From Kalmusia sp. IMI 367209 (lineage: Eukaryota; Ascomycota; Dothideomycetes; Pleosporales; Didymosphaeriaceae): 64,000 nucleotides of DNA. The position numbers and the translations under genes are program-made. The DNA lies in assembly GCA_027946365.1 (NCBI GenBank), contig JAPEUQ010000010.1, positions 496,001-560,000 of the forward strand, read 5' to 3'. Under the pieces are notes generated by a model, which ran no database searches, had not been told where the DNA came from, and worked only from the letters and a program-made list of their open reading frames with translations. Below are positions 1 to 64,000 of the stretch, piece after piece; positions within the stretch are counted from its first letter, which is position 1; each line of letters starts with the position of its first letter.

Positions 1-1
1 T

Positions 2-482
2 GAGTGCGCGGCGGGTGAGTACGCAAAGGGCTGGGCGCATTACTTCGAGATGCTACTTGGTCTAGAGACAGACACGAGTGAGCTCATCAACGAGATGATC
101 ACGTCTACACGCAATTTCGGTCGCTGTGGTATCACTGGTGTATATGTTGGCTTTGTATGTTTTCCATCTCCTCACCGTTTATCTTTCTTACTGATTTATC
201 TAGACCAATCACTTCAACATCGGCTCCTTGATGGAACGCGGAATTCGCCTCATCGGCAACGGTCAAGCACCTGTCCACCTTTATTGGGAATCTCTACTTA
301 AGATGATCCAAGATAAGCAGATCGACCCATTGAAGATGGTGTCGCATCGTGTAAGGCTTGAGGACCTTGATAAGGTGTACTACAAATTCGATAACAAGGA
401 TGATGGTATGCAAAAGGTCTTTGTGGAGACAAAGTTCAGTGCACCTCCATGTGAGGGAAGCCCAGAATTGAAGAGGTTTTAG
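2..482 (+). CDS. Zinc-type alcohol dehydrogenase family protein, C-terminal part (5' end outside window)
   Basis: The two visible exons are 2-154 and 204-482. They are split by a 49-nt intron with a GTATGT donor and a TAG acceptor, and the reading frame closes across it. The visible 144 codons read as the C-terminal part of a medium-chain dehydrogenase/reductase close to glutathione-independent formaldehyde dehydrogenases. The supporting stretches are a GVYVGF strand, then NHFNIGSLMERG, a region ending in VSHRVRLEDLDKVYY, and a short tail ending in LKRF. In this family the enzyme oxidises an alcohol or aldehyde with NAD(P). The zinc ligands and most of the cofactor fold lie upstream of the window, so the substrate cannot be judged. 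The gene is convergent with the esterase that follows. Family assignment is fairly safe; the exact substrate is not known. Confidence 0.75.
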
Positions 483-818
483 GTAAGACCGGGGCATGGG
501 GTGCAGGAGGGGTTGCCGGCGTCAGAGGGAGTATGTATGACGAATTGATGCAGTCTGCGTGAATATAACGTAATTATTCAGCAATCGATATAATTTTAAT
601 GCTCTCTTGTATGAGTTATCTTCATGTTTGTAAGCGTAACCTCATACGATCTCCGCCTGCTCAAGGTGGTACTTTCACGTTAGTGTGATAAAACCGCCGA
701 TAAACTCGACACAACGTATTCACCATTCATCCACAGCCTTTCGAAAACGTCCACTCTGTGTTACTTTATGACTCGCAAGATTGACGATCGAATGTTCCAT
801 GATAAAGATAGTACAACC
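483..818. other. Intergenic, convergent 3' ends
   Basis: The 336 bases lie between two convergent genes. I see only presumed 3' untranslated sequence and no coding pattern. Confidence 0.5.
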
Positions 819-1844
819 TCAAAGACCAAACCAGGCTTCTGAGGCATCCAAATGCGACGGCACTGAATGTCCAACGCCCACGGCCCAGATACCTTCTACA
901 TTCGGGCCAAAATCATCCATTCTGTAGTTCTTATCGGGAGTGTCCGGCTTCGACGAGGTCGGTGTCAGGCTAACACCAAAAACATTCGTCCACTGGTCGA
1001 TCGTCTCCTGGTAATTGTTTGGAGAGAGTGTGCCGTCAACGGAACCGTGCCAGATCTGCATACGAGGGCGCGTGCCATTGTAATTAGGGTACATGGCTCG
1101 TGCTACGTTCCCCCATTGTTCTGGGCTTGCCTTGCTATTTCCACCACTGCAGGTGTTGTTCCAAGCAGCAGCAGCTCCAGATGCGGAGACGAAACAGCCG
1201 GCTGGTACACCAGAGTAGAGCGAGACGGCTGTGATAAGATCTGGGTATGTTGCAGCCATGACGTTAGACATCATTGCTAATGAAGATCAGCAGATGTTAT
1301 GTGTTGTCACAGGCGGACTAACCTCCAGACGATCCACCTGTCACGAAGACCTTCTTCGGGTCAATTTTGTACTGTGTGATTGCGTACTTGATCTAAAAGA
1401 TGAATTTATTAGTTAGATGGCTCGAGGGAACGGCCACTTATGGGAACGAACCATGTTCGCAATGGCGTTTGAATCGCCACCACCATTATGGGTCAATGAA
1501 GCCTTGCTCGAGACATCCCAGCATTCCGTCGTGGAGCTTGGCCAGACAGTCACATATCCTTTCCTATCCGATCCCTGATGCCACGGAATCTTGCTGTTTT
1601 GGAAGTACGATTGCGCAGAAGACTGGCAAGAGTGAATGGCGACTACAAGCGCATCGCTCTTTACTGTGTCCGGGACATACACCCACCTATGATCCATGGT
1701 CAGCCTTGTTATGTCATCACTCGCTTTTACCTACATCCCCGGCTTCGCTTTCGCATCGTTGTTATAGTTCGAGATCTGCTTCAACGACGCTGCGAACGTC
1801 CCCGCTCCGAGCGACAATACGGTGGCAAGAGTCGAGTAATGCAT
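819..1844 (-). CDS. Secreted CE1-type esterase (acetylxylan/feruloyl esterase, PHB-depolymerase fold)
   Basis: Four exons join cleanly: 1844-1735, 1686-1452, 1392-1323 and 1276-819, giving 290 aa. The start was chosen because it opens a short signal peptide (MHYSTLATVLSLGAG, cleavage near residue 17) and the first intron restores KPGMWVYVPD, the usual start of this fold. The nucleophile lies in GGSSGAMM (Ser136), created by splicing exon 3 to exon 4. The acid is probably Asp219 in WHGSVDG and the base His275 in GVGHSVP. Members of the family remove acetyl or feruloyl groups from plant xylan outside the cell; which one applies here cannot be told from sequence. The gene is divergent from an AA9 monooxygenase and shares its 795-bp upstream region, which suggests joint induction on plant polysaccharides. 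Confidence 0.88.
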
Positions 1845-1894
1845 GACTACGAAATGTCAAAAATCTTAGACAATAATCTGTACCGAGATATCAG

Positions 1895-1900
1895 GGCTAG
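1895..1900 (+). promoter_or_regulatory. GGCTAG motif, possible XlnR-type site
   Basis: The hexamer fits the GGCTAR consensus bound by XlnR/Xyr1 regulators of xylanase genes. It lies 51 bases upstream of the esterase start, inside the shared promoter. A six-base motif is weak evidence alone; the context of two polysaccharide-degrading genes raises it. Confidence 0.3.
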
Positions 1901-2055
1901 ATATCTATTCATGCCCCATACTCCGCCACACGCGGGGCCATTTTCATTCGTGGAATTTCAGCAATGAAATAGGGAAACTTGGATTGAGCCACAAAGGTCG
2001 TTACTCTAAGACGTTCATCTACAATGACTATCGTTCCAAAATTGAGACGATGCTA

Positions 2056-2061
2056 GGCTAA
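2056..2061 (+). promoter_or_regulatory. GGCTAA motif, possible XlnR-type site
   Basis: This is the most common XlnR/Xyr1 hexamer. It lies about 210 bases upstream of the esterase start and about 580 bases upstream of the AA9 start, so it could serve either gene. Binding is not shown by the sequence. Confidence 0.33.
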
Positions 2062-2639
2062 AGTGCAAGGATAAGCAATCAAGCTTTCTGACAAGCCTTT
2101 TTCAATATCAGCCGGCTACGGACGACGCCCCTGTTACCCCACGATCGTTCACAGGCGAAACTATACCGGCCTTCCTATCATCGTTCTATGCTCAGACTGG
2201 CCTACTCTTGTTAATTGCCACCATGTCTCAGTGTTTGTGCAACCCTATGGAAATGAGTTGACCAATGTCCTTTACCAGGACGTCATGTGTTGCGAATTTA
2301 GATTGAGTGGAGCAAAGACCGGGATGGCAGCAATTTACCCACAGGACGAATGCCGATACTTTATATCTGGATACTCGTGTCAAGAGTGGAATTCATATAG
2401 CGACTTCTGCTGCAACACCTGAGGATCTGTGGGGTGTGTTATTTGTGTTTCCACCGCCAATTTCTTCCCTCACATGAGGTACGTCAACCTCGGATATCCT
2501 GGCTTCCTCTAATGCTGCCCCGTATCACACTATATCACTGATATTGTCACCACGTGCAGAGCCACATGCTAACGTGTGGACTACTCCAAGTTTTGTATCC
2601 AGTGCTAATCGTCCTACGTAGTCCACTGCACAACTAACT

Positions 2640-3627
2640 ATGCGGTCTCCTTCGGTCCTCGCCATAGGCTTCCTCGCCTACCAAGCTTCCGCCCATGGTG
2701 GGTGTCTTAATTATACTGTTGGTGATACCTGGTACCCAGGGTACGTACTCATGCTCCCTACTCGGTCCATATCCGCACTCCAACTAACTCGCGCCTAAGC
2801 TACTCTCCCGACGCCGACCAAAGCTTTCAAGATGCCGCTCCTTGGATGGTCCAGCGCAAATGGATAACCGTAGATCCCATCTTTGAAACCACAAATCTCT
2901 CCCTCCCATGCAACACGCCCGGTAAGCAGCAGCACCGCATCACACTCGTCACTGGATAACTCTCTAACTACGACATGTGCGAGTGGCCAGGCTCCCCCCC
3001 GCCCGCTCCTACATCCCCATTCTCCCCGGCCAGAACATCACCGCAGTCTACATGTACTGGGTGCACACGGTCGGGCCCATGATCGCCTGGATGGCGCACT
3101 GCCCCGCCGACGACTGCGCGACGGCCGACCCAGCGTCTCTCTCCTGGTTCAAGATCGGGCAAAAGGGGCTACAAGACGGCACCATCGAGCTAGGCAACTG
3201 GTTCCAGAAGACATTTTCGAAATGGGATGGGAGTCCGAGTCTGTGGAGCGAGACGATACCCGCGGGACTAAAGAAGGGAAAGTACCTTGTCAGACACGAG
3301 ATTGTGAGCTTGCATAGTGCGCATAAGCCGCAGTTTTATCCCGAGTGTGCGCATCTAGATGTTGGGGGCGAGGGCGCCGCGGAGCCGAGCAGCGAGTATC
3401 TGGTCAAGATTCCGGGGGTGTGGAGCATGGATCGTGAGTCTTGTGGTAGAAAGAAATGGCGTGGGAGTAGTCGCTAATGGGGAGTAGAGCCTGAGATCAA
3501 TATTGATGTCTATGCGCCTGGAGTGTCGAATAGCACGGTAAGTTCTGTGTTTGCGCGAAGGGAAATGGGATGCTGATTTGGATAGACGTATAATATTCCA
3601 GGACCGCCGGTATGGACTGGAGTTTAG
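2640..3627 (+). CDS. Secreted AA9 lytic polysaccharide monooxygenase
   Basis: Five exons (2640-2740, 2800-2921, 2984-3433, 3488-3537, 3586-3627) give 254 aa with every phase closing. A signal peptide of 18 residues ends in ASA and leaves His19 as the first mature residue (HGG), as the copper histidine brace of AA9 requires. The second brace histidine is His102 in WVHTVGP. The axial region contains His179, Gln191 and Tyr193 in HKPQFYPEC. The tail ends TYNIPGPPVW, typical for the family. AA9 enzymes cleave cellulose or other beta-glucans oxidatively outside the cell using copper and a peroxide or oxygen co-substrate. There is no cellulose-binding module. The start of exon 3 is the least certain edge: I used the AG at 2982-2983 because the more obvious AG at 2989-2990 breaks the phase. 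Confidence 0.9.
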
Positions 3628-3859
3628 GTCGTCATGGGAGAGCTCTGGTATTCAGCGAGAGTATTCGATGAATTGCATTGCGTAATCATCTTCTCTAGCA
3701 ATCAAGAATCGACTGGGAGTTTGCCACGTTTACCACCATTTTATTGCCCAACTTAAGCATATATGTACTCCCTAATGTATTGTCTAAGGCATTAGACCAG
3801 TGAAGACCCACCATCCATCTAAACGAAAGTTAACCTAGAGTTAGATAGGAGAATTTTCC

Positions 3860-5621
3860 TTAGCCCCTAGCAGCCCGCCTATTCATCATAATCCTATGCC
3901 TCGCAGCGTAGTCGTCCCCAGCACCCATATCCTTCTTGCTGCTCTTCCACTCCTCCGTCTTTGTGTTGTCCATTTCAGCAATCAGCACGCGAATCTGATG
4001 CCTGACCACCTTCAGCAGCAGATTATCCCTCAACTCCTCGGGGATATCCACAATGGGGATCGTATGCTTTTTCTTAGCCTCAGTGTCGGCGTCTTTGGCC
4101 TTCTTATCGTCTTTCTTCTTCGTGTCGACAGCCTTCCCACAGGTAGAGCACTTAGTCGCGCAGGTGCAAACATCTTCTTTCTTCTCCTTCTCAGCGGATG
4201 AGGAAGAAGTCGGGTCAGCAGCAGGCGCCTCGTCTTCCGGCGCAGAATCCGCCTCGGCCGCATCTACAATCTCGAAATCATCACCCTTGAAGCCCCGCAC
4301 GAGACTCAACAGCGACATCACAAACAGCTCCTTCAGATACGCGAAGCTGAAACCCTCGGTCAGCTGCGCCACCACACTGCACAACTCGTCGGGGAACTCC
4401 AGACCCTCGTTTCGCCTGAGCAGCTTCTCGCGCCAGTACTCGGCGTAGAGCGTGCGTTCCTTCTCGCCGGGCAGCTTGAAGTGGTACTTGCGGTCGAAAC
4501 GTGAGGGGCGCTTCGCGATGGCCGGGTCGAGCTTGTCGAGGTGGTTGGTCGATCCGATCATCAAGATGCCGTCATTCGATTCCAAACCATCCACTTCGTT
4601 GAGGAAGTACGAGCGGATGTTGTCGTCGACGAGGGAATCGAGGTCCTCGAAGATGAGCAGGCAAGGGGCACACCTGCGCGCCTGCTGGAAAATCTGCCGG
4701 ATAGAGTACTGCTCCGTATTGCACTTTGTTTCGAAGCTCTTGACGTACAGGCTTGACACCTGGTCGGGTCTCGCGTACAAGCTGTTGATTAGCGCCTTGA
4801 TGCTGACCGTCTTCCCGTTTCCGGGGACGCCGTGCAGGATGATGCCGCGTTTCCAGGGGACGGCATACTGGCCGTAGAGCTCCTGGTTATCGAAGAAGCC
4901 CTGCACATCCTGGATGAGATGGTCTTTCATGTCCGGGTCGAGGATGACGTCAGACCAGGAGGAGCCCTCGACGGCTTTCCAGAGCTCCTTTGATTTCTCC
5001 CAGTAGCCGTTATCGAAGACCCAGATTTCTTCGTGGAGAAGAGAAGACCATTTGCCTGCGGCGAGGACGAGGGCGTCGGTCTCGGCGCAGTGGCCGTCCG
5101 TGACGTTCTGGTCGGAGGCGGAGCGGAGATGCAGGATAAAGAAGGTACGAGAGGGGGATTGGAGGGGATCGCGGTAGACGAGGTGGTATACGATGAAGGT
5201 TTTGGATTCCCATTCGTAGGAGAACCTGGTTCGATATCAATTCCGACATCCTCTACGACTTTTCATAGGTAGATACGACAAGGCATACATACCTGGCGAA
5301 ATGATAGTCATCCTGCAACCTCCCCGGATGCGTCTTCTTCTCCACTCCCGTCCCGACCGGCTTCCATTCTCTTGTCGCATTGAAGGTCTCCTCCTCCGCG
5401 TCAGCCTTTGCAGTCGCCTTCCCCGCAGCGGCGAACTCCAGAAGTGAGCACGACCCCGCGTCGACAGCGGTGACGTGATACTCGGGGTACTCCTCACGAA
5501 TGAAATTTAGGACACTCTGCTTAGTCTCGATGCGCTCGCCGCTAGCATGCTGCTTAAAGGTGTTGAAGACGTGTTTATCGTTCTCCGTCGTGGAGGCGGC
5601 GATATCGTTTGAGGAAGACAT
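3860..5621 (-). CDS. BCS1-like AAA ATPase with a cysteine-rich insertion
   Basis: Two exons (5621-5293 and 5225-3860) encode 564 aa. The AAA module is complete. Walker A is GVPGNGKT at about residues 242-249, Walker B is LLIFED at about 299-304, and a second region of homology reads TNHLDKLDPAIAKRPSRFDRKY. The layout follows fungal BCS1-like proteins, but no N-terminal membrane helix is visible, so this is probably a soluble relative rather than the mitochondrial Rieske-protein translocase itself. After the ATPase core there is a low-complexity acidic stretch, then four cysteines (about residues 463, 465, 469 and 472; pattern CxCx3CxxC) inside a lysine-rich segment, which could bind metal. 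The partner or substrate is unknown. It is convergent with the AA9 gene. Confidence 0.85.
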
Positions 5622-6755
5622 GATTCAACAACACAATGTGATATCTTTGAGAAGGGTAGTACAAAGTGGCAAAGTGGCGATTAAGTACCAAGTCGATTCA
5701 ATCCTGATGGATCTTGCTGGATCTCAGGACGAAAGAGCTGGTTTATATATCTCTACGATGCGCCAGCGGCCGCCCACACACGCACATCTGAGCAGACCAT
5801 ACCTCAAGCTAGACCGCCCTAGACATAGCAAACGGTGAAGGCATGTACGCATAGTAGTGGATACGAATGCACACAAGAGTTACTATCTGCGCGCAGGCAG
5901 CATCAGACTAGGCAGCCACAGTGCTCCAGGATTAGTTGGCCCCAACCAGACCCCAGACTGGGGAGTAAGACGAGCGGGGAGGTGCGTGGCGTAACGCTGC
6001 TCACGATCATCGTGGGCGTCTCATAGGTCGATAAAAACACAGATGTGGTTCAGATGCTTGGCTACTGGACAAGCCAGGATGGCGGTGCCCTGGTACGCCA
6101 CCTCACCCCTGTTCCTCTTGCTGCAAAAGATCGGCAAGAGATTGCGGCCTCGAACTATCATGGGCCGGCTGGCTGTGCATTCGGTAACTCGGTGAGTTTA
6201 TGAAGATACAGATGTGTACAGGGACCACAACTCGTCCTGGACCGGCCGCTGTACCAAGGACAGGGACAAGGGCTCGTGAAGCGACGCTAGTCTACATCCG
6301 GGCTGTATTTCGGATGTACTCACAAGGCTGAGGCTCTTGTTCGTATCGGTCATTGTCGATTTCAGTAGATTCTTCCAGATGGAGTAAACCCGAACAGAAG
6401 AGCCTCAAAAAATTGTTCACGTGGCGTATTACATGCATGGAGGTACTATCGAGCAGTCCGCAAACGGCCTGAACAAGAACATGGAGAAGCGATGGTTATG
6501 CTTTCAAACTCAAATCTTTCCAAAGATTCGAGCCTCATCACAAGACAGCAAATTGGTCTCGCATGTCAATTCATGCAATTGATTCCATTGGTATCTGATC
6601 AAACATTCCCTCGCGTTCCAGCAAAGGGGATCCCACTCATTCGGACGTAAGCCCAACCCTCATGCTACTGAGGATGTAGCCATCCAAGCCAAATACTCCC
6701 ATTATACCATGCACATGCAATCGAATCGTAAGCGGTCGTAAGAGGCGCTGTTCGT
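5622..6755. other. Intergenic, no gene seen
   Basis: About 1.1 kb upstream of the BCS1-like gene and downstream of the Rtc3-like gene. Open frames here are short and lack codon pattern or domains. I found no RNA gene or repeat. Confidence 0.4.
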
Positions 6756-7304
6756 CTAGTGAGCAACGGTGCCGCCCTTGGTGATGTTTGTGTCGCCTTG
6801 GCGCTCCCTCGCCTAGTTCCCGTTAGCATACGTCGAAGGAATTGTGTATATGGAGAGAAGGGTGTGCACATGTAAATGTGCGAAGAGGTAAAAACATACA
6901 TCACTCTCTTGGAGGGAACCCTTCTCAATAATGGCCTTCACAACGTCCTCTTCCTTGGAAGTGCCAAACTCGTTCTCCAGCTGGCTGTTGCTAGCCGTGT
7001 CGAGGATGCCCTGGTTGCCTTGCCTGCCATTTCCGTTAGCACGATGTCCTTCGCATCATGTAACGTGCCCCGCAGGTAGCTGCAGGTAGCTAGGAGCTAG
7101 GGTGCAATGACACGTATGCGGGGCACTTAGCTGAACTTACTTGTGCGTGATGAAGACCTTCCAGCCGCTCACGACCTGCGCCAGCGGCACCGAGGAGTCC
7201 TCCTTCCAGCTCTTGACCGCATCGGCGCTGTCTACGAAGATGATGAAGTCGTCCTCCTTGCCCTTGTAGTGCACCTTGGTCTGCTGGTCGTTTCCGCGAG
7301 GCAT
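6756..7304 (-). CDS. RTC3: Rtc3-like protein with SBDS N-terminal fold
   Basis: Three exons (7304-7141, 7023-6900, 6812-6756) give 114 aa, the size of yeast Rtc3 (YHR087W). The sequence begins MPRGNDQQTKVHYKGKEDD, has the SBDS-like FIIFVDS strand, then GWKVFITHKQGNQG, a TASNSQLENEFGT loop and a basic tail ending TKGGTVAH. The family is the free-standing version of the SBDS N-terminal domain. In yeast it is linked to RNA metabolism and telomere-capping phenotypes; the molecular role is not settled. I chose the ATG at 7304 although the frame stays open upstream to 7574, because the upstream part has no family counterpart and is probably leader sequence. Confidence 0.85.
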
Positions 7305-8013
7305 GGCTGCGAGAAGTGTCTGTTTATCAAAGGCGTGTGTAGAGAGGTGAGAATTGGGATGTAAATCGAATTCGAGTAGATTGAGCGTGTATTCGAGAGT
7401 TATGGAGTTACAGGTGAGGGGCTGACGGCAGCGGTGTGCTTTTGTAGCTCGTGTGAGCTCTCGGCGGGGCACCTCATGCGGTACGTCATTGCCAAGCCCC
7501 ATCCTTCTCCCACCTTCCACACCACGAACGAGCCTCGCACTGGCCTGCACCCTGCCGAAACACCATACTGCCAAGTTTCTCCGTGCCTATACTATATCCG
7601 TGCTCCAAATTACAGATGACGCTATTCTCATATCGTAATTGCTACTTATCCAATATAATCGCTTGCTGCTTGGGCATCGCGTGCCCAAGGACCCATGACG
7701 TCATCAGTTTCCGATAGCCCAAGCCTCAGCAAACGCTCAACTGCGGGTGTGCCTTGCAGCAGAGCCCTATGATCTGCATGTGCCCTCCGTTTCATGCCGT
7801 CCAACCTCCCTTCTAAACCGTTGATATCGCACCTATACTTCCCTAGAATGCCCTCTCGTCTTGAACAAGAATAGCTCAGGTCATTGCATCATAACAATCC
7901 TCCAATCTGCCCGCCTCCTTTCTGCCATTCAAGATCCCTCAGATAGTAAGACAATCCAAGTCTTCCTACCAGTTAGTTCTTCGATTCAACTCATCATCTC
8001 TCGTCATTTGACA
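7305..8013. other. Intergenic, no gene seen
   Basis: About 0.7 kb upstream of the Rtc3-like gene and downstream of the RhoGEF gene, both on the minus strand. It contains pyrimidine-rich stretches that fit a fungal promoter and leader. No coding signal was found. Confidence 0.4.
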
Positions 8014-11000
8014 CTATACCCAAAACTTGAAGATCCTGCTTCTGCTCTTCAAAAACTTTTTCGCTGGTGGGGGTGAACCAGACGACCCGTTTTGTCGCGC
8101 TCTACATTCTCGTACATCCTTCCTCTTTTGCTTCTCGTTCTCTTGGTTCTTGGTTGTTTCAAAAACAGGCTCGGTCGGATGCGGTGCCGTGGTGTGGGAC
8201 GCCATGGAAGTTCTTCGGCTCTCAACACGACTGCTCGTGTCCGTTCCAGGGAGGCTGATGAGATGCGATGAGAGACGCCGTGTACGCTTTGGCTTCCCGG
8301 GCGTACTCTTCTCGCTCCAACGTTCGGTTCCTGCAGCTCGATTTGCAAGCCGCCGACGGCGACTTGAAGGCCTGGTGTCCTGAAGTTCAAAATCCGTGGG
8401 CAGGAATGCAGCCGGTGCATTGTGAAAGTCGACGACTGCTGGGGCGGGCCGGCGATCTGCTATAGCGTGTCCGCGTAGGTTTCCGTGCGACATCTTGTGC
8501 ACTTTGCTGCTGTTTGAATCTTCTGAACGTGTGTTGCTCACGCTCGAGAAGCTAGGCGAACGACGAGAGAAATTGCTAGCAATGCTGGCCATGCTGAGTT
8601 TTCTCATGACCGAATTCGCCGATGCACGGATTTGATTCTCGACCCTTCGATTGCTCATACCGGGAAAAGGTAAGATATCTTTCGTCCAAACATCCTCCAA
8701 TGCCGTCTCCAAACGAATTCTTTCGGCCCTTCTTGGAGCTAGAGTAGGAACATGACTTGTAGACAGATGCGATTGCGACCGGGTAACCAAGTTCGGCGCA
8801 AATGGCGGTGGTGGCTCTGGGGATTTTTGCGCCTGAGTGTTCTTGATGATGACCTGTGTCAATTGTGTCTTCGAACCGAGCGTTGCGGCTCTGTGGACTG
8901 ACATGCGCCGCACCAGGCTGTCTGCATGCCCAAAAACAGGGCCAATTGATTTGATGTCCAAAGATAATGATGAGAACATGTCTTGCATAGTTGACTGTCC
9001 TTCGACAAAGTCATGTGTCTCGCATACAATGCGTTGACGAAGTTGTTTCTTCCAGACTTCCTCCTCGTGGGAGGAGCAGGCGCTTAGGATAATTTCGTGT
9101 AGGCGATGACCGTGTTCGAACACCAATTTCCAAGAATATGGTGCGGTGTGACATTGAAGTCCTCATAATTAGTAAGTCAGGGTTGCAATAAATCCAAGAA
9201 TTGACTTACCTCGCCCGTTGTCTGTCTCTTCGATGCTTCCGTTGGCGAGTGCAATAGATGCTATAACGCTATATGGCGTGAAGAACCGGCCTGCATTCGC
9301 AAGAACCAGACATGATTTGTACAAGACACACACCATGTACTGGCCTTTTACACGATCAGATGTCTGATAAGCCACATGTAGTACACCGCAGACGAGGACA
9401 TGGCCAAGCAATCGGAAAATGAGCGCCCTAGAAATAGTCTGTCTTGCTCAGTAAAACATATGAAACTGAGACAGATCGCGCACCTGCTCTTGAAACATCA
9501 AGCGATCTTGCAGTTGCCAGGTTATTTCAATTAGCCGCCGCGTCTTGGGATCATCCTTGGCTTTGTTGACCTCGCGGATTGTCTCTTGTAGCCTGAACAG
9601 TGCTTTCTCGACCTCGCCGTGCGCTTCCGGGTCGTCATAGACAGGTGTGTGACGGCAAAGATCTCCAAATAGGAGTGGATATTTGCACACTCTTTGAATG
9701 GGCTAAACAAAATCTCAGTGAACCAGAACAAGTGTGAATGTATAAACGGACCTTGATGAGTAGATCAGGGAAACTCAGAGCTTTGCGACTGCTCGTCGTG
9801 CGGTTATTTTCTGAAGCGACAACCTTAGACAGGGCTTCGACTCCACGTTCGTACTCATGCCAGCCATGCAATCCCTTACAGGTCGCGGTCAGATCCTGAG
9901 ACATCGTAGTCCAGTGAGCACCATATTCCTCGTATGTGAAGAAACGTTTCATCTGGAAAACATTCAGTAGAGATACCAAGCGCAGTGTACTTTTTGCCCA
10001 CATGTTTATTGAAAATCCTAGCAATCTCTCCAATTGTCTTGGTATCAGTTACAAGTCCTTGCGGTCGTCTATCAGGTGATCGTCCAATATCTAAGGAATG
10101 CCTGAGTCTTCGAGTGATCTTGTGCTCTGCAAAGCGCCCAGGCATTAGATCTGCGCTGTGAAAGCGAATATGTTTCGCTTTCGTGACAGGATACGTCTCT
10201 TGATGCGTGCTCTGAGTGAAATCTGCCTGAGGAATCACTTGATGAAGCTCAGCAAGCAAGTCTTCGTGTAGCTGCAAAATTTGAGAGATGTTTTGTTGAA
10301 TCGATGCTCGCGTATGGGCTGGTAATGCGGGAATGCCGCTTAAAAGAGTGAAATAATCCTACGCAGATATAAATACCCGCTCATGACATACAGAGCTGGG
10401 AGCGGAAACGTACATTGACCAAAACCTTGAGGTCGGCAATGTAACTCTCCTCTGTGGAGATAAGCTCTTCGACAATCTTGCGGCGCTGAACGGATCGTAC
10501 CCAGGCTCCCTCGTCGATGATGGACCCTAAGGCTCCACCATGACTATCTGTGGATTTTCGCGCTTCCGAATAGTGACTGCTTCTTTTTCCTAGACGAGCT
10601 TTGTCTGAAAAACCTCCTGCATCTGAGCGAGGAGCAATGCTTGCACTGGCTATAGTGATCGACGCAGACCTCACTGCTGTAACACACCCCAAAGACGATG
10701 ACATAGAATCAGAAAATCGTCGCATTGTTCCAGTCATCGGGACGATTGGTGGAAATAACATCGTGACATCTTCAATCGTTTCGACCGCTAGCGTAGGTAC
10801 TTCGGAGGTAGGGTCTTTACGTCGGTGAATATGCCGGCGCCTCAGAGTACTCACCCACCGTCGGAATGGCTGCAAATTGACATTATCTGATATGGCTACT
10901 GCTTGTTCTCCGTGGGCTTCGCTCGCTGTGTTGTCTGACCACCGTCCTTCCGGGAGCGGGATGTGTATGGCATCGTAAAGGTTGAAGAAATCCGTGTCAT

Positions 11001-11427
11001 CGTCGGTATTACTATCCACTATCATAGGCTCGGTCTCACGTGTGGTCACTCTCGTTCTCCTCGAGGAAGGGTTAGTGGACGTAGGTATCCTCGAGAACGA
11101 AAGAGTTGGGCGGTTGAGGCCACAGCCTCGCTTTCGGGGCCCATTGTCATTGAGACCGGCGTGGATGCCATTCCCCTCCTTCTCCGGAACGAGGTCTAGA
11201 AGGGAACATGAGGCGAGCGGGGGAGTGTTCTCCGTTCCTCGAAGCCAGTCACCGGCTCTATTCGAGCCGAGAGAATAAAGGGAGCATGCTGAAGCGTTAC
11301 GAGACGTGATGTCGCGAAGAGCACCAATGGTTACGTCTTTGAGTGGCGAGCATGAAGTGAGGTAGGGATTGTCGCTGAAGGAGCGCTTGAGAGGGCTATG
11401 AGGCCGGAGGGACAGCACGTAGGCCAT
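8014..11427 (-). CDS. Dbl-family Rho guanine nucleotide exchange factor (DH-PH)
   Basis: Six exons (11427-10414, 10358-10002, 9952-9752, 9702-9473, 9427-9210, 9161-8014) give about 1055 aa. The first 320 residues are Ser/Arg-rich and probably disordered. The DH domain starts at about residue 315 with RKIVEELISTEESYIADLKVLVN, runs through IFNKHMKRFFTYEEYG, and contains the conserved helix PIQRVCKYPLLFGDL that contacts the GTPase. A PH-like region follows (LLGHVLVCGVLHVAYQ, VKGQYMVCVLYKSCLVLA, APYSWKLVFEHG). The last 270 residues are basic and Ser-rich. Such proteins load GTP on Rho or Cdc42 GTPases to direct polarity and wall synthesis at the cortex. The edge between exons 4 and 5 is uncertain: donors are weak, and I chose 9473 because it closes the frame. 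The exon 2 donor GTGGGC is also unusual but is required by phase. Confidence 0.85.
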
Positions 11428-12110
11428 TTCGTGGTTGGCAGAGGCTCAGGCACTACTGCATAGATGAGGTAGGGGAGTCTGGCGCGGCATGGAAGATAAA
11501 TATTATTCGGTTGCCAAAGTCGATGGCTAAAGAAACGAGAGTTCTCTGAAAGCGTCTCGAAGGTGGACCCGAGCAAAAAAAAAAGTAACAGCTACGAAGG
11601 AAAGAAACTCAGTCGAGATCCAAGGAAAGTGCGAGGTGACGGTAGTGTATACTTTGCGAGGAGTGAGAATGAAGAGTGGTAGGCAAGGGCCGTCGCGAGG
11701 CTGTCTTCAGGCGCAAGGCTCGGGCTAAAGAGAGGACTCGCGCATGTGCATATATAGAGCAGCCGCGACGACTAAACTGCGTGGAAGTGCTTAGGATGGC
11801 AGTCGCAGTGAGCTCTTGCACCCTACGTAATCGTCTCCTCGTGGTGAAGCCACGAAGGTCACTAGAAGCCAAGCATCGATATGATCTATAATGACTGAGA
11901 TGGAGAAACGTGGTGAGTCCCTTACATAGCTCCTTCGCAACGGTCACGTGCACAAGGTGAAGATGCTCGAATGTGGGCAACATTGGTCGTCGCTGTTGAG
12001 TGTCCTGAAGGGGAAGCCGCTAGCCCCGTTTAAGCATCCCCTTCAACCCCGCAAGCTTCTGGTGCCTGGCATCACGGCAGAAAAACCATACACCAGCGTC
12101 TGTCTCCTAC
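11428..12110. other. Divergent promoter of the RhoGEF and the PSMD9 gene
   Basis: The 683 bases lie between two outward-facing starts. A run of 12 A lies near 11574-11585 and a TATATA stretch near 11751. I cannot assign either to one gene. Confidence 0.4.
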
Positions 12111-13019
12111 ATGGGATTGCACATGGACGACCTGCACGCGCCGACGGTGGCCTCGGGCCCAACATCCGCAGGCTACTCGAATGGCATACCCAAGGACCAG
12201 CTGTCTCTGCAGGAGCTCATCGCTGAGAAGGACCGTGTCGAGGCAGAGCTCAAGACCCTTGGGCAAGTGTTGGATTCTGTATGTGCTCTCCCATTGTAAA
12301 TGGCGCGGAGCGGATACTAATCATCGCTATCAGCATGGCGTCACCATGGCCACGACTCTTACCACCTTCGACGGCTTTCCCCGCGCCGATGTCGACGTCG
12401 CGCAGAGTACGACTACCGTGGACGTGGACGAAAGCGTGCTGATGAGTTTGACAGTTCGGACAACGCGCGCGCGCATAATACGATTGAAAAATGACTATAA
12501 AGAGCTCATGTCGCGGATCGAGAAGGGCCTACACGAGCATCACGCGCGTTTACAGGAGCAAGCTCAAAGCAACGCTGCTCTCCCCAGTCGAGCTTCCGGA
12601 GCGGGCAGTGCTGCTCCAGCGGCTCTCGAAGCGCCCTTCGCCAAAGTCAACAGCGTTGTTGCAGGCAGCCCTGCAGAGATTGCAGGTCTGCAGGTAGGCG
12701 ACAGTATAACCAAGTTTGGATGGGTGGACTGGACAAACCACGACAAGCTGGCGCGACTGACTCAGGTAGTCTCGCAAAACGAAGGGGTGAGTAATGCTGC
12801 AGCAATCGACGTGCGTCAGCCCGAGATTCGCGAGGCTTGCGGGCTGCACGTCATGCTGTTCGATGCGTGGACAATGCTAACGGGCTACAGCTCCCCATCA
12901 TTGTGAAGGTGCTGCGGCCCAGCGCTGCAGGTCCGGCAGAATCGGTAGGGATGCAGCTCACACCACGGCGCAACTGGGGCGGCAGAGGCATGCTTGGGTG
13001 CAACCTGCTACCATTGTAG
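12111..13019 (+). CDS. nas2: 26S proteasome assembly chaperone PSMD9/Nas2 (PDZ protein)
   Basis: Four exons (12111-12278, 12334-12406, 12455-12786, 12891-13019) give 233 aa. The N-terminal half is a helical hairpin (LSLQELIAEKDRVEAELKTL, then RTTRARIIRLKNDYKELM). The C-terminal half is a PDZ domain (FAKVNSVVAGSPAEIAGLQ, then PIIVKVLR and QLTPRRNWGGRGMLGC). In yeast and mammals this protein binds the Rpt5 tail and helps assemble the proteasome base. The second intron (48 nt, 12407-12454) is a multiple of three without a stop, so unspliced RNA would still read through. I call it an intron because removing it restores AQIRTTRAR, the usual family junction. A second in-frame ATG at 12123 could also be the start. 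Confidence 0.9.
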
Positions 13020-13477
13020 TGTGATCGAGGCGTGACAAGAGGTCTGCTTAGAATTGCATGGCATGGTGTTTGGGTGAAGGGGCATGATATCCCGGCGTTT
13101 GCTTTACTCTCCATAACAATATACAATCATTTGTCACCTTGAACTATCTGTTGAGCGTGCAGGCTGCTCTCTCCCTCTGCAGCCTTGCTTGCCTTGCTGT
13201 TGCCTGTGAAGCGATTTTTTGGCTGACTAACCAGCCTCACCGCCCGGGCCGCTTGGCCAACTCACCTAGCCATAAAAACATCGCCCTCTGCGTGCCCCAC
13301 GACACCGCACTCCCTCAGCCCCTCGCTCCCCACCTCCACCACGAAAGGTACGCTCGCGCAGCCCACGGCCTCACTCTGCCGGATAACAACCCTCGTCTGC
13401 CGCTGAATTCTGACCTTGAGCAGTTTTTGCGCAATCACAACACAACCTGCCAACCCCGCCACAACAAAGTGCGAATC
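13020..13477. other. Intergenic between PSMD9 and Ran
   Basis: The 458 bases hold the 3' end of one gene and a pyrimidine-rich promoter/leader of the next. A CATAAAAA stretch near 13271 could be a weak TATA element about 210 bases before the Ran start. Confidence 0.4.
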
Positions 13478-14397
13478 ATGGCCGAAGCCGCGGCACAGAC
13501 CGTCCCCACCTTCAAGCTTGTGCTTGTCGGTGACGGCGGTACCGGAAAGGTAAGTAGCTATTACTCTTGTCGTTCTCTGCGTATGCAACGTGCGAGGCAG
13601 GAGCGATAAGAAGTGCGATCGCACTATGAAAGAATCTCAGCTAACCGTCCTTCGCAGACCACCTTCGTCAAGCGCCACTTGACTGGTGAGTTCGAGAAGA
13701 AGTACATCGCGACGCTCGGTGTCGAAGTCCACCCCCTCGGCTTCACGACAGTACGTTCCCCGACCCATCTACGCGACTAGGACGGCATACTGATAGAATG
13801 TAGAACCTGGGACAGATCCAATTTGACGTCTGGGACACCGCTGGTCAGGAGAAGTTCGGTGGTCTCCGTGATGGTTACTACATCAATGGCCAGTGCGGTA
13901 TTATCATGTTCGATGTCACCTCCCGTATCACCTACAAGAACGTCCCCAACTGGCACCGTACGTACCCGACTGTGTAAGGCGCAATCTAGTTTGTTAACAA
14001 ATATTAGGTGATCTCGTCCGTGTCTGCGAGAACATCCCGATCGTTCTTACCGGCAACAAGGTCGATGTGAAGGAGCGCAAGGTCAAAGCCAAGGCCATCA
14101 CCTTCCACCGAAAGAAGAACCTTCAGTACTACGACATCTCGGCGAAGTCGAACTACAACTTCGAGAAGCCCTTCCTCTGGCTCGCCCGAAAACTCGTCGG
14201 CAACCAGACCCTGGTATGATTCCCCAACGTTAAGCTCCATATGCTGTAGCTAATATGTAAAACAGGAATTCGTCGCTGCCCCCGCCTTGGCCCCCCCGGA
14301 GGTCCAGGTCGACCAGGCCGTACTCGAGCAGTACCAGAAGGAGATGGCGGATGCTGCGCAGATGCCTCTGCCCGATGAGGAGGACGCCGATTTGTAG
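13478..14397 (+). CDS. GSP1: Ran/Gsp1 nuclear-transport GTPase
   Basis: Five exons (13478-13549, 13658-13750, 13804-13957, 14008-14213, 14266-14397) give 218 aa, one residue shorter than yeast Gsp1. All GTPase motifs are present: P-loop GDGGTGKT interrupted by intron 1, switch I region [13 protein letters not shown], switch [19 protein letters not shown], base contact NKVD and SAKSNYNF. The C-terminal tail ends LPDEEDADL, the acidic end typical of Ran. There is no C-terminal lipidation cysteine. Ran-GTP sets the direction of nuclear import and export and guides spindle and nuclear envelope assembly. This is among the most conserved eukaryotic proteins, so the name is secure. Confidence 0.98.
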
Positions 14398-15130
14398 ATA
14401 CGGTCACCAAATACGCCTCTGCAGCATCTTAGGGCTGCACGAGCGCAGCGACGGGTACACGACATGAATATGGCATCCAGCGATACGGGATAGCTGATTG
14501 AACAGCATGCGTTCACATTTCTAGCGGAAAATGGGACTAGATGACGGACTTGATGCGGGAGGGTGGAGCTTTCCTTCGATTATGAGACGCTGGATTAGCT
14601 GGCGTTTCCGACGAACAATTAGAGGCTCGAGAGAGCATGCTCGAGATTTCACCGTTGCTATAACTACGTGACTCTGCATAGTGATAGCCCTTTTTATGCG
14701 CTACAGACTGTAAAATATCCTGTCGCGCGCTCTTATTGCACTCACTTGCACTCTACAAAAACTTTTCCGCTACCCTGCATTTGACGTCATTGCACCTTTT
14801 GCGTTCAGAAGAAAGCGAAGCGCGACTTGATTTTGATGTTTCGATTTGTCCTCCACATCTCTACCACTAATTACGTGACAACAATTCAATTCGTTACCGT
14901 ACATGAATCCTAGGTTCCGGATGTCCTTTTGAAGCCCAAGGGAGCAGGAGATGCCGCTGAACGCCGCCCAAAACGATCGTTAAGAAAGGAAAAAGGGGAA
15001 AGGTATCGTGAACGGGCTTTTTCGGGCAGCTTTTGACTTGATTGAGTGAGAGATAGATTACAAGACGAGGCAAAGACAACCCGAGAGAGAGAGAAGGGGA
15101 AGGTTTGAAGAAGGGGGGTATATATCTCGA
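14398..15130. other. Intergenic, convergent 3' ends
   Basis: The 733 bases are the downstream regions of Ran (plus strand) and the Zn2Cys6 regulator (minus strand). Only untranslated or spacer sequence is visible, with a purine-rich patch at about 15075-15118. Confidence 0.4.
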
Positions 15131-17401
15131 CTATGACCTGAGCATCCTACGATGGGTGTTAGCGCCAGCGTAAGCGGAGAGATTGGGGTATATGTATGGA
15201 CTTACGGGGCGATGAGCTGGTTGTACTGCTGAACGGGGACGGTGGCACCATCCTCGATAACGTCGCGGATGACGTCGTCGGGCGCGATGTTGTTCCATAG
15301 GTGGATGCTCATTGCCTTCTTGCTGTGAAACAGGGTGTGGGCTACGCCGCGGACCTGGCCGAGCACCACGTGCGCGATGTCCCAGGTGTTGGAGTACTGC
15401 TGCAGGGTGCCGACGTCGAGGCGGATGGACTGCTTGATGATGTCGTCTTGGCCGTCGGGCACGAGGAAGGACCAGTATGAGAGGTGGACGACGGACGCCA
15501 TGACGACCACACACGTGAAGAAGGGGGTGTGGTAGATCAGTTGACCGGGCAGCTTGATCAGGCTGGAGATGTTCTCCGCAGAGGTGAGGCACTTCGCTGT
15601 GTGGATCTCACGGGTTTGCGTAGGGAGGAGCACCTGGCCTGGCTGCACGCAGATGTTGACATTCTCGACGCGGCCAAAGCCGAGGTTGGAGCGCGGGCGG
15701 TGCAGCATGATGGTGCTTCCTGCGTTGACCATGTGCGCTTGGAAGAGGACCTCGTCGATGTGGCCGTCGTTGTTGACAATTTCGAGTTTAGAGGCCGGAA
15801 GGTGCAGACGCCAATTTACGAGGTATGAGTCTACTACATCAACGGCGTGATATTCAAATTGGCTATCGAGACGGGCGACTTCGAAGACTTTGCCGAGGAT
15901 ACGAATGGCATCGATGAGGTAGGTAAAGGAGGAGAAGATGATTTCTTCCGGGGCGAAGGCAGAGTCGTCGTAGTCTTGGAGGGTATGGGGATAGGGTATT
16001 TGCTGTAGAAGTCAGCAGGAGCTGGAAAGTTGGGAATTGACAACTCGTAGATAGATAACGAGAAGCACGCCCAGATTATCACAGAATGATTCTTGATACG
16101 GCCGTCATGAAGGGGTAAGATATCTAAGGCGCACTCACCCCTGAGAAATACTGAGCGTTCTCGCATGGGAGTGGGACATCCGTCGCGATGTCCTTCAACC
16201 TGAACTGCACGCCTGGGTTGACAGCCGTCAACATGCCGTTGACGGTGTATGACGACCACCAAGTTCGCCTCCAGCTTTCTTCCAGTACTCTATCATTGTT
16301 TCCGTTCATAATGGCGAATTCTATACGATTCATTCCAAGCTCTACCACCAAACTTTGGACAATTTGGAAGATCTGTGCTGACCTCGGGACTTCATTGCTC
16401 GCGTGAAGACCGACGGCGTATAAGATCAGGGCTTGGACCGAATATCCATCTCTTGGGTAGTTGCCGCTGTCAATGGTCCGATTCAACGCCTCTCGATACA
16501 TCTCTGTCGGCATCTCCGCGAGATAACACGACCCAAGATATTGAACGGCATACTCTAGTAGAGGTGCTCTCCTCTCTTTGAAGAGATGCAGTAGCCGGAG
16601 TTCAGGCAGAACAAAGGGATGAGAATTGTAGAAATAATGGAAGAATGCCTGGGTAGCCGTAGGGGGTCCCAGATGGCCAAATTGGTTCAATCGTTGAGAT
16701 CCATTGAGGTTGAGCTGCGTGGTCGCACTAGGAGGGGTGACGAGGCCAAGGTTGTTAGGAGTGGTGTTCAGCTGGTTGGCGAGGGCTAACTCTGTACTGA
16801 ATGCAAATTCTGGCGACAATGACTGAGCGCTCTGGGGCGAGAGATTGGTGTTGCTGAGCAACGGACCCTGAAGCAAAGAGTTCGCGTCTTGAGCTATCAT
16901 GCATTAGTAGAGGTCAATTGATAGTGAGAGGAAGCATGGTGACGGACCAGGTACTCCCGCGTTAGCGACCCCGTTCTCTCCAGGCTTCTTTCTCTTGCCC
17001 TTCCAGCCGCGGCGTGATTTGATGTAGGTGCAGTCAACGCCATCGGCCCTGCATCGCGAACATCTCACACCCCCATCACACTTGAGATGGCGGCTGCGGC
17101 ACGGGACGCACGCAACCGCTACCGAAGTCCGGGCTTGGGCTGCACTTTGGCCATTCTGCTGGCCGTTTTGCTGGCTGCTCTGCTGGCTATTTTGAGAGTT
17201 CCTCCGCTCGCCGTCTGACTTTGGAGTGAGAGCGGGTGGAGTGCTGCTGTGATGGCTCTCCTGAGTGGTAGAGCTTGCCGAAGGCGACAGATGTAGCGCC
17301 AGAGGCGACGAGTCGGCGGAATCCTGGGCTTGGGCCCAAAAAGCGGGATCCACTGCAGCCGAGACGGCGATGTTGGCCAGCGGATAGGGCTGCGAGGCCA
17401 T
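15131..17401 (-). CDS. Zn2Cys6 transcription factor with fungal-specific regulatory domain
   Basis: Four exons (17401-16948, 16893-16139, 16002-15206, 15146-15131) give 673 aa. The last exon carries only 16 nt, adding MLRS after QLIAP. The DNA-binding cluster has six cysteines at residues 98, 101, 108, 114, 117 and 124 (Cx2Cx6Cx5Cx2Cx6C), followed by a basic linker SRRGWKGKRKK. Before it lies a Ser/Gln/Asn-rich region. The middle homology domain of fungal regulators covers roughly residues 210-560 (HYFYNSHPFVLPEL, LEESWRRTWWSSY, a block ending LPGQLIYHTPFF). It should bind CGG-type half sites in promoters; targets are unknown. The frame is open upstream to an ATG at 17512, so a longer N-terminus is possible. 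Confidence 0.87.
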
Positions 17402-18280
17402 ATTGAGGCAACTAGGCGGACCGCACGGCAATGCGCTCAATTTCTGGAGTCGTTCGGGGCACGCTGGAACGCAACTGCGGTGTCGAAGTGAATGTCGTGC
17501 TGCGGCTCGCATCCAGAGCGAGGTGCGGGCCTATCACGTGCGATTTAGCGCTGCAGTGGCCTACCGTCCCGTATTGCGCCGCTTCGCGTAGCTGACGCGA
17601 TAGCTGCAAACATCGCTCCTTGCTCCAGTGGGCCCGACGTCCCTTTGTTCCACTCCGTACGACACGGGACCGCGCCAATCTGCCCGATCGCCTGCACGCT
17701 GCGTCGTTGTTTTCGTTGTCCTACTGCGTGCCGAGCATCTTCGATTGTTCCACCGCGTCGAGGGCGCGGGGCCGGCGGCTATTCGCCAAGGCAAGCTCCA
17801 GTGAGCCTTCACGGCCTACAGCGTACCTCCCAATACGCACCGAGATCGCGTGCAGAGTACCATCAAGCTCCACTTCTCGGTTTGGAGGCTTGGGAAGATT
17901 CGTCATTTCTACATTGTATTGAATAGCGACATCACCACATCGCCACATCAAGGAAGCCTTGCAGCGGCTCTATCAACACTGCAGCACCGCGTAGCAGCCA
18001 CTTCTTGGACCTAGTACGCTGTAGCTAGGCCAATCTCACCCCTCGTCATGTAATCAGCGTGGTCATTGTATTCAAGAGATATGCTTTAATTAGGCCAGAC
18101 GAAACCTGGCGTCCCACTGAAGAGAGAACATCTATGAAGTTGGAATATGCGAATGCAGATATTAGACACCCAAACACCATGCTAAGCTCCCAGAACCGCC
18201 TCTACCCTACAGTGGCTCTGAAAGATGTGTACCACATCACTAAAATTTGAATGAAAATGCCTTGCCATGGTCCTCCCGTG
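17402..18280. other. Intergenic, no gene seen
   Basis: About 0.9 kb between the start of the regulator gene and the end of the epimerase gene. It has CG-rich stretches near 17500-17900 but no supported coding frame. Confidence 0.4.
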
Positions 18281-19823
18281 TCAGTACTCCATTTGGTCAG
18301 GTACCGGACACCGACCCTTGGTGAAGTTCCACACGTCCACTGAACAGTCTGCCAATGACTTTCTTGCCTTCCAGGCAAGCTCGCTCTCCGCTCTTCGGAC
18401 CTCTGCCACACAAAAGCCCACATCGCCTGCCCTCCGACCTACCTCACGCACAGGTATTGTTCTGCCCGAGGTTGTTTGAAGGCTCTCATGCACTTCACGC
18501 ACAGTGTGTCCTCGACCGGTTCCTAGCAATTGTCAGAGACCTATCAAAGTAAGGTGACCTTCACACAAGTCCAACTTACCGAGGTTGTACGCCCGGAAAG
18601 GTGCCTTTATCCTACCCGCAGCTGATGCTGCCAAAGCCGCGATATGGCCTTGTGCTAGATCCACTACGTGAATAAAGTCTCGAACAGCCGTTCCGTCCGA
18701 GGTATTCCAGTCGGTGCCAAAGATGTCCAGAACGGGTTTAGTACCCGTCAAGACAGTGGCGATCACGGGGATGAGGTTGCTCGGTTTTTGGCGAGGATCT
18801 TCACCGAGCAATCCCGACTCGTGGCATCCAACCTATAACACCCTCGTCAGTTGATTACGCACTCCCGGCCACTGGGCGACTTACAGGGTTGAAGTATCGC
18901 AAAGCTGTGATCGACCACGAAGGATCTGACCGCGCAATATCCGCCAAGATCGACTCACACATGAATTTCGACCGACCGTATGGTGAGGTGAGACCCATTA
19001 CCCCCGGGACTGCCTGTCGCTCGGATCCCTCGTTGTCGCAAAACGTCTCCGGGTGGTGTACGCAAAGTTCTTCACGTAGCGGAACGCCGCAATTGGCGCC
19101 TTCTCCGTAAACTGTTGCTGAGGACGAAAATACAAAGTTCTTGATGCCAAACTCCTCCAGCAGGCCGAGGAACTCTACCATACCGCAGACGTTGTTCATA
19201 TAGTATTTGAGCGGCATTCGGATACTCTCTTCAACCGACTTGTACGCAGCAAAATGAATCACCCCAGAGATCCTGGACTCGCGTCTAAGAGTTGGCTCTG
19301 GCGTCTCTTCTGCATCCATATCGATCCCAGAATCAGTCCGTTGGAGTGTTGAGTAGGGGAATCGTGCTGAAGGAATCGCATGAACAGGCTTGCTGCAGAT
19401 GCTATACGAGGAGTAGCTTGCGAGAATTGATCTCATGAGCGGACTTCTGTAGTCGAGTTGTTGAAAATGCAACGCCGGCACGGGCTTGCCGAGGGTCGCA
19501 CAATATTCGGTCGCTAAAGCCTTGATGCGGTGCAACACGCTATCATAGGAGTTGCTCAAATCGTCAATGACCAGAACGTTGTAGTTCGCCTTCATCAGCT
19601 CAAGCACGGTGTGAGAACCGATGTACCCAAGGCCTCCAACCACCATGATAAAGGAAGATGAGGCATCTTCACCAATATCAAGAGGATCCGCGGCAACGTC
19701 TTCGTCGAATAGAACCGATTTCTGGGTGTCTGGAGTACTGACGACTTGAGGTGATTCTAGAACTGACAAGGAGAAGCTGGAAGGAGATGATGCTCCTGTG
19801 TCTGGGTTCGAGCAGCACTCCAT
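18281..19823 (-). CDS. uge3: UDP-glucose/UDP-GlcNAc 4-epimerase of the GAG cluster (Uge3-like)
   Basis: Three exons (19823-18885, 18832-18580, 18522-18281) give 477 aa. The short-chain dehydrogenase fold is complete: NAD loop VVGGLGYIGSHT at about residue 61, SSSATVYG, the catalytic pair Tyr282 and Lys286 in SPYGRSK, FGTDWNTSDGTAVRDFIHV, and the C-terminal VPDQMEY. The protein is longer than plain GalE because of a leader of about 57 residues before the fold and a loop of about 50 residues before the RISGVIHFAAYKSVEES block. In A. fumigatus Uge3 makes both UDP-galactose and UDP-GalNAc for galactosaminogalactan. The call here rests on sequence plus position as the first of five syntenic cluster genes. 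Sequence alone would also fit the general Gal10/Uge5 epimerase. Confidence 0.85.
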
Positions 19824-20426
19824 GGCGAGATCAGGAATTAGAGGATGGTTCAAAGAGTGACTGTGCGATTTTCGACGATTCCCAATAACGGTACTTGCAA
19901 TTGTCTTATATATGTCGAAGCTTTGAAAAGCTCACGAAGCACGACCCGATTAGGCAGAAAAAACTCGATGCGAGTTTTTCCCAGTACCGCCCAATATCGT
20001 TTATGCTGGGCCGCCCTTGGCACGCTCCGGCCGCTTCATCCCGATTTATTCTGGTCAAAAGCTGGCCCTCTGGTCTAGCACTCTCGAATATAGTCCTTTC
20101 TCGGTTACATCCCTGCACAATTTGTATGGCATCACATTGGACTACGTACCCCCATATGGCGTGCAAGGTCGCAGTCTCCAGATGCTTCCATATGTTTTGT
20201 GGAACATGCAAATGGGATCTGGCCTACAGCGAACGCATGCCGTCGGCGCTTGAATCTTGGATGCGGCTCCAGCTCTGCAACCGTCCATTTTCCTCCTTTC
20301 GGCTCCACGAATCTAGACAACGTTCGCAGCGTGCATTTCCAGCCGCTGCACGCTTGCTAGCCGCTCCCTAGCTAGCCCTGCTCTGTGTTTGCAAGCAGAG
20401 AAGCAAGCACGCGTGTGCCATTAGCC
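19824..20426. other. Divergent spacer between uge3-like and sph3-like loci
   Basis: The 603 bases lie between the epimerase start and the first recognisable sph3 codons. I searched it for the membrane-anchor exon expected of Sph3 and found none. Confidence 0.45.
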
Positions 20427-21455
20427 ATGGCCGCCTCCGTAATTCTTCCGCTCTTCATTTTCCCCTCGACCGGAGCGTGGGAGCCTGTCTTCCAGCTGCG
20501 AGTAATTTTCAATCGAGCATCTCCGCCAAGTTGGAACGGACACCAAGGTCTGACCAACGAAGGGCTTCGTCGTAACCACGAGTGCAGTTCACGGCAATCG
20601 TCAACCCGAATAGTGGCCCAGGGGAAACAGTGTTGCCGAACGAGGAGTATTCGCAAGCCATTCGGAAATTGAACGCACTCGACAATGTCCGCACTATCGG
20701 TTATGTGTCTACCACGTGGTGCTCAAAGAGTTTAAAGGCAGTACTCAACGAAGTTGCAGTCTACTCTGGATGGGGTATGCACGACACCTCATTGGCCATG
20801 AACGGAGTATCCTTCGATGAAACGCCCACGCGTTACACTTCAGAATATGTTACCTATCTACAAAGCATCTCACGGGCAGGTCATGAGAGTCACGGGTTAA
20901 AGGAGGGCTACGTTGGGAAGAGAAGTCCCTTTCATTTCGGCATTGGGCGTAGGGCAAAGCTTCTACTCGTGTCCGAGGTCGGCATGCGCGGCGTAAGGTT
21001 CTGTCCGCCCCATTGCCACAGTTTGCTCCAAGGCAGCCAGGTTCTTCTGTTGGCAACCTGGCAACCGGATTGCCTGAACATTCGGCAGTTGCAGAGTTTG
21101 CGACTAAAGGTACATTGCAGTGCTTGATCCAGGCGCAGTCCCCGAAACGCCTTACTTCACCAATCCCGATATTCTCGGTACGGCAAATCTTACCATCACC
21201 CATGAGAATATGTTTAGCAACCGGATACGCTGCGCACATCCTCTCACTCGAGCTACATAGCTTCGCGATCAAAAAAAAAAGCTTGCACTCATGCTGCACT
21301 CCGCTCCGGCTTCAAGCAAGCATAACATTGAAGCTGTTCTCGGTGATATCCTATTAGTCGGCCACAGCGTCTGGCTCACCGGAACGAGCAATTACACCAG
21401 CTTTGACTCACACTTCCCGGTTTTCATTGACTGCCTGGACGCCTTGCTCTACTAA
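20427..21455 (+). pseudogene. sph3: Degenerate GH135 spherulin-4 glycoside hydrolase (Sph3-like)
   Basis: Three separated blocks match spherulation-specific family 4. Block one, from ATG 20427, has SVILPLFIFPSTGAWEPVF. Block two, from about 20583, has QFTAIVNPNSGPG, NVRTIGYVSTTW and GVSFDETPTRYTSEY. Block three, from 21121, has VLDPGAVPETPYFTNPD, then LALMLHSAPAS and a normal-looking end, CLDALLY, before TAA at 21453. The blocks are in different frames at two joins. A 53-nt gap (20530-20582) and a 241-nt gap (20880-21120) could be introns by phase, but the donors are poor and the second removes part of a conserved strand. Inside block three a TAG at 21258 is in frame with both its flanks. The N-terminal membrane anchor of Sph3 is missing. 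In A. fumigatus Sph3 cleaves GAG and is needed for its production. I judge this a decayed gene; misassembly is the main alternative. Confidence 0.72.
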
Positions 21456-24400
21456 ATTTTGTTCGGTCTGAGGCCCTCTCTCGATGTGATGAAGGTGCCC
21501 GATGCTATGGATTTAGCAGTCGAGAATAGAATGCATATATTCGATCAGTGCGCCGCTATTGCGTACTGACCCGGATACGGATGTTCGTTTTCCACCGAGC
21601 ACGAATGCTTCTTCAATAGAAGCATGCAGCTCCAATACATGCAGCCGCACGTCATTTTCCTATAGTCTTCGTCACGACATCCTTCACTGGCATGTGGCAT
21701 CCGCTGCAGAGCGCTGATCACCCTGATCGTTCTCAGGCCCCGTGTGAATTCCAGCAATGTGGTGAGATGGTGCGATGGTGCGATGGTGGCTGGAAGGCGC
21801 GAAGTGAGGTGACGGGTGTTCTGTTTCCTCGAGTGAGCGGACCGTGAGCCCGCCGGCAGAATCTGCAGTCTCTGAGCATCAGAAACAGGAACAGGAATAG
21901 TCAAAGTACGGAGGTGTGCGATCGCGGAATAAGCAACGATCTTCATAACCTCCCCCTTTCCCCGCGAAGTGTGAAAGACCTCCACAACGAGGCGGCGGCG
22001 GGGCCTCTCGCCGCTTTTACGACTTCGTGTCGGGGGGCGAATCCCTGATCAGCCCTGGCACTAGACCCTTGTTGTGCGCGCTAAATTCGCGTGATCACTC
22101 TAAATCAACCCTACCTCTTCATCTTTCCTGCATCACACACAGCGGCGAGCCTCTTCACCGGCGCCGGCTGGCCTCCGAGCTCTCAAATTTTCGCGCCATT
22201 CTATACAGCCTCAATTTACTCCCCGCAATTGAACCAGAACTTGTCGCTGCGGCTTCGTTGTTGACGTGGCGCTCACTACCGCACTCTACGGCTTCAAGGC
22301 CTGGAAACAATAACGAGCTTTCGTCGCTACCGATCGCGAATATGCTTGTCGGGGCTTTTTTTCTCCCGCATACTTGGCGATGCGGCGCTTGGAACGCCTT
22401 CGAAGTTACCATTACCGTTGAGGTGATCGCGGGAGCAGGCTCTGTATTGATTCTACTAACTAAGAAACACATCCTAGTCAATCGCTCCCAAGAGGTCTTC
22501 AGCCGCCACTTCATCAAAGAAGATGCATAATCATGTCGTACAGCGTTGACATGCTTCGGCCGCTCTCGCACGTCCTCCAATGCTGCATCTTTAACACGAA
22601 GCGAACATAAGAATACGAAAGGCAAAGCAACTAGAACAGCGTTACTATTCACGGACACGAGTCGCATATCTGCATGCATTAACCAGCGAATATGCAGTCA
22701 TGCTACAAGTCCACGAGCTGCAGCAATGCGTTTGTGACTGCAAGCTCAAATCCAAGCACTGACCCTGTGCATGCCAGAGCCAAACTAGCCCCCTTTTTGT
22801 GCATTCTGGGAGCTAAGCGGACATACATTGAATCACAGCTTACCAATGTGTAAGCCAGGTGACTATTTTGCATTATACGTCAAGACCGACACATACGAGA
22901 TGATAGGTGGTTGTTTTGAGCATCTCTTAATACATCTTAAGCCTATCCCCACATGCGCTTTAGATCTTTAGTATTCGTGCCGATATTTGCGGAGCTATTC
23001 GGCGACGGGCAAATCGGCACCAATATTTCGGTCTACCTTGACCCGAGTGCCCAAGCCTATATCCATGTTGATGCGGTTGCTGGGGCCATAACCCAATCTA
23101 CAGCAGTGGACTTGCCGAGCGTTCCGCAGCGACAGTACCAAGAGATCAAGAGATGCTGGGTGCACTGCCGACCCAAGATACCGCAAGTCACTTGCAGACT
23201 CTTCGCGAGCGTCGCAAGTCGGGTTACGATTGAACTAAAAGTTTCCTCTGTCTTCAAAAAGCAATGAAGCTTGTCTAGTCGAATCGTATCGAATGACCTT
23301 TGATATTGTTGAGTTGAGCACATCTCCACCATGTTGGTGCTAAGATGGTTCGACAGAATGAGCAAGGTATACAACTTATGCGCCGTGAGCCTTTTAGCGT
23401 GGTTCGTCTGCTTGAACCTAGTTCGAACTCCCCGTATCGCCCCGCCAACAACAGATGCTTGTACCAGGTGTCTCAAAAGGTTTGCCCCGGTGCTCGAAGT
23501 TCGGAGATTAGGGTAAAATCTGAACATACTTCTCCTATCCTATCACCAGCCTCGCAACACAAACACTTGTTGAGTTGCATGCTGACCGTATTCTTTACGG
23601 TCGGACATCGGCTGTGACTCGGATGTCTCGCACTCTAAGCGAACTCTAATACTGCAGTGAGCGGAACCGACGTGGTTATGCACGAGCAGATTTGAAAGAC
23701 TATGACTGTCTTGCGTGCGGAATGCCATAGATGGTTTCATCCTACCTCTCAGTCGGTTCCAATTGCATTCAACAATACTTTTGAAAGGGGGACGCGTACT
23801 CCCTGCTCCATAGGATCGTTAGGGAGTGAGCAAACTTCTTCACCCTAGTTGCAAGCGCCCTGTGCCGATCTCCACACCCTAAGATCTGGTACGATTCTTC
23901 CGCATTCAACCGCCTGTCAACCCCGGCCCTCTCGACTGGCATGGGAACCATAATCTCGATCCAGTAAATCATACATGCGTACTTTCGAATTTTCTGAGCC
24001 ACACTAGCGGTGGCAACATGCCTTTTGCATATGCCAGCCAGCATCTTCTATGCCTCGTTAATCAAATTCAGTGGTCCATTACGTTTTACACTTGCTTTCA
24101 ATTCACCGGTTGCAGTTCAGCATCGGGCAATAGGTGCGTGCTGTTAAGAGAAGGGATCTTCTAGCTTACCATGAGCTTACTTTCTACGGAGTTGCGGAAG
24201 TTGGGCATCTCCACCACCAGTTGCTTTGTAGCGCCACCTTCGTCAATCAGCACGCAAGATGACGTCTTACGATGCGGCTCAAAGTCAAGTGATCAGCGTA
24301 TTAGATTAGAGATGCGGAGGAGCTCCGTTCCAGATCTGGACAACAGATTTTTTACTGATTGTGACATTTCGTCAACCTATACATCGTGAAAGCGTTTATC

Positions 24401-24879
24401 CGCACCTGCCGCTAACACCAAGACTACTATGCCAGAATCTTGCGTTGAGACTCAACGTCTCAAAGCTTAATTGCGCTGACGAAGCTTACTTCAAGACGTC
24501 TTCTCTGCACCCCACACGCTGTACCCCGCAGTTCCCAGTCTTCCCGGCAGAAATCCGCGGCTAGGTCCTCCCAGTCACCTCCGGTACTATGTACCTGCGT
24601 AGAACAAAAGAGTGCCGAACAGTTCGCTTCGATGAAACCCAAAGTGCCACACACCTGACCTCGGGTTTCACACGCGGAAACCATGCAGACGGCTTCTTCC
24701 CCAGACCTTGCGCGACGCGTATTCATGCATTGAACCTTTCGAGCCGTATGAGCTTCCTCTTTCAGTAATATCAGCGACGGCTGATCCTTCTCGAGCCTTT
24801 GGTTGGTACCCTGTTCGGAACTTCACGACGGTGCTGATGTTGGGTGTCTTCGTTCACCCTTCGTTCTATCTCGTACGAC
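21456..24879. other. 3.4-kb gene-poor stretch inside the GAG cluster
   Basis: This is the longest gene-poor stretch of the window. Open frames such as 22027-22530 and the overlapping pair around 22953-23527 show no domain, no intron logic and no codon bias that I can recognise. It may be the remains of older genes or a repeat that has mutated beyond recognition. I see no terminal repeats or transposase motifs. Confidence 0.4.
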
Positions 24880-26032
24880 TCAATTTCCCGAATCCGTCTG
24901 ATTCACTGCTGTGACCTTTATTTCTTGATCACAGTACTCCACCCACCCATCCAGATCCATGTTCTTCAGCACTGTGCTAAATCCATCGCTACCTTTCGCG
25001 TCCCCTTTGTTTCCACAGTACTTTTGGACGACGTCCTTCTTGAGCCCTTTCTTATTGCCTGCGCCCTCGGGATACTCGATGTGAAAGACGGGTTTCCCGG
25101 CGTCAATGAAGGCGTGAAACGTGTCGCATTCGCTTTCCTCGACGCACTGCTCGTTGACGGAAAAGTGGACGATGGGAAGTACATCGGGGATGATATCGCC
25201 AGCGTTTTTTAGGCCCATTGTGAGGTTTAGGGGGACGGTGAGGTTGGAGAGGTAGCTAAGGAAGGATATACTGTCATTTGCGGTGAGGTCGAGGCCGTTG
25301 TCGTTTTGCTAACTAAGCATCAGTATTGTTCGTTCGGTTCATCACCTCTTCAATCCCCGCTTCCCAAGTCGCCTTCTTTGTCCTATTCTAAATGATTGGG
25401 ACAGCACAGGAAAGGGCGGAGAACTCACAAATCCATCAACATTATCTGGATCCACACCATCACATCCTTTCTTCCCTGCCAGCTCTATCCTTCCCTTCAT
25501 GATACTCCTCACATTGCTACTCTCAAGCTTCAACCACCGCTCGCCTGGCCACCCGTCCAACTCTTTCCCTTTATCCTCCTCCTTGAACTGATCTGAGTCC
25601 AGACGTCCTGGCTCATAGCTGCCCCCGCTAAAATAGCATATTACCCTTTTACCAAGGCGATGTAGGGTCTCGATTGTCTCGGAGGAAGTCTCGAAGAGAT
25701 CGATGTCGTAGACAGCCACGTCGGGCGTGACCGAGGTCGCAGATGGGTCGAGCAGCATAGCCGAGGAGAGGATGATTTGCCATGTATCATTCACACGGGG
25801 GTGTCCACGATAGGGTGCCATTGGGGGTAGGGAGAGGGGAGGCAGAGGCTGTTGGAGCAGGTGAACCGTTGTCGCCTCCATCATTATCGGAAGAGTCGTC
25901 GTCGTCGTCGCGGCCAATTGTGAGTCCCAGACCTAATCCAAGCGCCAATCCGAGGACGACGACAGCAAGAGCACCGCCGATGAAGAGCTTCCGCCTCAGC
26001 GACCACGGATGGGAAATGCGCTTTTCAGACAT
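24880..26032 (-). CDS. ega3: Membrane-anchored GH114 endo-alpha-1,4-polygalactosaminidase (Ega3-like), with a one-base frame break
   Basis: Two exons, 26032-25429 and 25308-24880, joined at a phase-0 intron. The N-terminus has a single membrane helix at about residues 17-40 and then an acidic/Ser linker. The GH114 TIM barrel follows: WQIILSS, DVAVYDIDLFET, RVICYFSGGSYEPGR, DGWPGERWL, the active-site strand CDGVDPDNVDGF, then LKNAGDI, HFSVNEQC and PVFHIEY. The two halves of exon 1 lie in different frames. Dropping one base from the five-G run at 25797-25801 joins the linker to the barrel, and exon 1 then becomes 603 nt, giving 343 aa in total. No splice signal explains the shift. In A. fumigatus Ega3 cuts the galactosamine parts of GAG at the cell surface. 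Either the base is a sequencing error or the gene is inactive. Confidence 0.82.
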
Positions 26033-27242
26033 CTTTTGTAGGGGCTCTTGGAGTGCGAATGTGAAGTAGAAATAATAGTTTATTTGGTTTCTGACACGCA
26101 CGCCGGTCCAGCATGCGTCGAGCGGAAGGAGTACTCCCTTTGGAAAAGAGGCTCCACTGTCCTTGATTGACGAGCGTGAATGTCAGTCTATGAGTTACAG
26201 CCCTCGAATTTACTCTCCGCCCTTTTTCGCGCCGAGGCGCAGTCAGCGGGCGCTGTACCAGATGAGCCGTCAAAGAGCCCGCTGTAGAGTTTAGCGTCGC
26301 CAAACCGGCGAATCTTGTCGTAGAGGAGCAACACAAGGGGAATCTATCCGTTGCGTGAGCACTATGCGGCTATGTATGTTGGCGCTGGAAGGGGCTTAGC
26401 GCGCATAACGGATAATATGGGATCGTGGCGCGTAGGAGAACGTAATACCGATGGCTTTTTTTGACCCTCGTGCGTCTTTCTCAGCTCCCTTTTGAATACA
26501 TCGCCGGGAAGCGCAAGACGTTTTTGGGGTTGAGAATCCGATCTCGAGTCGGGCTCGGACTACACTTCGCTAGTCCCGCAATAGGAAAATGAATCGCTGG
26601 AAATCTCACAGCGGGCATGGGTGCAGCGCGGAAAGAGCCGCAATATGTACTGCCATTGTCCAATAATAGTAGTAGGGCTGTGCGTACGTTAGGTAAATTG
26701 CGGAGGCGTGAGCTGGACCATGGACTAGGACTCCTAGACAGTATTGTGGCTGTGGCTGTGTGCCGTGCTCAGATCTGCTGGTGCCCAAGTTCGAACGCCA
26801 GGTTCGGGCCTCTTGTGGTGGTTGAGAGCTTGCATGCTAGGCTCGTTCTTGCGGAGCAGAAAACTGCGGTGGTCTGCGTGCGTGGTGCCCGGGAAGAATA
26901 GGTTTGGTGTTTTGCCGGCACATGTACGATCGGACCGATTCGCGTCTAAGTGAGTGAATTGACTAACCGTTTTGAATATGATTAATATGATTGGATAGAA
27001 ATGCTGCGAGCTAGCCGCTTTAGGCCCGGTGATCAACGAAGGCATCATCGCACAGAATGGCGTTCCATCGCAGTTCGCCTTCAGGAATTGCAATGCAGAA
27101 GCAACATGCATTAAGTTTCAATTCGATAATAATGCAATTCCGTAACAGAAGCCACACCTTGCTTTTGGGTATAGCAACATTTCTAACTAACGAATGCAAT
27201 TTTTCCCACATGCTTGATATGTACAGTACATCCCCACCTAGT
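26033..27242. other. Intergenic between ega3 and agd3
   Basis: About 1.2 kb upstream of ega3 and downstream of agd3. No frame here is supported. A GTTCGAAC element near 26791 resembles a tRNA B box but lacks a matching A box and arms. Confidence 0.4.
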
Positions 27243-29595
27243 CTACAAAGGAAGAGCCTTGGAAAATTTGTATGTCCTTGAAGCGCCACTCATGGTAACC
27301 CACAAAGTGAGCGGGTCCGTACCGATCTGCTCCTTAGTCGCGCCTGTCGTCGAAGACGGCGTGGAAGGTAGTGTGATCGGGATGGTAGTGCCACACTTGT
27401 TGCCGCCAGCAGTGTAAACAGTGACACTTTCAATGCTATTCCCATCCGCAGTGGTTTGCCAGGTCAAGCTGGGGCGGCAGAGGTCGCGAGTTTGGCGGTT
27501 GAGGAAGGCTTGGGCGAGGTCGTCGTGTTTGAGAGTCTTGAAGGGCCAAGTGGTACTGTGCAGGCGTTAGAACTGGGAGTAGATGAAACTTGAGTGAAAA
27601 AGGGACATACAGTCTCATAATCTCCGCAGAGACGATTTCGACCCAAGTCATGAGGAGCGAGTACTGGCCCCTCTTGCCGTTGACGGTGGTTTGCGGGACG
27701 TCGTTGACCCTCAGATTGGCTTGGTGAAACATGTAACTATTGGACTTGTTAGTTAGAAGCAATCAGAAGATCAAATATTACTTACGGATCCCAATGCAAG
27801 CCCAACAAATTGCGCATGGCGGTGTCCCGGGCGCTCGTTAATAAATCATTGAAGGTACCCTTTCCGCCTGAGGTATTGATCCATTCCTGTAGAGTGCAAG
27901 CCGGGAGATCGCAGTTGTAGTAAATGACACTAGCCCACCGGGGCATAACGTTGACCCCAGCATATCCGTTACCGGCGACAGTCGTGTTGAGCGGCCAGAA
28001 CCGGTTCTGGGTATTCAAAAGCAATGGCCTGGTATTGTCACCAACAACGTTGACGATTCCGTTGTCCTTCCAAGCTTTGAGGGCATCCGCGTTATGCAAG
28101 CCAGTGATAGCAGGAGGAATGATCCCGTTGGGGCTGAAGCGCTTAGCAGCGTCCAGTCCGACCTGCTTCAGCCACGCTTGATTAAAGGAGATTTCTTTGG
28201 ATGTGTCCGAGTACGTAGCATTGGTGAGATCTTCGTGAGTACTATGTATGATTAGAAGATATTGATCAGAGAAAGCGCGCAACTTACAAAGTATGGGAGA
28301 TGTGTGCAAAAGCATCGCGATTTGATTCATCCGCGAACCAATTCTCAAGCTCGTCGATCTCATTACACTCGAGACTCCAACCATACTTCGCAGGAGTAGT
28401 GGGCCACAAGTCCTTACCAGTACCTGGTGGCTTGGTGTAATCAGGAGGACCATCGATCTGGTCGGGATATTCGATTCCCGAAGTTGGACTGCAAGTTCGT
28501 TCGCCTTCGGTAGTGTCCGTTGCTGCTTCGATAGCACCGTTACCGTTGTGTCCAATCTCCAGGTAGTATTCAGACCCCTTCGGCATCTTGGTATTGAGCG
28601 TAGTCTGCCAATCAACATGCGCGCTGAGGTCATCTGGCTTACAGCGGTAGGATTGGCCTGAAGGCGTGTATAACGGAGTCTCTAGGAACATGTCATCCAC
28701 TTGGGTACTAAAATACAACCTGCGGAAGCCAACATAGAGGCCTCTTGTGATCCAGTTGATCCACGCATGCTGCAGGTAGTTTGACGACGGAGCCCAATCG
28801 AGAGCAAACGGCATGAACCATGCCATCTGTTGACGGGTCCCAATCTGATTGATGACACCAGCGGTCCCAGAACCACTGAACTTCGCGAACTCCCAAGCTA
28901 TCGAAGAATTGGTGACTTGTGCTGGGTTGTGGAAGATATTCGCGATGCTCACATTCGCGCTCCTAGCGACTCCGTTAGTCATCTTGCATGTGCATATATT
29001 AAGTGCATCGGTATCGACCAGGACTTGCAGAAGATCCTCAAAATTTTACTCGAAGCGAAAAAATGGGGTAAACGTACGATTTTAGGCCTGCAGTAGAGAA
29101 ACCAGTCACATTCGTGAAGACAACCGGCTCATCTTTGACATTGCCACCCAGACTGACAACACCGAAATCGCTCGTTGGGAATACGTCTAGTCTCACCATG
29201 CGCACACCGAATTGAGTTTGGTAGTTCCAAAGCTGGTTCCATTGCACTCTCGTAAGGGCACTGTAGTATTGGTCGCCGTAATTGTAGCCAACTTCGCTCA
29301 CTACTACAATGCCACCATAGTTTCCATGGGTAGCCGAAGCATTGAGAATTGGAAGACTGCTAATTCCAGCTTGGGGAACGGTGACCACTTCGAACGGAAT
29401 GCCATAGCCTTGGAGCCCAGACGTAGCACCGTTAAGTGCAGATGTGTCATCTCGTGCGAGGACAAGGATGGTACTGGAGACTGTAGCAGCTGAGATGGCG
29501 GCTACGGCTGCAGTGTCCGCAGACGCATGCTGAACGAAGAGAACAAGTGCGGAGAGAATCAACGTCCGCAACAACACAGTGAAGGGCGGCGCCAT
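27243..29595 (-). CDS. agd3: Extracellular GAG deacetylase (Agd3-like, CE18)
   Basis: Five exons (29595-29078, 28962-28288, 28241-27786, 27736-27611, 27555-27243) give 695 aa and every junction keeps phase. A signal peptide (LLRTLILSALVLFVQHASA) opens the protein. The first 170 residues form the Agd3 N-terminal region (STILVLARDD, GGIVVVSEVGYNY). The metal-dependent deacetylase domain includes YFSTQVDDMFLE with the aspartate pair and FAHISHTFTHEDL, created by the exon 2-3 splice, carrying the histidine ligands. The C-terminal part has the NVMPRWASVIYYNCD and QYSLLMTWVEIVSAEIMRL blocks. In A. fumigatus the enzyme removes some N-acetyl groups from GalNAc in secreted GAG, which makes the polymer cationic and adhesive. 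No break was found, unlike ega3 and sph3. It is divergent from gtb3. Confidence 0.9.
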
Positions 29596-31228
29596 TGCGT
29601 AGAGACAGTGTTGAAGAGCAACAGCGTGAAGATGCGAAAGTTCGGGGCTCTGATCGTATTAATAAATCTAGACTCGGCAGAAGTACCACGTTGGCTATTG
29701 GGCAATGGCTAGACATTGGCCCAGACGAAGCATATAGAAGCATATACGCACAAGCCAGAACTATTGATTCGCAATGCTCACTCGTGTGCCGATTCCGATT
29801 CCAGCGATGGCCTGGAACTATGACGCGGCATGATGAGTTCAAACTACGCGTCTGGCAGTGTGCACTGCAACCCCAGAGCTACACTAGTTACGGGAGGTAG
29901 CGTGAGTGACAAAAGGTGGCGCTGAATGGATATAGCTGTACAGGGGTCTTGGCAGATGGCCATCTGAGAAGTGGACATCGGATGGGTAAAATTTTGCGCC
30001 ACGTGTGAAGCCACTCTTTAGGTAATATCAGGAAGGGGAAGACGTGATGGCAAAGCATTGCATCGAGCATGCACGCCGGCGGTGCGTGCAGGCGAACAAC
30101 CGGGAACCCATCAGCCCATCTGGGGGAGACTCGTGGAGGGTACCAGACGGAACTAGACTGCGAGTCCAGGTGCCGCGTCGGCTACAGAGTCCCGCAGAGC
30201 TCCAGTGCCACTAGATCTTGATGGAATTGGACGATGTATTGGGGTCAACGCGGCCTGGGACCCGAGGAAGCGTGCTGGCTGGGCGCCACGCAAGCTCGCT
30301 ATTTGGCAAATATGGATATCGTATACGGCCCTGGTGCTCATATCGAAAAGACGCATTGTGTAACGTCGAGGCAATGAAGGGGATATTAACACAGTGCAGT
30401 GGAGGAGGTTAGGCTAAAGGGGGATGCCGGCTGCCGCGCCAGTTAAAACGGCAATGCGCACGGGCCGGCGCTAAGGGGAGACCCCTGTCGCCTTTCAGCC
30501 TCCCCCAAGATTCGTCTCGTCTACCACTGGCGTCATGTCTCTGCACGTCTTGCCTCCGGACTTCTGTCGTCTTCCTTATACTACGCCTTGCCCCGCAACG
30601 CCAGCCGGTTGTCGACGATAGATTGCTGCTGCCCACGCATGCTCCCTGCCTGCCGATCATCTCCTGCCGCTGTCCGCATATTGCCCGGTCCAAAGGCTTC
30701 GACCGCTGCAAAACGCACTCTATGGCCGCCTCTCACTGCCCATTGAGGCTGCCAAGCTCGGCTGCACAGGCTTCTCGAAGAATAGCAATGCTTCTTCGCA
30801 GCAGGCCCTGCCTCGCCAGAGACATATGGCCGCACGCCGAAGTGCCATTAGCTGACGTTGCTGCTGGATGAACAGCAAGACACATGACTGCTTAGCACAT
30901 AGCCTGTCTATGTGCATCTGCCCGGATCATGAACGGGCTATCATAGTGCCGGCATTTACATGCCACCGCGCTATGGGGTTCTATTATTGTAGCGAAGGTC
31001 TCCCCGACAACTTTTTGCTCGGTCGTCAACCAGGTCGTCAGTGTCATCTAGCATGAAACACTGCAACCATTCCTTCTGATCATTATGTCTCTGCTCCCCG
31101 TCGGTCAATAGTGTTCGTTCTATAGCCGTGTCTTCCACGTTTGAGCACCTCTTCCCTGGGCCGGGCTTACTCTGCCGTGTGCTACCGTAAAACCCCGTAT
31201 CCGTCCGACGCGTGGATGACACGGGAAT
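29596..31228. other. Shared divergent promoter region of agd3 and gtb3
   Basis: The 1.6 kb between the two outward-facing starts contain no supported gene. The arrangement would allow joint control of deacetylase and synthase. I looked for StuA-type WCGCGWNM sites and found only partial matches. Confidence 0.45.
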
Positions 31229-34200
31229 ATGCCAAACATTCTCGGTATCACCGCTTTTCGGTCTGGTGTAGCTTTGCATGAGTGGTGGGAATGGGCTCTC
31301 GTTGCCGTACTCGCTGCAAGCGGGCTGTTTGGTATCATCGCACTTGTTTGGACATCCTTCAGCAAAATCACAAAGCTTTTGAAGGTGAGGAGTCGGCGCG
31401 TCCAAAAGAAATACAAAGCTCACTGTGATCTTCATAGCCTGACTCCGATGAATACCTGCTACCGTACTCGGTTCAAGAACGGCTACTGGTGCTTTCTCAC
31501 ACTGCGCACTGTGTGCGGCCAAAGCAACCTATCACCGACAAACCATCTTCTTTCGGCGTCTATCTGGGTCTGCTCAGCACACCTGTCACAAATGAGGAGA
31601 GACAAATATTAGCAGGATGGGATATGGTAGTGCTAGATCCAGGGCAGCCTGGCATTGTGGACGCCATCAACGATGAAAACGTCGTTCTTGGCCCACACAT
31701 TATCACCCGGCTGGACCTCGTCCAAGTGCTTCCATTCTCGGCAAAGGACAACGAGATAGATATGCTCAAGGCGATACACTTGGTCTCCATGGTGCTGAAC
31801 GATGCAATACGGCGACCCAGCCAGCGGAGATACTGCACTGGCGTACTGATTGCCGGATGGAGAGAGCGTATATGCATTCAAATGCTTAACGGTCTCGCTA
31901 AGCTCTTTTATGCATATGGTCTCGATGTCTTTCTCGAAGTTAGTGCGCCTGATTTTATAAACGATGTCGAGAAGCTCAACTTCAAGCTTTTTGCTGGCAT
32001 GATTGTCCGAAATGGAACCATCCTGCAAAATGGAGAACGCAGAGACTTTTTTGCAATGGACAAGATGAAAACTACCACAAAGGCATTCGTTTCACAAGCA
32101 TGTCTACGGCCATTCCTTACGATGATGTGGGACACGATCGATGATGATGCTGAATTGTCACACGCCGTTACGAGAAGAGCGCATATGTGGTGCAGCTACC
32201 ATGGAGCAGTACCGTACTTTGCGCGAGAGTGTGCTTTGAAGGACATTGCGGAAGTGCGCTCCTGTGAAGAGCCGCTGGCTGCATTTCAATGGCTCAAAGA
32301 TCGGAGAGTAATGAACGTCCATGACAGGTTTCGGACAACTCGTGTGGTAAGTCTGACCGAAACGAAAGCAGAGTATAGACTAACAGTGTGCAGCTCTCTT
32401 CCGAGTTCTCCAGCATTATTGATGACTACCTTCCTTTACAGCAGGTATTTCCACTATTGCAAAGCACGATATCAGGCTTGGATATCACCGATGATTCGGA
32501 TTCGGAAGACAACTCGAGCTCATCCACCCTTACCGTTCAGTTTCCGGAAATCGACCAAAACGGAGCTTTGATACCGTTAGAGCCAACATCCCCTGTCTCC
32601 ACAGGATTGAACTGGAGTTCTTCTGTTGAAAAGCGAGTCGCAAACCCGTTGTCATGTTCATTTAATGGCACGCTTTATGGTTCCCTGGGCTGTTTTCCAA
32701 TTGGCCTGGACGCCACTCAGGAGGACTTCAATCATGTGCTTCGCTCACAACAGCGTCTACGAAACCTAAACTTGTTGAGCATGCTGCCCGCAAAGAAGTT
32801 GCACGATGTTGCGAAACGAATCATCAGCTATAGTACCTCAGCTAGTCGTTTCATCGAGCTTATACCAACCGCAAGAGATACCCTCTCTACTTTTGCCAAT
32901 ACCCTCGCAAAGGCAAATGACGAGGCCGACGACTACCATCAGATTCGGGTGTACACAGGGCTTGATTCTGGATTCCACACTCCGACAGGCAGTCAGTTCT
33001 GGGCAGTATGGGAAGCTGAGCAGAGAACTTTCACTCAAGTCATCTATATATCCAAATCCGTCCAGGACATTGCGGGTGCTTTGTTACACACTTACTTGAG
33101 TAAATCAAGTTTCACACGATACCAATGCTTCCTCTTAGAGTATGGTTTGAGTGAGCATTGCAGCGAGTCCAGTCAGCTCAGAAAGCTTCCAGAGCGAATG
33201 GAACAGGATCTTTCTTTACTGTCTTCCGCCGACCTGCTGCTTTATCTTCAACATCTGCAGCACACAGAATGGGATGAATCGTGCCCTTTGCTGTCGGCAA
33301 TACGAAACCAATGCGAAGAATACCTCATCGATGTTCCTACCTACCGTCAACTGAAAAAGCTTAGCAATATGGAATACATCGCCGGAACAATAACAGACGA
33401 ACATCTTGTCGGTGCGCGGATCAAATGGTACCGGCTATGTCGCCTGCCCTGCCTCGATCGTCAGGATGCTCTGGCACTCTTTAGGCACATCGATCTAAAT
33501 TTTCGCAACGCCCTCTGGTGGCGCGATTACAAAAGTCTTGATACAATTACTTCTGCAATTGAAAAGCTAACAAAACGAGCAAACATCGACTCAGTGTCTG
33601 ACTTTGTCTTGTTTTGTATTTTCTGTGCGGCTAGAAAAGCTGGTTTTGAAGAAGTATACATTGAGGTTTCGGATCGCAACCCATTGTTCAACCAATATTC
33701 CGATCAGAGTGCTGCTTTTGCAGAACTTTTCGCCTTAGGGTCTCGCTGCGAGGCTTATTTCGACATCATGCCTAGCGACATCGGGATATTGCTTTCCAAA
33801 AAGCATAGAGACCACTATAACGAGCCCGGTCACCAGCCACCAATGTGGATTTTCAATGCGCCCTCTTTCGCCTCGGCATATGCCGCAGCTCAGACGGATA
33901 TCGACCCGGATCAGAAACCCTCTGTGATGCCAGGATACCGTCGCTTCACGTTCCTTAGCGTATTCGCTATCCCAGCGCTTGTTGGTAAGACTGGAGATAC
34001 TTTTGAGCTTCATGCAGTTACTGACAGATACAGATATTTTGCTTTTGTCCACAACAGGCCATGGCCTTTATCTCAGCGCTGCTATGACTTATGAGGAGCA
34101 GAAGTACGCTACATTGGCCCTGATGACTTCTTTACTACTTTCAGGAGCCATTGGAACCTGGATATCGATTGGTGGCACTTATTACCTGATTTCTATGGCT

Positions 34201-37200
34201 TTCTCCGCAGCGAACATGTTCGTGTTGACCCGGTTGATTGGAGGCCTTGCTTTCACCCTAGCCGCCAGCCTTGTAGGCTTTGTTGTGATCTCAGCTGTTC
34301 AAGGACCTAGACAAGCGGCCATATTCTTCTTCTATCTGGTCGGATTAACATCCTATCTTTCTGTGCTGGCCGTACTTTCTACGTACCAGGTACCTGGGTC
34401 TTCTTTCCTCAACGGTCGTCGTGTTATCATCGCTGTCGTCCCGACACTCATTATATCTCCAATCATCACTATCTGGGTTGAGGGATACGACATCATCATT
34501 TATCCTTGTGTCCTTTATATTTTTGTCCTATTGCTAGTCCTGGGGACACGGCACGTTGCAACGCAATGGGTAACCTGGTATCACAATATCAAGACTCTTA
34601 ACGACGCCGACGTGAAGGACTGGTATGTACAGACAAGCCACAAGAGGCACCCTCCGGCAGGTGTCGGTCGTGTTTCACGTAAGCGCAGTTCACTTCTCAT
34701 TACTAAAAGGTACACTAACAACGTATCAGCGAACCGACTAAGCAAAGGTCCTCGAACGTCTATGGCTCCATCCTCTTCTTTGGCACCATCTTCCGAGATC
34801 ACTCCTGACGCAGCTGAGCTGTTCTATGGGTTAAGTGAGCCAGCCATCCTCGCGCTCTGTCGAACGGAATTGTACAACGCGGTCATGAAAGAGAAAGACA
34901 GGCACTTCTGGATTAGGCCTACGGACGATGTATTCGTCAGACAGCTTGCAGAATGCTGGGATTCTACTCTCTTTCTATTAGACTGGTATTGCCGGCTCAC
35001 GGATACGAAGCGGCCTATTCCATATAGTTCTACATGGAATCTCGAGACTCAGGTCGCTCTAGAGAGTATGCAACAGTCACAAAAAGGTATACGCTTACAC
35101 AATTCTTTCATCCATTGGCGCAACGCCGGTGATGAAGTGGGCTGTGGCATACTCTACTTTCTCACGGCGCTTATGGATCGCTGGCTTGACCTGGTCCACG
35201 GCGGTCATCTTGTAGGCTTATCTCCGCAGACGAACACGACTCTTCGCTTGTCCGTAGGGTTCGGTCTTGCGTACTATCTAATTGGCGCGGTCCTTCTCGA
35301 CTACAAAGCCCAACATCTCCACCAACTATCAGAGCAGATGGCACCAGTCTCGATCGAAAACATCCCACACATAAAGAAAGCCAAGTCCAATGATATGAAG
35401 TTTCGTCGCCATCTATACTGGAACACGCTCTGCCACTTCATTGGAGTCCATGTTTGGGCCCTGGCACTCAGTGTTGCACTAGTATGGATCTTCAATGGTT
35501 CTTCGTTGGGTACGATCATGTTCTTGGCTTATGTGGGAGCATACAGTGGATTACTTCTTTATCAGTACAACAAGATATTTTCAGGGCCACATGCCTTGAT
35601 GCCTCTGTTATCCGCCGTCGTTCTTGGGTTTGTCCTTGGTAATATCCTGAAAAAGGTGAATCGAGACTTCCAGTACAATAACGTCATCGCGCTCTCGGTA
35701 TCTACCTGGACTGCAGCCTTGCTCTCGTTCCACACAGCGAAATTGGGCTTACCCGAAGCCTTTGACGTGAGGATGTGGATTTCTGAAAAGATGCAGGGTT
35801 TCAAGCGTCATTCAAAGCATCCCAACGATTCGTCTGACTCTGTACATATTCGTGGACTCCCATCTGGTTACCGGATACATTGGTCAAGCGCAGAAAAATT
35901 CCATGCCTATAACGGGACTGGCATGGATGCAGAATGGAGTCAAAGCGAGCTTCAAGCCTTCACCGATAAGTTGCGAGCTGCGCCAAAGGAAGATCGCTTT
36001 AGAGTTCTGCCGTATGGACATCCCGGAGATCAGGTGACTGCCATCTTACTGTCATGCACTCATGAATCCCTTTCGCGGTTAGCGCTCCAAGCTTACCCCA
36101 CGATGCCATTTCTAGTCCAGAGGGTAGTCTTGGCATGGCAGAACGGCCTTATCAAAGTCTTCATTGTTCCCATGCAATCAGTGACGGACGACAAGACTGA
36201 CCTCCGCGCAATTTCGCACTATTCAGACGGACGTCTGGCAGTTTTCGTAGCGTCGGATGCTAAAGGAAGCTCATCTACTCAATTGAACATCAGCAGCAAC
36301 TCACGAGTCATCGCTGAAACATTACTACACGCCTGTTCGGAAACTATGTTTGGCCTACCTCATTATCAAGCTGACATTACTGAGTCAATTCTAGTCTGTC
36401 GCTCCGCAAGCGGTGAGCCCTATGCCGTCTCCGAGTGCAACAAGCGCTCAATGCCTTCGAAAACCACTGGTGCAGAAGCAACTGCATTCGAGGTTCTTTG
36501 TAGGAAAGAACTCTTGCGCAATCTCTGCCTTGGTTACGATCCTGATTCGCAATGGGATGTCCTTCCCCTCGATATAAGGAAGATGTTCTTACGGCGATGT
36601 CTTGGCGCTCGTGGGCCATATACCAACACGGAAATGTCCTGGATTCTGTCCAATGTTGCAGCTGAGGACGCTTGCACCATTCTTTCTCGGCTGGCGAGAT
36701 ATGACCTAGGAGCATACCTATCGGTGCACAAGTATAACTACTTCAGAAACCGTGGCGACCAAGCACTCAGTGAGAAAGAGTACAGACAAATCACTGCAGA
36801 TATTCAAGAGGCCCATCATCCTATTCTCAACCGCTCTACGACGATGATTTTCAGCGATTACACTCATAGACTCAAGGCGCCCTTCGCCTACACATATCAT
36901 GCGGTCGGCACGTGGATCAAATTCTTTGTGCTCGCATGCATGGCTGACCCAGAGTACCAACGAGAGCTAAATTGCGCATTGACCAGGACACCACGTTTCA
37001 TAGCCAAGCCCGCTACGTTTCTACTCACAGGACTTTGGGTCTATAGTCGCGCTGCTATGTCGAAAGGCCTACCGTTTTTCCTCTACCACAACCGTAAAGA
37101 TATTGCCAATCTGGCAAGCACAGTCAAAGGAAGTCTAGTCACTCAGAAGAAGGATCGGCTCATTATTCGTAGCTACGGCGAGACTGAGACCGCGTTTGTT

Positions 37201-40200
37201 CACCCTCTAGAAAAACGTGGCTTCAAGCTTGTATTCTATCAAGGCGTATTAAAACAGGAGCCAACTTGGGGTCACACACGCATCTCAGAGTATGGCAGAG
37301 ACATGCTAATTGCGACTCGCAAAGAGTATAAGAACGGAAATGTCACCAACGAATTCGTTTACGACTACCCAACAAAATCAATGTCTCGTTTTGGCAAGAT
37401 ATCAAAGTATCACCACACTAGGCTTCCATCAGGAAGACAATGTATCAAGGGAGACGATGAGGGTGCGAAAGTTCAGTACAATCCAAAGGGTCACATCGAG
37501 TCTGGCAGCTATATGCAACATGGTAATCTGGTTCGCTTCAAGTACCACTACCGCAAAAACGCGAAGTATGACGATGAGCTTCTCAGAGCCGAATTCGTCC
37601 TTCCCCATATGTCAGTCAACGTGAGTTGGTGCGCTCCTCCAGTGCGTCATGCCGAGAAGATGGAACGATGGATACCAACACCTCGTGTTCACGAAGCAAC
37701 ATTCGTACAGGGTGCCGACGTGTACGAATGCTCATGGCTGTATGACCACAAATTCCATCCGGTCATATCAACAAAACTAAATGGTGAAACGGTTGACACA
37801 CCAGATATGATACGTCACGACTGGCTAGGTGTGTTGAAGAAGCCTTCGCGATGCAACTTCATGGACGAGAATCCGCTTTTAGACTTCAAGGCACCAACAT
37901 CGAGCTTTATGAGCCGCTTCTTCCGGACTAACATCAAGCGTCAGCAAATTTCGACTTCTCGAGCGCGATCTCAGCTATGGAAAGCTTGGAAGAAACGACT
38001 TGACTTGGATGGTGTGGTTGTTCGCTTTGTCGACGAAGAGCTCATCCGTAAGGAGGCGCTGCTACGACCATACTGGCGCCGACGCGACCGCGGAAGTCTC
38101 ATGAGGGCTGAGGACTATCTAGCTCTACATGCCGACGCGATCATGGCAAGCGCAGACCTTACCAGTGATATTAGTGCTTGGACGCCACTTGCGATCAGGA
38201 TGAGCGATCTTTTCAGTTTTGGACAAGGAGGTGACGCTGTCATCTTCACGCGAACGAAGGCGCTCCAAAGAGACACTGAAAACAGCCTTCACGTCATCGC
38301 CGTTGACACTGGTACGTGGCCGAACGAAGGCGGTGGTGTTTCCGCTTGTCGTCGTGACTTGATCAACAATCTTCGCACTATCAAATGGCACATGGTCGTA
38401 GAATCTGCCAATGACTTTGGTCTACCCAAGCACCAAACGGAAGAAAACGTCGAGTCATTGAAGATCATCCCGCTTTGGGGTCTTGATTTTCTCCATCCGT
38501 CTCATGGTATGTTTACGAACAAACTGGATAGTGAGGTCGATCACCTGGTGAAAGATGCCACGATAAATGACATTAAGGTCAATTTCATACCAACCCTGAC
38601 CGCACTTGTTCGAGGAGCCCGCTCGATCAGCATGACTGAAGCGGACGTCAAGCAAGCTACTCGAGCGCTCGTCAATCTCAATACGTACTTTCAAGACTCT
38701 CGCCATTGGAAAGAAGTTTGGACAAGCGATATTGTCAAGGACACTTGGAGAAAGCTTTGGTTGGCAGACGATATGCCCAACGCGCAACCACCCTCGGAGT
38801 GGTTTCGCACCGAGTTGCCGACGCTTGGACATCTCGATACTGCCTTAGAGCTATGGTTCAGATGTAAGCGCACCTCTCGTCACTGCTCGAGTTTGTTGTG
38901 ACTGACTATTATAGATCTTTTTATCTTCTCCATTCCTATACCCGAGAAGATTCCGAATGTCTTTCAAGCGTCGCATCATAGTGTCTCAGCCTCCTATGGA
39001 ATCGTTTGCAAGCTGAAGCGTAATTGTACGCTTCAAATTTGGGATCATGCTATCTCCTGGCGTGAGACGAACCTCTATCTCTCATCGGCTATGTGCACCT
39101 TACCGCCTTTCATTCGAAATTCTCTGCTTGGGTTGATGAAGTTAACTTCATGTCTCATTCTGCATCACGCTGACCAGATTCTACCGTGTGCAGGTAATTT
39201 GCATTCCTCCCATACCGAAAAGCAATGCGCTGACAGTTCATAGACTTTTTCAATCCCGGATGGGAAGTCGAGATCGGCTCTTCTAAAGGTCAACTCACCC
39301 ATCGAAATGTGTTCCGCCGGAAGGTCGATCCGATCGTGAATGGCATTCCAGACATGCAGAAGTTTGCACCAGTCACAGAAGTCAAGACAAAGTCACCCAC
39401 CGTCACCATGCTTTCCCATGTGTGGTTCGCAAAAGACATCAAAACTGCGCTTCTCGCAGCAGATATCATATCAAACGAGTGGGGATTCAAGGACTACAAG
39501 TTAGACATTTACGGTGCGCTCAACAAAGCCCCAGTCTACTCTTCCGAGTGTCAAGAGATTCTCGCTTGCAAAGGCCTCGGTCAAAGCGTCACTCTCCGGG
39601 GCACTGCTGATCCAGCAATGGTTCTCGCTAACACTTGGCTTTTCCTGAACTCGTCCGTCTCCGAAGGTTTACCCCTCGCCCTTGGAGAAGCTGCCCTGAC
39701 CGGCGCACCTGTTGTCTGTACAGACGTCGGCGCTTCACTACGTGTCCTTACTGATCCCGACGATGGTAAACGCTACAGCGAAGTCGTCGCGCCTAACGAC
39801 GCCTACGGGCTTGCACGAGCGCAGATTAATCTCCTCGCTATGCTCGACGAATGGGCACAATACGCAGAAGACCCGCCAGATAAACCCGCTCCCATTCTGC
39901 CCCACAAGCCCACGCCCAAAGATGTCGAGATCATTACGCATCGCATGTACGAGAAAACCGACCAACGCCGCAAACTTGGCATGATGGCGCGCACAATCGT
40001 TCAGAAGTCGTTCGGCGGCGAGCGCTACCTTCGCGAACACGAGCAGATGCTCTGGGTAGGCAAAGCCTGCTACGAAATGCTCGGTCTCGATAAACGCGTC
40101 CCGCCGCCAAAGCACCCAGGCCGTATGCTCTCGCTCCGGCGCAAGTCTGTGCAGCGACAATCCACGGATACAGCGTCGAGCAACGTCATCGATCCCCAGC

Positions 40201-40715
40201 TGGAGAAGATGCAGCATCCGCGCCCGCCGCTCGCGAGGCAGTTCTCAGCTGCTACGTCTTTCTCCTCCATATATATGGATGAGCCAACTGGTCCGTCAAA
40301 TGCAATTTACCACGACACGTGGGCACCCACTACACCTGATTCCTCCATGTTCTACCCGAAATCAGACACTTCTACCAAGGACGATAACTACTTTTCACGC
40401 GTCCCTCGACCGCCGCGTATCTACGTGCGAACACAAGCCTCGGGCTCTTCCATGGCAAGCTCCGCCATTGCGACTGGGAAGCGGCCCGTGCAGTATGGCT
40501 ACGGCTACGGCCATGCAGGTGGGTTTAAGCATGTCCCTGCTCCAGTGCCGCGGATGGACCCGAGACGCAGTGCGCTTATGAGGCAGAGTATGGTGAGCGG
40601 GAGTGCGAAGAGCAGTGTGAGGACGAGAAGTCATCTAAATGAGGTTGAGGTTGCGGAGTATCCTCCTGAAGGGTATGGGAATGTGGTAGATGTGCATGGT
40701 GGGAGCAGGATATAA
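31229..40715 (+). CDS. gtb3: Giant membrane glycosyltransferase of the GAG cluster (Gtb3-like)
   Basis: Six exons (31229-31384, 31438-32346, 32394-33984, 34058-38863, 38915-39193, 39244-40715) give 3070 aa, all junctions in phase. A membrane helix lies at residues 22-43. It is followed by a domain of about 300 residues that starts like a TIM barrel (FGVYLGLL, WDMVVLDPGQ, HIITRLDLVQV). Two groups of membrane helices follow, at about 900-1075 and 1340-1455. The C-terminal third is a GT4-type GT-B enzyme: NEGGGVSACRRDLINNLR at about residue 2307, LWGLDFLHP, then LDIYGALNK and SEGLPLALGEA at about 2720 with the E-x7-E pair. The last 250 residues are Ser/Pro/Arg-rich and probably disordered. In A. 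fumigatus Gtb3 is the predicted GAG synthase and exporter. Sequence shows synthase plus transmembrane parts; the function of the N-terminal barrel is inference. Confidence 0.9.
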
Positions 40716-41507
40716 AGGGATTGCGCGAAGTGAGAAAGTGAGGAGCTATTTGATTTCTTATTTGTTCTGCATTTGGGAGGGGTATTTTGATTTTGCATTG
40801 CGTAGATACACTCGCTTGTTTGCATGGTGTGTGTGCTGCATGATCTAGGAAATTTTGGAGTTCTGTGCATGGCAAATTCTTACTTAAAAGTATGGAAGAA
40901 TTGATTTCAAGTTCGTCTTGATACATTTGTCGTCCGTTATAGATACCGTTTTAAAGACAGCCTCATAAGGCCCAAATCCACGCGGTGACACTTATCTAGC
41001 TTGGTTCATGGCGGAGGCTCTGAGGGCGCGATGTCGCAAAATCGTCCGCTTAGGTGCACCTCGCATTAAAGAAGACATTGGCACAACTGTACATGGCTCG
41101 AATCCTTAACGTAAGGTATTAAAGACTTGGTTTGTGTTGTCTATATTCGAAAGTCATGTTGAGGAGTCACAGAGTAAGGAGCGCAAGGATGCAGGTCGCT
41201 TCTCAATCTCCCTGACCACTAAGGACATCAAGAGCGCGTTGATTTTGTAATATAGAAAGCTGAGAATTTTTGCTAACCCGGCTATTTCTTTTACTCGTAT
41301 GACTAATGCGCCGGGTTGTATATGCTCTGAAGTAGGAAGTTGTGGGCCTTTTCCCGAATATTACTTACCTTCCCCAAACCGAGAGCGCAAACACATTTGC
41401 AAAACCAAGTGCCGTCGATGCTTAGATCTATACACAGTCGATTATAATTCATTCATAGATACAGAAACATCGATGATGGAATTCATAGAGCGCAAAAAAA
41501 TCTATTA
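40716..41507. other. Intergenic, convergent 3' ends
   Basis: About 0.8 kb between the gtb3 stop and the end of the Hsp70-like gene. It is AT-richer than the flanking genes. No supported coding frame. Confidence 0.4.
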
Positions 41508-43548
41508 TCAGAAATCTTCCTTGTACTTTGCTTCTGTGTAAGCCACTGGCTTTCCCCGGTAAAAGACCACGAAACAGAGATTTGCGCTTTCCAGCGCAAC
41601 AAGCAAATCGAACCTGGCGTGCCTCCACTTCTCTCCCGAGTTCGGGTCTTTAAAGCTCGACTCGTGCCACAATTTACTACAATCAATTCCATAATTGACC
41701 GTACATAGCTCCTTCACACCTATTCCGGCGTTAGTGGCTTTTCAGATCGCTGTATTAATGCTAGAACGTACTGATTTCTCTTCGCGAAGGCGGTTCATCA
41801 TCAGCAGAATAGTACAGGGTTTTTGAGAACTCCCGGGTTCCCCTACTCAACATTCCTACCTGCACGGCGTTCATGAGTTGTTTTTGGAGGATGCGGCCAT
41901 CTTCCATTCGATCGCCTTTTTGGATTAACCATCCCATTTGGTTCTTGGCCATCCAGTCTCCAGTGACTCCAAGAATGCGGTCTTTGGCAAGATGCCCCTT
42001 GGATTCATCGAAGTGTACAGAGTAGCAGAGCCCGTAGCTAAATCGTGCCAGCCTTGCCTTTACCGTTTTCTTTGTGTATGTGCTATTGGGGGAGTTTTCG
42101 AGGCCCCACATGGTTGCCCCACGGCAGATAGAGGACCACGCTCCGTTGTTCTGTAGAACTTGGATGTGGGATCCTTTGTAGGACTCGTTCAATCTTTTAT
42201 GCATGTACCGGTTTGTACCGAAACCTCCTACTAAAAGAATAGCCTAGTCTCGTTAGTGGCCCTACATCGGAATTTTCAGCGGTAGCTTGCTCACTTTAAC
42301 GCGGTTGCCTCGTTCCTGCGCTTCGTCAATCTGCTTCTCTACGAGCCGCATGATCTGTCCAATGACATGATCAAATACTGTCTGTAGTACTGATCTATTT
42401 CACTGTTAGTATGAAACAATCACCGATACAGTTTTGGCATATACGGTTTAAGAGTAATCGTATCATCATCGATTCCTTCATTGGGATTGTCTTCGACACC
42501 CCGGAGATCAACCGAGTACGGCTTATCTATGCAACACAAATCCGAATTAGTATGGGCAATTCAGCTTTACGAGGTTCTCATACCATCTCCAGAGTAAGTT
42601 CTCTTAACAGCCAATTCAAATTCTTGTATCATCTTCTTCTTATCTCGTTCCTTGATAGAATTGTATTGATCTTCGCCGACAATGGTCTTGATGTATCGTT
42701 CGAACGCCTGGTCGAGATAAACCGAGCCACATAGCCCGCCTGGTGTAGTTTTAGTATCAAAAACCCCAGCCATCATTTTGGATTACGTGAATACTGACCG
42801 TCGCCAACTGCACACTCCTCTATTTGGAATGGATCCATATCGCAGATCTTGTAGCTTATTAGATCTACGGTTCCACCTCCTGCATCGCATACTACAAAAC
42901 AATCGCCGACCTGCAGTGATTCGTCTTCCTGCTTTCTCTCTTTCAAAACCGCGAGAGCAGCGGCTTCGGGCTTCCGTGACCATGGAAAGATTCTCTGGCA
43001 AGCCCGCCAGGCGGGCAATTTTGAGAGTCTTGTCTTTCGCAACTTGAGACCAGATTGCTGGTACTGTGAGAACACATCTGAGCGTGTATATAGATGACCA
43101 GCTATCACCCCGGACTCGTTGAATATCGTTCTTCGTGTAATCCCATATCAGACGAAGATAGTCAGCTGCAACTTCTTCAGCAGTTTTGTTCAGTGTGCCC
43201 AATAGCCTCGTCGAGGTTAGAACGGCCTCGGCATTTCTGCCGATCTTGTTCTTTGGATCAAGGAGTAGCTTGATCCATCGAAAGCTCTCTTCCTTGAAGT
43301 CAACAGCATATCCCCAATTGTGAGGACTACCATCTTTGTAAGAGATCTTTGTTGGAACTTTGTCCGAGTTTGCTACAGTGGAGGTAGGATTTGGCCAGTC
43401 GTTGATAAGTCGAATAGTCTTAGTGCCGCCGTTCACCGCCCATGACACCCCAGAATAGCTGACATACGAGTGAGATTAGTCTGCTAAAACTACTGGAGGA
43501 TACCTACGTCGTTCCGAAGTCGATTCCAACTACAATCTCTGAAGCCAT
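41508..43548 (-). CDS. Hsp70-like actin-fold ATPase, with a one-base frame break
   Basis: Seven exons (43548-43508, 43458-42799, 42739-42584, 42526-42445, 42394-42295, 42243-41772, 41719-41508) cover about 573 codons. The actin-fold signatures are clear: EIVVGIDFGTTYSG joined by splicing, a VLTVPAIW strand, CDAGGGTVDLISY (phosphate 2) and AILLVGGFGTN (adenosine). There is no Hsp70 substrate-binding domain with an EEVD end, so this is one of the divergent fungal Hsp70-like ATPases of unknown role. Exon 2 reads correctly through MVTE and then needs removal of one base near 42971 to continue as PEAAALAVL and on to the phosphate-2 motif. With that base kept, exon lengths sum to one more than a multiple of three. 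This is either a sequencing error or a disabled gene. Confidence 0.82.
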
Positions 43549-44045
43549 CCTAGATGGCTCAAATTGTTTGGCCTACAGAAAAATAATGATGTTCATATCA
43601 TAGAGAGACCAGGCCGAAGGGAGGGAGATAGCAGGCACGGCTCGAACGGTTGGGGATGGCAGAACCCCCCAAGCTAGCCCCCATGTTCAAGTACAGACCC
43701 TGTTTCAAGCGCTTACATGTTACAGTTGCCTTATTTTCTCCAAATTCGGCGCCTCGAATGCTTGGCAATATGTGCCGCTTCATGGCTTGCATTTCAGCTC
43801 CTTGAGATGGTGTGCTGCCGCACCAGCCAAAATTAGCTTCGCGGGAACCTGTTCCCAATGGGTCGTTCGCGGCAATCTAGAACCTGACAGGTTGTACTAG
43901 TTGGAAACAGAATTAAGAGAGGGGCACATAAAAGAACAGATTCATGATCCTTCCCACCTAATGCCAAACTGAATTCTTTGAGAAAATACGAAAACAACCA
44001 ACCGCATCGCATGCACAGACACTTGAAACTAGAGCCGTGAGAGAT
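43549..44045. other. Divergent promoter of the Hsp70-like and G-domain genes
   Basis: The 497 bases separate two outward-facing starts and contain no supported frame. The pairing may allow joint expression. Confidence 0.4.
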
Positions 44046-45104
44046 ATGGAGATGTCTCAAACCACCAATCAAGATACCCCCAGTATGGTGGTGGTCATGG
44101 GAGTTACTGGGGCTGGCAAGAGCCATTTCATCAACCACTTAGCAGGAAAGAAGATAGTTGAAGAGGGAGCTTCTTTAGATCCTTGTATGTAAAATGGCAC
44201 TTTCAATCAAAAATTTCTGCTTACTTGTAAACCAGGTACACAAAGTTGTCAGCTTGTTCCTGTCTCGATTGGTCAAAGCAAACTACTTCTGATCGATACG
44301 CCCGGTTTTGATGATTCTGAAAGAACAGATAGTGAGATCTTGATGGAAATTGCGAGAATACTCTCAGCTCAATACCAACTTGGAGTTCAGCTGAAAGGGG
44401 TCGTCTATATCCACCGAATCACTGATATCCGATACGCGCGTTCATCAGTCAAAACTTTCGAAATTTTCAGGAAAATAGTTGGCGACCAAGCGCTTCGCAA
44501 CGTTCTACTTGTAACATCTCGATGGAACGAAGTGGATCCCGGTGTGGGTGCAGAGCGCGAACGACAGCTGAAAGACAAGTTTTGGGCATACATGCTCGGG
44601 AAGGGTTCCAACATCAGCAGATTTCATGGAGATCGACCATCCGCAGTGGGTTTAGTCAGTCAACTCATCTGCAAGGAGACTGTCGTGCTCGAGCTGCAGC
44701 GGGAACTGGTTGATGATGGAAAACAATTGGACGAGACGACGGCTGGTGCATATCTGAGCGACAATCTGGACAACCTTCGAAGACAGTACAGGGACGAGCT
44801 TGCTGCCCTAGAACGACTCAAACAAGACTTATTGGATAATGACCGCGCCATGAGGCGCCAGATACAACGCGACTGGGAAGAAGAGGAGGCTAGAATCAGG
44901 CAGGTGGATAAGGATCAGGTTAGTCTTCAGCGTCCCGTAGGCATCGAAGTCCGCCATGAGATTCAAAAGAAACGATCTATGCTTTCGAAGGCGCTTCCCC
45001 TTATCCCAGCCGTGGTCAGCATCCTAGCCATGTTCGTGGGTATTCCACCTGGCATCACTAATATTTTCACCACATGGTTCGCCGATCTAGGCTCCGATTT
45101 CTAA
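44046..45104 (+). CDS. G-domain (AIG1/MMR-HSR1-type) GTPase-like protein
   Basis: Two exons (44046-44184 and 44236-45104) give 335 aa. G1 is GVTGAGKSHFINHLAG at about residues 18-33, G3 is LLIDTPGFDD, and LLVTSRWNEVD is in the place of the base-recognition motif, without a clear NKxD. A coiled-coil stretch (LRRQYRDELAALERLKQDLL and RQIQRDWEEEEARIRQ) follows. Near the C-terminus is a hydrophobic segment (LPLIPAVVSILAMFVGIPPGI) that could insert in a membrane. Many fungal genomes have expanded sets of such P-loop proteins; roles are mostly unknown and some are linked to non-self responses. It is divergent from the Hsp70-like ATPase. Family is clear, function is not. Confidence 0.82.
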
Positions 45105-45721
45105 TCGTCTCTCTAGACTTCATGACTATTGGATCGTTTGATATTAGATACTTTCTGAATAAAATGACAGGCTATCAAGACGTGATTACAATGTGTCAAA
45201 ATTGCGAGCAGCGCGTCAGGCTGAACATTCAGCTACACCGACCACCTTCGGCTGGAACGTAAGATCAACAAGGCTGGAACAATTAGTGAAGAATAGGCTT
45301 TACAGTCCATACAGTCCATTAATTTCTCGTCACACAATACCTTTTCGAGCAGCAAGGCTGACCCAAGTTTAGGGTGACGCCGATGATAGCCTTGTGGGGC
45401 CAACAGTCTAAGACGATTACGACCTGCCACATACACTTATGCGCACGATTTTGCCTTATCTTAACGCCACGGGTAATCTGAAAAAGACATTAACGCAAAA
45501 AGAAGCATACAGCATGATTGATACTGAAGTCGATTGGGCATAGCGGAGCGAGCCGAGGGTGCTTGGGCAATGCTGTTGGCCAGCCTTGCATGAGGGCAAC
45601 CCGCTATGCATTAAGGCAACAACCCGTCCGGCGCCTCGAATCCTGATCTCAACTCGAACTGATCTAATCCCTTGTAGAGCACTTTATCTACTCTCTGTAT
45701 CGTTCTCATACCATGTAGACA
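45105..45721. other. Intergenic, no gene seen
   Basis: About 0.6 kb between two plus-strand genes. No domain-bearing frame. Probably the terminator of one gene and the promoter of the next. Confidence 0.4.
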
Positions 45722-47504
45722 ATGCCACTTACGAAAAAGGGCGTTGACCGCGGCCAGCACATCCGACCTCTGTCTTCCAACCTCGTTAACACGGAAAACC
45801 TTCCTGAGTCGTATACAATGAGCCATCAAATTACTGGAACAGATCCTTCTCTACGATATGGGGCTTCGCAACAGACTGGGTACACGCGATCCTTAGGCGT
45901 TGGACAGCAAGCGGCTAGGACGCCCAAGCAGCAGCAGCCTCCTCCGCATGCTACAGATCCGACTGTAGTTTCTGAACGTCAAGTAGCCATCCGACAGGTC
46001 GGTGTGCAGCCTGCCGAGTGGTGTCCGCGCTGCGGTATGGCTGTTGAAGAACAAGAATACCCTGCAACACAAGGTGAACAGGCCCTACCAGAAAACTCAT
46101 TTTCAACTAACGACGAGACTGAAGCGACCAAAGCTAGAGACGAACGAGATAACAGAGCCCGCAACGAGCCTCTAGCTTATGGCCACGATAATCGTCTAGG
46201 AGGGAAAGATAGAACCACCGGCCACAGCCAGCAGGTACTTCAAAAATTTAGGTTGAAATGAATTCCAACTGACACAACGCAGTCGAAGGTGAAGTCATTT
46301 TTTCTCTACGTTTGCGGCACAGCCTTATGGAGACGCTTTCACAACCTCGAACACCAGCAGGCATACTGGAGATAGTAAGCGGTATCGGACGGAGCGTGAC
46401 AACATCGAAGAACAACTTCGTCAAGTCCAAGCGAAGAATCGCGAATATGAGGCCATCATACGCAAACTGGAAGCTGACGTAGGCAAGGCACAAGACAAGG
46501 TTGACAGAACGAAACGATCTGCCCATCAAATGCAAACGACCTTGGACAACAAAGAACTGTTCCTCGGTCCGCAAAGTAGCGATGATGAGGTCAAAGCTCG
46601 ATTCAGCGCTCTTCTAACATCTATCAAGACGTGGTCGATCAACTTCAGTGGCCAAGGAGCATCGAAATTCGCACTCGAGTCTTTGCCTGCGTATCAACGC
46701 GTTGCACCGCTATCATCCCAAATTGAATATCTCGAGAAGACAATCACTACATCCAAAAAACAGAAACGACTCTTTGTGCGGGGCTGGGTTGCCTTCATAA
46801 TGAGCCATCACCTCTTTAGAACTTTGGATCTAATGGGTGATATGGGTTCAGATCTGTGGTTGGAGAATGCCTTCGCCCAGAATTTCGCTTGCTTAGAGAA
46901 CAGATTGTGGCTTGCAGGTTCGTATCCCTTCCTAGCCTGTACCAATATACGACTCGTAAGCTAAAGTGCTGTATAGATCGTAAAACTATATCCTACCGAG
47001 CCTTCAATGATTGGAGAGCTTTCACAGTTGAGCTCTTTACCAAGCTAGACGCGCCTCCGGGTCCCCTCACCAGACACCCTCAAGCAAACGCAGCGATAGA
47101 TGAAGCAGCTGATGCTGTATTCAGCATTGTAGAGCCTTGGTGTAACACCAACGACTCTAATGTCATCAACGACTATAAGGAACGACTTTGCGACATCTTC
47201 GCTGATGCCGTTCGCTTTGCACAGTTTTTGCGCCGCCAACGCGCACTGTGGAGCATTAAATTCCCGACTCGCCAAAAACTTGCCCAACATTTCCGAGAAG
47301 GCACCATTGACTTTTGACAGGAGTTACATGAGAGATGAAATGGGTGAAGACGATGACATGCGATCAGGGAGCCAAGCTAACTCGTATGTTGAATTGGTGG
47401 TAAGTCCCACCCTATGGAAGAGAGGTACCATGGACGGGGAAAGATTCGAGAGCGAAGAGGCCGCAGTGCCAGCGAAGGTGGTATTGGCGAAATATGTCCA
47501 GTAG
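45722..47504 (+). CDS. Fungal coiled-coil protein of unknown function
   Basis: My best model has exons 45722-46234, 46283-46288, 46380-46917, 46977-47247 and 47321-47504, about 503 aa. Edges around 46235-46380 are unsure: the tiny second exon could be skipped, or could end at 46293 with the acceptor at 46375. The N-terminal third is Gln/Pro-rich with one CPRC pair. A coiled coil follows (RTERDNIEEQLRQVQAKN, IRKLEADVGKAQDKV). Then comes a helical domain (FSALLTSIKTWSINFSG, RLFVRGWVAFIMSHHLFR) and a C-terminal block, VELVVSPTLWKRGTMDGERF, which I recall from a widespread family of fungal hypothetical proteins. Before that block the frame changes; an intron 47248-47320 fixes it, but its GTGGAG donor is poor, so a one-base break is possible. 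ATG 45818 is an alternative start. Confidence 0.65.
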
Positions 47505-49295
47505 TCTTCAGCTTCATCCTACGCAATCCTATCAAAACTTTGTGACTATTGAACTCACGCTTACCACTGTTGGTCCCTGTGACGTTATCATCATAAGAAG
47601 TCGACTTATATATCTAACTAACAATTCTATACTGCTACTAGGTCCATGGGGCCTAGGCTCGTTTTTAGGTAAGAGTGCTGTTCTGGCACGAGAAAAAAAT
47701 ACTTTTATCTGAATATGTCTCTATCCAATGTTCTCTGATGCAGAAAGAACTGCACTCTTACTTCTTCAACCCTCCCTATCCGCCATGCTGAACATGAGTC
47801 TGCGGCAGCTCAGCAGTAACCCTCCCAAGTCTTCTAGATGCTAGATGTTGGCGAATCTACGTATCATAATTGAAGCGTGGGTGCCCCAAAATCACTTGTA
47901 GAGTATGCGTGATTGTTGAAGAAGTTAGGCAATGTGACACGCTCTGCGGAGCAGCATATACTCCTGATGTACGAGCTTACCATGTTTCCCTGTAGAGCTT
48001 GGCTGGTATCATTCTAGATCATAATTAACTGTCAACGCAGCATACCTTTCCTAGGTAGCAATCTGATCAATTCGCTCACTAAGTCTTTGGTTTCTAGCTC
48101 GAATTCTCCTCCACAGTAATCATTGTTTGGTCTTGATCTTTTGATTGCGCAGTCAATTCATCTTGAATTTATGTGTCAAGCACTGCCGCTCGATCAATGA
48201 ATAGCACTGTAACGAGCACGTCCCAGATCCAATTGTCTCTTCTCAAAACCCGACTCAGCAGCAAGTTTTTTGTTCCAAAGATATGATGCCGGTCTCTCTA
48301 TTGAGTCTTTGTTTCATGAGAATTCGCAGGTTGTTCACGGCGGTCATGTCCAGGAACGAGAGACGTTTGGAATTTCTGCATGGATGTACTAGCGATCGCA
48401 CTGCGTAGCAAAAGCGGTGGTGGGGGCGCTAAATGGGCGGCGCGACCTCGGGACTCATCTACACACAAGGCAGCTTCAGGCTTTTCGATTTGCTCTTTCC
48501 TTGGCTATCCCAGCCCCTCCCGTCTGATACCACGCGAAGAATTCGATCAACACAACGCACCGCATCAGGTCTTAGAAGAGAAAGCATCATTGCCTATTGC
48601 ACATATACTCCAATCAATGGACCCCTGCCATGCCCCTCACAACTCTGAGCACACACCTACAGGCATGAAAAACATAGACCTATAGCAATGTACGAACACT
48701 GCAACGGCAACATGGTATAACAACTCCATTAGCAGGAAACATTCCCTCAATATGACACATTCTCGCGCAAAGCCACACATAAGACCAAGCGAATGGATCA
48801 GCGACATTTTGACGCACAGAAAATTGCCAACACAAAAAAGAAGCTAATATCGACCCCCATAAGGAACACTAGTAATAAGAAGCGATCTTCATCCTTGCAG
48901 AAACGGTGTAAACAAGCCAATGGGCGCAGCAGCAGTGGATAATGTACTCGATAGGATAGCCCAACCAGCTAGGCAACACGAACCACAACGCCAATTAAGT
49001 TTGCCCTTGACAAACCAAACCAAACCAGACCAGACCAAGACAAACACAGTAGAATCTCGCCCCGAAAGTTGTCCTTTACCACCCGCCCATGCTCCGTAGA
49101 AAAAGAAAGCGAATGAGAGAGTTGGAAAATGACGGGTATATGAACGTTTTTCTGGTCGGAAAAGCATCGACGACAACCAAACCGCACCGCAACTCTGCTA
49201 CGTCTTATAGCCCCGGGCGTGTGTACGACTATCATCAGAGTTTACACAAAGACAATCAGCCCAAATGCTAGAACTGAAAAGTCGCGGCCGATCGA
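47505..49295. other. 1.8-kb intergenic, no gene seen
   Basis: The stretch downstream of the coiled-coil gene and of the SomA-like gene holds only short frames without domains. The part next to 49296 (about 48900-49290) is probably the 3' untranslated region of the SomA-like gene. Confidence 0.4.
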
Positions 49296-51720
49296 CTAAT
49301 CGCCACCAGCTTCTAATGTGTCACCAAAGCCAAAGTCGTTACCTATCGAGCCAAAGGCAGTGGTATCATCGCCGACGTGTAAGAATGAATCGAAGTCAAA
49401 GTTCTCAAGAGCACTCGAGTCATCAAACCCAAGATTAAGATCGAAGTTCTGTGGCAATAATTAGTCAAAACCTTAAAAAGGTAAAGAGTGCTTACATCGT
49501 CACCCATAAAGCCGGAAGTATTGTTGTTATCCATAGGCGGCTGCTGCTGCGGTGCTGGTGGTTGGGGTTGTACACCTTGAGGCGGCGGCTGTCCATTGGG
49601 GCCGAAGGATGACTTTGGATGCACAGGTGTAATTGGAGCAGTCGGAGTCGCTGGTTCTTCGCCACCGGAAGCTGCTGGAGTCGCACCTGTATTTGCCCCT
49701 TTCTTATTTGTGGGCTTCTAGAATCAATATCAACGATGCTCAAAGGGAGACTGAAAGTGCGAAACTTTACCTTAGTATCCTTGGTATTCTTCTTCTTGGG
49801 ATTCGGCTTGTTGGCTTGTGAGGGTGTCGGGGGTGCTTGAGCCGGCTGAGACGGTGATGGTTCTTGGGTGCGTGGCTGTTCACCAGCGGGTGCTGGAGGG
49901 GGGGGCATCTGACTTCGTTGCTGGGGATTGGTTCCCATAGGACCACCCATCTGTTGCTGTCCAGGCATCATTCCAGGTTGGCCCTGAGGACCACCTCGCC
50001 ATGCACCACCATTTTGCATGCTCGCTATCTGATTCGCTCGCATAGCCTCCATTTGCTGAGGTGTTATCTGCTGACCATTAATGAACTGAGGATGCGAGCT
50101 TGGGGGCCTCATCATCGGGTTGTTCGTTATTTGCCCAGGTCCGAAACCATATTGTGGAGGCATTCCTGGAGGCATCTGACTGGGGTCAAATGCTACGCCA
50201 GGTGCTGGAGAATTGCGCTGTGGTTGCATAGCACCCTCAGGCATTGGCGAACCTGGAAGACCTTGCGGTCCCATTCGTGGAGTAGCACCCTTCTTCATTT
50301 GATCACTGGGGTTAGGTGACGGTCCTGCTCGGCTTCCTTGAGGAGACATATTAGGAGGGAATCCAGGACCTCCGACGGCACCCTGAGCATGGGGACCGGA
50401 CATGCTGTCCTGTTCCTGTCGGGCCATTAGTAATCGCTTCTTATTTTGCTGCTCGAGCAGCATGAGCTGCATCTGGTAGTCCTGCAAAGCGTGGTTTCCC
50501 TGGGGCGGCCCGGGAGCGCCAGCAGGAACGCCACCTCGTGCATTGTTGGTGACTAAGAAGTCTGGTTCACCATTCATGGCCTGTTGATTCATTGGAGAGC
50601 CTTGAACGACGTTATTCATCCCCTGAACGACAGCATGGTTATTGAGTGCCATCTTCTGTTGTTGGGCCAGGCTTTGGGCATATACCTCGATTTGTTTTTG
50701 TTGCGCATTCGGCCCTTGCTGGGCGAATTCGCCAAATTGATTACCGGGCATGTTGCCCCCATTCATTGCACCTGCAAAGGATATATAGTCAGTCTCGAGC
50801 CCAGAAAACTGTTGGGGCGCCTGCGACGAGCGTCCACTGCGTGCCGGCGCCGTTCAGGGGCTGATGGAATGGGTACCTTCAACACGAGCACGTTTGTTTG
50901 GAGATCCTCCATTTTCGTTGGAGCCGGGCGATTGGGGCCGTTGCCCATTCATTTCCATCTGCGAACCGTCTCTTTGCATCTGGGTCGACATCATAGCCGG
51001 GTTTTTCATTTGAGCCATATTCGCCATTGGGTTGCCATTACTATGTAGACGTCAGCAAGTAACCGGAAATTTCCTAGCGAACATTACGTACGGACGATTG
51101 TTCATGGCTGCAGTCCGTTTGAGATCGTTCGGCATACCGTTTGGCATCTGCCGTAACATGTTCTGATATTGGGCGCCGTTCATCTGTCCGGTCATCATCA
51201 TACGCTGGTTCCTATTCTCAGTCTGAGCTTGCATGACGTTCTAGCTGCGTTAGACTATACACAAGTGGTGAGACCGGGGAGCACTTACACGAGCATGAGA
51301 GATGTATTGACTCCCTTGACTCCCTTTCATAGTACGATTGCGGGCGGCACTGAAGATATCCCAGAACTGGACCCACCAGTCCAGCAGGAACGAATTGTCC
51401 GTCGCTTGGCCGGAAGCTGGCATGTTGGGCGTAGGAAGAAGTTCTGGGTCTATTGAATCGACCCCATTTACGTTTCTGCCGGTCGGACTCGACTTCTGCG
51501 GGGGTTTAAGATTCATCTTCAGCTCTGATTCGATCATGACCTGGGCTAATTTGTGGTGTGAGTTCCGCAGAAAGTAGTCGTAGATGTATGTGTTCAGTTG
51601 GTCGCGCGGATCCAAGCCAGGCACCGGCTGTCGCTGGCCATTGCCCATTATGGGCGTTCCGTCGAGAGATCCTGCGGCTGCGTTCATATTGGCCATGGCG
51701 GCCATCTGGGGGTTCTGCAT
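49296..51720 (-). CDS. somA: SomA/Flo8/SSDP-type LisH transcriptional regulator
   Basis: Six exons (51720-51289, 51240-51092, 51040-50877, 50771-49771, 49717-49496, 49448-49296) give 706 aa with every phase closing. The LUFS/LisH module is at the N-terminus: LNTYIYDYFLRNSHHKLAQV at about residue 39, then FLLDWWVQFWDIFSAARN. The rest is Gln/Met/Pro/Gly-rich and low in complexity, with a possible nuclear signal NKRARVE, a lysine patch near NPKKKNTKDTK, and an acidic Phe/Asp end (ENFDFDSFLH) that looks like an activation tail. In yeast Flo8 and in A. fumigatus SomA this family controls adhesion and, in Aspergillus, GAG production through uge3 together with PtaB. Here it lies only 8.6 kb from gtb3. 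Family is secure; regulation of the cluster is inference. Confidence 0.88.
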
Positions 51721-52816
51721 CGCGACGGGACACGGTGAGAGGTGCCTGCAACGAGATTCGTCGACGTGTAGGAGCGTATAATGGCGCGCGCTGCAATGGC
51801 AGTTGCGAGATGGTAGCGCACCTCAGTGCTGTAGTCGGTGGTAGGCTATAACTGCATGGACAAGCCGTGGCGACCGGCGTTCGGGCGTGGGAGCGCGACG
51901 GGTGCCGCGTCGACGTTTGCTATCGCGGACGGCGCTGGCAGAGGGGTGCGCGGCACGGGTGCGACCGCGAAATGGCGGCGAGGGTGGGTGCTGCGACAGA
52001 CGCGGCGGGTGCTGATGTACGATATGGATGAGACGCCGGCAGAGCGTAGCAGGGTCTAGCGATGGCGTGGTGAGAAGCCTTTGCAAGCAGGGCACGGCTC
52101 GATATCCAGATCAACTTTCCGGCGCACGCAGCGTCGAGAGAAGAGTGCGCGACAACCACAACAGGCGTTGGCGCGGTGCAGGCAAAGTGCAGGCCGCCGA
52201 GATGGGGCGCGATGGGCGAGGGTGAAAGTCAGCACTGCGAGGGAGTAGCGGGCGACTGCGACCCCCTCGTGGAGCACTTGGGAGCCAGTATCCACTTAGC
52301 GCCAAGACTACACGTGATGCGCGCTATTATTGGCTCCCAGCCTCTCCACCGCAGACCACTCGACAGCACGACGGCGGCGAGCGGGACTTCGTCATTGCAC
52401 TACTTAGGGTGACTTGCACTGCGATTGCAGCACACATTCATGAGGTTATGGTGGAGACTGAGTTGGGTGATCGGTCATCTGACTTGGGATGGAGTGGAGG
52501 AGCTGTAGCGCACGCGGACGCCTAGAACTCCGACTTCACCCGCGAACATTTTTGCACACTGAACAGCACGGCGCAGTACTATTCTTGCGCTTGCCCTACT
52601 GCCTGCAATGCGCCGAAGATCTATTCCCCATAATGAACGGTCGAATTGCCCGGGAACGTTTGCTTGCCGCGTCCCGCGAATTGCACAATGCCCAAATGCA
52701 ATTTCTGCCGCAGAGCGACGTGTCCAAGTGCAATTCTCCGGAACGCCTGGTATTCCAATGCAAATATCTAGATTAAATGGGTATCCACCTTGTATTCGTC
52801 ACAAACACTTTCAGTT
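51721..52816. other. 1.1-kb intergenic, GC-rich leader of the SomA-like gene
   Basis: The part at 51850-52300 is unusually GC-rich and probably transcribed as a long 5' leader of the SomA-like gene, as is common for regulators of development. No supported coding frame was found. Confidence 0.4.
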
Positions 52817-53590
52817 TCACTCGTCGTCCGGTGGCATCTCATCATCGATGTAGCGGATGAGCGATATCCTCATCTCAGTCGTGTCGTTGCCGCGAAGAAG
52901 GTCGCTGGTGAAGTGCGCTTCCACCTGCATGTGCACCTATGCGCATATTAGCTCATGTGCTGTGCGCTGACAAGCCGAATAACATGCCATCTCCAGCGCA
53001 CCCCTGAGCACACCGACAAGTATGTTTGAAAACCATAGCTCATCCTGTGCTCGGCCGTCGTCGGGTAACTCCACGAAGTCGGCTAGCGGATTCTCCTCGA
53101 AGATAAGGGAGAACTGCTTGTTGTCGCTCGACCAATTCGTGATCGTTGGCGTTATGTTAAGGAAGATCTTGAAGCCGACCTAGTAATCTCATAAGCTTTG
53201 TTCGTCTAGCCCCGGTGATGTGGGCTACCTTAGATATCATCTCGGCAACCTCGCGGAAGTTGGAGCAAGCAGGTACACTCGACTTTGCGAGAAAGTCTTC
53301 AATCAGACGCAGACCGATGTTGTAGCCCATGCGGTCTAGTTGCTTGTTGACCTCAGGGTAGTTGAACTCGTAGTCTTTGCACAGCTGAGCAACAATCGTG
53401 CCATAGGTGAGCGTGACGAGCTCGGCGCTGACCTTGTCCACCCGCGTCCTTTGAAGTCAAACTATATCCTGCTCGCGGAGGACGGACACTTACTTCCAGA
53501 CTCTGACAACGATTAGCGCATGCCACGGGTGTACGCTGGACAGTCTGGAGCTCACTCCTCGCCCAAACGGCCGGCTTTTGACGAAGCCAT
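52817..53590 (-). CDS. BET3: TRAPP complex subunit Bet3 (TRAPPC3)
   Basis: Five exons (53590-53556, 53502-53494, 53448-53229, 53179-52988, 52936-52817) give 191 aa. Exon 2 has only nine bases and supplies most of VWK in [22 protein letters not shown], the conserved start of Bet3. The body contains [16 protein letters not shown], the helix-turn common to TRAPP small subunits. The later part reads [32 protein letters not shown] and a Pro/Asp/Glu end. The fourth intron (52987-52937) starts with GC (GCATGT) and ends with AG, a minor but known splice class; without it the frame fails. Bet3 is the core subunit of the TRAPP tether, acting as exchange factor for Ypt1/Rab1 in ER-to-Golgi traffic. It is divergent from the U5 snRNP gene with 293 bp between starts. 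Confidence 0.95.
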
Positions 53591-53883
53591 TTTGCAAAAA
53601 GCAGCACTCCCGAAACCTCTTCGCGCGCAAAAGCTTGGAAAGGTGGAGTCAAGAGTGGGAGAGCGTGGGGTTAGTCTAGGGTCGTCGATATAAGGTTAAG
53701 TTGGAGAAGGCGCTGCTCTTGCCCTCGTAGATCGATCTTACATAAGCACATGGCGCTAGTCGGCAGCGCCTGCTCGAAAGTTTCCCAGCAAGCTTCGATG
53801 AATGCCTGCGGCCTGCATTCTCAACGTCTTACCAAGCTCGATTTCCACCGAAAAGCTACGACCGGACAACCTCTACCGTCGTT

Positions 53884-55410
53884 ATGTCGGGCGAAAAGCG
53901 ACCAGCCGCCGACTCGTTCGGTTCCACCCAGCTTGTTAAACGCGCAAAGTCGGATGCCAACCTAAACGGGAGCTCTGCAGTCGCGGTGGTGAATGGCTCA
54001 GCGCAGAATGGCGCGCTCATACAGGCGGTACGTCATGCCTCCATGGCTTGTAGAGGAGCTCAATTGCTGAGGATTGACGTGACTGACAGGCATGATAGGT
54101 TCCGCGAACCAGCGCTCTGCAGTCGCCAGTAATGGAATTGTCAGGGCATAGTGGAGAGGTATTCGCAGCCCGATTTGACCCAACGGGTCAATTCATCGCA
54201 TCTGGCTCCATGGATCGCTCAATATGTGAGTATACCGGCACCGTGATGCTATGTAGTCTAACAGAAGGCAGTGCTCTGGCGCAGCTCTGGAGCTTGCGAG
54301 AACTACGGGATCCTCACTGGCCACAAGCAAGCAGTTCTGGACTTACACTGGTCACGCGATTCGAAGGTGCTCTTCTCTGCCTCGGCAGACATGCATCTGG
54401 CAAGCTGGGATGTAGAAACTGGCGAGAGGATACGCAGACACCCAGGCCACGAAGAAGTAATCAACTGCATGGACATCAGCAAGCGTGGCGAGGAGATGCT
54501 CGTCAGTGGCTCTGACGATGGATACATCGGGGTATGTGGGGCTCTTTCGACCACTTGGAGCACTGCTAACTGAAGGACAGCTCTGGGATACGAGAACCAA
54601 AGATGCCATCAGTTTCATACCAAGCGAATTTCCAATCACAGCGATAGCCTTGTCGGAGGCTGGCAACGAACTGTTTACCGGCGGCATCGACAATGATATC
54701 AAGGTTTGGGATTTGAGGAAGAAGGCAGTCACTTATACACTATTGGGTCACACTGATACCGTCACATCATTGCAGCTGTCGCCGGACAACACCCTTCTTC
54801 TTTCCAATGCACACGATTCAACGGTTCGGACTTGGGACATCCGGCCATTTGCGCCCGCAGATCGACGGGTACAAACATATGATGGAGCTCCCACGGGCCA
54901 GGAGCGCAACTTGCTCAAAGCCACTTGGGACGCGAAGGGCGAAAGAATCGCAGCCGGCAGCGGAGACCAAAGCGTAGCTATATGGGAGACACGAACCGGG
55001 AAGCTTCTGAACAAACTGCCGGGACACAAGGGAGCGGTGAATGATGTACGCTTTCACCCACGAGAGGAACCTCTATGTAAGTCTTTTTTCCTTATCACCT
55101 ACACGTCGCGTGATCTTCCTCAAACTCAACACTCTGGATTTGGAAGTCCTCGGTTTCAGCATTCGGAGAATGACGAGTGCTTTGAGCGGTGAACTCCACG
55201 ACAAGCTCTCAAGCCTTTGACTTCAATTCGCAAACCGCGGCCGAAGTGGCTTGGTCATGAGAAGTATCACCATGTGGGGGCTCGTTCTCTCCGCAAGTCG
55301 GTTTCAACAAGCTGGCAGCAACGAACAAGTGGACCAAGCTAACTTGGCGATCTGCAGTGGTTTCTGCATCTTCAGATCGCACACTCCTGGTGGGGGAATT
55401 GGCGAAGTGA
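53884..55410 (+). CDS. U5 snRNP 40-kDa WD40 protein (SNRNP40-like)
   Basis: Five exons (53884-54027, 54099-54225, 54272-54531, 54581-55076, 55358-55410) give 359 aa. After a disordered leader of about 60 residues come seven WD40 repeats that form one propeller: LSGHSGEVFAARFDPTGQFI, LTGHKQAVLDLHWSRD, HPGHEEVINCMDIS, FPITAIALSEAGNELFTGG, LGHTDTVTSLQLSPDN, NLLKATWDAKGERIAAGS and LPGHKGAVNDVRFHP. The last short exon gives VSASSDRTLLVGELAK, the usual end of U5-40K. In human and fission yeast this protein sits in the U5 snRNP near Prp8. The last intron (281 nt) is much longer than the others in the window; its sequence shows no gene. Confidence 0.93.
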
Positions 55411-56682
55411 GTTCACAGTAAAGCCTCTTGGCTGCGGCTCCTGTGGCCTACCAAGATGGCGCAAGGCCTTGCAAGAAACATAATGGCTTCAAACGACCCT
55501 TTGCACGAGTCCTGGTGTCCTGCAGTGTCACAGGGGCGCTGCCTACACACTGGACACGCCGGTGCGACATGCAGTGATGGACACTAGGGACCTGAGGGAG
55601 CGAAACGGCTGGTGGCGACGCGTACAGAACGCGAATTTGTAGATTACCTGCAGTGCAACGACAGGCTCCTCGCGAAGTGGAAGGTCGTCAACAAGAAATT
55701 TGATATCCTCAATCTGGAGCTTCATGCCCTTTTGAAAGACGCGTGTGTCTGCATAGCTTGCTATGGCTGTCGAAGATTGCGCGCTTCGACCTGGATTGAT
55801 TGGAGTTGAGTGGACGCTGCGTTTCGGAAATTTCGATGGCCGTCCAATGACCTTGCAATATCCAGCCGCGACGCCAACATGCTGACAACACATATCATTC
55901 CTCAAAAATTGACCACGAACCACGCCCAAAGCAGATCTCACAGGCAGCAGCGACTGCCTGACGGTCCGTGTTCCGAAGGGGAGCTGCAGCGCCGTCGCGT
56001 TTCATCTGGGCTGGAGCCGCTCTTTGATACGCGAGCTGTTCCAGGCGATGGCCCCGGCGCTCAATGCACATCCCCCATGAACTCACGACCACCAGCAGGC
56101 GTCCTTGCAGCAGGGCCTCGTGCGACTGCGGCTGCGCTCCTTTCCCCATGTTCCCTTCTTCCCCTCCTTAAGCCCTGGGTTTCCTTATCCTTTGGTTGTT
56201 GTGGCCGCAAGCTGTCCTGTTGACCAGCAGTTTCGCGTCGCCCTGCGAGAGCGTTGTCGTTGGCTCAAGATCTGTGGTGGTGTGCAGTAGTCTACTGTGA
56301 GCTGTGCGCTGTGGGTCATTGGCTTCTCTGTTGCCTCTGCAAGTTTGTTTGGGAGTGCGAGCACATTGTGGAAGAATAGCCAACGGTTTACGCTTCGATA
56401 TGCACGCCGCTTCCTAATCGACGGACGGGCTCCAGTCATTCTTATCTTCTATTCGACTTCCTTCCTTCGTACCGTTCACACACTGCCGCAGAGCCGGTAC
56501 TTCTATCCACTCATTCGCTGTTAGACCTCGCCTCTGAGAGTAAACAGAAGGATTTCGTCTGTAGGGTTCACGGACGCTATATACATAGAGAAAACGGTCA
56601 AGAGCTAGGACATTAGATCCCTATATACACCGACCTCGGACAGATTTCGGGCGCATCGAAAGATAATAACAACATCTCGACC
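55411..56682. other. 1.3-kb intergenic, no gene seen
   Basis: The stretch between two plus-strand genes. The antisense frame 55543-55941 has no domain and no codon pattern and is not called. A CT-rich patch at about 56140-56210 may be promoter sequence of the next gene. Confidence 0.4.
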
Positions 56683-58060
56683 ATGCCTATGCCGGCTTTA
56701 TTCAAATGGTCACCACGACCAGACCAGACACCAGATGGTTCACCAATATCGCAGAGTTCGTCACGGTTTGGCGCACTCCACAATAATGTGCGCTCAATGA
56801 TCAACGGATCCTCGATATACTCGCGATCACCAAATTTCGGAGGAGACAGTAGCCCAAAAACACCTTTCCTAGGCTTCTTCCGGCGCCCACAGGATCCACC
56901 CGCACCTATCGACGTAGATGTTGCGAACAGACCTGCACGCGATTCGAGCGACTCGCGCTCACCACTCCACCCACAGCACACAGCGGGGTCATATATGCGC
57001 TCTATCGCGCCGTTGCAGGATCCACGAGAGCCCGAGACGGTGTACAGGAGAAATTCTGACGTACCAGACCGCCATCCAGCCGATGTCCAGCTTGACTACG
57101 GACGCAGTGTAGATCCCGAGACGGAACAATTAAGCGAAGAAGTACACCAGCGAAGGCGGCGCCGGCGGCACAGGCGGAGAAAGCACCACAGACACCAAAG
57201 ACAATGGGTACGCCGAAAGCACGAGAAGCAAGGCTGTATGCCTTTCGTGCGTGGCACAGCAGCGCGCGGTAAACTCGTGGCGTGCATGATTTCCGGTCTG
57301 TTCCTCGCTACTGTGCTCGCAATCTGTAAGCCTCTTCTACACACCCACCTATCTCAGCAGATTACTAACAAGGACAGACCTCGCACTTGCTCTGTCTCGT
57401 CACGACCTCGGCCAGGAAGTCCATGTCCTCTTCATCATGATTGTCCTTGCCACTACGATTTTCTTCTGTCACGCACTCATCCGCCTCTGTATGCTCATCC
57501 TGCATCCACCAGCAGAGAACCCCGATCGGCCCTCCATACCCAACATGACGGGCCCTGAGGGGTTCCATCCCATACGCCCGATTCGTGTCCATCTTGCGCG
57601 TGATGAGGACCTCGCAAACTCGTACTCTGACGAGGAGGAGGAAATTGAGGGTGAAGGGAGAAACAGAGGCGAGGATGCGGAGAAGGAGAATGTCAAGCTG
57701 CCGCCGCCAGCGTACGGTCTATGGAGGAGCAGTGTACGCGTAGATCCGAATTTGCTGCATTGGCAGCGCGTCGACGCCGATGGCGCACCAGATGTCCCGC
57801 GCTCAAACTCTCGAAACTCCATCCTTCCCAACTCCAGAAATGGATCTATGTCTAGCGCTGCTCCCGCCCCAACGGAGCAAGCGGGTGCCCGCCCACCATC
57901 GTACGTCTCCGACGACGGCGTGAGCTATGTCGTTGAGGCGGCGCCGCGCTCGGTGGCGCCGAGTCATACTGGCGTGAGCGATATTCATCCTGCATGGCGG
58001 CCTGGCTATGCGATTTCGGAAGTTACGATGGATGAGTGGCCGCGGGAGCGACGGGTGTAG
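56683..58060 (+). CDS. Two-helix membrane protein of unknown function
   Basis: Two exons (56683-57325 and 57378-58060) give 441 aa. The first 165 residues are polar with a Ser/Pro bias. A run of Arg/His follows (QRRRRRRHRRRKHHRHQR), then two membrane helices (KLVACMISGLFLATVLAIYL at about residue 200, and VLFIMIVLATTIFFCHALIR at about 232). The C-terminal part has a conserved-looking block, PEGFHPIRPIRVHLARDEDL, and a PPAYGLWRSSVRVDPNLLHW stretch with a PPxY motif that could bind a WW-domain ubiquitin ligase. The layout suggests a small fungal membrane adaptor or cargo protein; I do not recognise a named family. The splice site lies inside the first helix and restores LAIYLALAL. Coding status is well supported by length, splicing and composition. 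Confidence 0.75.
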
Positions 58061-59444
58061 GATACCTCGTATCACGAGTAAGCGAAGAAAAGGTGTTAAG
58101 GATTCGTCTTGGATTGTTTAGTTGCATTGCGTGGTTTAGCGTTTGGGCGTTGTAGTAATTGTTTCGGATCTTGTGTTGCTGTTATCGTCATCGTTATGTC
58201 GAGGGTTCGGCGGAAAGTGTGGGTCTCGAACGTTGGCAGTTATTTGAGCGTAGCATTAGCGTTGTTCGGGAGATGATTATAGGCTTAGATGTGTTGTAGG
58301 ATATTCGTGGAGAGGACATGTATCGAAGGAAAAAACATTGAGCTTTACCCCATCTTCGCGATCCTTCTTGATCCTTCTCGATCCCCATATCTTCTATCAA
58401 GTTCCCGCTCAGCTATATCGAATGATCGTGGTTCACAGCTATGACATGGAAACGACACTACGTCCCATTTGGCTGTACTTGTACTTGTTTAATTGACACG
58501 ATGTACCCGCCGTATAAATAAATGCAGTAACCCGTCAAGCTTGCAATGTCAATCCCAGCAGAAAATGCCTTTGCTGTGTCGTTCAAAGGCTCGCAACAGC
58601 TCCAGTAGATGCGTAAGAAGCTACTCACAGCGAATCCATTACTTGCATTAAGCAAAGAAATCACAGCAAGATACAAAGGACAAACTCCGGCCAAATGTTG
58701 CTAGGATGTAATGGACAACTACAAGTTCTAGAGTGGAGATGTAACAGTATGTGCGAAAATAGTCTTAAGACCTGGATGGATCGTACCCGGGAGAGTTGGG
58801 ACGAGGTGAATAACCTTCTGTGAGATTTTTCAAACTTGGAGCAGCATTCGCTTGAAGCCAGTCACGCCGAAATGGTGACGACTGTTGCAGACTGGTTGCA
58901 CTCAGCCATGCTTGGCTCTGATGGATGGACTCTGGAGAGTGTTCCCGCCATGCAGAGAGTGGAGATTATTCGACGAATTTTAAGTACGTATTTGGCTGGG
59001 CAGGGATTTTCATTTCTTTCACGAGCTGATGAGGCCAACGAGACAGAGAAGGTCGATGTGTTTCGAAACCTCTTCAGTGATTATATGAGCGAAGATTATA
59101 TTGGGGTATTTTAATGAGACTGTTATGGGATAGAAGACTACTCCTAGTGTTACAAAAGCCAATGCTAGTCTCTTCAAGGTAGTTACGATAGGTGTGACCT
59201 CTAATATTCGCCATCTAGAAGATATTTAGATGGTGAGATTGTAAAGTAATAAGGTAATAAGGAATAGAGTAATCTGAAAGACAATCCGGGCTTGCCAAAG
59301 GGGAAGAGGAGAAGAATGGAGAAGTAACAAGAGGTATACGAGCTAGCTGATCATTTGGAGAGCAAAGGTGGTGTAAAAAGGCCAAGCCACAGATAGATAA
59401 GCTGCGTGCTAAACTACATTGGACACGAATAAGAAACCATATCT
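58061..59444. other. 1.4-kb intergenic with a possible small ORF
   Basis: Mostly untranslated or spacer sequence. The only frame worth noting is 58872-59114 on the plus strand (80 codons, ending EDYIGVF). It is rich in acidic and hydrophobic residues like a helical protein fragment and has no upstream exon that I can place. It could be the remnant of a larger gene. Confidence 0.35.
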
Positions 59445-61547
59445 TCAAAAACTCTCTGGCGTTGGCGTATCCCTCTCCTCAATGCTAGGCATTGTATTTC
59501 TCGCTATACTGGATCTTCTATGCTTTCTCCTCTCATTCAAAGACCTTACCTGCATCGCGGTAGGCGACGGAACTGGCGACGGCTGCGAGACCTGTTCATA
59601 CAGCGGCATGCTCCTTGGAGCAGCAATGTTGGACAACATCTGTATCAAAGGCACATGATTATTGCGATCATCGGTAGTCCACGGTCTACCATATTGACCA
59701 ATATCCATCTCTTCTTCATCCTCATAAGGCTTCCTTGTCGTGTAGCCGATGTCATGCTCAAAGGCTCGTGTTACACGGATCGGGTCCGCTCCATTGATAC
59801 TGCGAACACCTCTTCTATGCCGCTGGGCATTGAGATGATCACTTTCGAGAATTTCGGGGGCCACGTACTCATATCTCGACTCGTCGAAATTTTGACTGGC
59901 TTTTGTCCTCAAGCTCCCCCCAACACCAGTGGCGTACAAACTACCAGCCCAGACCAATTCCTCACCATCGTAAGCGACCAATTCATGACCAACATCTTTC
60001 AGAATCGAGTCCACTTCTTGTTCCGGTCCGGCGCCAGCAAGTATCGGCGCGCCTAACGCTTTCCCGGTCTCGAGCGGCGAAAGTGTAACATATCGGTCAA
60101 GCTGCCACCAACCCCACAAGAGTGACAGAGCTGCTGCCGATCCAAGCGCCATCACGGCCACAGAACCAAAAAGCCATCTAAAATCCGTCACATACCAGAG
60201 TTCCTCGCCACGATACACAGCGATGAAGCTCTGCTCATCCCGTGCTTCGTCACGACTCGCAGCAACTGCGCGTGACGCGCGGAATATATATTCCAGGATT
60301 TGCTGCAGCACATACTTGGTAGGCGAGTCCCAAATAAGAGGACAGTATTTGATGACGTTCTCGGGATAGTCAGACTCTGGGCCCACGCCAGTGTTCAGGT
60401 ACATGTCTGCCCAGAAACTGTTCAAATTGTCATCGGATGCAAGTCCGTATTTTGCAAATTTTCCGTCTTTGGGGCTACGCAAGACTGCCTTGGAAACGTA
60501 AATGGGGGCAAAAGCTTCTAGAATGCCTTTCCAAAGGCCTTCGGTCCCATTGCTAGATAAGGATGTACTATTAGCTACGATAACAGGATTGTCGATTATG
60601 CCGAAAATGTCAGGCGTGATCCGATTATCTTGTATAAAGATCGTATACGCCATGGTTGCTGGTATCATCGCGTAAGTCTCTTGGGTTACAGTTGCAATGC
60701 AGTTGTTGTCCACGGCGGAGATAAATTGCGTATCTAAGTACAATACCGATAAATCATTGTCGTAGTTTAATGCGAGATTGATGCTAAATAGTGTCTCATT
60801 CACATTCGCCGGGTCGAGCAAGTTGAGACTTTTGGACTCGGTCTTATTCCACAGGTTTAGCCCTGCTGCTATGACTTCGGCTTTGCAAGTCCCATACGAT
60901 GGACAAATATGAGTCGTCGAGTTTTCTGTCGTGATGTTGGCGCCAAAGAAATTTGTTTGACTCGTCCAAATCCCATTGTTACTAAAAAGGTCTTGAGTTC
61001 CGAACCACTCCTCGGGAATTTCCGGCGCAAGCTCGATATTCATCTGTATGTTTCGTTTCGCCTCATGGGTCATCGGTCTTGTAGAGCGCTGAAGCATCGG
61101 TCCAATCGCCAACTTTGCCGCGAAGACAGTGAGTGCTGCTACTGCGACCCTCCTTGCATGAGCTCCAGCTAGGAAGGCAGGGAGTATATCTTGTGGACTG
61201 GCTCCTGCGTGAACGAAATGCAATCGCTCGATGGTAGTCCCGTGCGCAATGCTTCTCCACCAAATGACTGCAACTCCGATCGAGAAGAGACCTCCTAATG
61301 CGATGGCGTAGACTCCGGCGAGTATCGAGAGCCATATGGCAGGCCTGATCCTCCACACTTGTACTGGATCTTCGTGTGAAGTGAGCAGTATGACGATCGA
61401 TGCTGTGATGCATCCGATTAAGGTCGCAACTAAAGAAAAGGTAATGCAGGGCAGCTTATATCTTGTCCTCTGTCCCTTCGAGATACTCTGCGATTTCGTA
61501 GACCTGGAAGGCGGGGTAAGGAGCGTTCGAGACGGGTGGTCCGCCAT
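59445..61547 (-). CDS. Polytopic fungal membrane protein of unknown function
   Basis: A single uninterrupted frame of 700 aa; most other genes here have introns. Hydrophobic segments lie at about 37-57, 71-98, 130-150 and 460-485. The long loop between the third and fourth segments has many N-glycosylation sites (NITTENST, NKTES, NVNET, NSTS, NGTEG), which suggests it faces the cell exterior or a secretory compartment. The short motif WWRSIAHGTTIERLHFVH near residue 97 matches the WW...GTTL..LH pattern I recall from a large fungal family related to DUF3176-type membrane proteins. The C-terminal 200 residues are polar and probably cytosolic. No catalytic motif was found. The lack of introns and the polytopic layout fit a structural or sensor protein, but the function is not known. 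Confidence 0.8.
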   Translation of the reverse strand: MADHPSRTLLTPPSRSTKSQSISKGQRTRYKLPCITFSLVATLIGCITASIVILLTSHEDPVQVWRIRPAIWLSILAGVYAIALGGLFSIGVAVIWWRSIAHGTTIERLHFVHAGASPQDILPAFLAGAHARRVAVAALTVFAAKLAIGPMLQRSTRPMTHEAKRNIQMNIELAPEIPEEWFGTQDLFSNNGIWTSQTNFFGANITTENSTTHICPSYGTCKAEVIAAGLNLWNKTESKSLNLLDPANVNETLFSINLALNYDNDLSVLYLDTQFISAVDNNCIATVTQETYAMIPATMAYTIFIQDNRITPDIFGIIDNPVIVANSTSLSSNGTEGLWKGILEAFAPIYVSKAVLRSPKDGKFAKYGLASDDNLNSFWADMYLNTGVGPESDYPENVIKYCPLIWDSPTKYVLQQILEYIFRASRAVAASRDEARDEQSFIAVYRGEELWYVTDFRWLFGSVAVMALGSAAALSLLWGWWQLDRYVTLSPLETGKALGAPILAGAGPEQEVDSILKDVGHELVAYDGEELVWAGSLYATGVGGSLRTKASQNFDESRYEYVAPEILESDHLNAQRHRRGVRSINGADPIRVTRAFEHDIGYTTRKPYEDEEEMDIGQYGRPWTTDDRNNHVPLIQMLSNIAAPRSMPLYEQVSQPSPVPSPTAMQVRSLNERRKHRRSSIARNTMPSIEERDTPTPESF

Positions 61548-63110
61548 GGTTGGGGTTACAGCCTCGCGCGCAGGACATTTTCAGAGATGAGGTCGCCAGA
61601 AGGCATAAAGTGCCATATCTACTCTCTGACCTAGCCAGGATCGTGGGCTAGGCTTAGTAGGCAACTGCCAGGTTGGGAAGCGCGTGTCTGCAGCCACCAA
61701 AAGAGTCTCGACCGAACTTCAGCCTTCCGACCTGTAGGAATCTACACATGCGCGTACAGTGAATGCACTTCTCCATCTCCTGGGCAAGACAAATGCGGGA
61801 CGCCAAAGTTAATTACTCGCTCCTGAACTGGCAATATCCTTCAAGATTTAGAGGCTGCGTAGTTACCATGACGCCGCGAGGCTGAGGACACATCGGTGAA
61901 AGGCGATCTAGCTGAGGAGGCAATACACTTCGATTGGACAGTCGGGATTTCTACTGCAGGAGCTCCGCCACGAAGGAAATAGAACCTAAGAGCCGGGGTG
62001 GCTATGAAAAAGACTCGCAATTGAAGTAGGAATTGCAAAAGTGGTCAGCTGGACTTTAATCTAATTCAGCTCTTGCGGCCGTGTAGCTCGATCATCTGGA
62101 CTCATGCTTTCTACTCGGGCATCTCACCTACCCGCGCATCGCAGATCACAAGTTTTGATGACATCCTGGAGCTGTCTTGATTCCCCAGATCATGTACACG
62201 GCTACGTGCTGACCGGCATAAAGAACACCCTCATGCGGGGGCTTTTCGTATTGCCTCGTATTCGGCGGTGTGTTGTGCTATTTTGGGGCCCAACGTCCAA
62301 GAACTGTGACCTTCACTAAGCTGTTCCATGACCGTAGCTTCAAGCATCAATGAAGAACTACATAATGATAAAAGGAAATTATGATGGTGAAGGAAAGCTT
62401 GCTCGTCGTTGATACAAGGTGCCTCCAGCATACGCCAAGCCACTAATATGCTTAGGAGGAAGGATCAACTACGACTGGATCAGTGGACTTGTGCTCTTGT
62501 GCATTTTCCTACCTATCGGAAAGACATCCTTTTCCATAAAAATATGGTCCGGTGCAAAGATGCACAAGCTTTGGTGGTGCCGAGTCAATCTTCCAGTAGT
62601 GAGCCGCCGCAATCTACCTTACTACATTACTGTGTGCAGGTGCAGCACATCAACAGGGCCTCAAGACTATCTTCTTCTATACTCTAAGATAAGGAGCCTT
62701 TAGGATATCATAAGTTTCCAGAAACATGACTTTAGACCAGTTTTGCCCCTCTTCTCCCATTCCTCAGGCATCTATAAGTAAGTCCTGCAATGGCATTTAA
62801 CAGTAAGAGTCCTAGATCACAGCCCATGTGCCTACTCAAAACACCATTTGCTTGCGAATCTCATCGATCGGGTTCGACGGCGAACTGACCATGATGGAGA
62901 CATACAGCCTTGAACAGCAGACTCGATACGTCTACTTCTACTTCTACTTCTACTTCTGATTCTAAGTCTAAGTCTGTTTAATTCCATACCAGTCCAGAAA
63001 ACCAGCTCCAGCTCCAAGACCCAACACACCCAACCCACAAAAATGCACACACAAGCCGCTCCAAACGCTCAACAAGTGCGACCCCCCACTCACCCAAGGT
63101 AGGAAATTCT
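61548..63110. other. 1.6-kb intergenic, no gene seen
   Basis: It contains the promoter side of the membrane-protein gene and the downstream region of the last gene. Frames around 62104-62703 have no domain and are not called. A simple repeat is annotated at 62931-62976. Confidence 0.4.
62931..62976. repeat. Imperfect hexanucleotide microsatellite
   Basis: About four and a half tandem copies of CTTCTA followed by two copies of a diverged TAAGTC unit. It lies in intergenic sequence. Arrays like this commonly vary in length between strains. Confidence 0.8.
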
Positions 63111-63998
63111 TTACAAGCCATACCCCCTCAGCCAGCGCAACTCACGAGCCTGCATCTCCAACGCGCGCCTCATCTCCCTGCCAAACTCCCTGCGCCTCTC
63201 CTCGTCGCTCTCCGCCTCGTCGAGCGTGCCGCCATCGAGGAGCGCGTTCTCGAAGCCGTTCTGCGCGCGCCCAAACGACACTTGTCCCAGGCGACCGTCG
63301 CCCGTCCAAAGGACGATGTTGTCTTCGCCAAGGCGCACGTTGGCAGCGCGCGCATCGACGCCGGGGGCTACCGTGGTTAGGATCTTCTGCACGATGTCGC
63401 CACCGGCTCCGCTGGGGTTCCCCAGCTCCCCGTTGGCAGTGTTGCTGCTGCTGCCGCCTTTGGTCTCGGCGTTGATGTTGAGGCGGCGGACGGGGGAGAC
63501 GCCGTCTCGCTCGACCCACTTGAGGTCGCCGTCGCCGTCGGCAAAGACGAGGCGCGCGCCGTGGGCGGCCACGCTGAGGAGCTTGGAGCGGCTCGCTGTC
63601 TGCCGGTTCTGGTAGCATGCGTGGTGGTTCCGCGTGGTGCGTGTGTCGGACGAGTTGATGGAGCGGGCGGGGTCGGACGAGAGGCCGTAGAGCTCGAGTG
63701 AGCCTTTGCCCTTGTACTCGCCTGCGGCGACGAGCGTGTGCCCGGGTGTCTGCTTGGCTTGCTTGACGAGGGAAGAGCTTGCGTGCGGGCGGTATGTGCG
63801 TAGGTCGTGCGGGATGAAGGGGTGCGGGATGGCGGTTAGGCAGGAGAGGCGGGCGCCTGAGTGCACGGCGCCACGCAGACGGGGGAAGAAGCGCCGGTCG
63901 AAGTTGAGGAAGCTCGTGAAGCGGCCCGCGACCCAGATGTCGCCGTTTGCGTCCCACTCGCGGGTGGTGGGGAGGTGCAGGATGGAGAGGGCGCCGGG
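63111..63998 (-). CDS. Probable beta-propeller (F-box/WD40-type) protein, C-terminal part (5' end outside window)
   Basis: An open frame of 296 codons enters from the right edge without a start and ends at 63111. It reads PGALSILHLPTTREWDANGD, IWVAGRFTSFLNFDRRFF, LVAAGEYKGKGSLELYGL, a Ser/Asn-rich insertion, ARLVFADGDGDLKWVERDG and NIVLWTGDGRLGQVSFG, repeated strands with GD/GDG turns as in WD40-like propellers. The last 45 residues are Glu/Arg-rich helix. It resembles the C-terminal part of fungal F-box proteins with a propeller, which bring substrates to an SCF ubiquitin ligase, but the F-box would be outside the window. The overlapping Arg-rich frame at 63142-63957 on the same strand is a shadow caused by high GC. 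Coding status is secure; the family is tentative. Confidence 0.6.
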   Translation of the reverse strand, partial: PGALSILHLPTTREWDANGDIWVAGRFTSFLNFDRRFFPRLRGAVHSGARLSCLTAIPHPFIPHDLRTYRPHASSSLVKQAKQTPGHTLVAAGEYKGKGSLELYGLSSDPARSINSSDTRTTRNHHACYQNRQTASRSKLLSVAAHGARLVFADGDGDLKWVERDGVSPVRRLNINAETKGGSSSNTANGELGNPSGAGGDIVQKILTTVAPGVDARAANVRLGEDNIVLWTGDGRLGQVSFGRAQNGFENALLDGGTLDEAESDEERRREFGREMRRALEMQARELRWLRGYGL

Positions 63999-64000
63999 TT

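What the first reader, a model, noticed from the sequence alone, without database searches (positions are those of the whole stretch)
18281..40715. Complete-order galactosaminogalactan (GAG) exopolysaccharide cluster
Five neighbouring loci match uge3, sph3, ega3, agd3 and gtb3 in the same order as in the GAG cluster of A. fumigatus. Seen: epimerase, spherulin-4, GH114, Agd3-type deacetylase and a 3070-aa GT4 membrane protein in a row. Known: these families together make and process GAG, an adhesive polymer with parallels to bacterial Pel. Inferred: this organism can make, or once made, a GAG-type polymer. Apart from the decayed sph3 and the gene-poor gap, no unrelated gene is placed among them.
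Basis: partly seen in the sequence, partly recalled or inferred. Interest (0 to 1): 0.9.

Follow-up and report, generated by a model that had tools for sequence, protein, structure and literature searches.

The report
Fungal sticky-sugar gene cluster, hydrolases broken
A fungus carries the known five-gene set for galactosaminogalactan, a sticky sugar coat, in the usual order, but one of its two sugar-cutting enzyme genes is broken in this assembly and the other appears to be.

Summary
Window 18281-40715 carries uge3, sph3, ega3, agd3 and gtb3 homologues in the order of the A. fumigatus galactosaminogalactan (GAG) cluster, a known, widespread kind in Pezizomycotina (PMC4817252). By hand-drawn gene models, uge3 (477 aa), agd3 (695 aa, complete CBM87, CE18 and C-terminal domains, four catalytic motifs) and gtb3 (3070 aa, PelF-like GT4 plus about 10 membrane segments) are open. 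'Complete' is only partly right. sph3 has an in-frame stop that splicing removes only at the cost of at least 105 nt of homologous coding. Both cluster hydrolases are thus defective, or probably so, in this assembly, while precursor supply, synthesis and deacetylation are open. At least five other GH135 and four other GH114 loci lie elsewhere. The closest relative of solved Sph3 here is not the in-cluster copy but one on contig C9. I read this as a genuine GAG locus with a damaged hydrolase arm; whether polymer is still made cannot be told. New member of a known kind, modest interest.

The parts
18281..19823 (-). uge3-type UDP-glucose 4-epimerase; exons 18885-19823, 18580-18832, 18281-18522; 477 aa, open throughout
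   Evidence: YxxxK and GxxGxxG motifs read from the sequence; Cys at the position recalled as the GALE specificity (gatekeeper) residue
20427..21455 (+). sph3 remnant (GH135 / spherulin-4); alignable pieces about 20427-20492, 20576-20917 and 21120-21455; in-frame stop at 21258-21260
21456..24879 (.). gap with no recognised gene (8 of 12 ORFs of at least 90 aa scanned); single copy in the genome
24880..26032 (-). ega3 (GH114 endo-galactosaminidase): membrane anchor from 26032 in one frame, GH114 domain (ORFs 25342-25932 and 24880-25308, one intron between) in another; frame switch about 25.80-25.83 kb, where two G5 runs lie
27243..29595 (-). agd3 GAG deacetylase (CBM87 + CE18 + C-terminal domain), 5 exons, 695 aa, four catalytic motifs kept
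   Evidence: motifs defined in PMC7229062
31229..40715 (+). gtb3 GAG synthase: about 10 membrane segments and a C-terminal PelF-like GT4 domain; 6 exons, 3070 aa; no second copy found

Best explanation
This is the GAG locus of a filamentous ascomycete, most likely inherited with its neighbours from the common cluster (inferred from order; not tested by a tree). Shown: the genes for precursor supply (Uge3), polymer synthesis and export (Gtb3) and surface deacetylation (Agd3) are open, and Agd3 keeps its four catalytic motifs. Shown for the assembly: sph3 is interrupted by an in-frame stop. Probable: ega3's anchor and catalytic domain have fallen out of frame. Inferred mechanism, after the published A. 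fumigatus model: Uge3 makes UDP-Gal and UDP-GalNAc, Gtb3 polymerises and extrudes an alpha-1,4 chain, and Agd3 partly deacetylates it to a cationic adhesin. The trimming that cluster-encoded Sph3 and Ega3 would normally do at the membrane is lost in place. If polymer is still made, trimming is done in trans by other GH135 copies (anchored C23 copy or soluble C9 copy) and secreted GH114 enzymes, or is dispensable.
For: Domain and motif integrity of uge3, agd3 and gtb3. Best hits in this genome of solved Agd3 and Ega3 are the window copies. Published cluster order and content. sph3 stop at 21258-21260: of 20 GT-AG pairs of 36-200 nt that span it, 8 keep the frame, and each of these deletes at least 105 nt of homologous coding. 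ega3: the 6 frame-keeping GT-AG pairs found all use GTC donors and cut into the membrane helix, whereas 0 of the 12 introns drawn in the cluster begin GTC. Other GH135 loci and secretory-looking GH114 paralogues on C9, C14 and C29, by reading.
Against: In A. fumigatus Sph3 is reported as essential for GAG (passages of PMC6753227, PMC11356417 and PMC12054363). None of the five other GH135 loci is at once membrane-anchored (by hydropathy and hand models) and complete in the FFDE motif: the anchored C23 copy reads FFDH. The ega3 break is one shift near homopolymer runs and could be an assembly error. The 12 introns were picked by hand with consensus in mind, so the donor census leans towards consensus. 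The tree leaves the remnant's place open, and residue retention in the remnant (13 of 17 invariant sites in its second piece) is within the spread of intact copies.
Confidence: 0.5

Rival explanations
1. The cluster is dying: loss of sph3 (and ega3) has shut the pathway and the remaining three genes are intact only because the loss is recent.
For: Sph3 is reported as required for GAG in A. fumigatus (PMC6753227; PMC12054363; passages). Only one certain lesion is seen in sph3, so loss would be recent.
Against: No stop or frame break in the 14 exons drawn for uge3, agd3 and gtb3. Possible substitutes for both hydrolases exist in the genome.
Confidence: 0.3
2. The cluster is whole and working: the sph3 stop and the ega3 frame break are assembly errors or peculiar to this isolate.
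For: Splice junctions 1 and 2 of sph3 can be drawn with GT-AG pairs, one of which also takes out the upstream stop. The ega3 switch lies among homopolymer runs.
Against: The sph3 lesion is a stop in an otherwise aligned frame, not a length change; from general knowledge, assemblies err more often in lengths of runs. The 14 exons drawn for the other three genes are clean.
Confidence: 0.15
3. Chance neighbourhood of carbohydrate genes unrelated to GAG.
For: Each hydrolase family has several members in the genome.
Against: Same order as the A. fumigatus cluster, Agd3-specific domains, no second gtb3 found, chance about 1.5e-10.
Confidence: 0.01

Closest known systems
GAG biosynthetic cluster of Aspergillus fumigatus (uge3-sph3-ega3-agd3-gtb3) and its relatives in Pezizomycotina (PMC4817252)
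   Same: Five homologues in the same order; open Uge3, Agd3 and Gtb3 genes with matching domains.
   Different: sph3 has an in-frame stop, ega3 has a probable frame break, and a 3.4-kb stretch without a recognised gene separates them. Strand-by-strand agreement was not checked.
GAG cluster of Neurospora crassa NCU05132-NCU05137 (PMC11356417, abstract and passages)
   Same: Same five enzyme types; GH114 with a membrane anchor.
   Different: N. crassa has a different order by locus number and a sixth small gene; its GH114-1 was shown active, its GH135-1 is named by homology.
Bacterial Pel operons (PMC7112168, abstract and one section)
   Same: The GT4 domain of Gtb3 has PelF as its best NCBIfam match (70.5 bits, under the cut-off of 100).
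   Different: The fungal synthase is one 3070-aa membrane protein. In B. cereus, loss of the hydrolase PelAH increased adherent biomass, unlike the loss of GAG reported for A. fumigatus without Sph3.

Membership tests
GAG gene cluster (PMC4817252 criterion) | Predicted glycosyltransferase (gtb3) at the locus | tested here: met
   GT4 domain, PelF-like, EX7E motif, membrane segments, 3070 aa open
GAG gene cluster (PMC4817252 criterion) | Epimerase (uge3) | tested here: met
GAG gene cluster (PMC4817252 criterion) | Deacetylase (agd3, CE18 + CBM87) with motifs DD, HxxxH, R and catalytic His | tested here: met
   VDDM, HTFTH, PRW and MFHQA found; domains; motif definition
GAG gene cluster (PMC4817252 criterion) | Either the hydrolase or the spherulin-like protein | tested here: inconclusive
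   Both homologues are present, but sph3 has a stop and ega3 a probable frame break; the GH114 domain itself is open
Complete five-gene GAG cluster | Intact sph3 | tested here: not met
   in-frame stop 21258-21260 in this assembly
Complete five-gene GAG cluster | ega3 as one membrane-anchored GH114 protein | tested here: inconclusive
   anchor and domain in different frames; the 6 bridging GT-AG pairs are poor; assembly error not excluded
Complete five-gene GAG cluster | Gene order uge3-sph3-ega3-agd3-gtb3 | tested here: met
   published order
GAG gene cluster | Best hits of reference proteins fall in the cluster | tested here: inconclusive
   met for Agd3 and Ega3, not met for Sph3; Uge3 and Gtb3 could not be tested
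GAG gene cluster | Co-regulation by StuA and MedA | not testable with these tools
   no expression data
GAG gene cluster | GalNAc/GalN polymer made by the locus | not testable with these tools
   needs chemistry or lectin staining

The most novel reading that the evidence does not exclude
This fungus makes and exports a GAG polymer although neither hydrolase of its cluster works, so the membrane-bound Sph3 step held to be essential in A. fumigatus is either dispensable here or has moved to an unlinked GH135 gene (the anchored C23 copy or the soluble C9 copy).
Probability: 0.2. Interest if true: 0.55.

Novelty: new member of a known kind. Interest (0 to 1): 0.3.

Why it matters
GAG clusters are known from many ascomycetes, so the cluster as such is ordinary. 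The role of Sph3 in synthesis was described as unknown (PMC6753227, passages), and a later paper gives prevention of clogging only as probable (PMC12054363, passages). A locus with the synthase and deacetylase intact and both resident hydrolases defective would be a natural case in which to ask whether trimming at the membrane is needed for export.

Tried and rejected
Chance clustering: rejected by copy numbers.

agd3 as broken: its exons lie in different frames, but four canonical introns join them, so this was dropped. gtb3 as broken: five introns join six exons.

sph3 as an old, multiply broken relic: first read as having lost donors plus two stops (my note says so). An enumeration of GT-AG pairs showed that junction 1 has 5 frame-keeping pairs, one of which also takes out the upstream stop, and that junction 2 has 11, so only the stop at 21258-21260 is counted as certain.

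ega3 bridged by an intron 25932-25848: my note names it as the only candidate; the enumeration shows that it does not keep the frame and lists six others, all with GTC donors.

Repeat-induced mutation or a repeat in the gap: no sign; 8 of 12 ORFs of at least 90 aa there have no Pfam match, the other 4 were not scanned. A second GAG cluster elsewhere: the other GH114, GH135 and Agd3 loci lie far apart by coordinates, and the ORFs around the C9 spherulin and the C25 Agd3 paralogue show none of the other four genes by reading; these neighbours were not profiled.

A tree to ask whether the in-cluster gene and the C9 copy are the same gene: 7 sequences, remnant unresolved. The hold-one-out retention control does not separate the remnant from intact copies. 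The hydropathy control is weak too: the anchored C23 copy (2.54) itself lies under the 95% point of random stretches (2.61); I count it as anchored because the segment is in frame in the same exon.

The organism was not identified: no relatives of this genome are held, and the protein database was off.

Full report
What is there. The window lies in a 42.78-Mb, 30-contig genome, fungal by its short introns and a Zn2Cys6 regulator gene (the organism was not identified). Between 18281 and 40715 it holds, in order, homologues of uge3 (-), sph3 (+), ega3 (-), agd3 (-) and gtb3 (+). The published A. fumigatus order is gtb3, agd3, ega3, sph3, uge3 (PMC6753227, passages; locus tags for uge3, sph3, ega3 and gtb3 in PMC4817252, passages), so the order is the same, read from the other end. 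Strand-by-strand agreement was not checked.

Genes that are open. Gene models were drawn by hand at GT-AG introns. uge3 splices to 477 aa over three exons, matches Epimerase at 128 bits and UDP-glucose 4-epimerases in the PDB (best E 1.2e-82). By eye its Cys in GDVGFC sits where I recall the GALE specificity residue (Cys in the human enzyme, Tyr in E. coli), which fits a bifunctional epimerase; this is recall, not a tool result. agd3 splices to 695 aa over five exons and matches CBM87, Agd3_CE (591 bits) and Agd3_C, all near full length. The motifs defined in PMC7229062 (section read) are present: VDD, HTFTH, PRW and MFHQA. gtb3 splices to 3070 aa over six exons (3078 with another acceptor), has 10 membrane-like segments by a hydropathy cut-off of 1.6 and an EX7E motif, and a C-terminal GT4 domain whose best NCBIfam match is PelF at 70.5 bits, under that model's cut-off of 100. 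Its longest exon frame finds no second copy in the genome. The V. dahliae synthase is given as 2856 aa with 11 membrane regions (PMC13245733, passages).

Tests against paralogues. Stretches of solved proteins were compared with the window and with the ten loci fetched for these families in this genome. Agd3 (6nwz): window 68%, C25 copy 51%. Ega3 (6oj1): window 54%, four others 50, 49, 42 and 39%. Sph3 of A. clavatus (5c5g; species from PMC12054363): C9 copy 53%, the C23 tandem pair 44% and 40%, C23b 39%, window 36%, C11 36%. By bit score the window copy (90) ranks fourth of the six, behind the C9 copy (114) and the tandem pair (97 and 92). Uge3 and Gtb3 could not be tested this way.

sph3. The pieces align to spherulin-4 proteins; the Pfam match to the first piece alone is not significant (E 0.74). 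The stop at 21258-21260 lies inside the third piece. 20 GT-AG pairs of 36-200 nt span it, 8 keep the frame, and each of these 8 removes at least 105 nt of homologous coding. The other irregularities are weaker than they first look: a GT-AG pair at 20502-20587 would also take out the stop at 20573-20575, and 11 frame-keeping pairs exist for the second junction. In the second piece the remnant keeps 13 of 17 residues that are invariant in six other spherulin-4 sequences; holding each of the six out in turn gives losses of 0, 3, 2, 1, 6 and 0 of 17-23, so this does not show decay. No strong membrane segment stands upstream of the remnant (best hydropathy 1.82; 200 random stretches of 600 bp have a median of 1.52 and a 95% point of 2.61), although Sph3 is described as having a membrane domain near its N terminus (PMC11356417, passages).

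ega3. The anchor (from 26032) and the GH114 domain are each open, but in different frames. Six GT-AG pairs could join them; all use GTC donors and cut into the membrane helix, whereas the 12 introns drawn in this cluster begin GTA or GTG (drawn by hand, so biased towards consensus). I therefore judge a frame break more likely than an intron, but two G5 runs lie there and an assembly error is not excluded. A membrane domain is described as a feature of the GH114 enzyme of N. crassa and of those in other fungal genomes (PMC11356417, passages).

Other copies (lower bounds by the search tool's own word). GH135: C9 (260 aa, soluble by model, FFDE and VVFE kept), C23b (its sister, 98/99 support), a tandem pair on C23 of which one has an in-frame membrane segment (hydropathy 2.54, itself under the random 95% point) but FFDH, and C11, which reads FFDD. 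GH114: C9, C14, C25 and C29; those on C9, C14 and C29 have secretory-looking N termini by reading. The tree of seven spherulin sequences leaves the remnant unplaced.

What it means. The cluster is a known kind: 28 species were reported by 2016 (PMC4817252, section read), and the criterion there asked for synthase, epimerase, deacetylase and either hydrolase or spherulin, so loci short of one of the two would already have been accepted. Sph3 is reported as essential in A. fumigatus, with a proposed role in preventing clogging of the synthase (PMC12054363, passages). In B. cereus, by contrast, loss of the Pel hydrolase increased adherent biomass (PMC7112168, section read). Both outcomes are possible here. 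One full-text search for GAG, sph3 and pseudogene together found 1 paper, judged unrelated from its title and the start of its abstract; one for GAG with Dothideomycetes found 6, none opened, whose titles show no study of this cluster; one for GH135, GH114 and GAG found 7, of which two were read in passages. Of 243 papers since 2022 that hold the word galactosaminogalactan, 30 were listed. Most subscription papers are not held, among them the Sph3 paper.

Verdict. Observation confirmed; interpretation partly supported; a new member of a known kind with a damaged hydrolase arm. Shown: gene families, order, open synthesis and deacetylation genes, stop in sph3 of this assembly. Probable: frame break in ega3. 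Inferred: common descent of the locus, that polymer is or is not made, and where replacement hydrolase activity would come from.

Noticed in passing
15202-17530 (-): Gene next to uge3 with a Zn2Cys6 domain and a fungal transcription-factor domain; a possible local regulator, not one of the five published cluster genes.
   Followed up: no
L029 (C25:3145500-3155400), 3586-5477: Second Agd3-type deacetylase outside the cluster with its catalytic motif regions present; no GAG neighbours seen by reading.
   Followed up: partly
L032 (C23:2598500-2608400), 3290-5548: Tandem pair of spherulin-4 genes, one membrane-anchored with FFDH in place of FFDE.
   Followed up: partly
12034-12906 (+): Nas2-type proteasome chaperone gene (PDZ) near the cluster.
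   Followed up: no
44193-45104 (+) and 59445-61580 (-): AIG1-like GTPase piece (22.1 bits, under Pfam's cut-off of 27) and a DUF3176 protein on the far side of gtb3.
   Followed up: no
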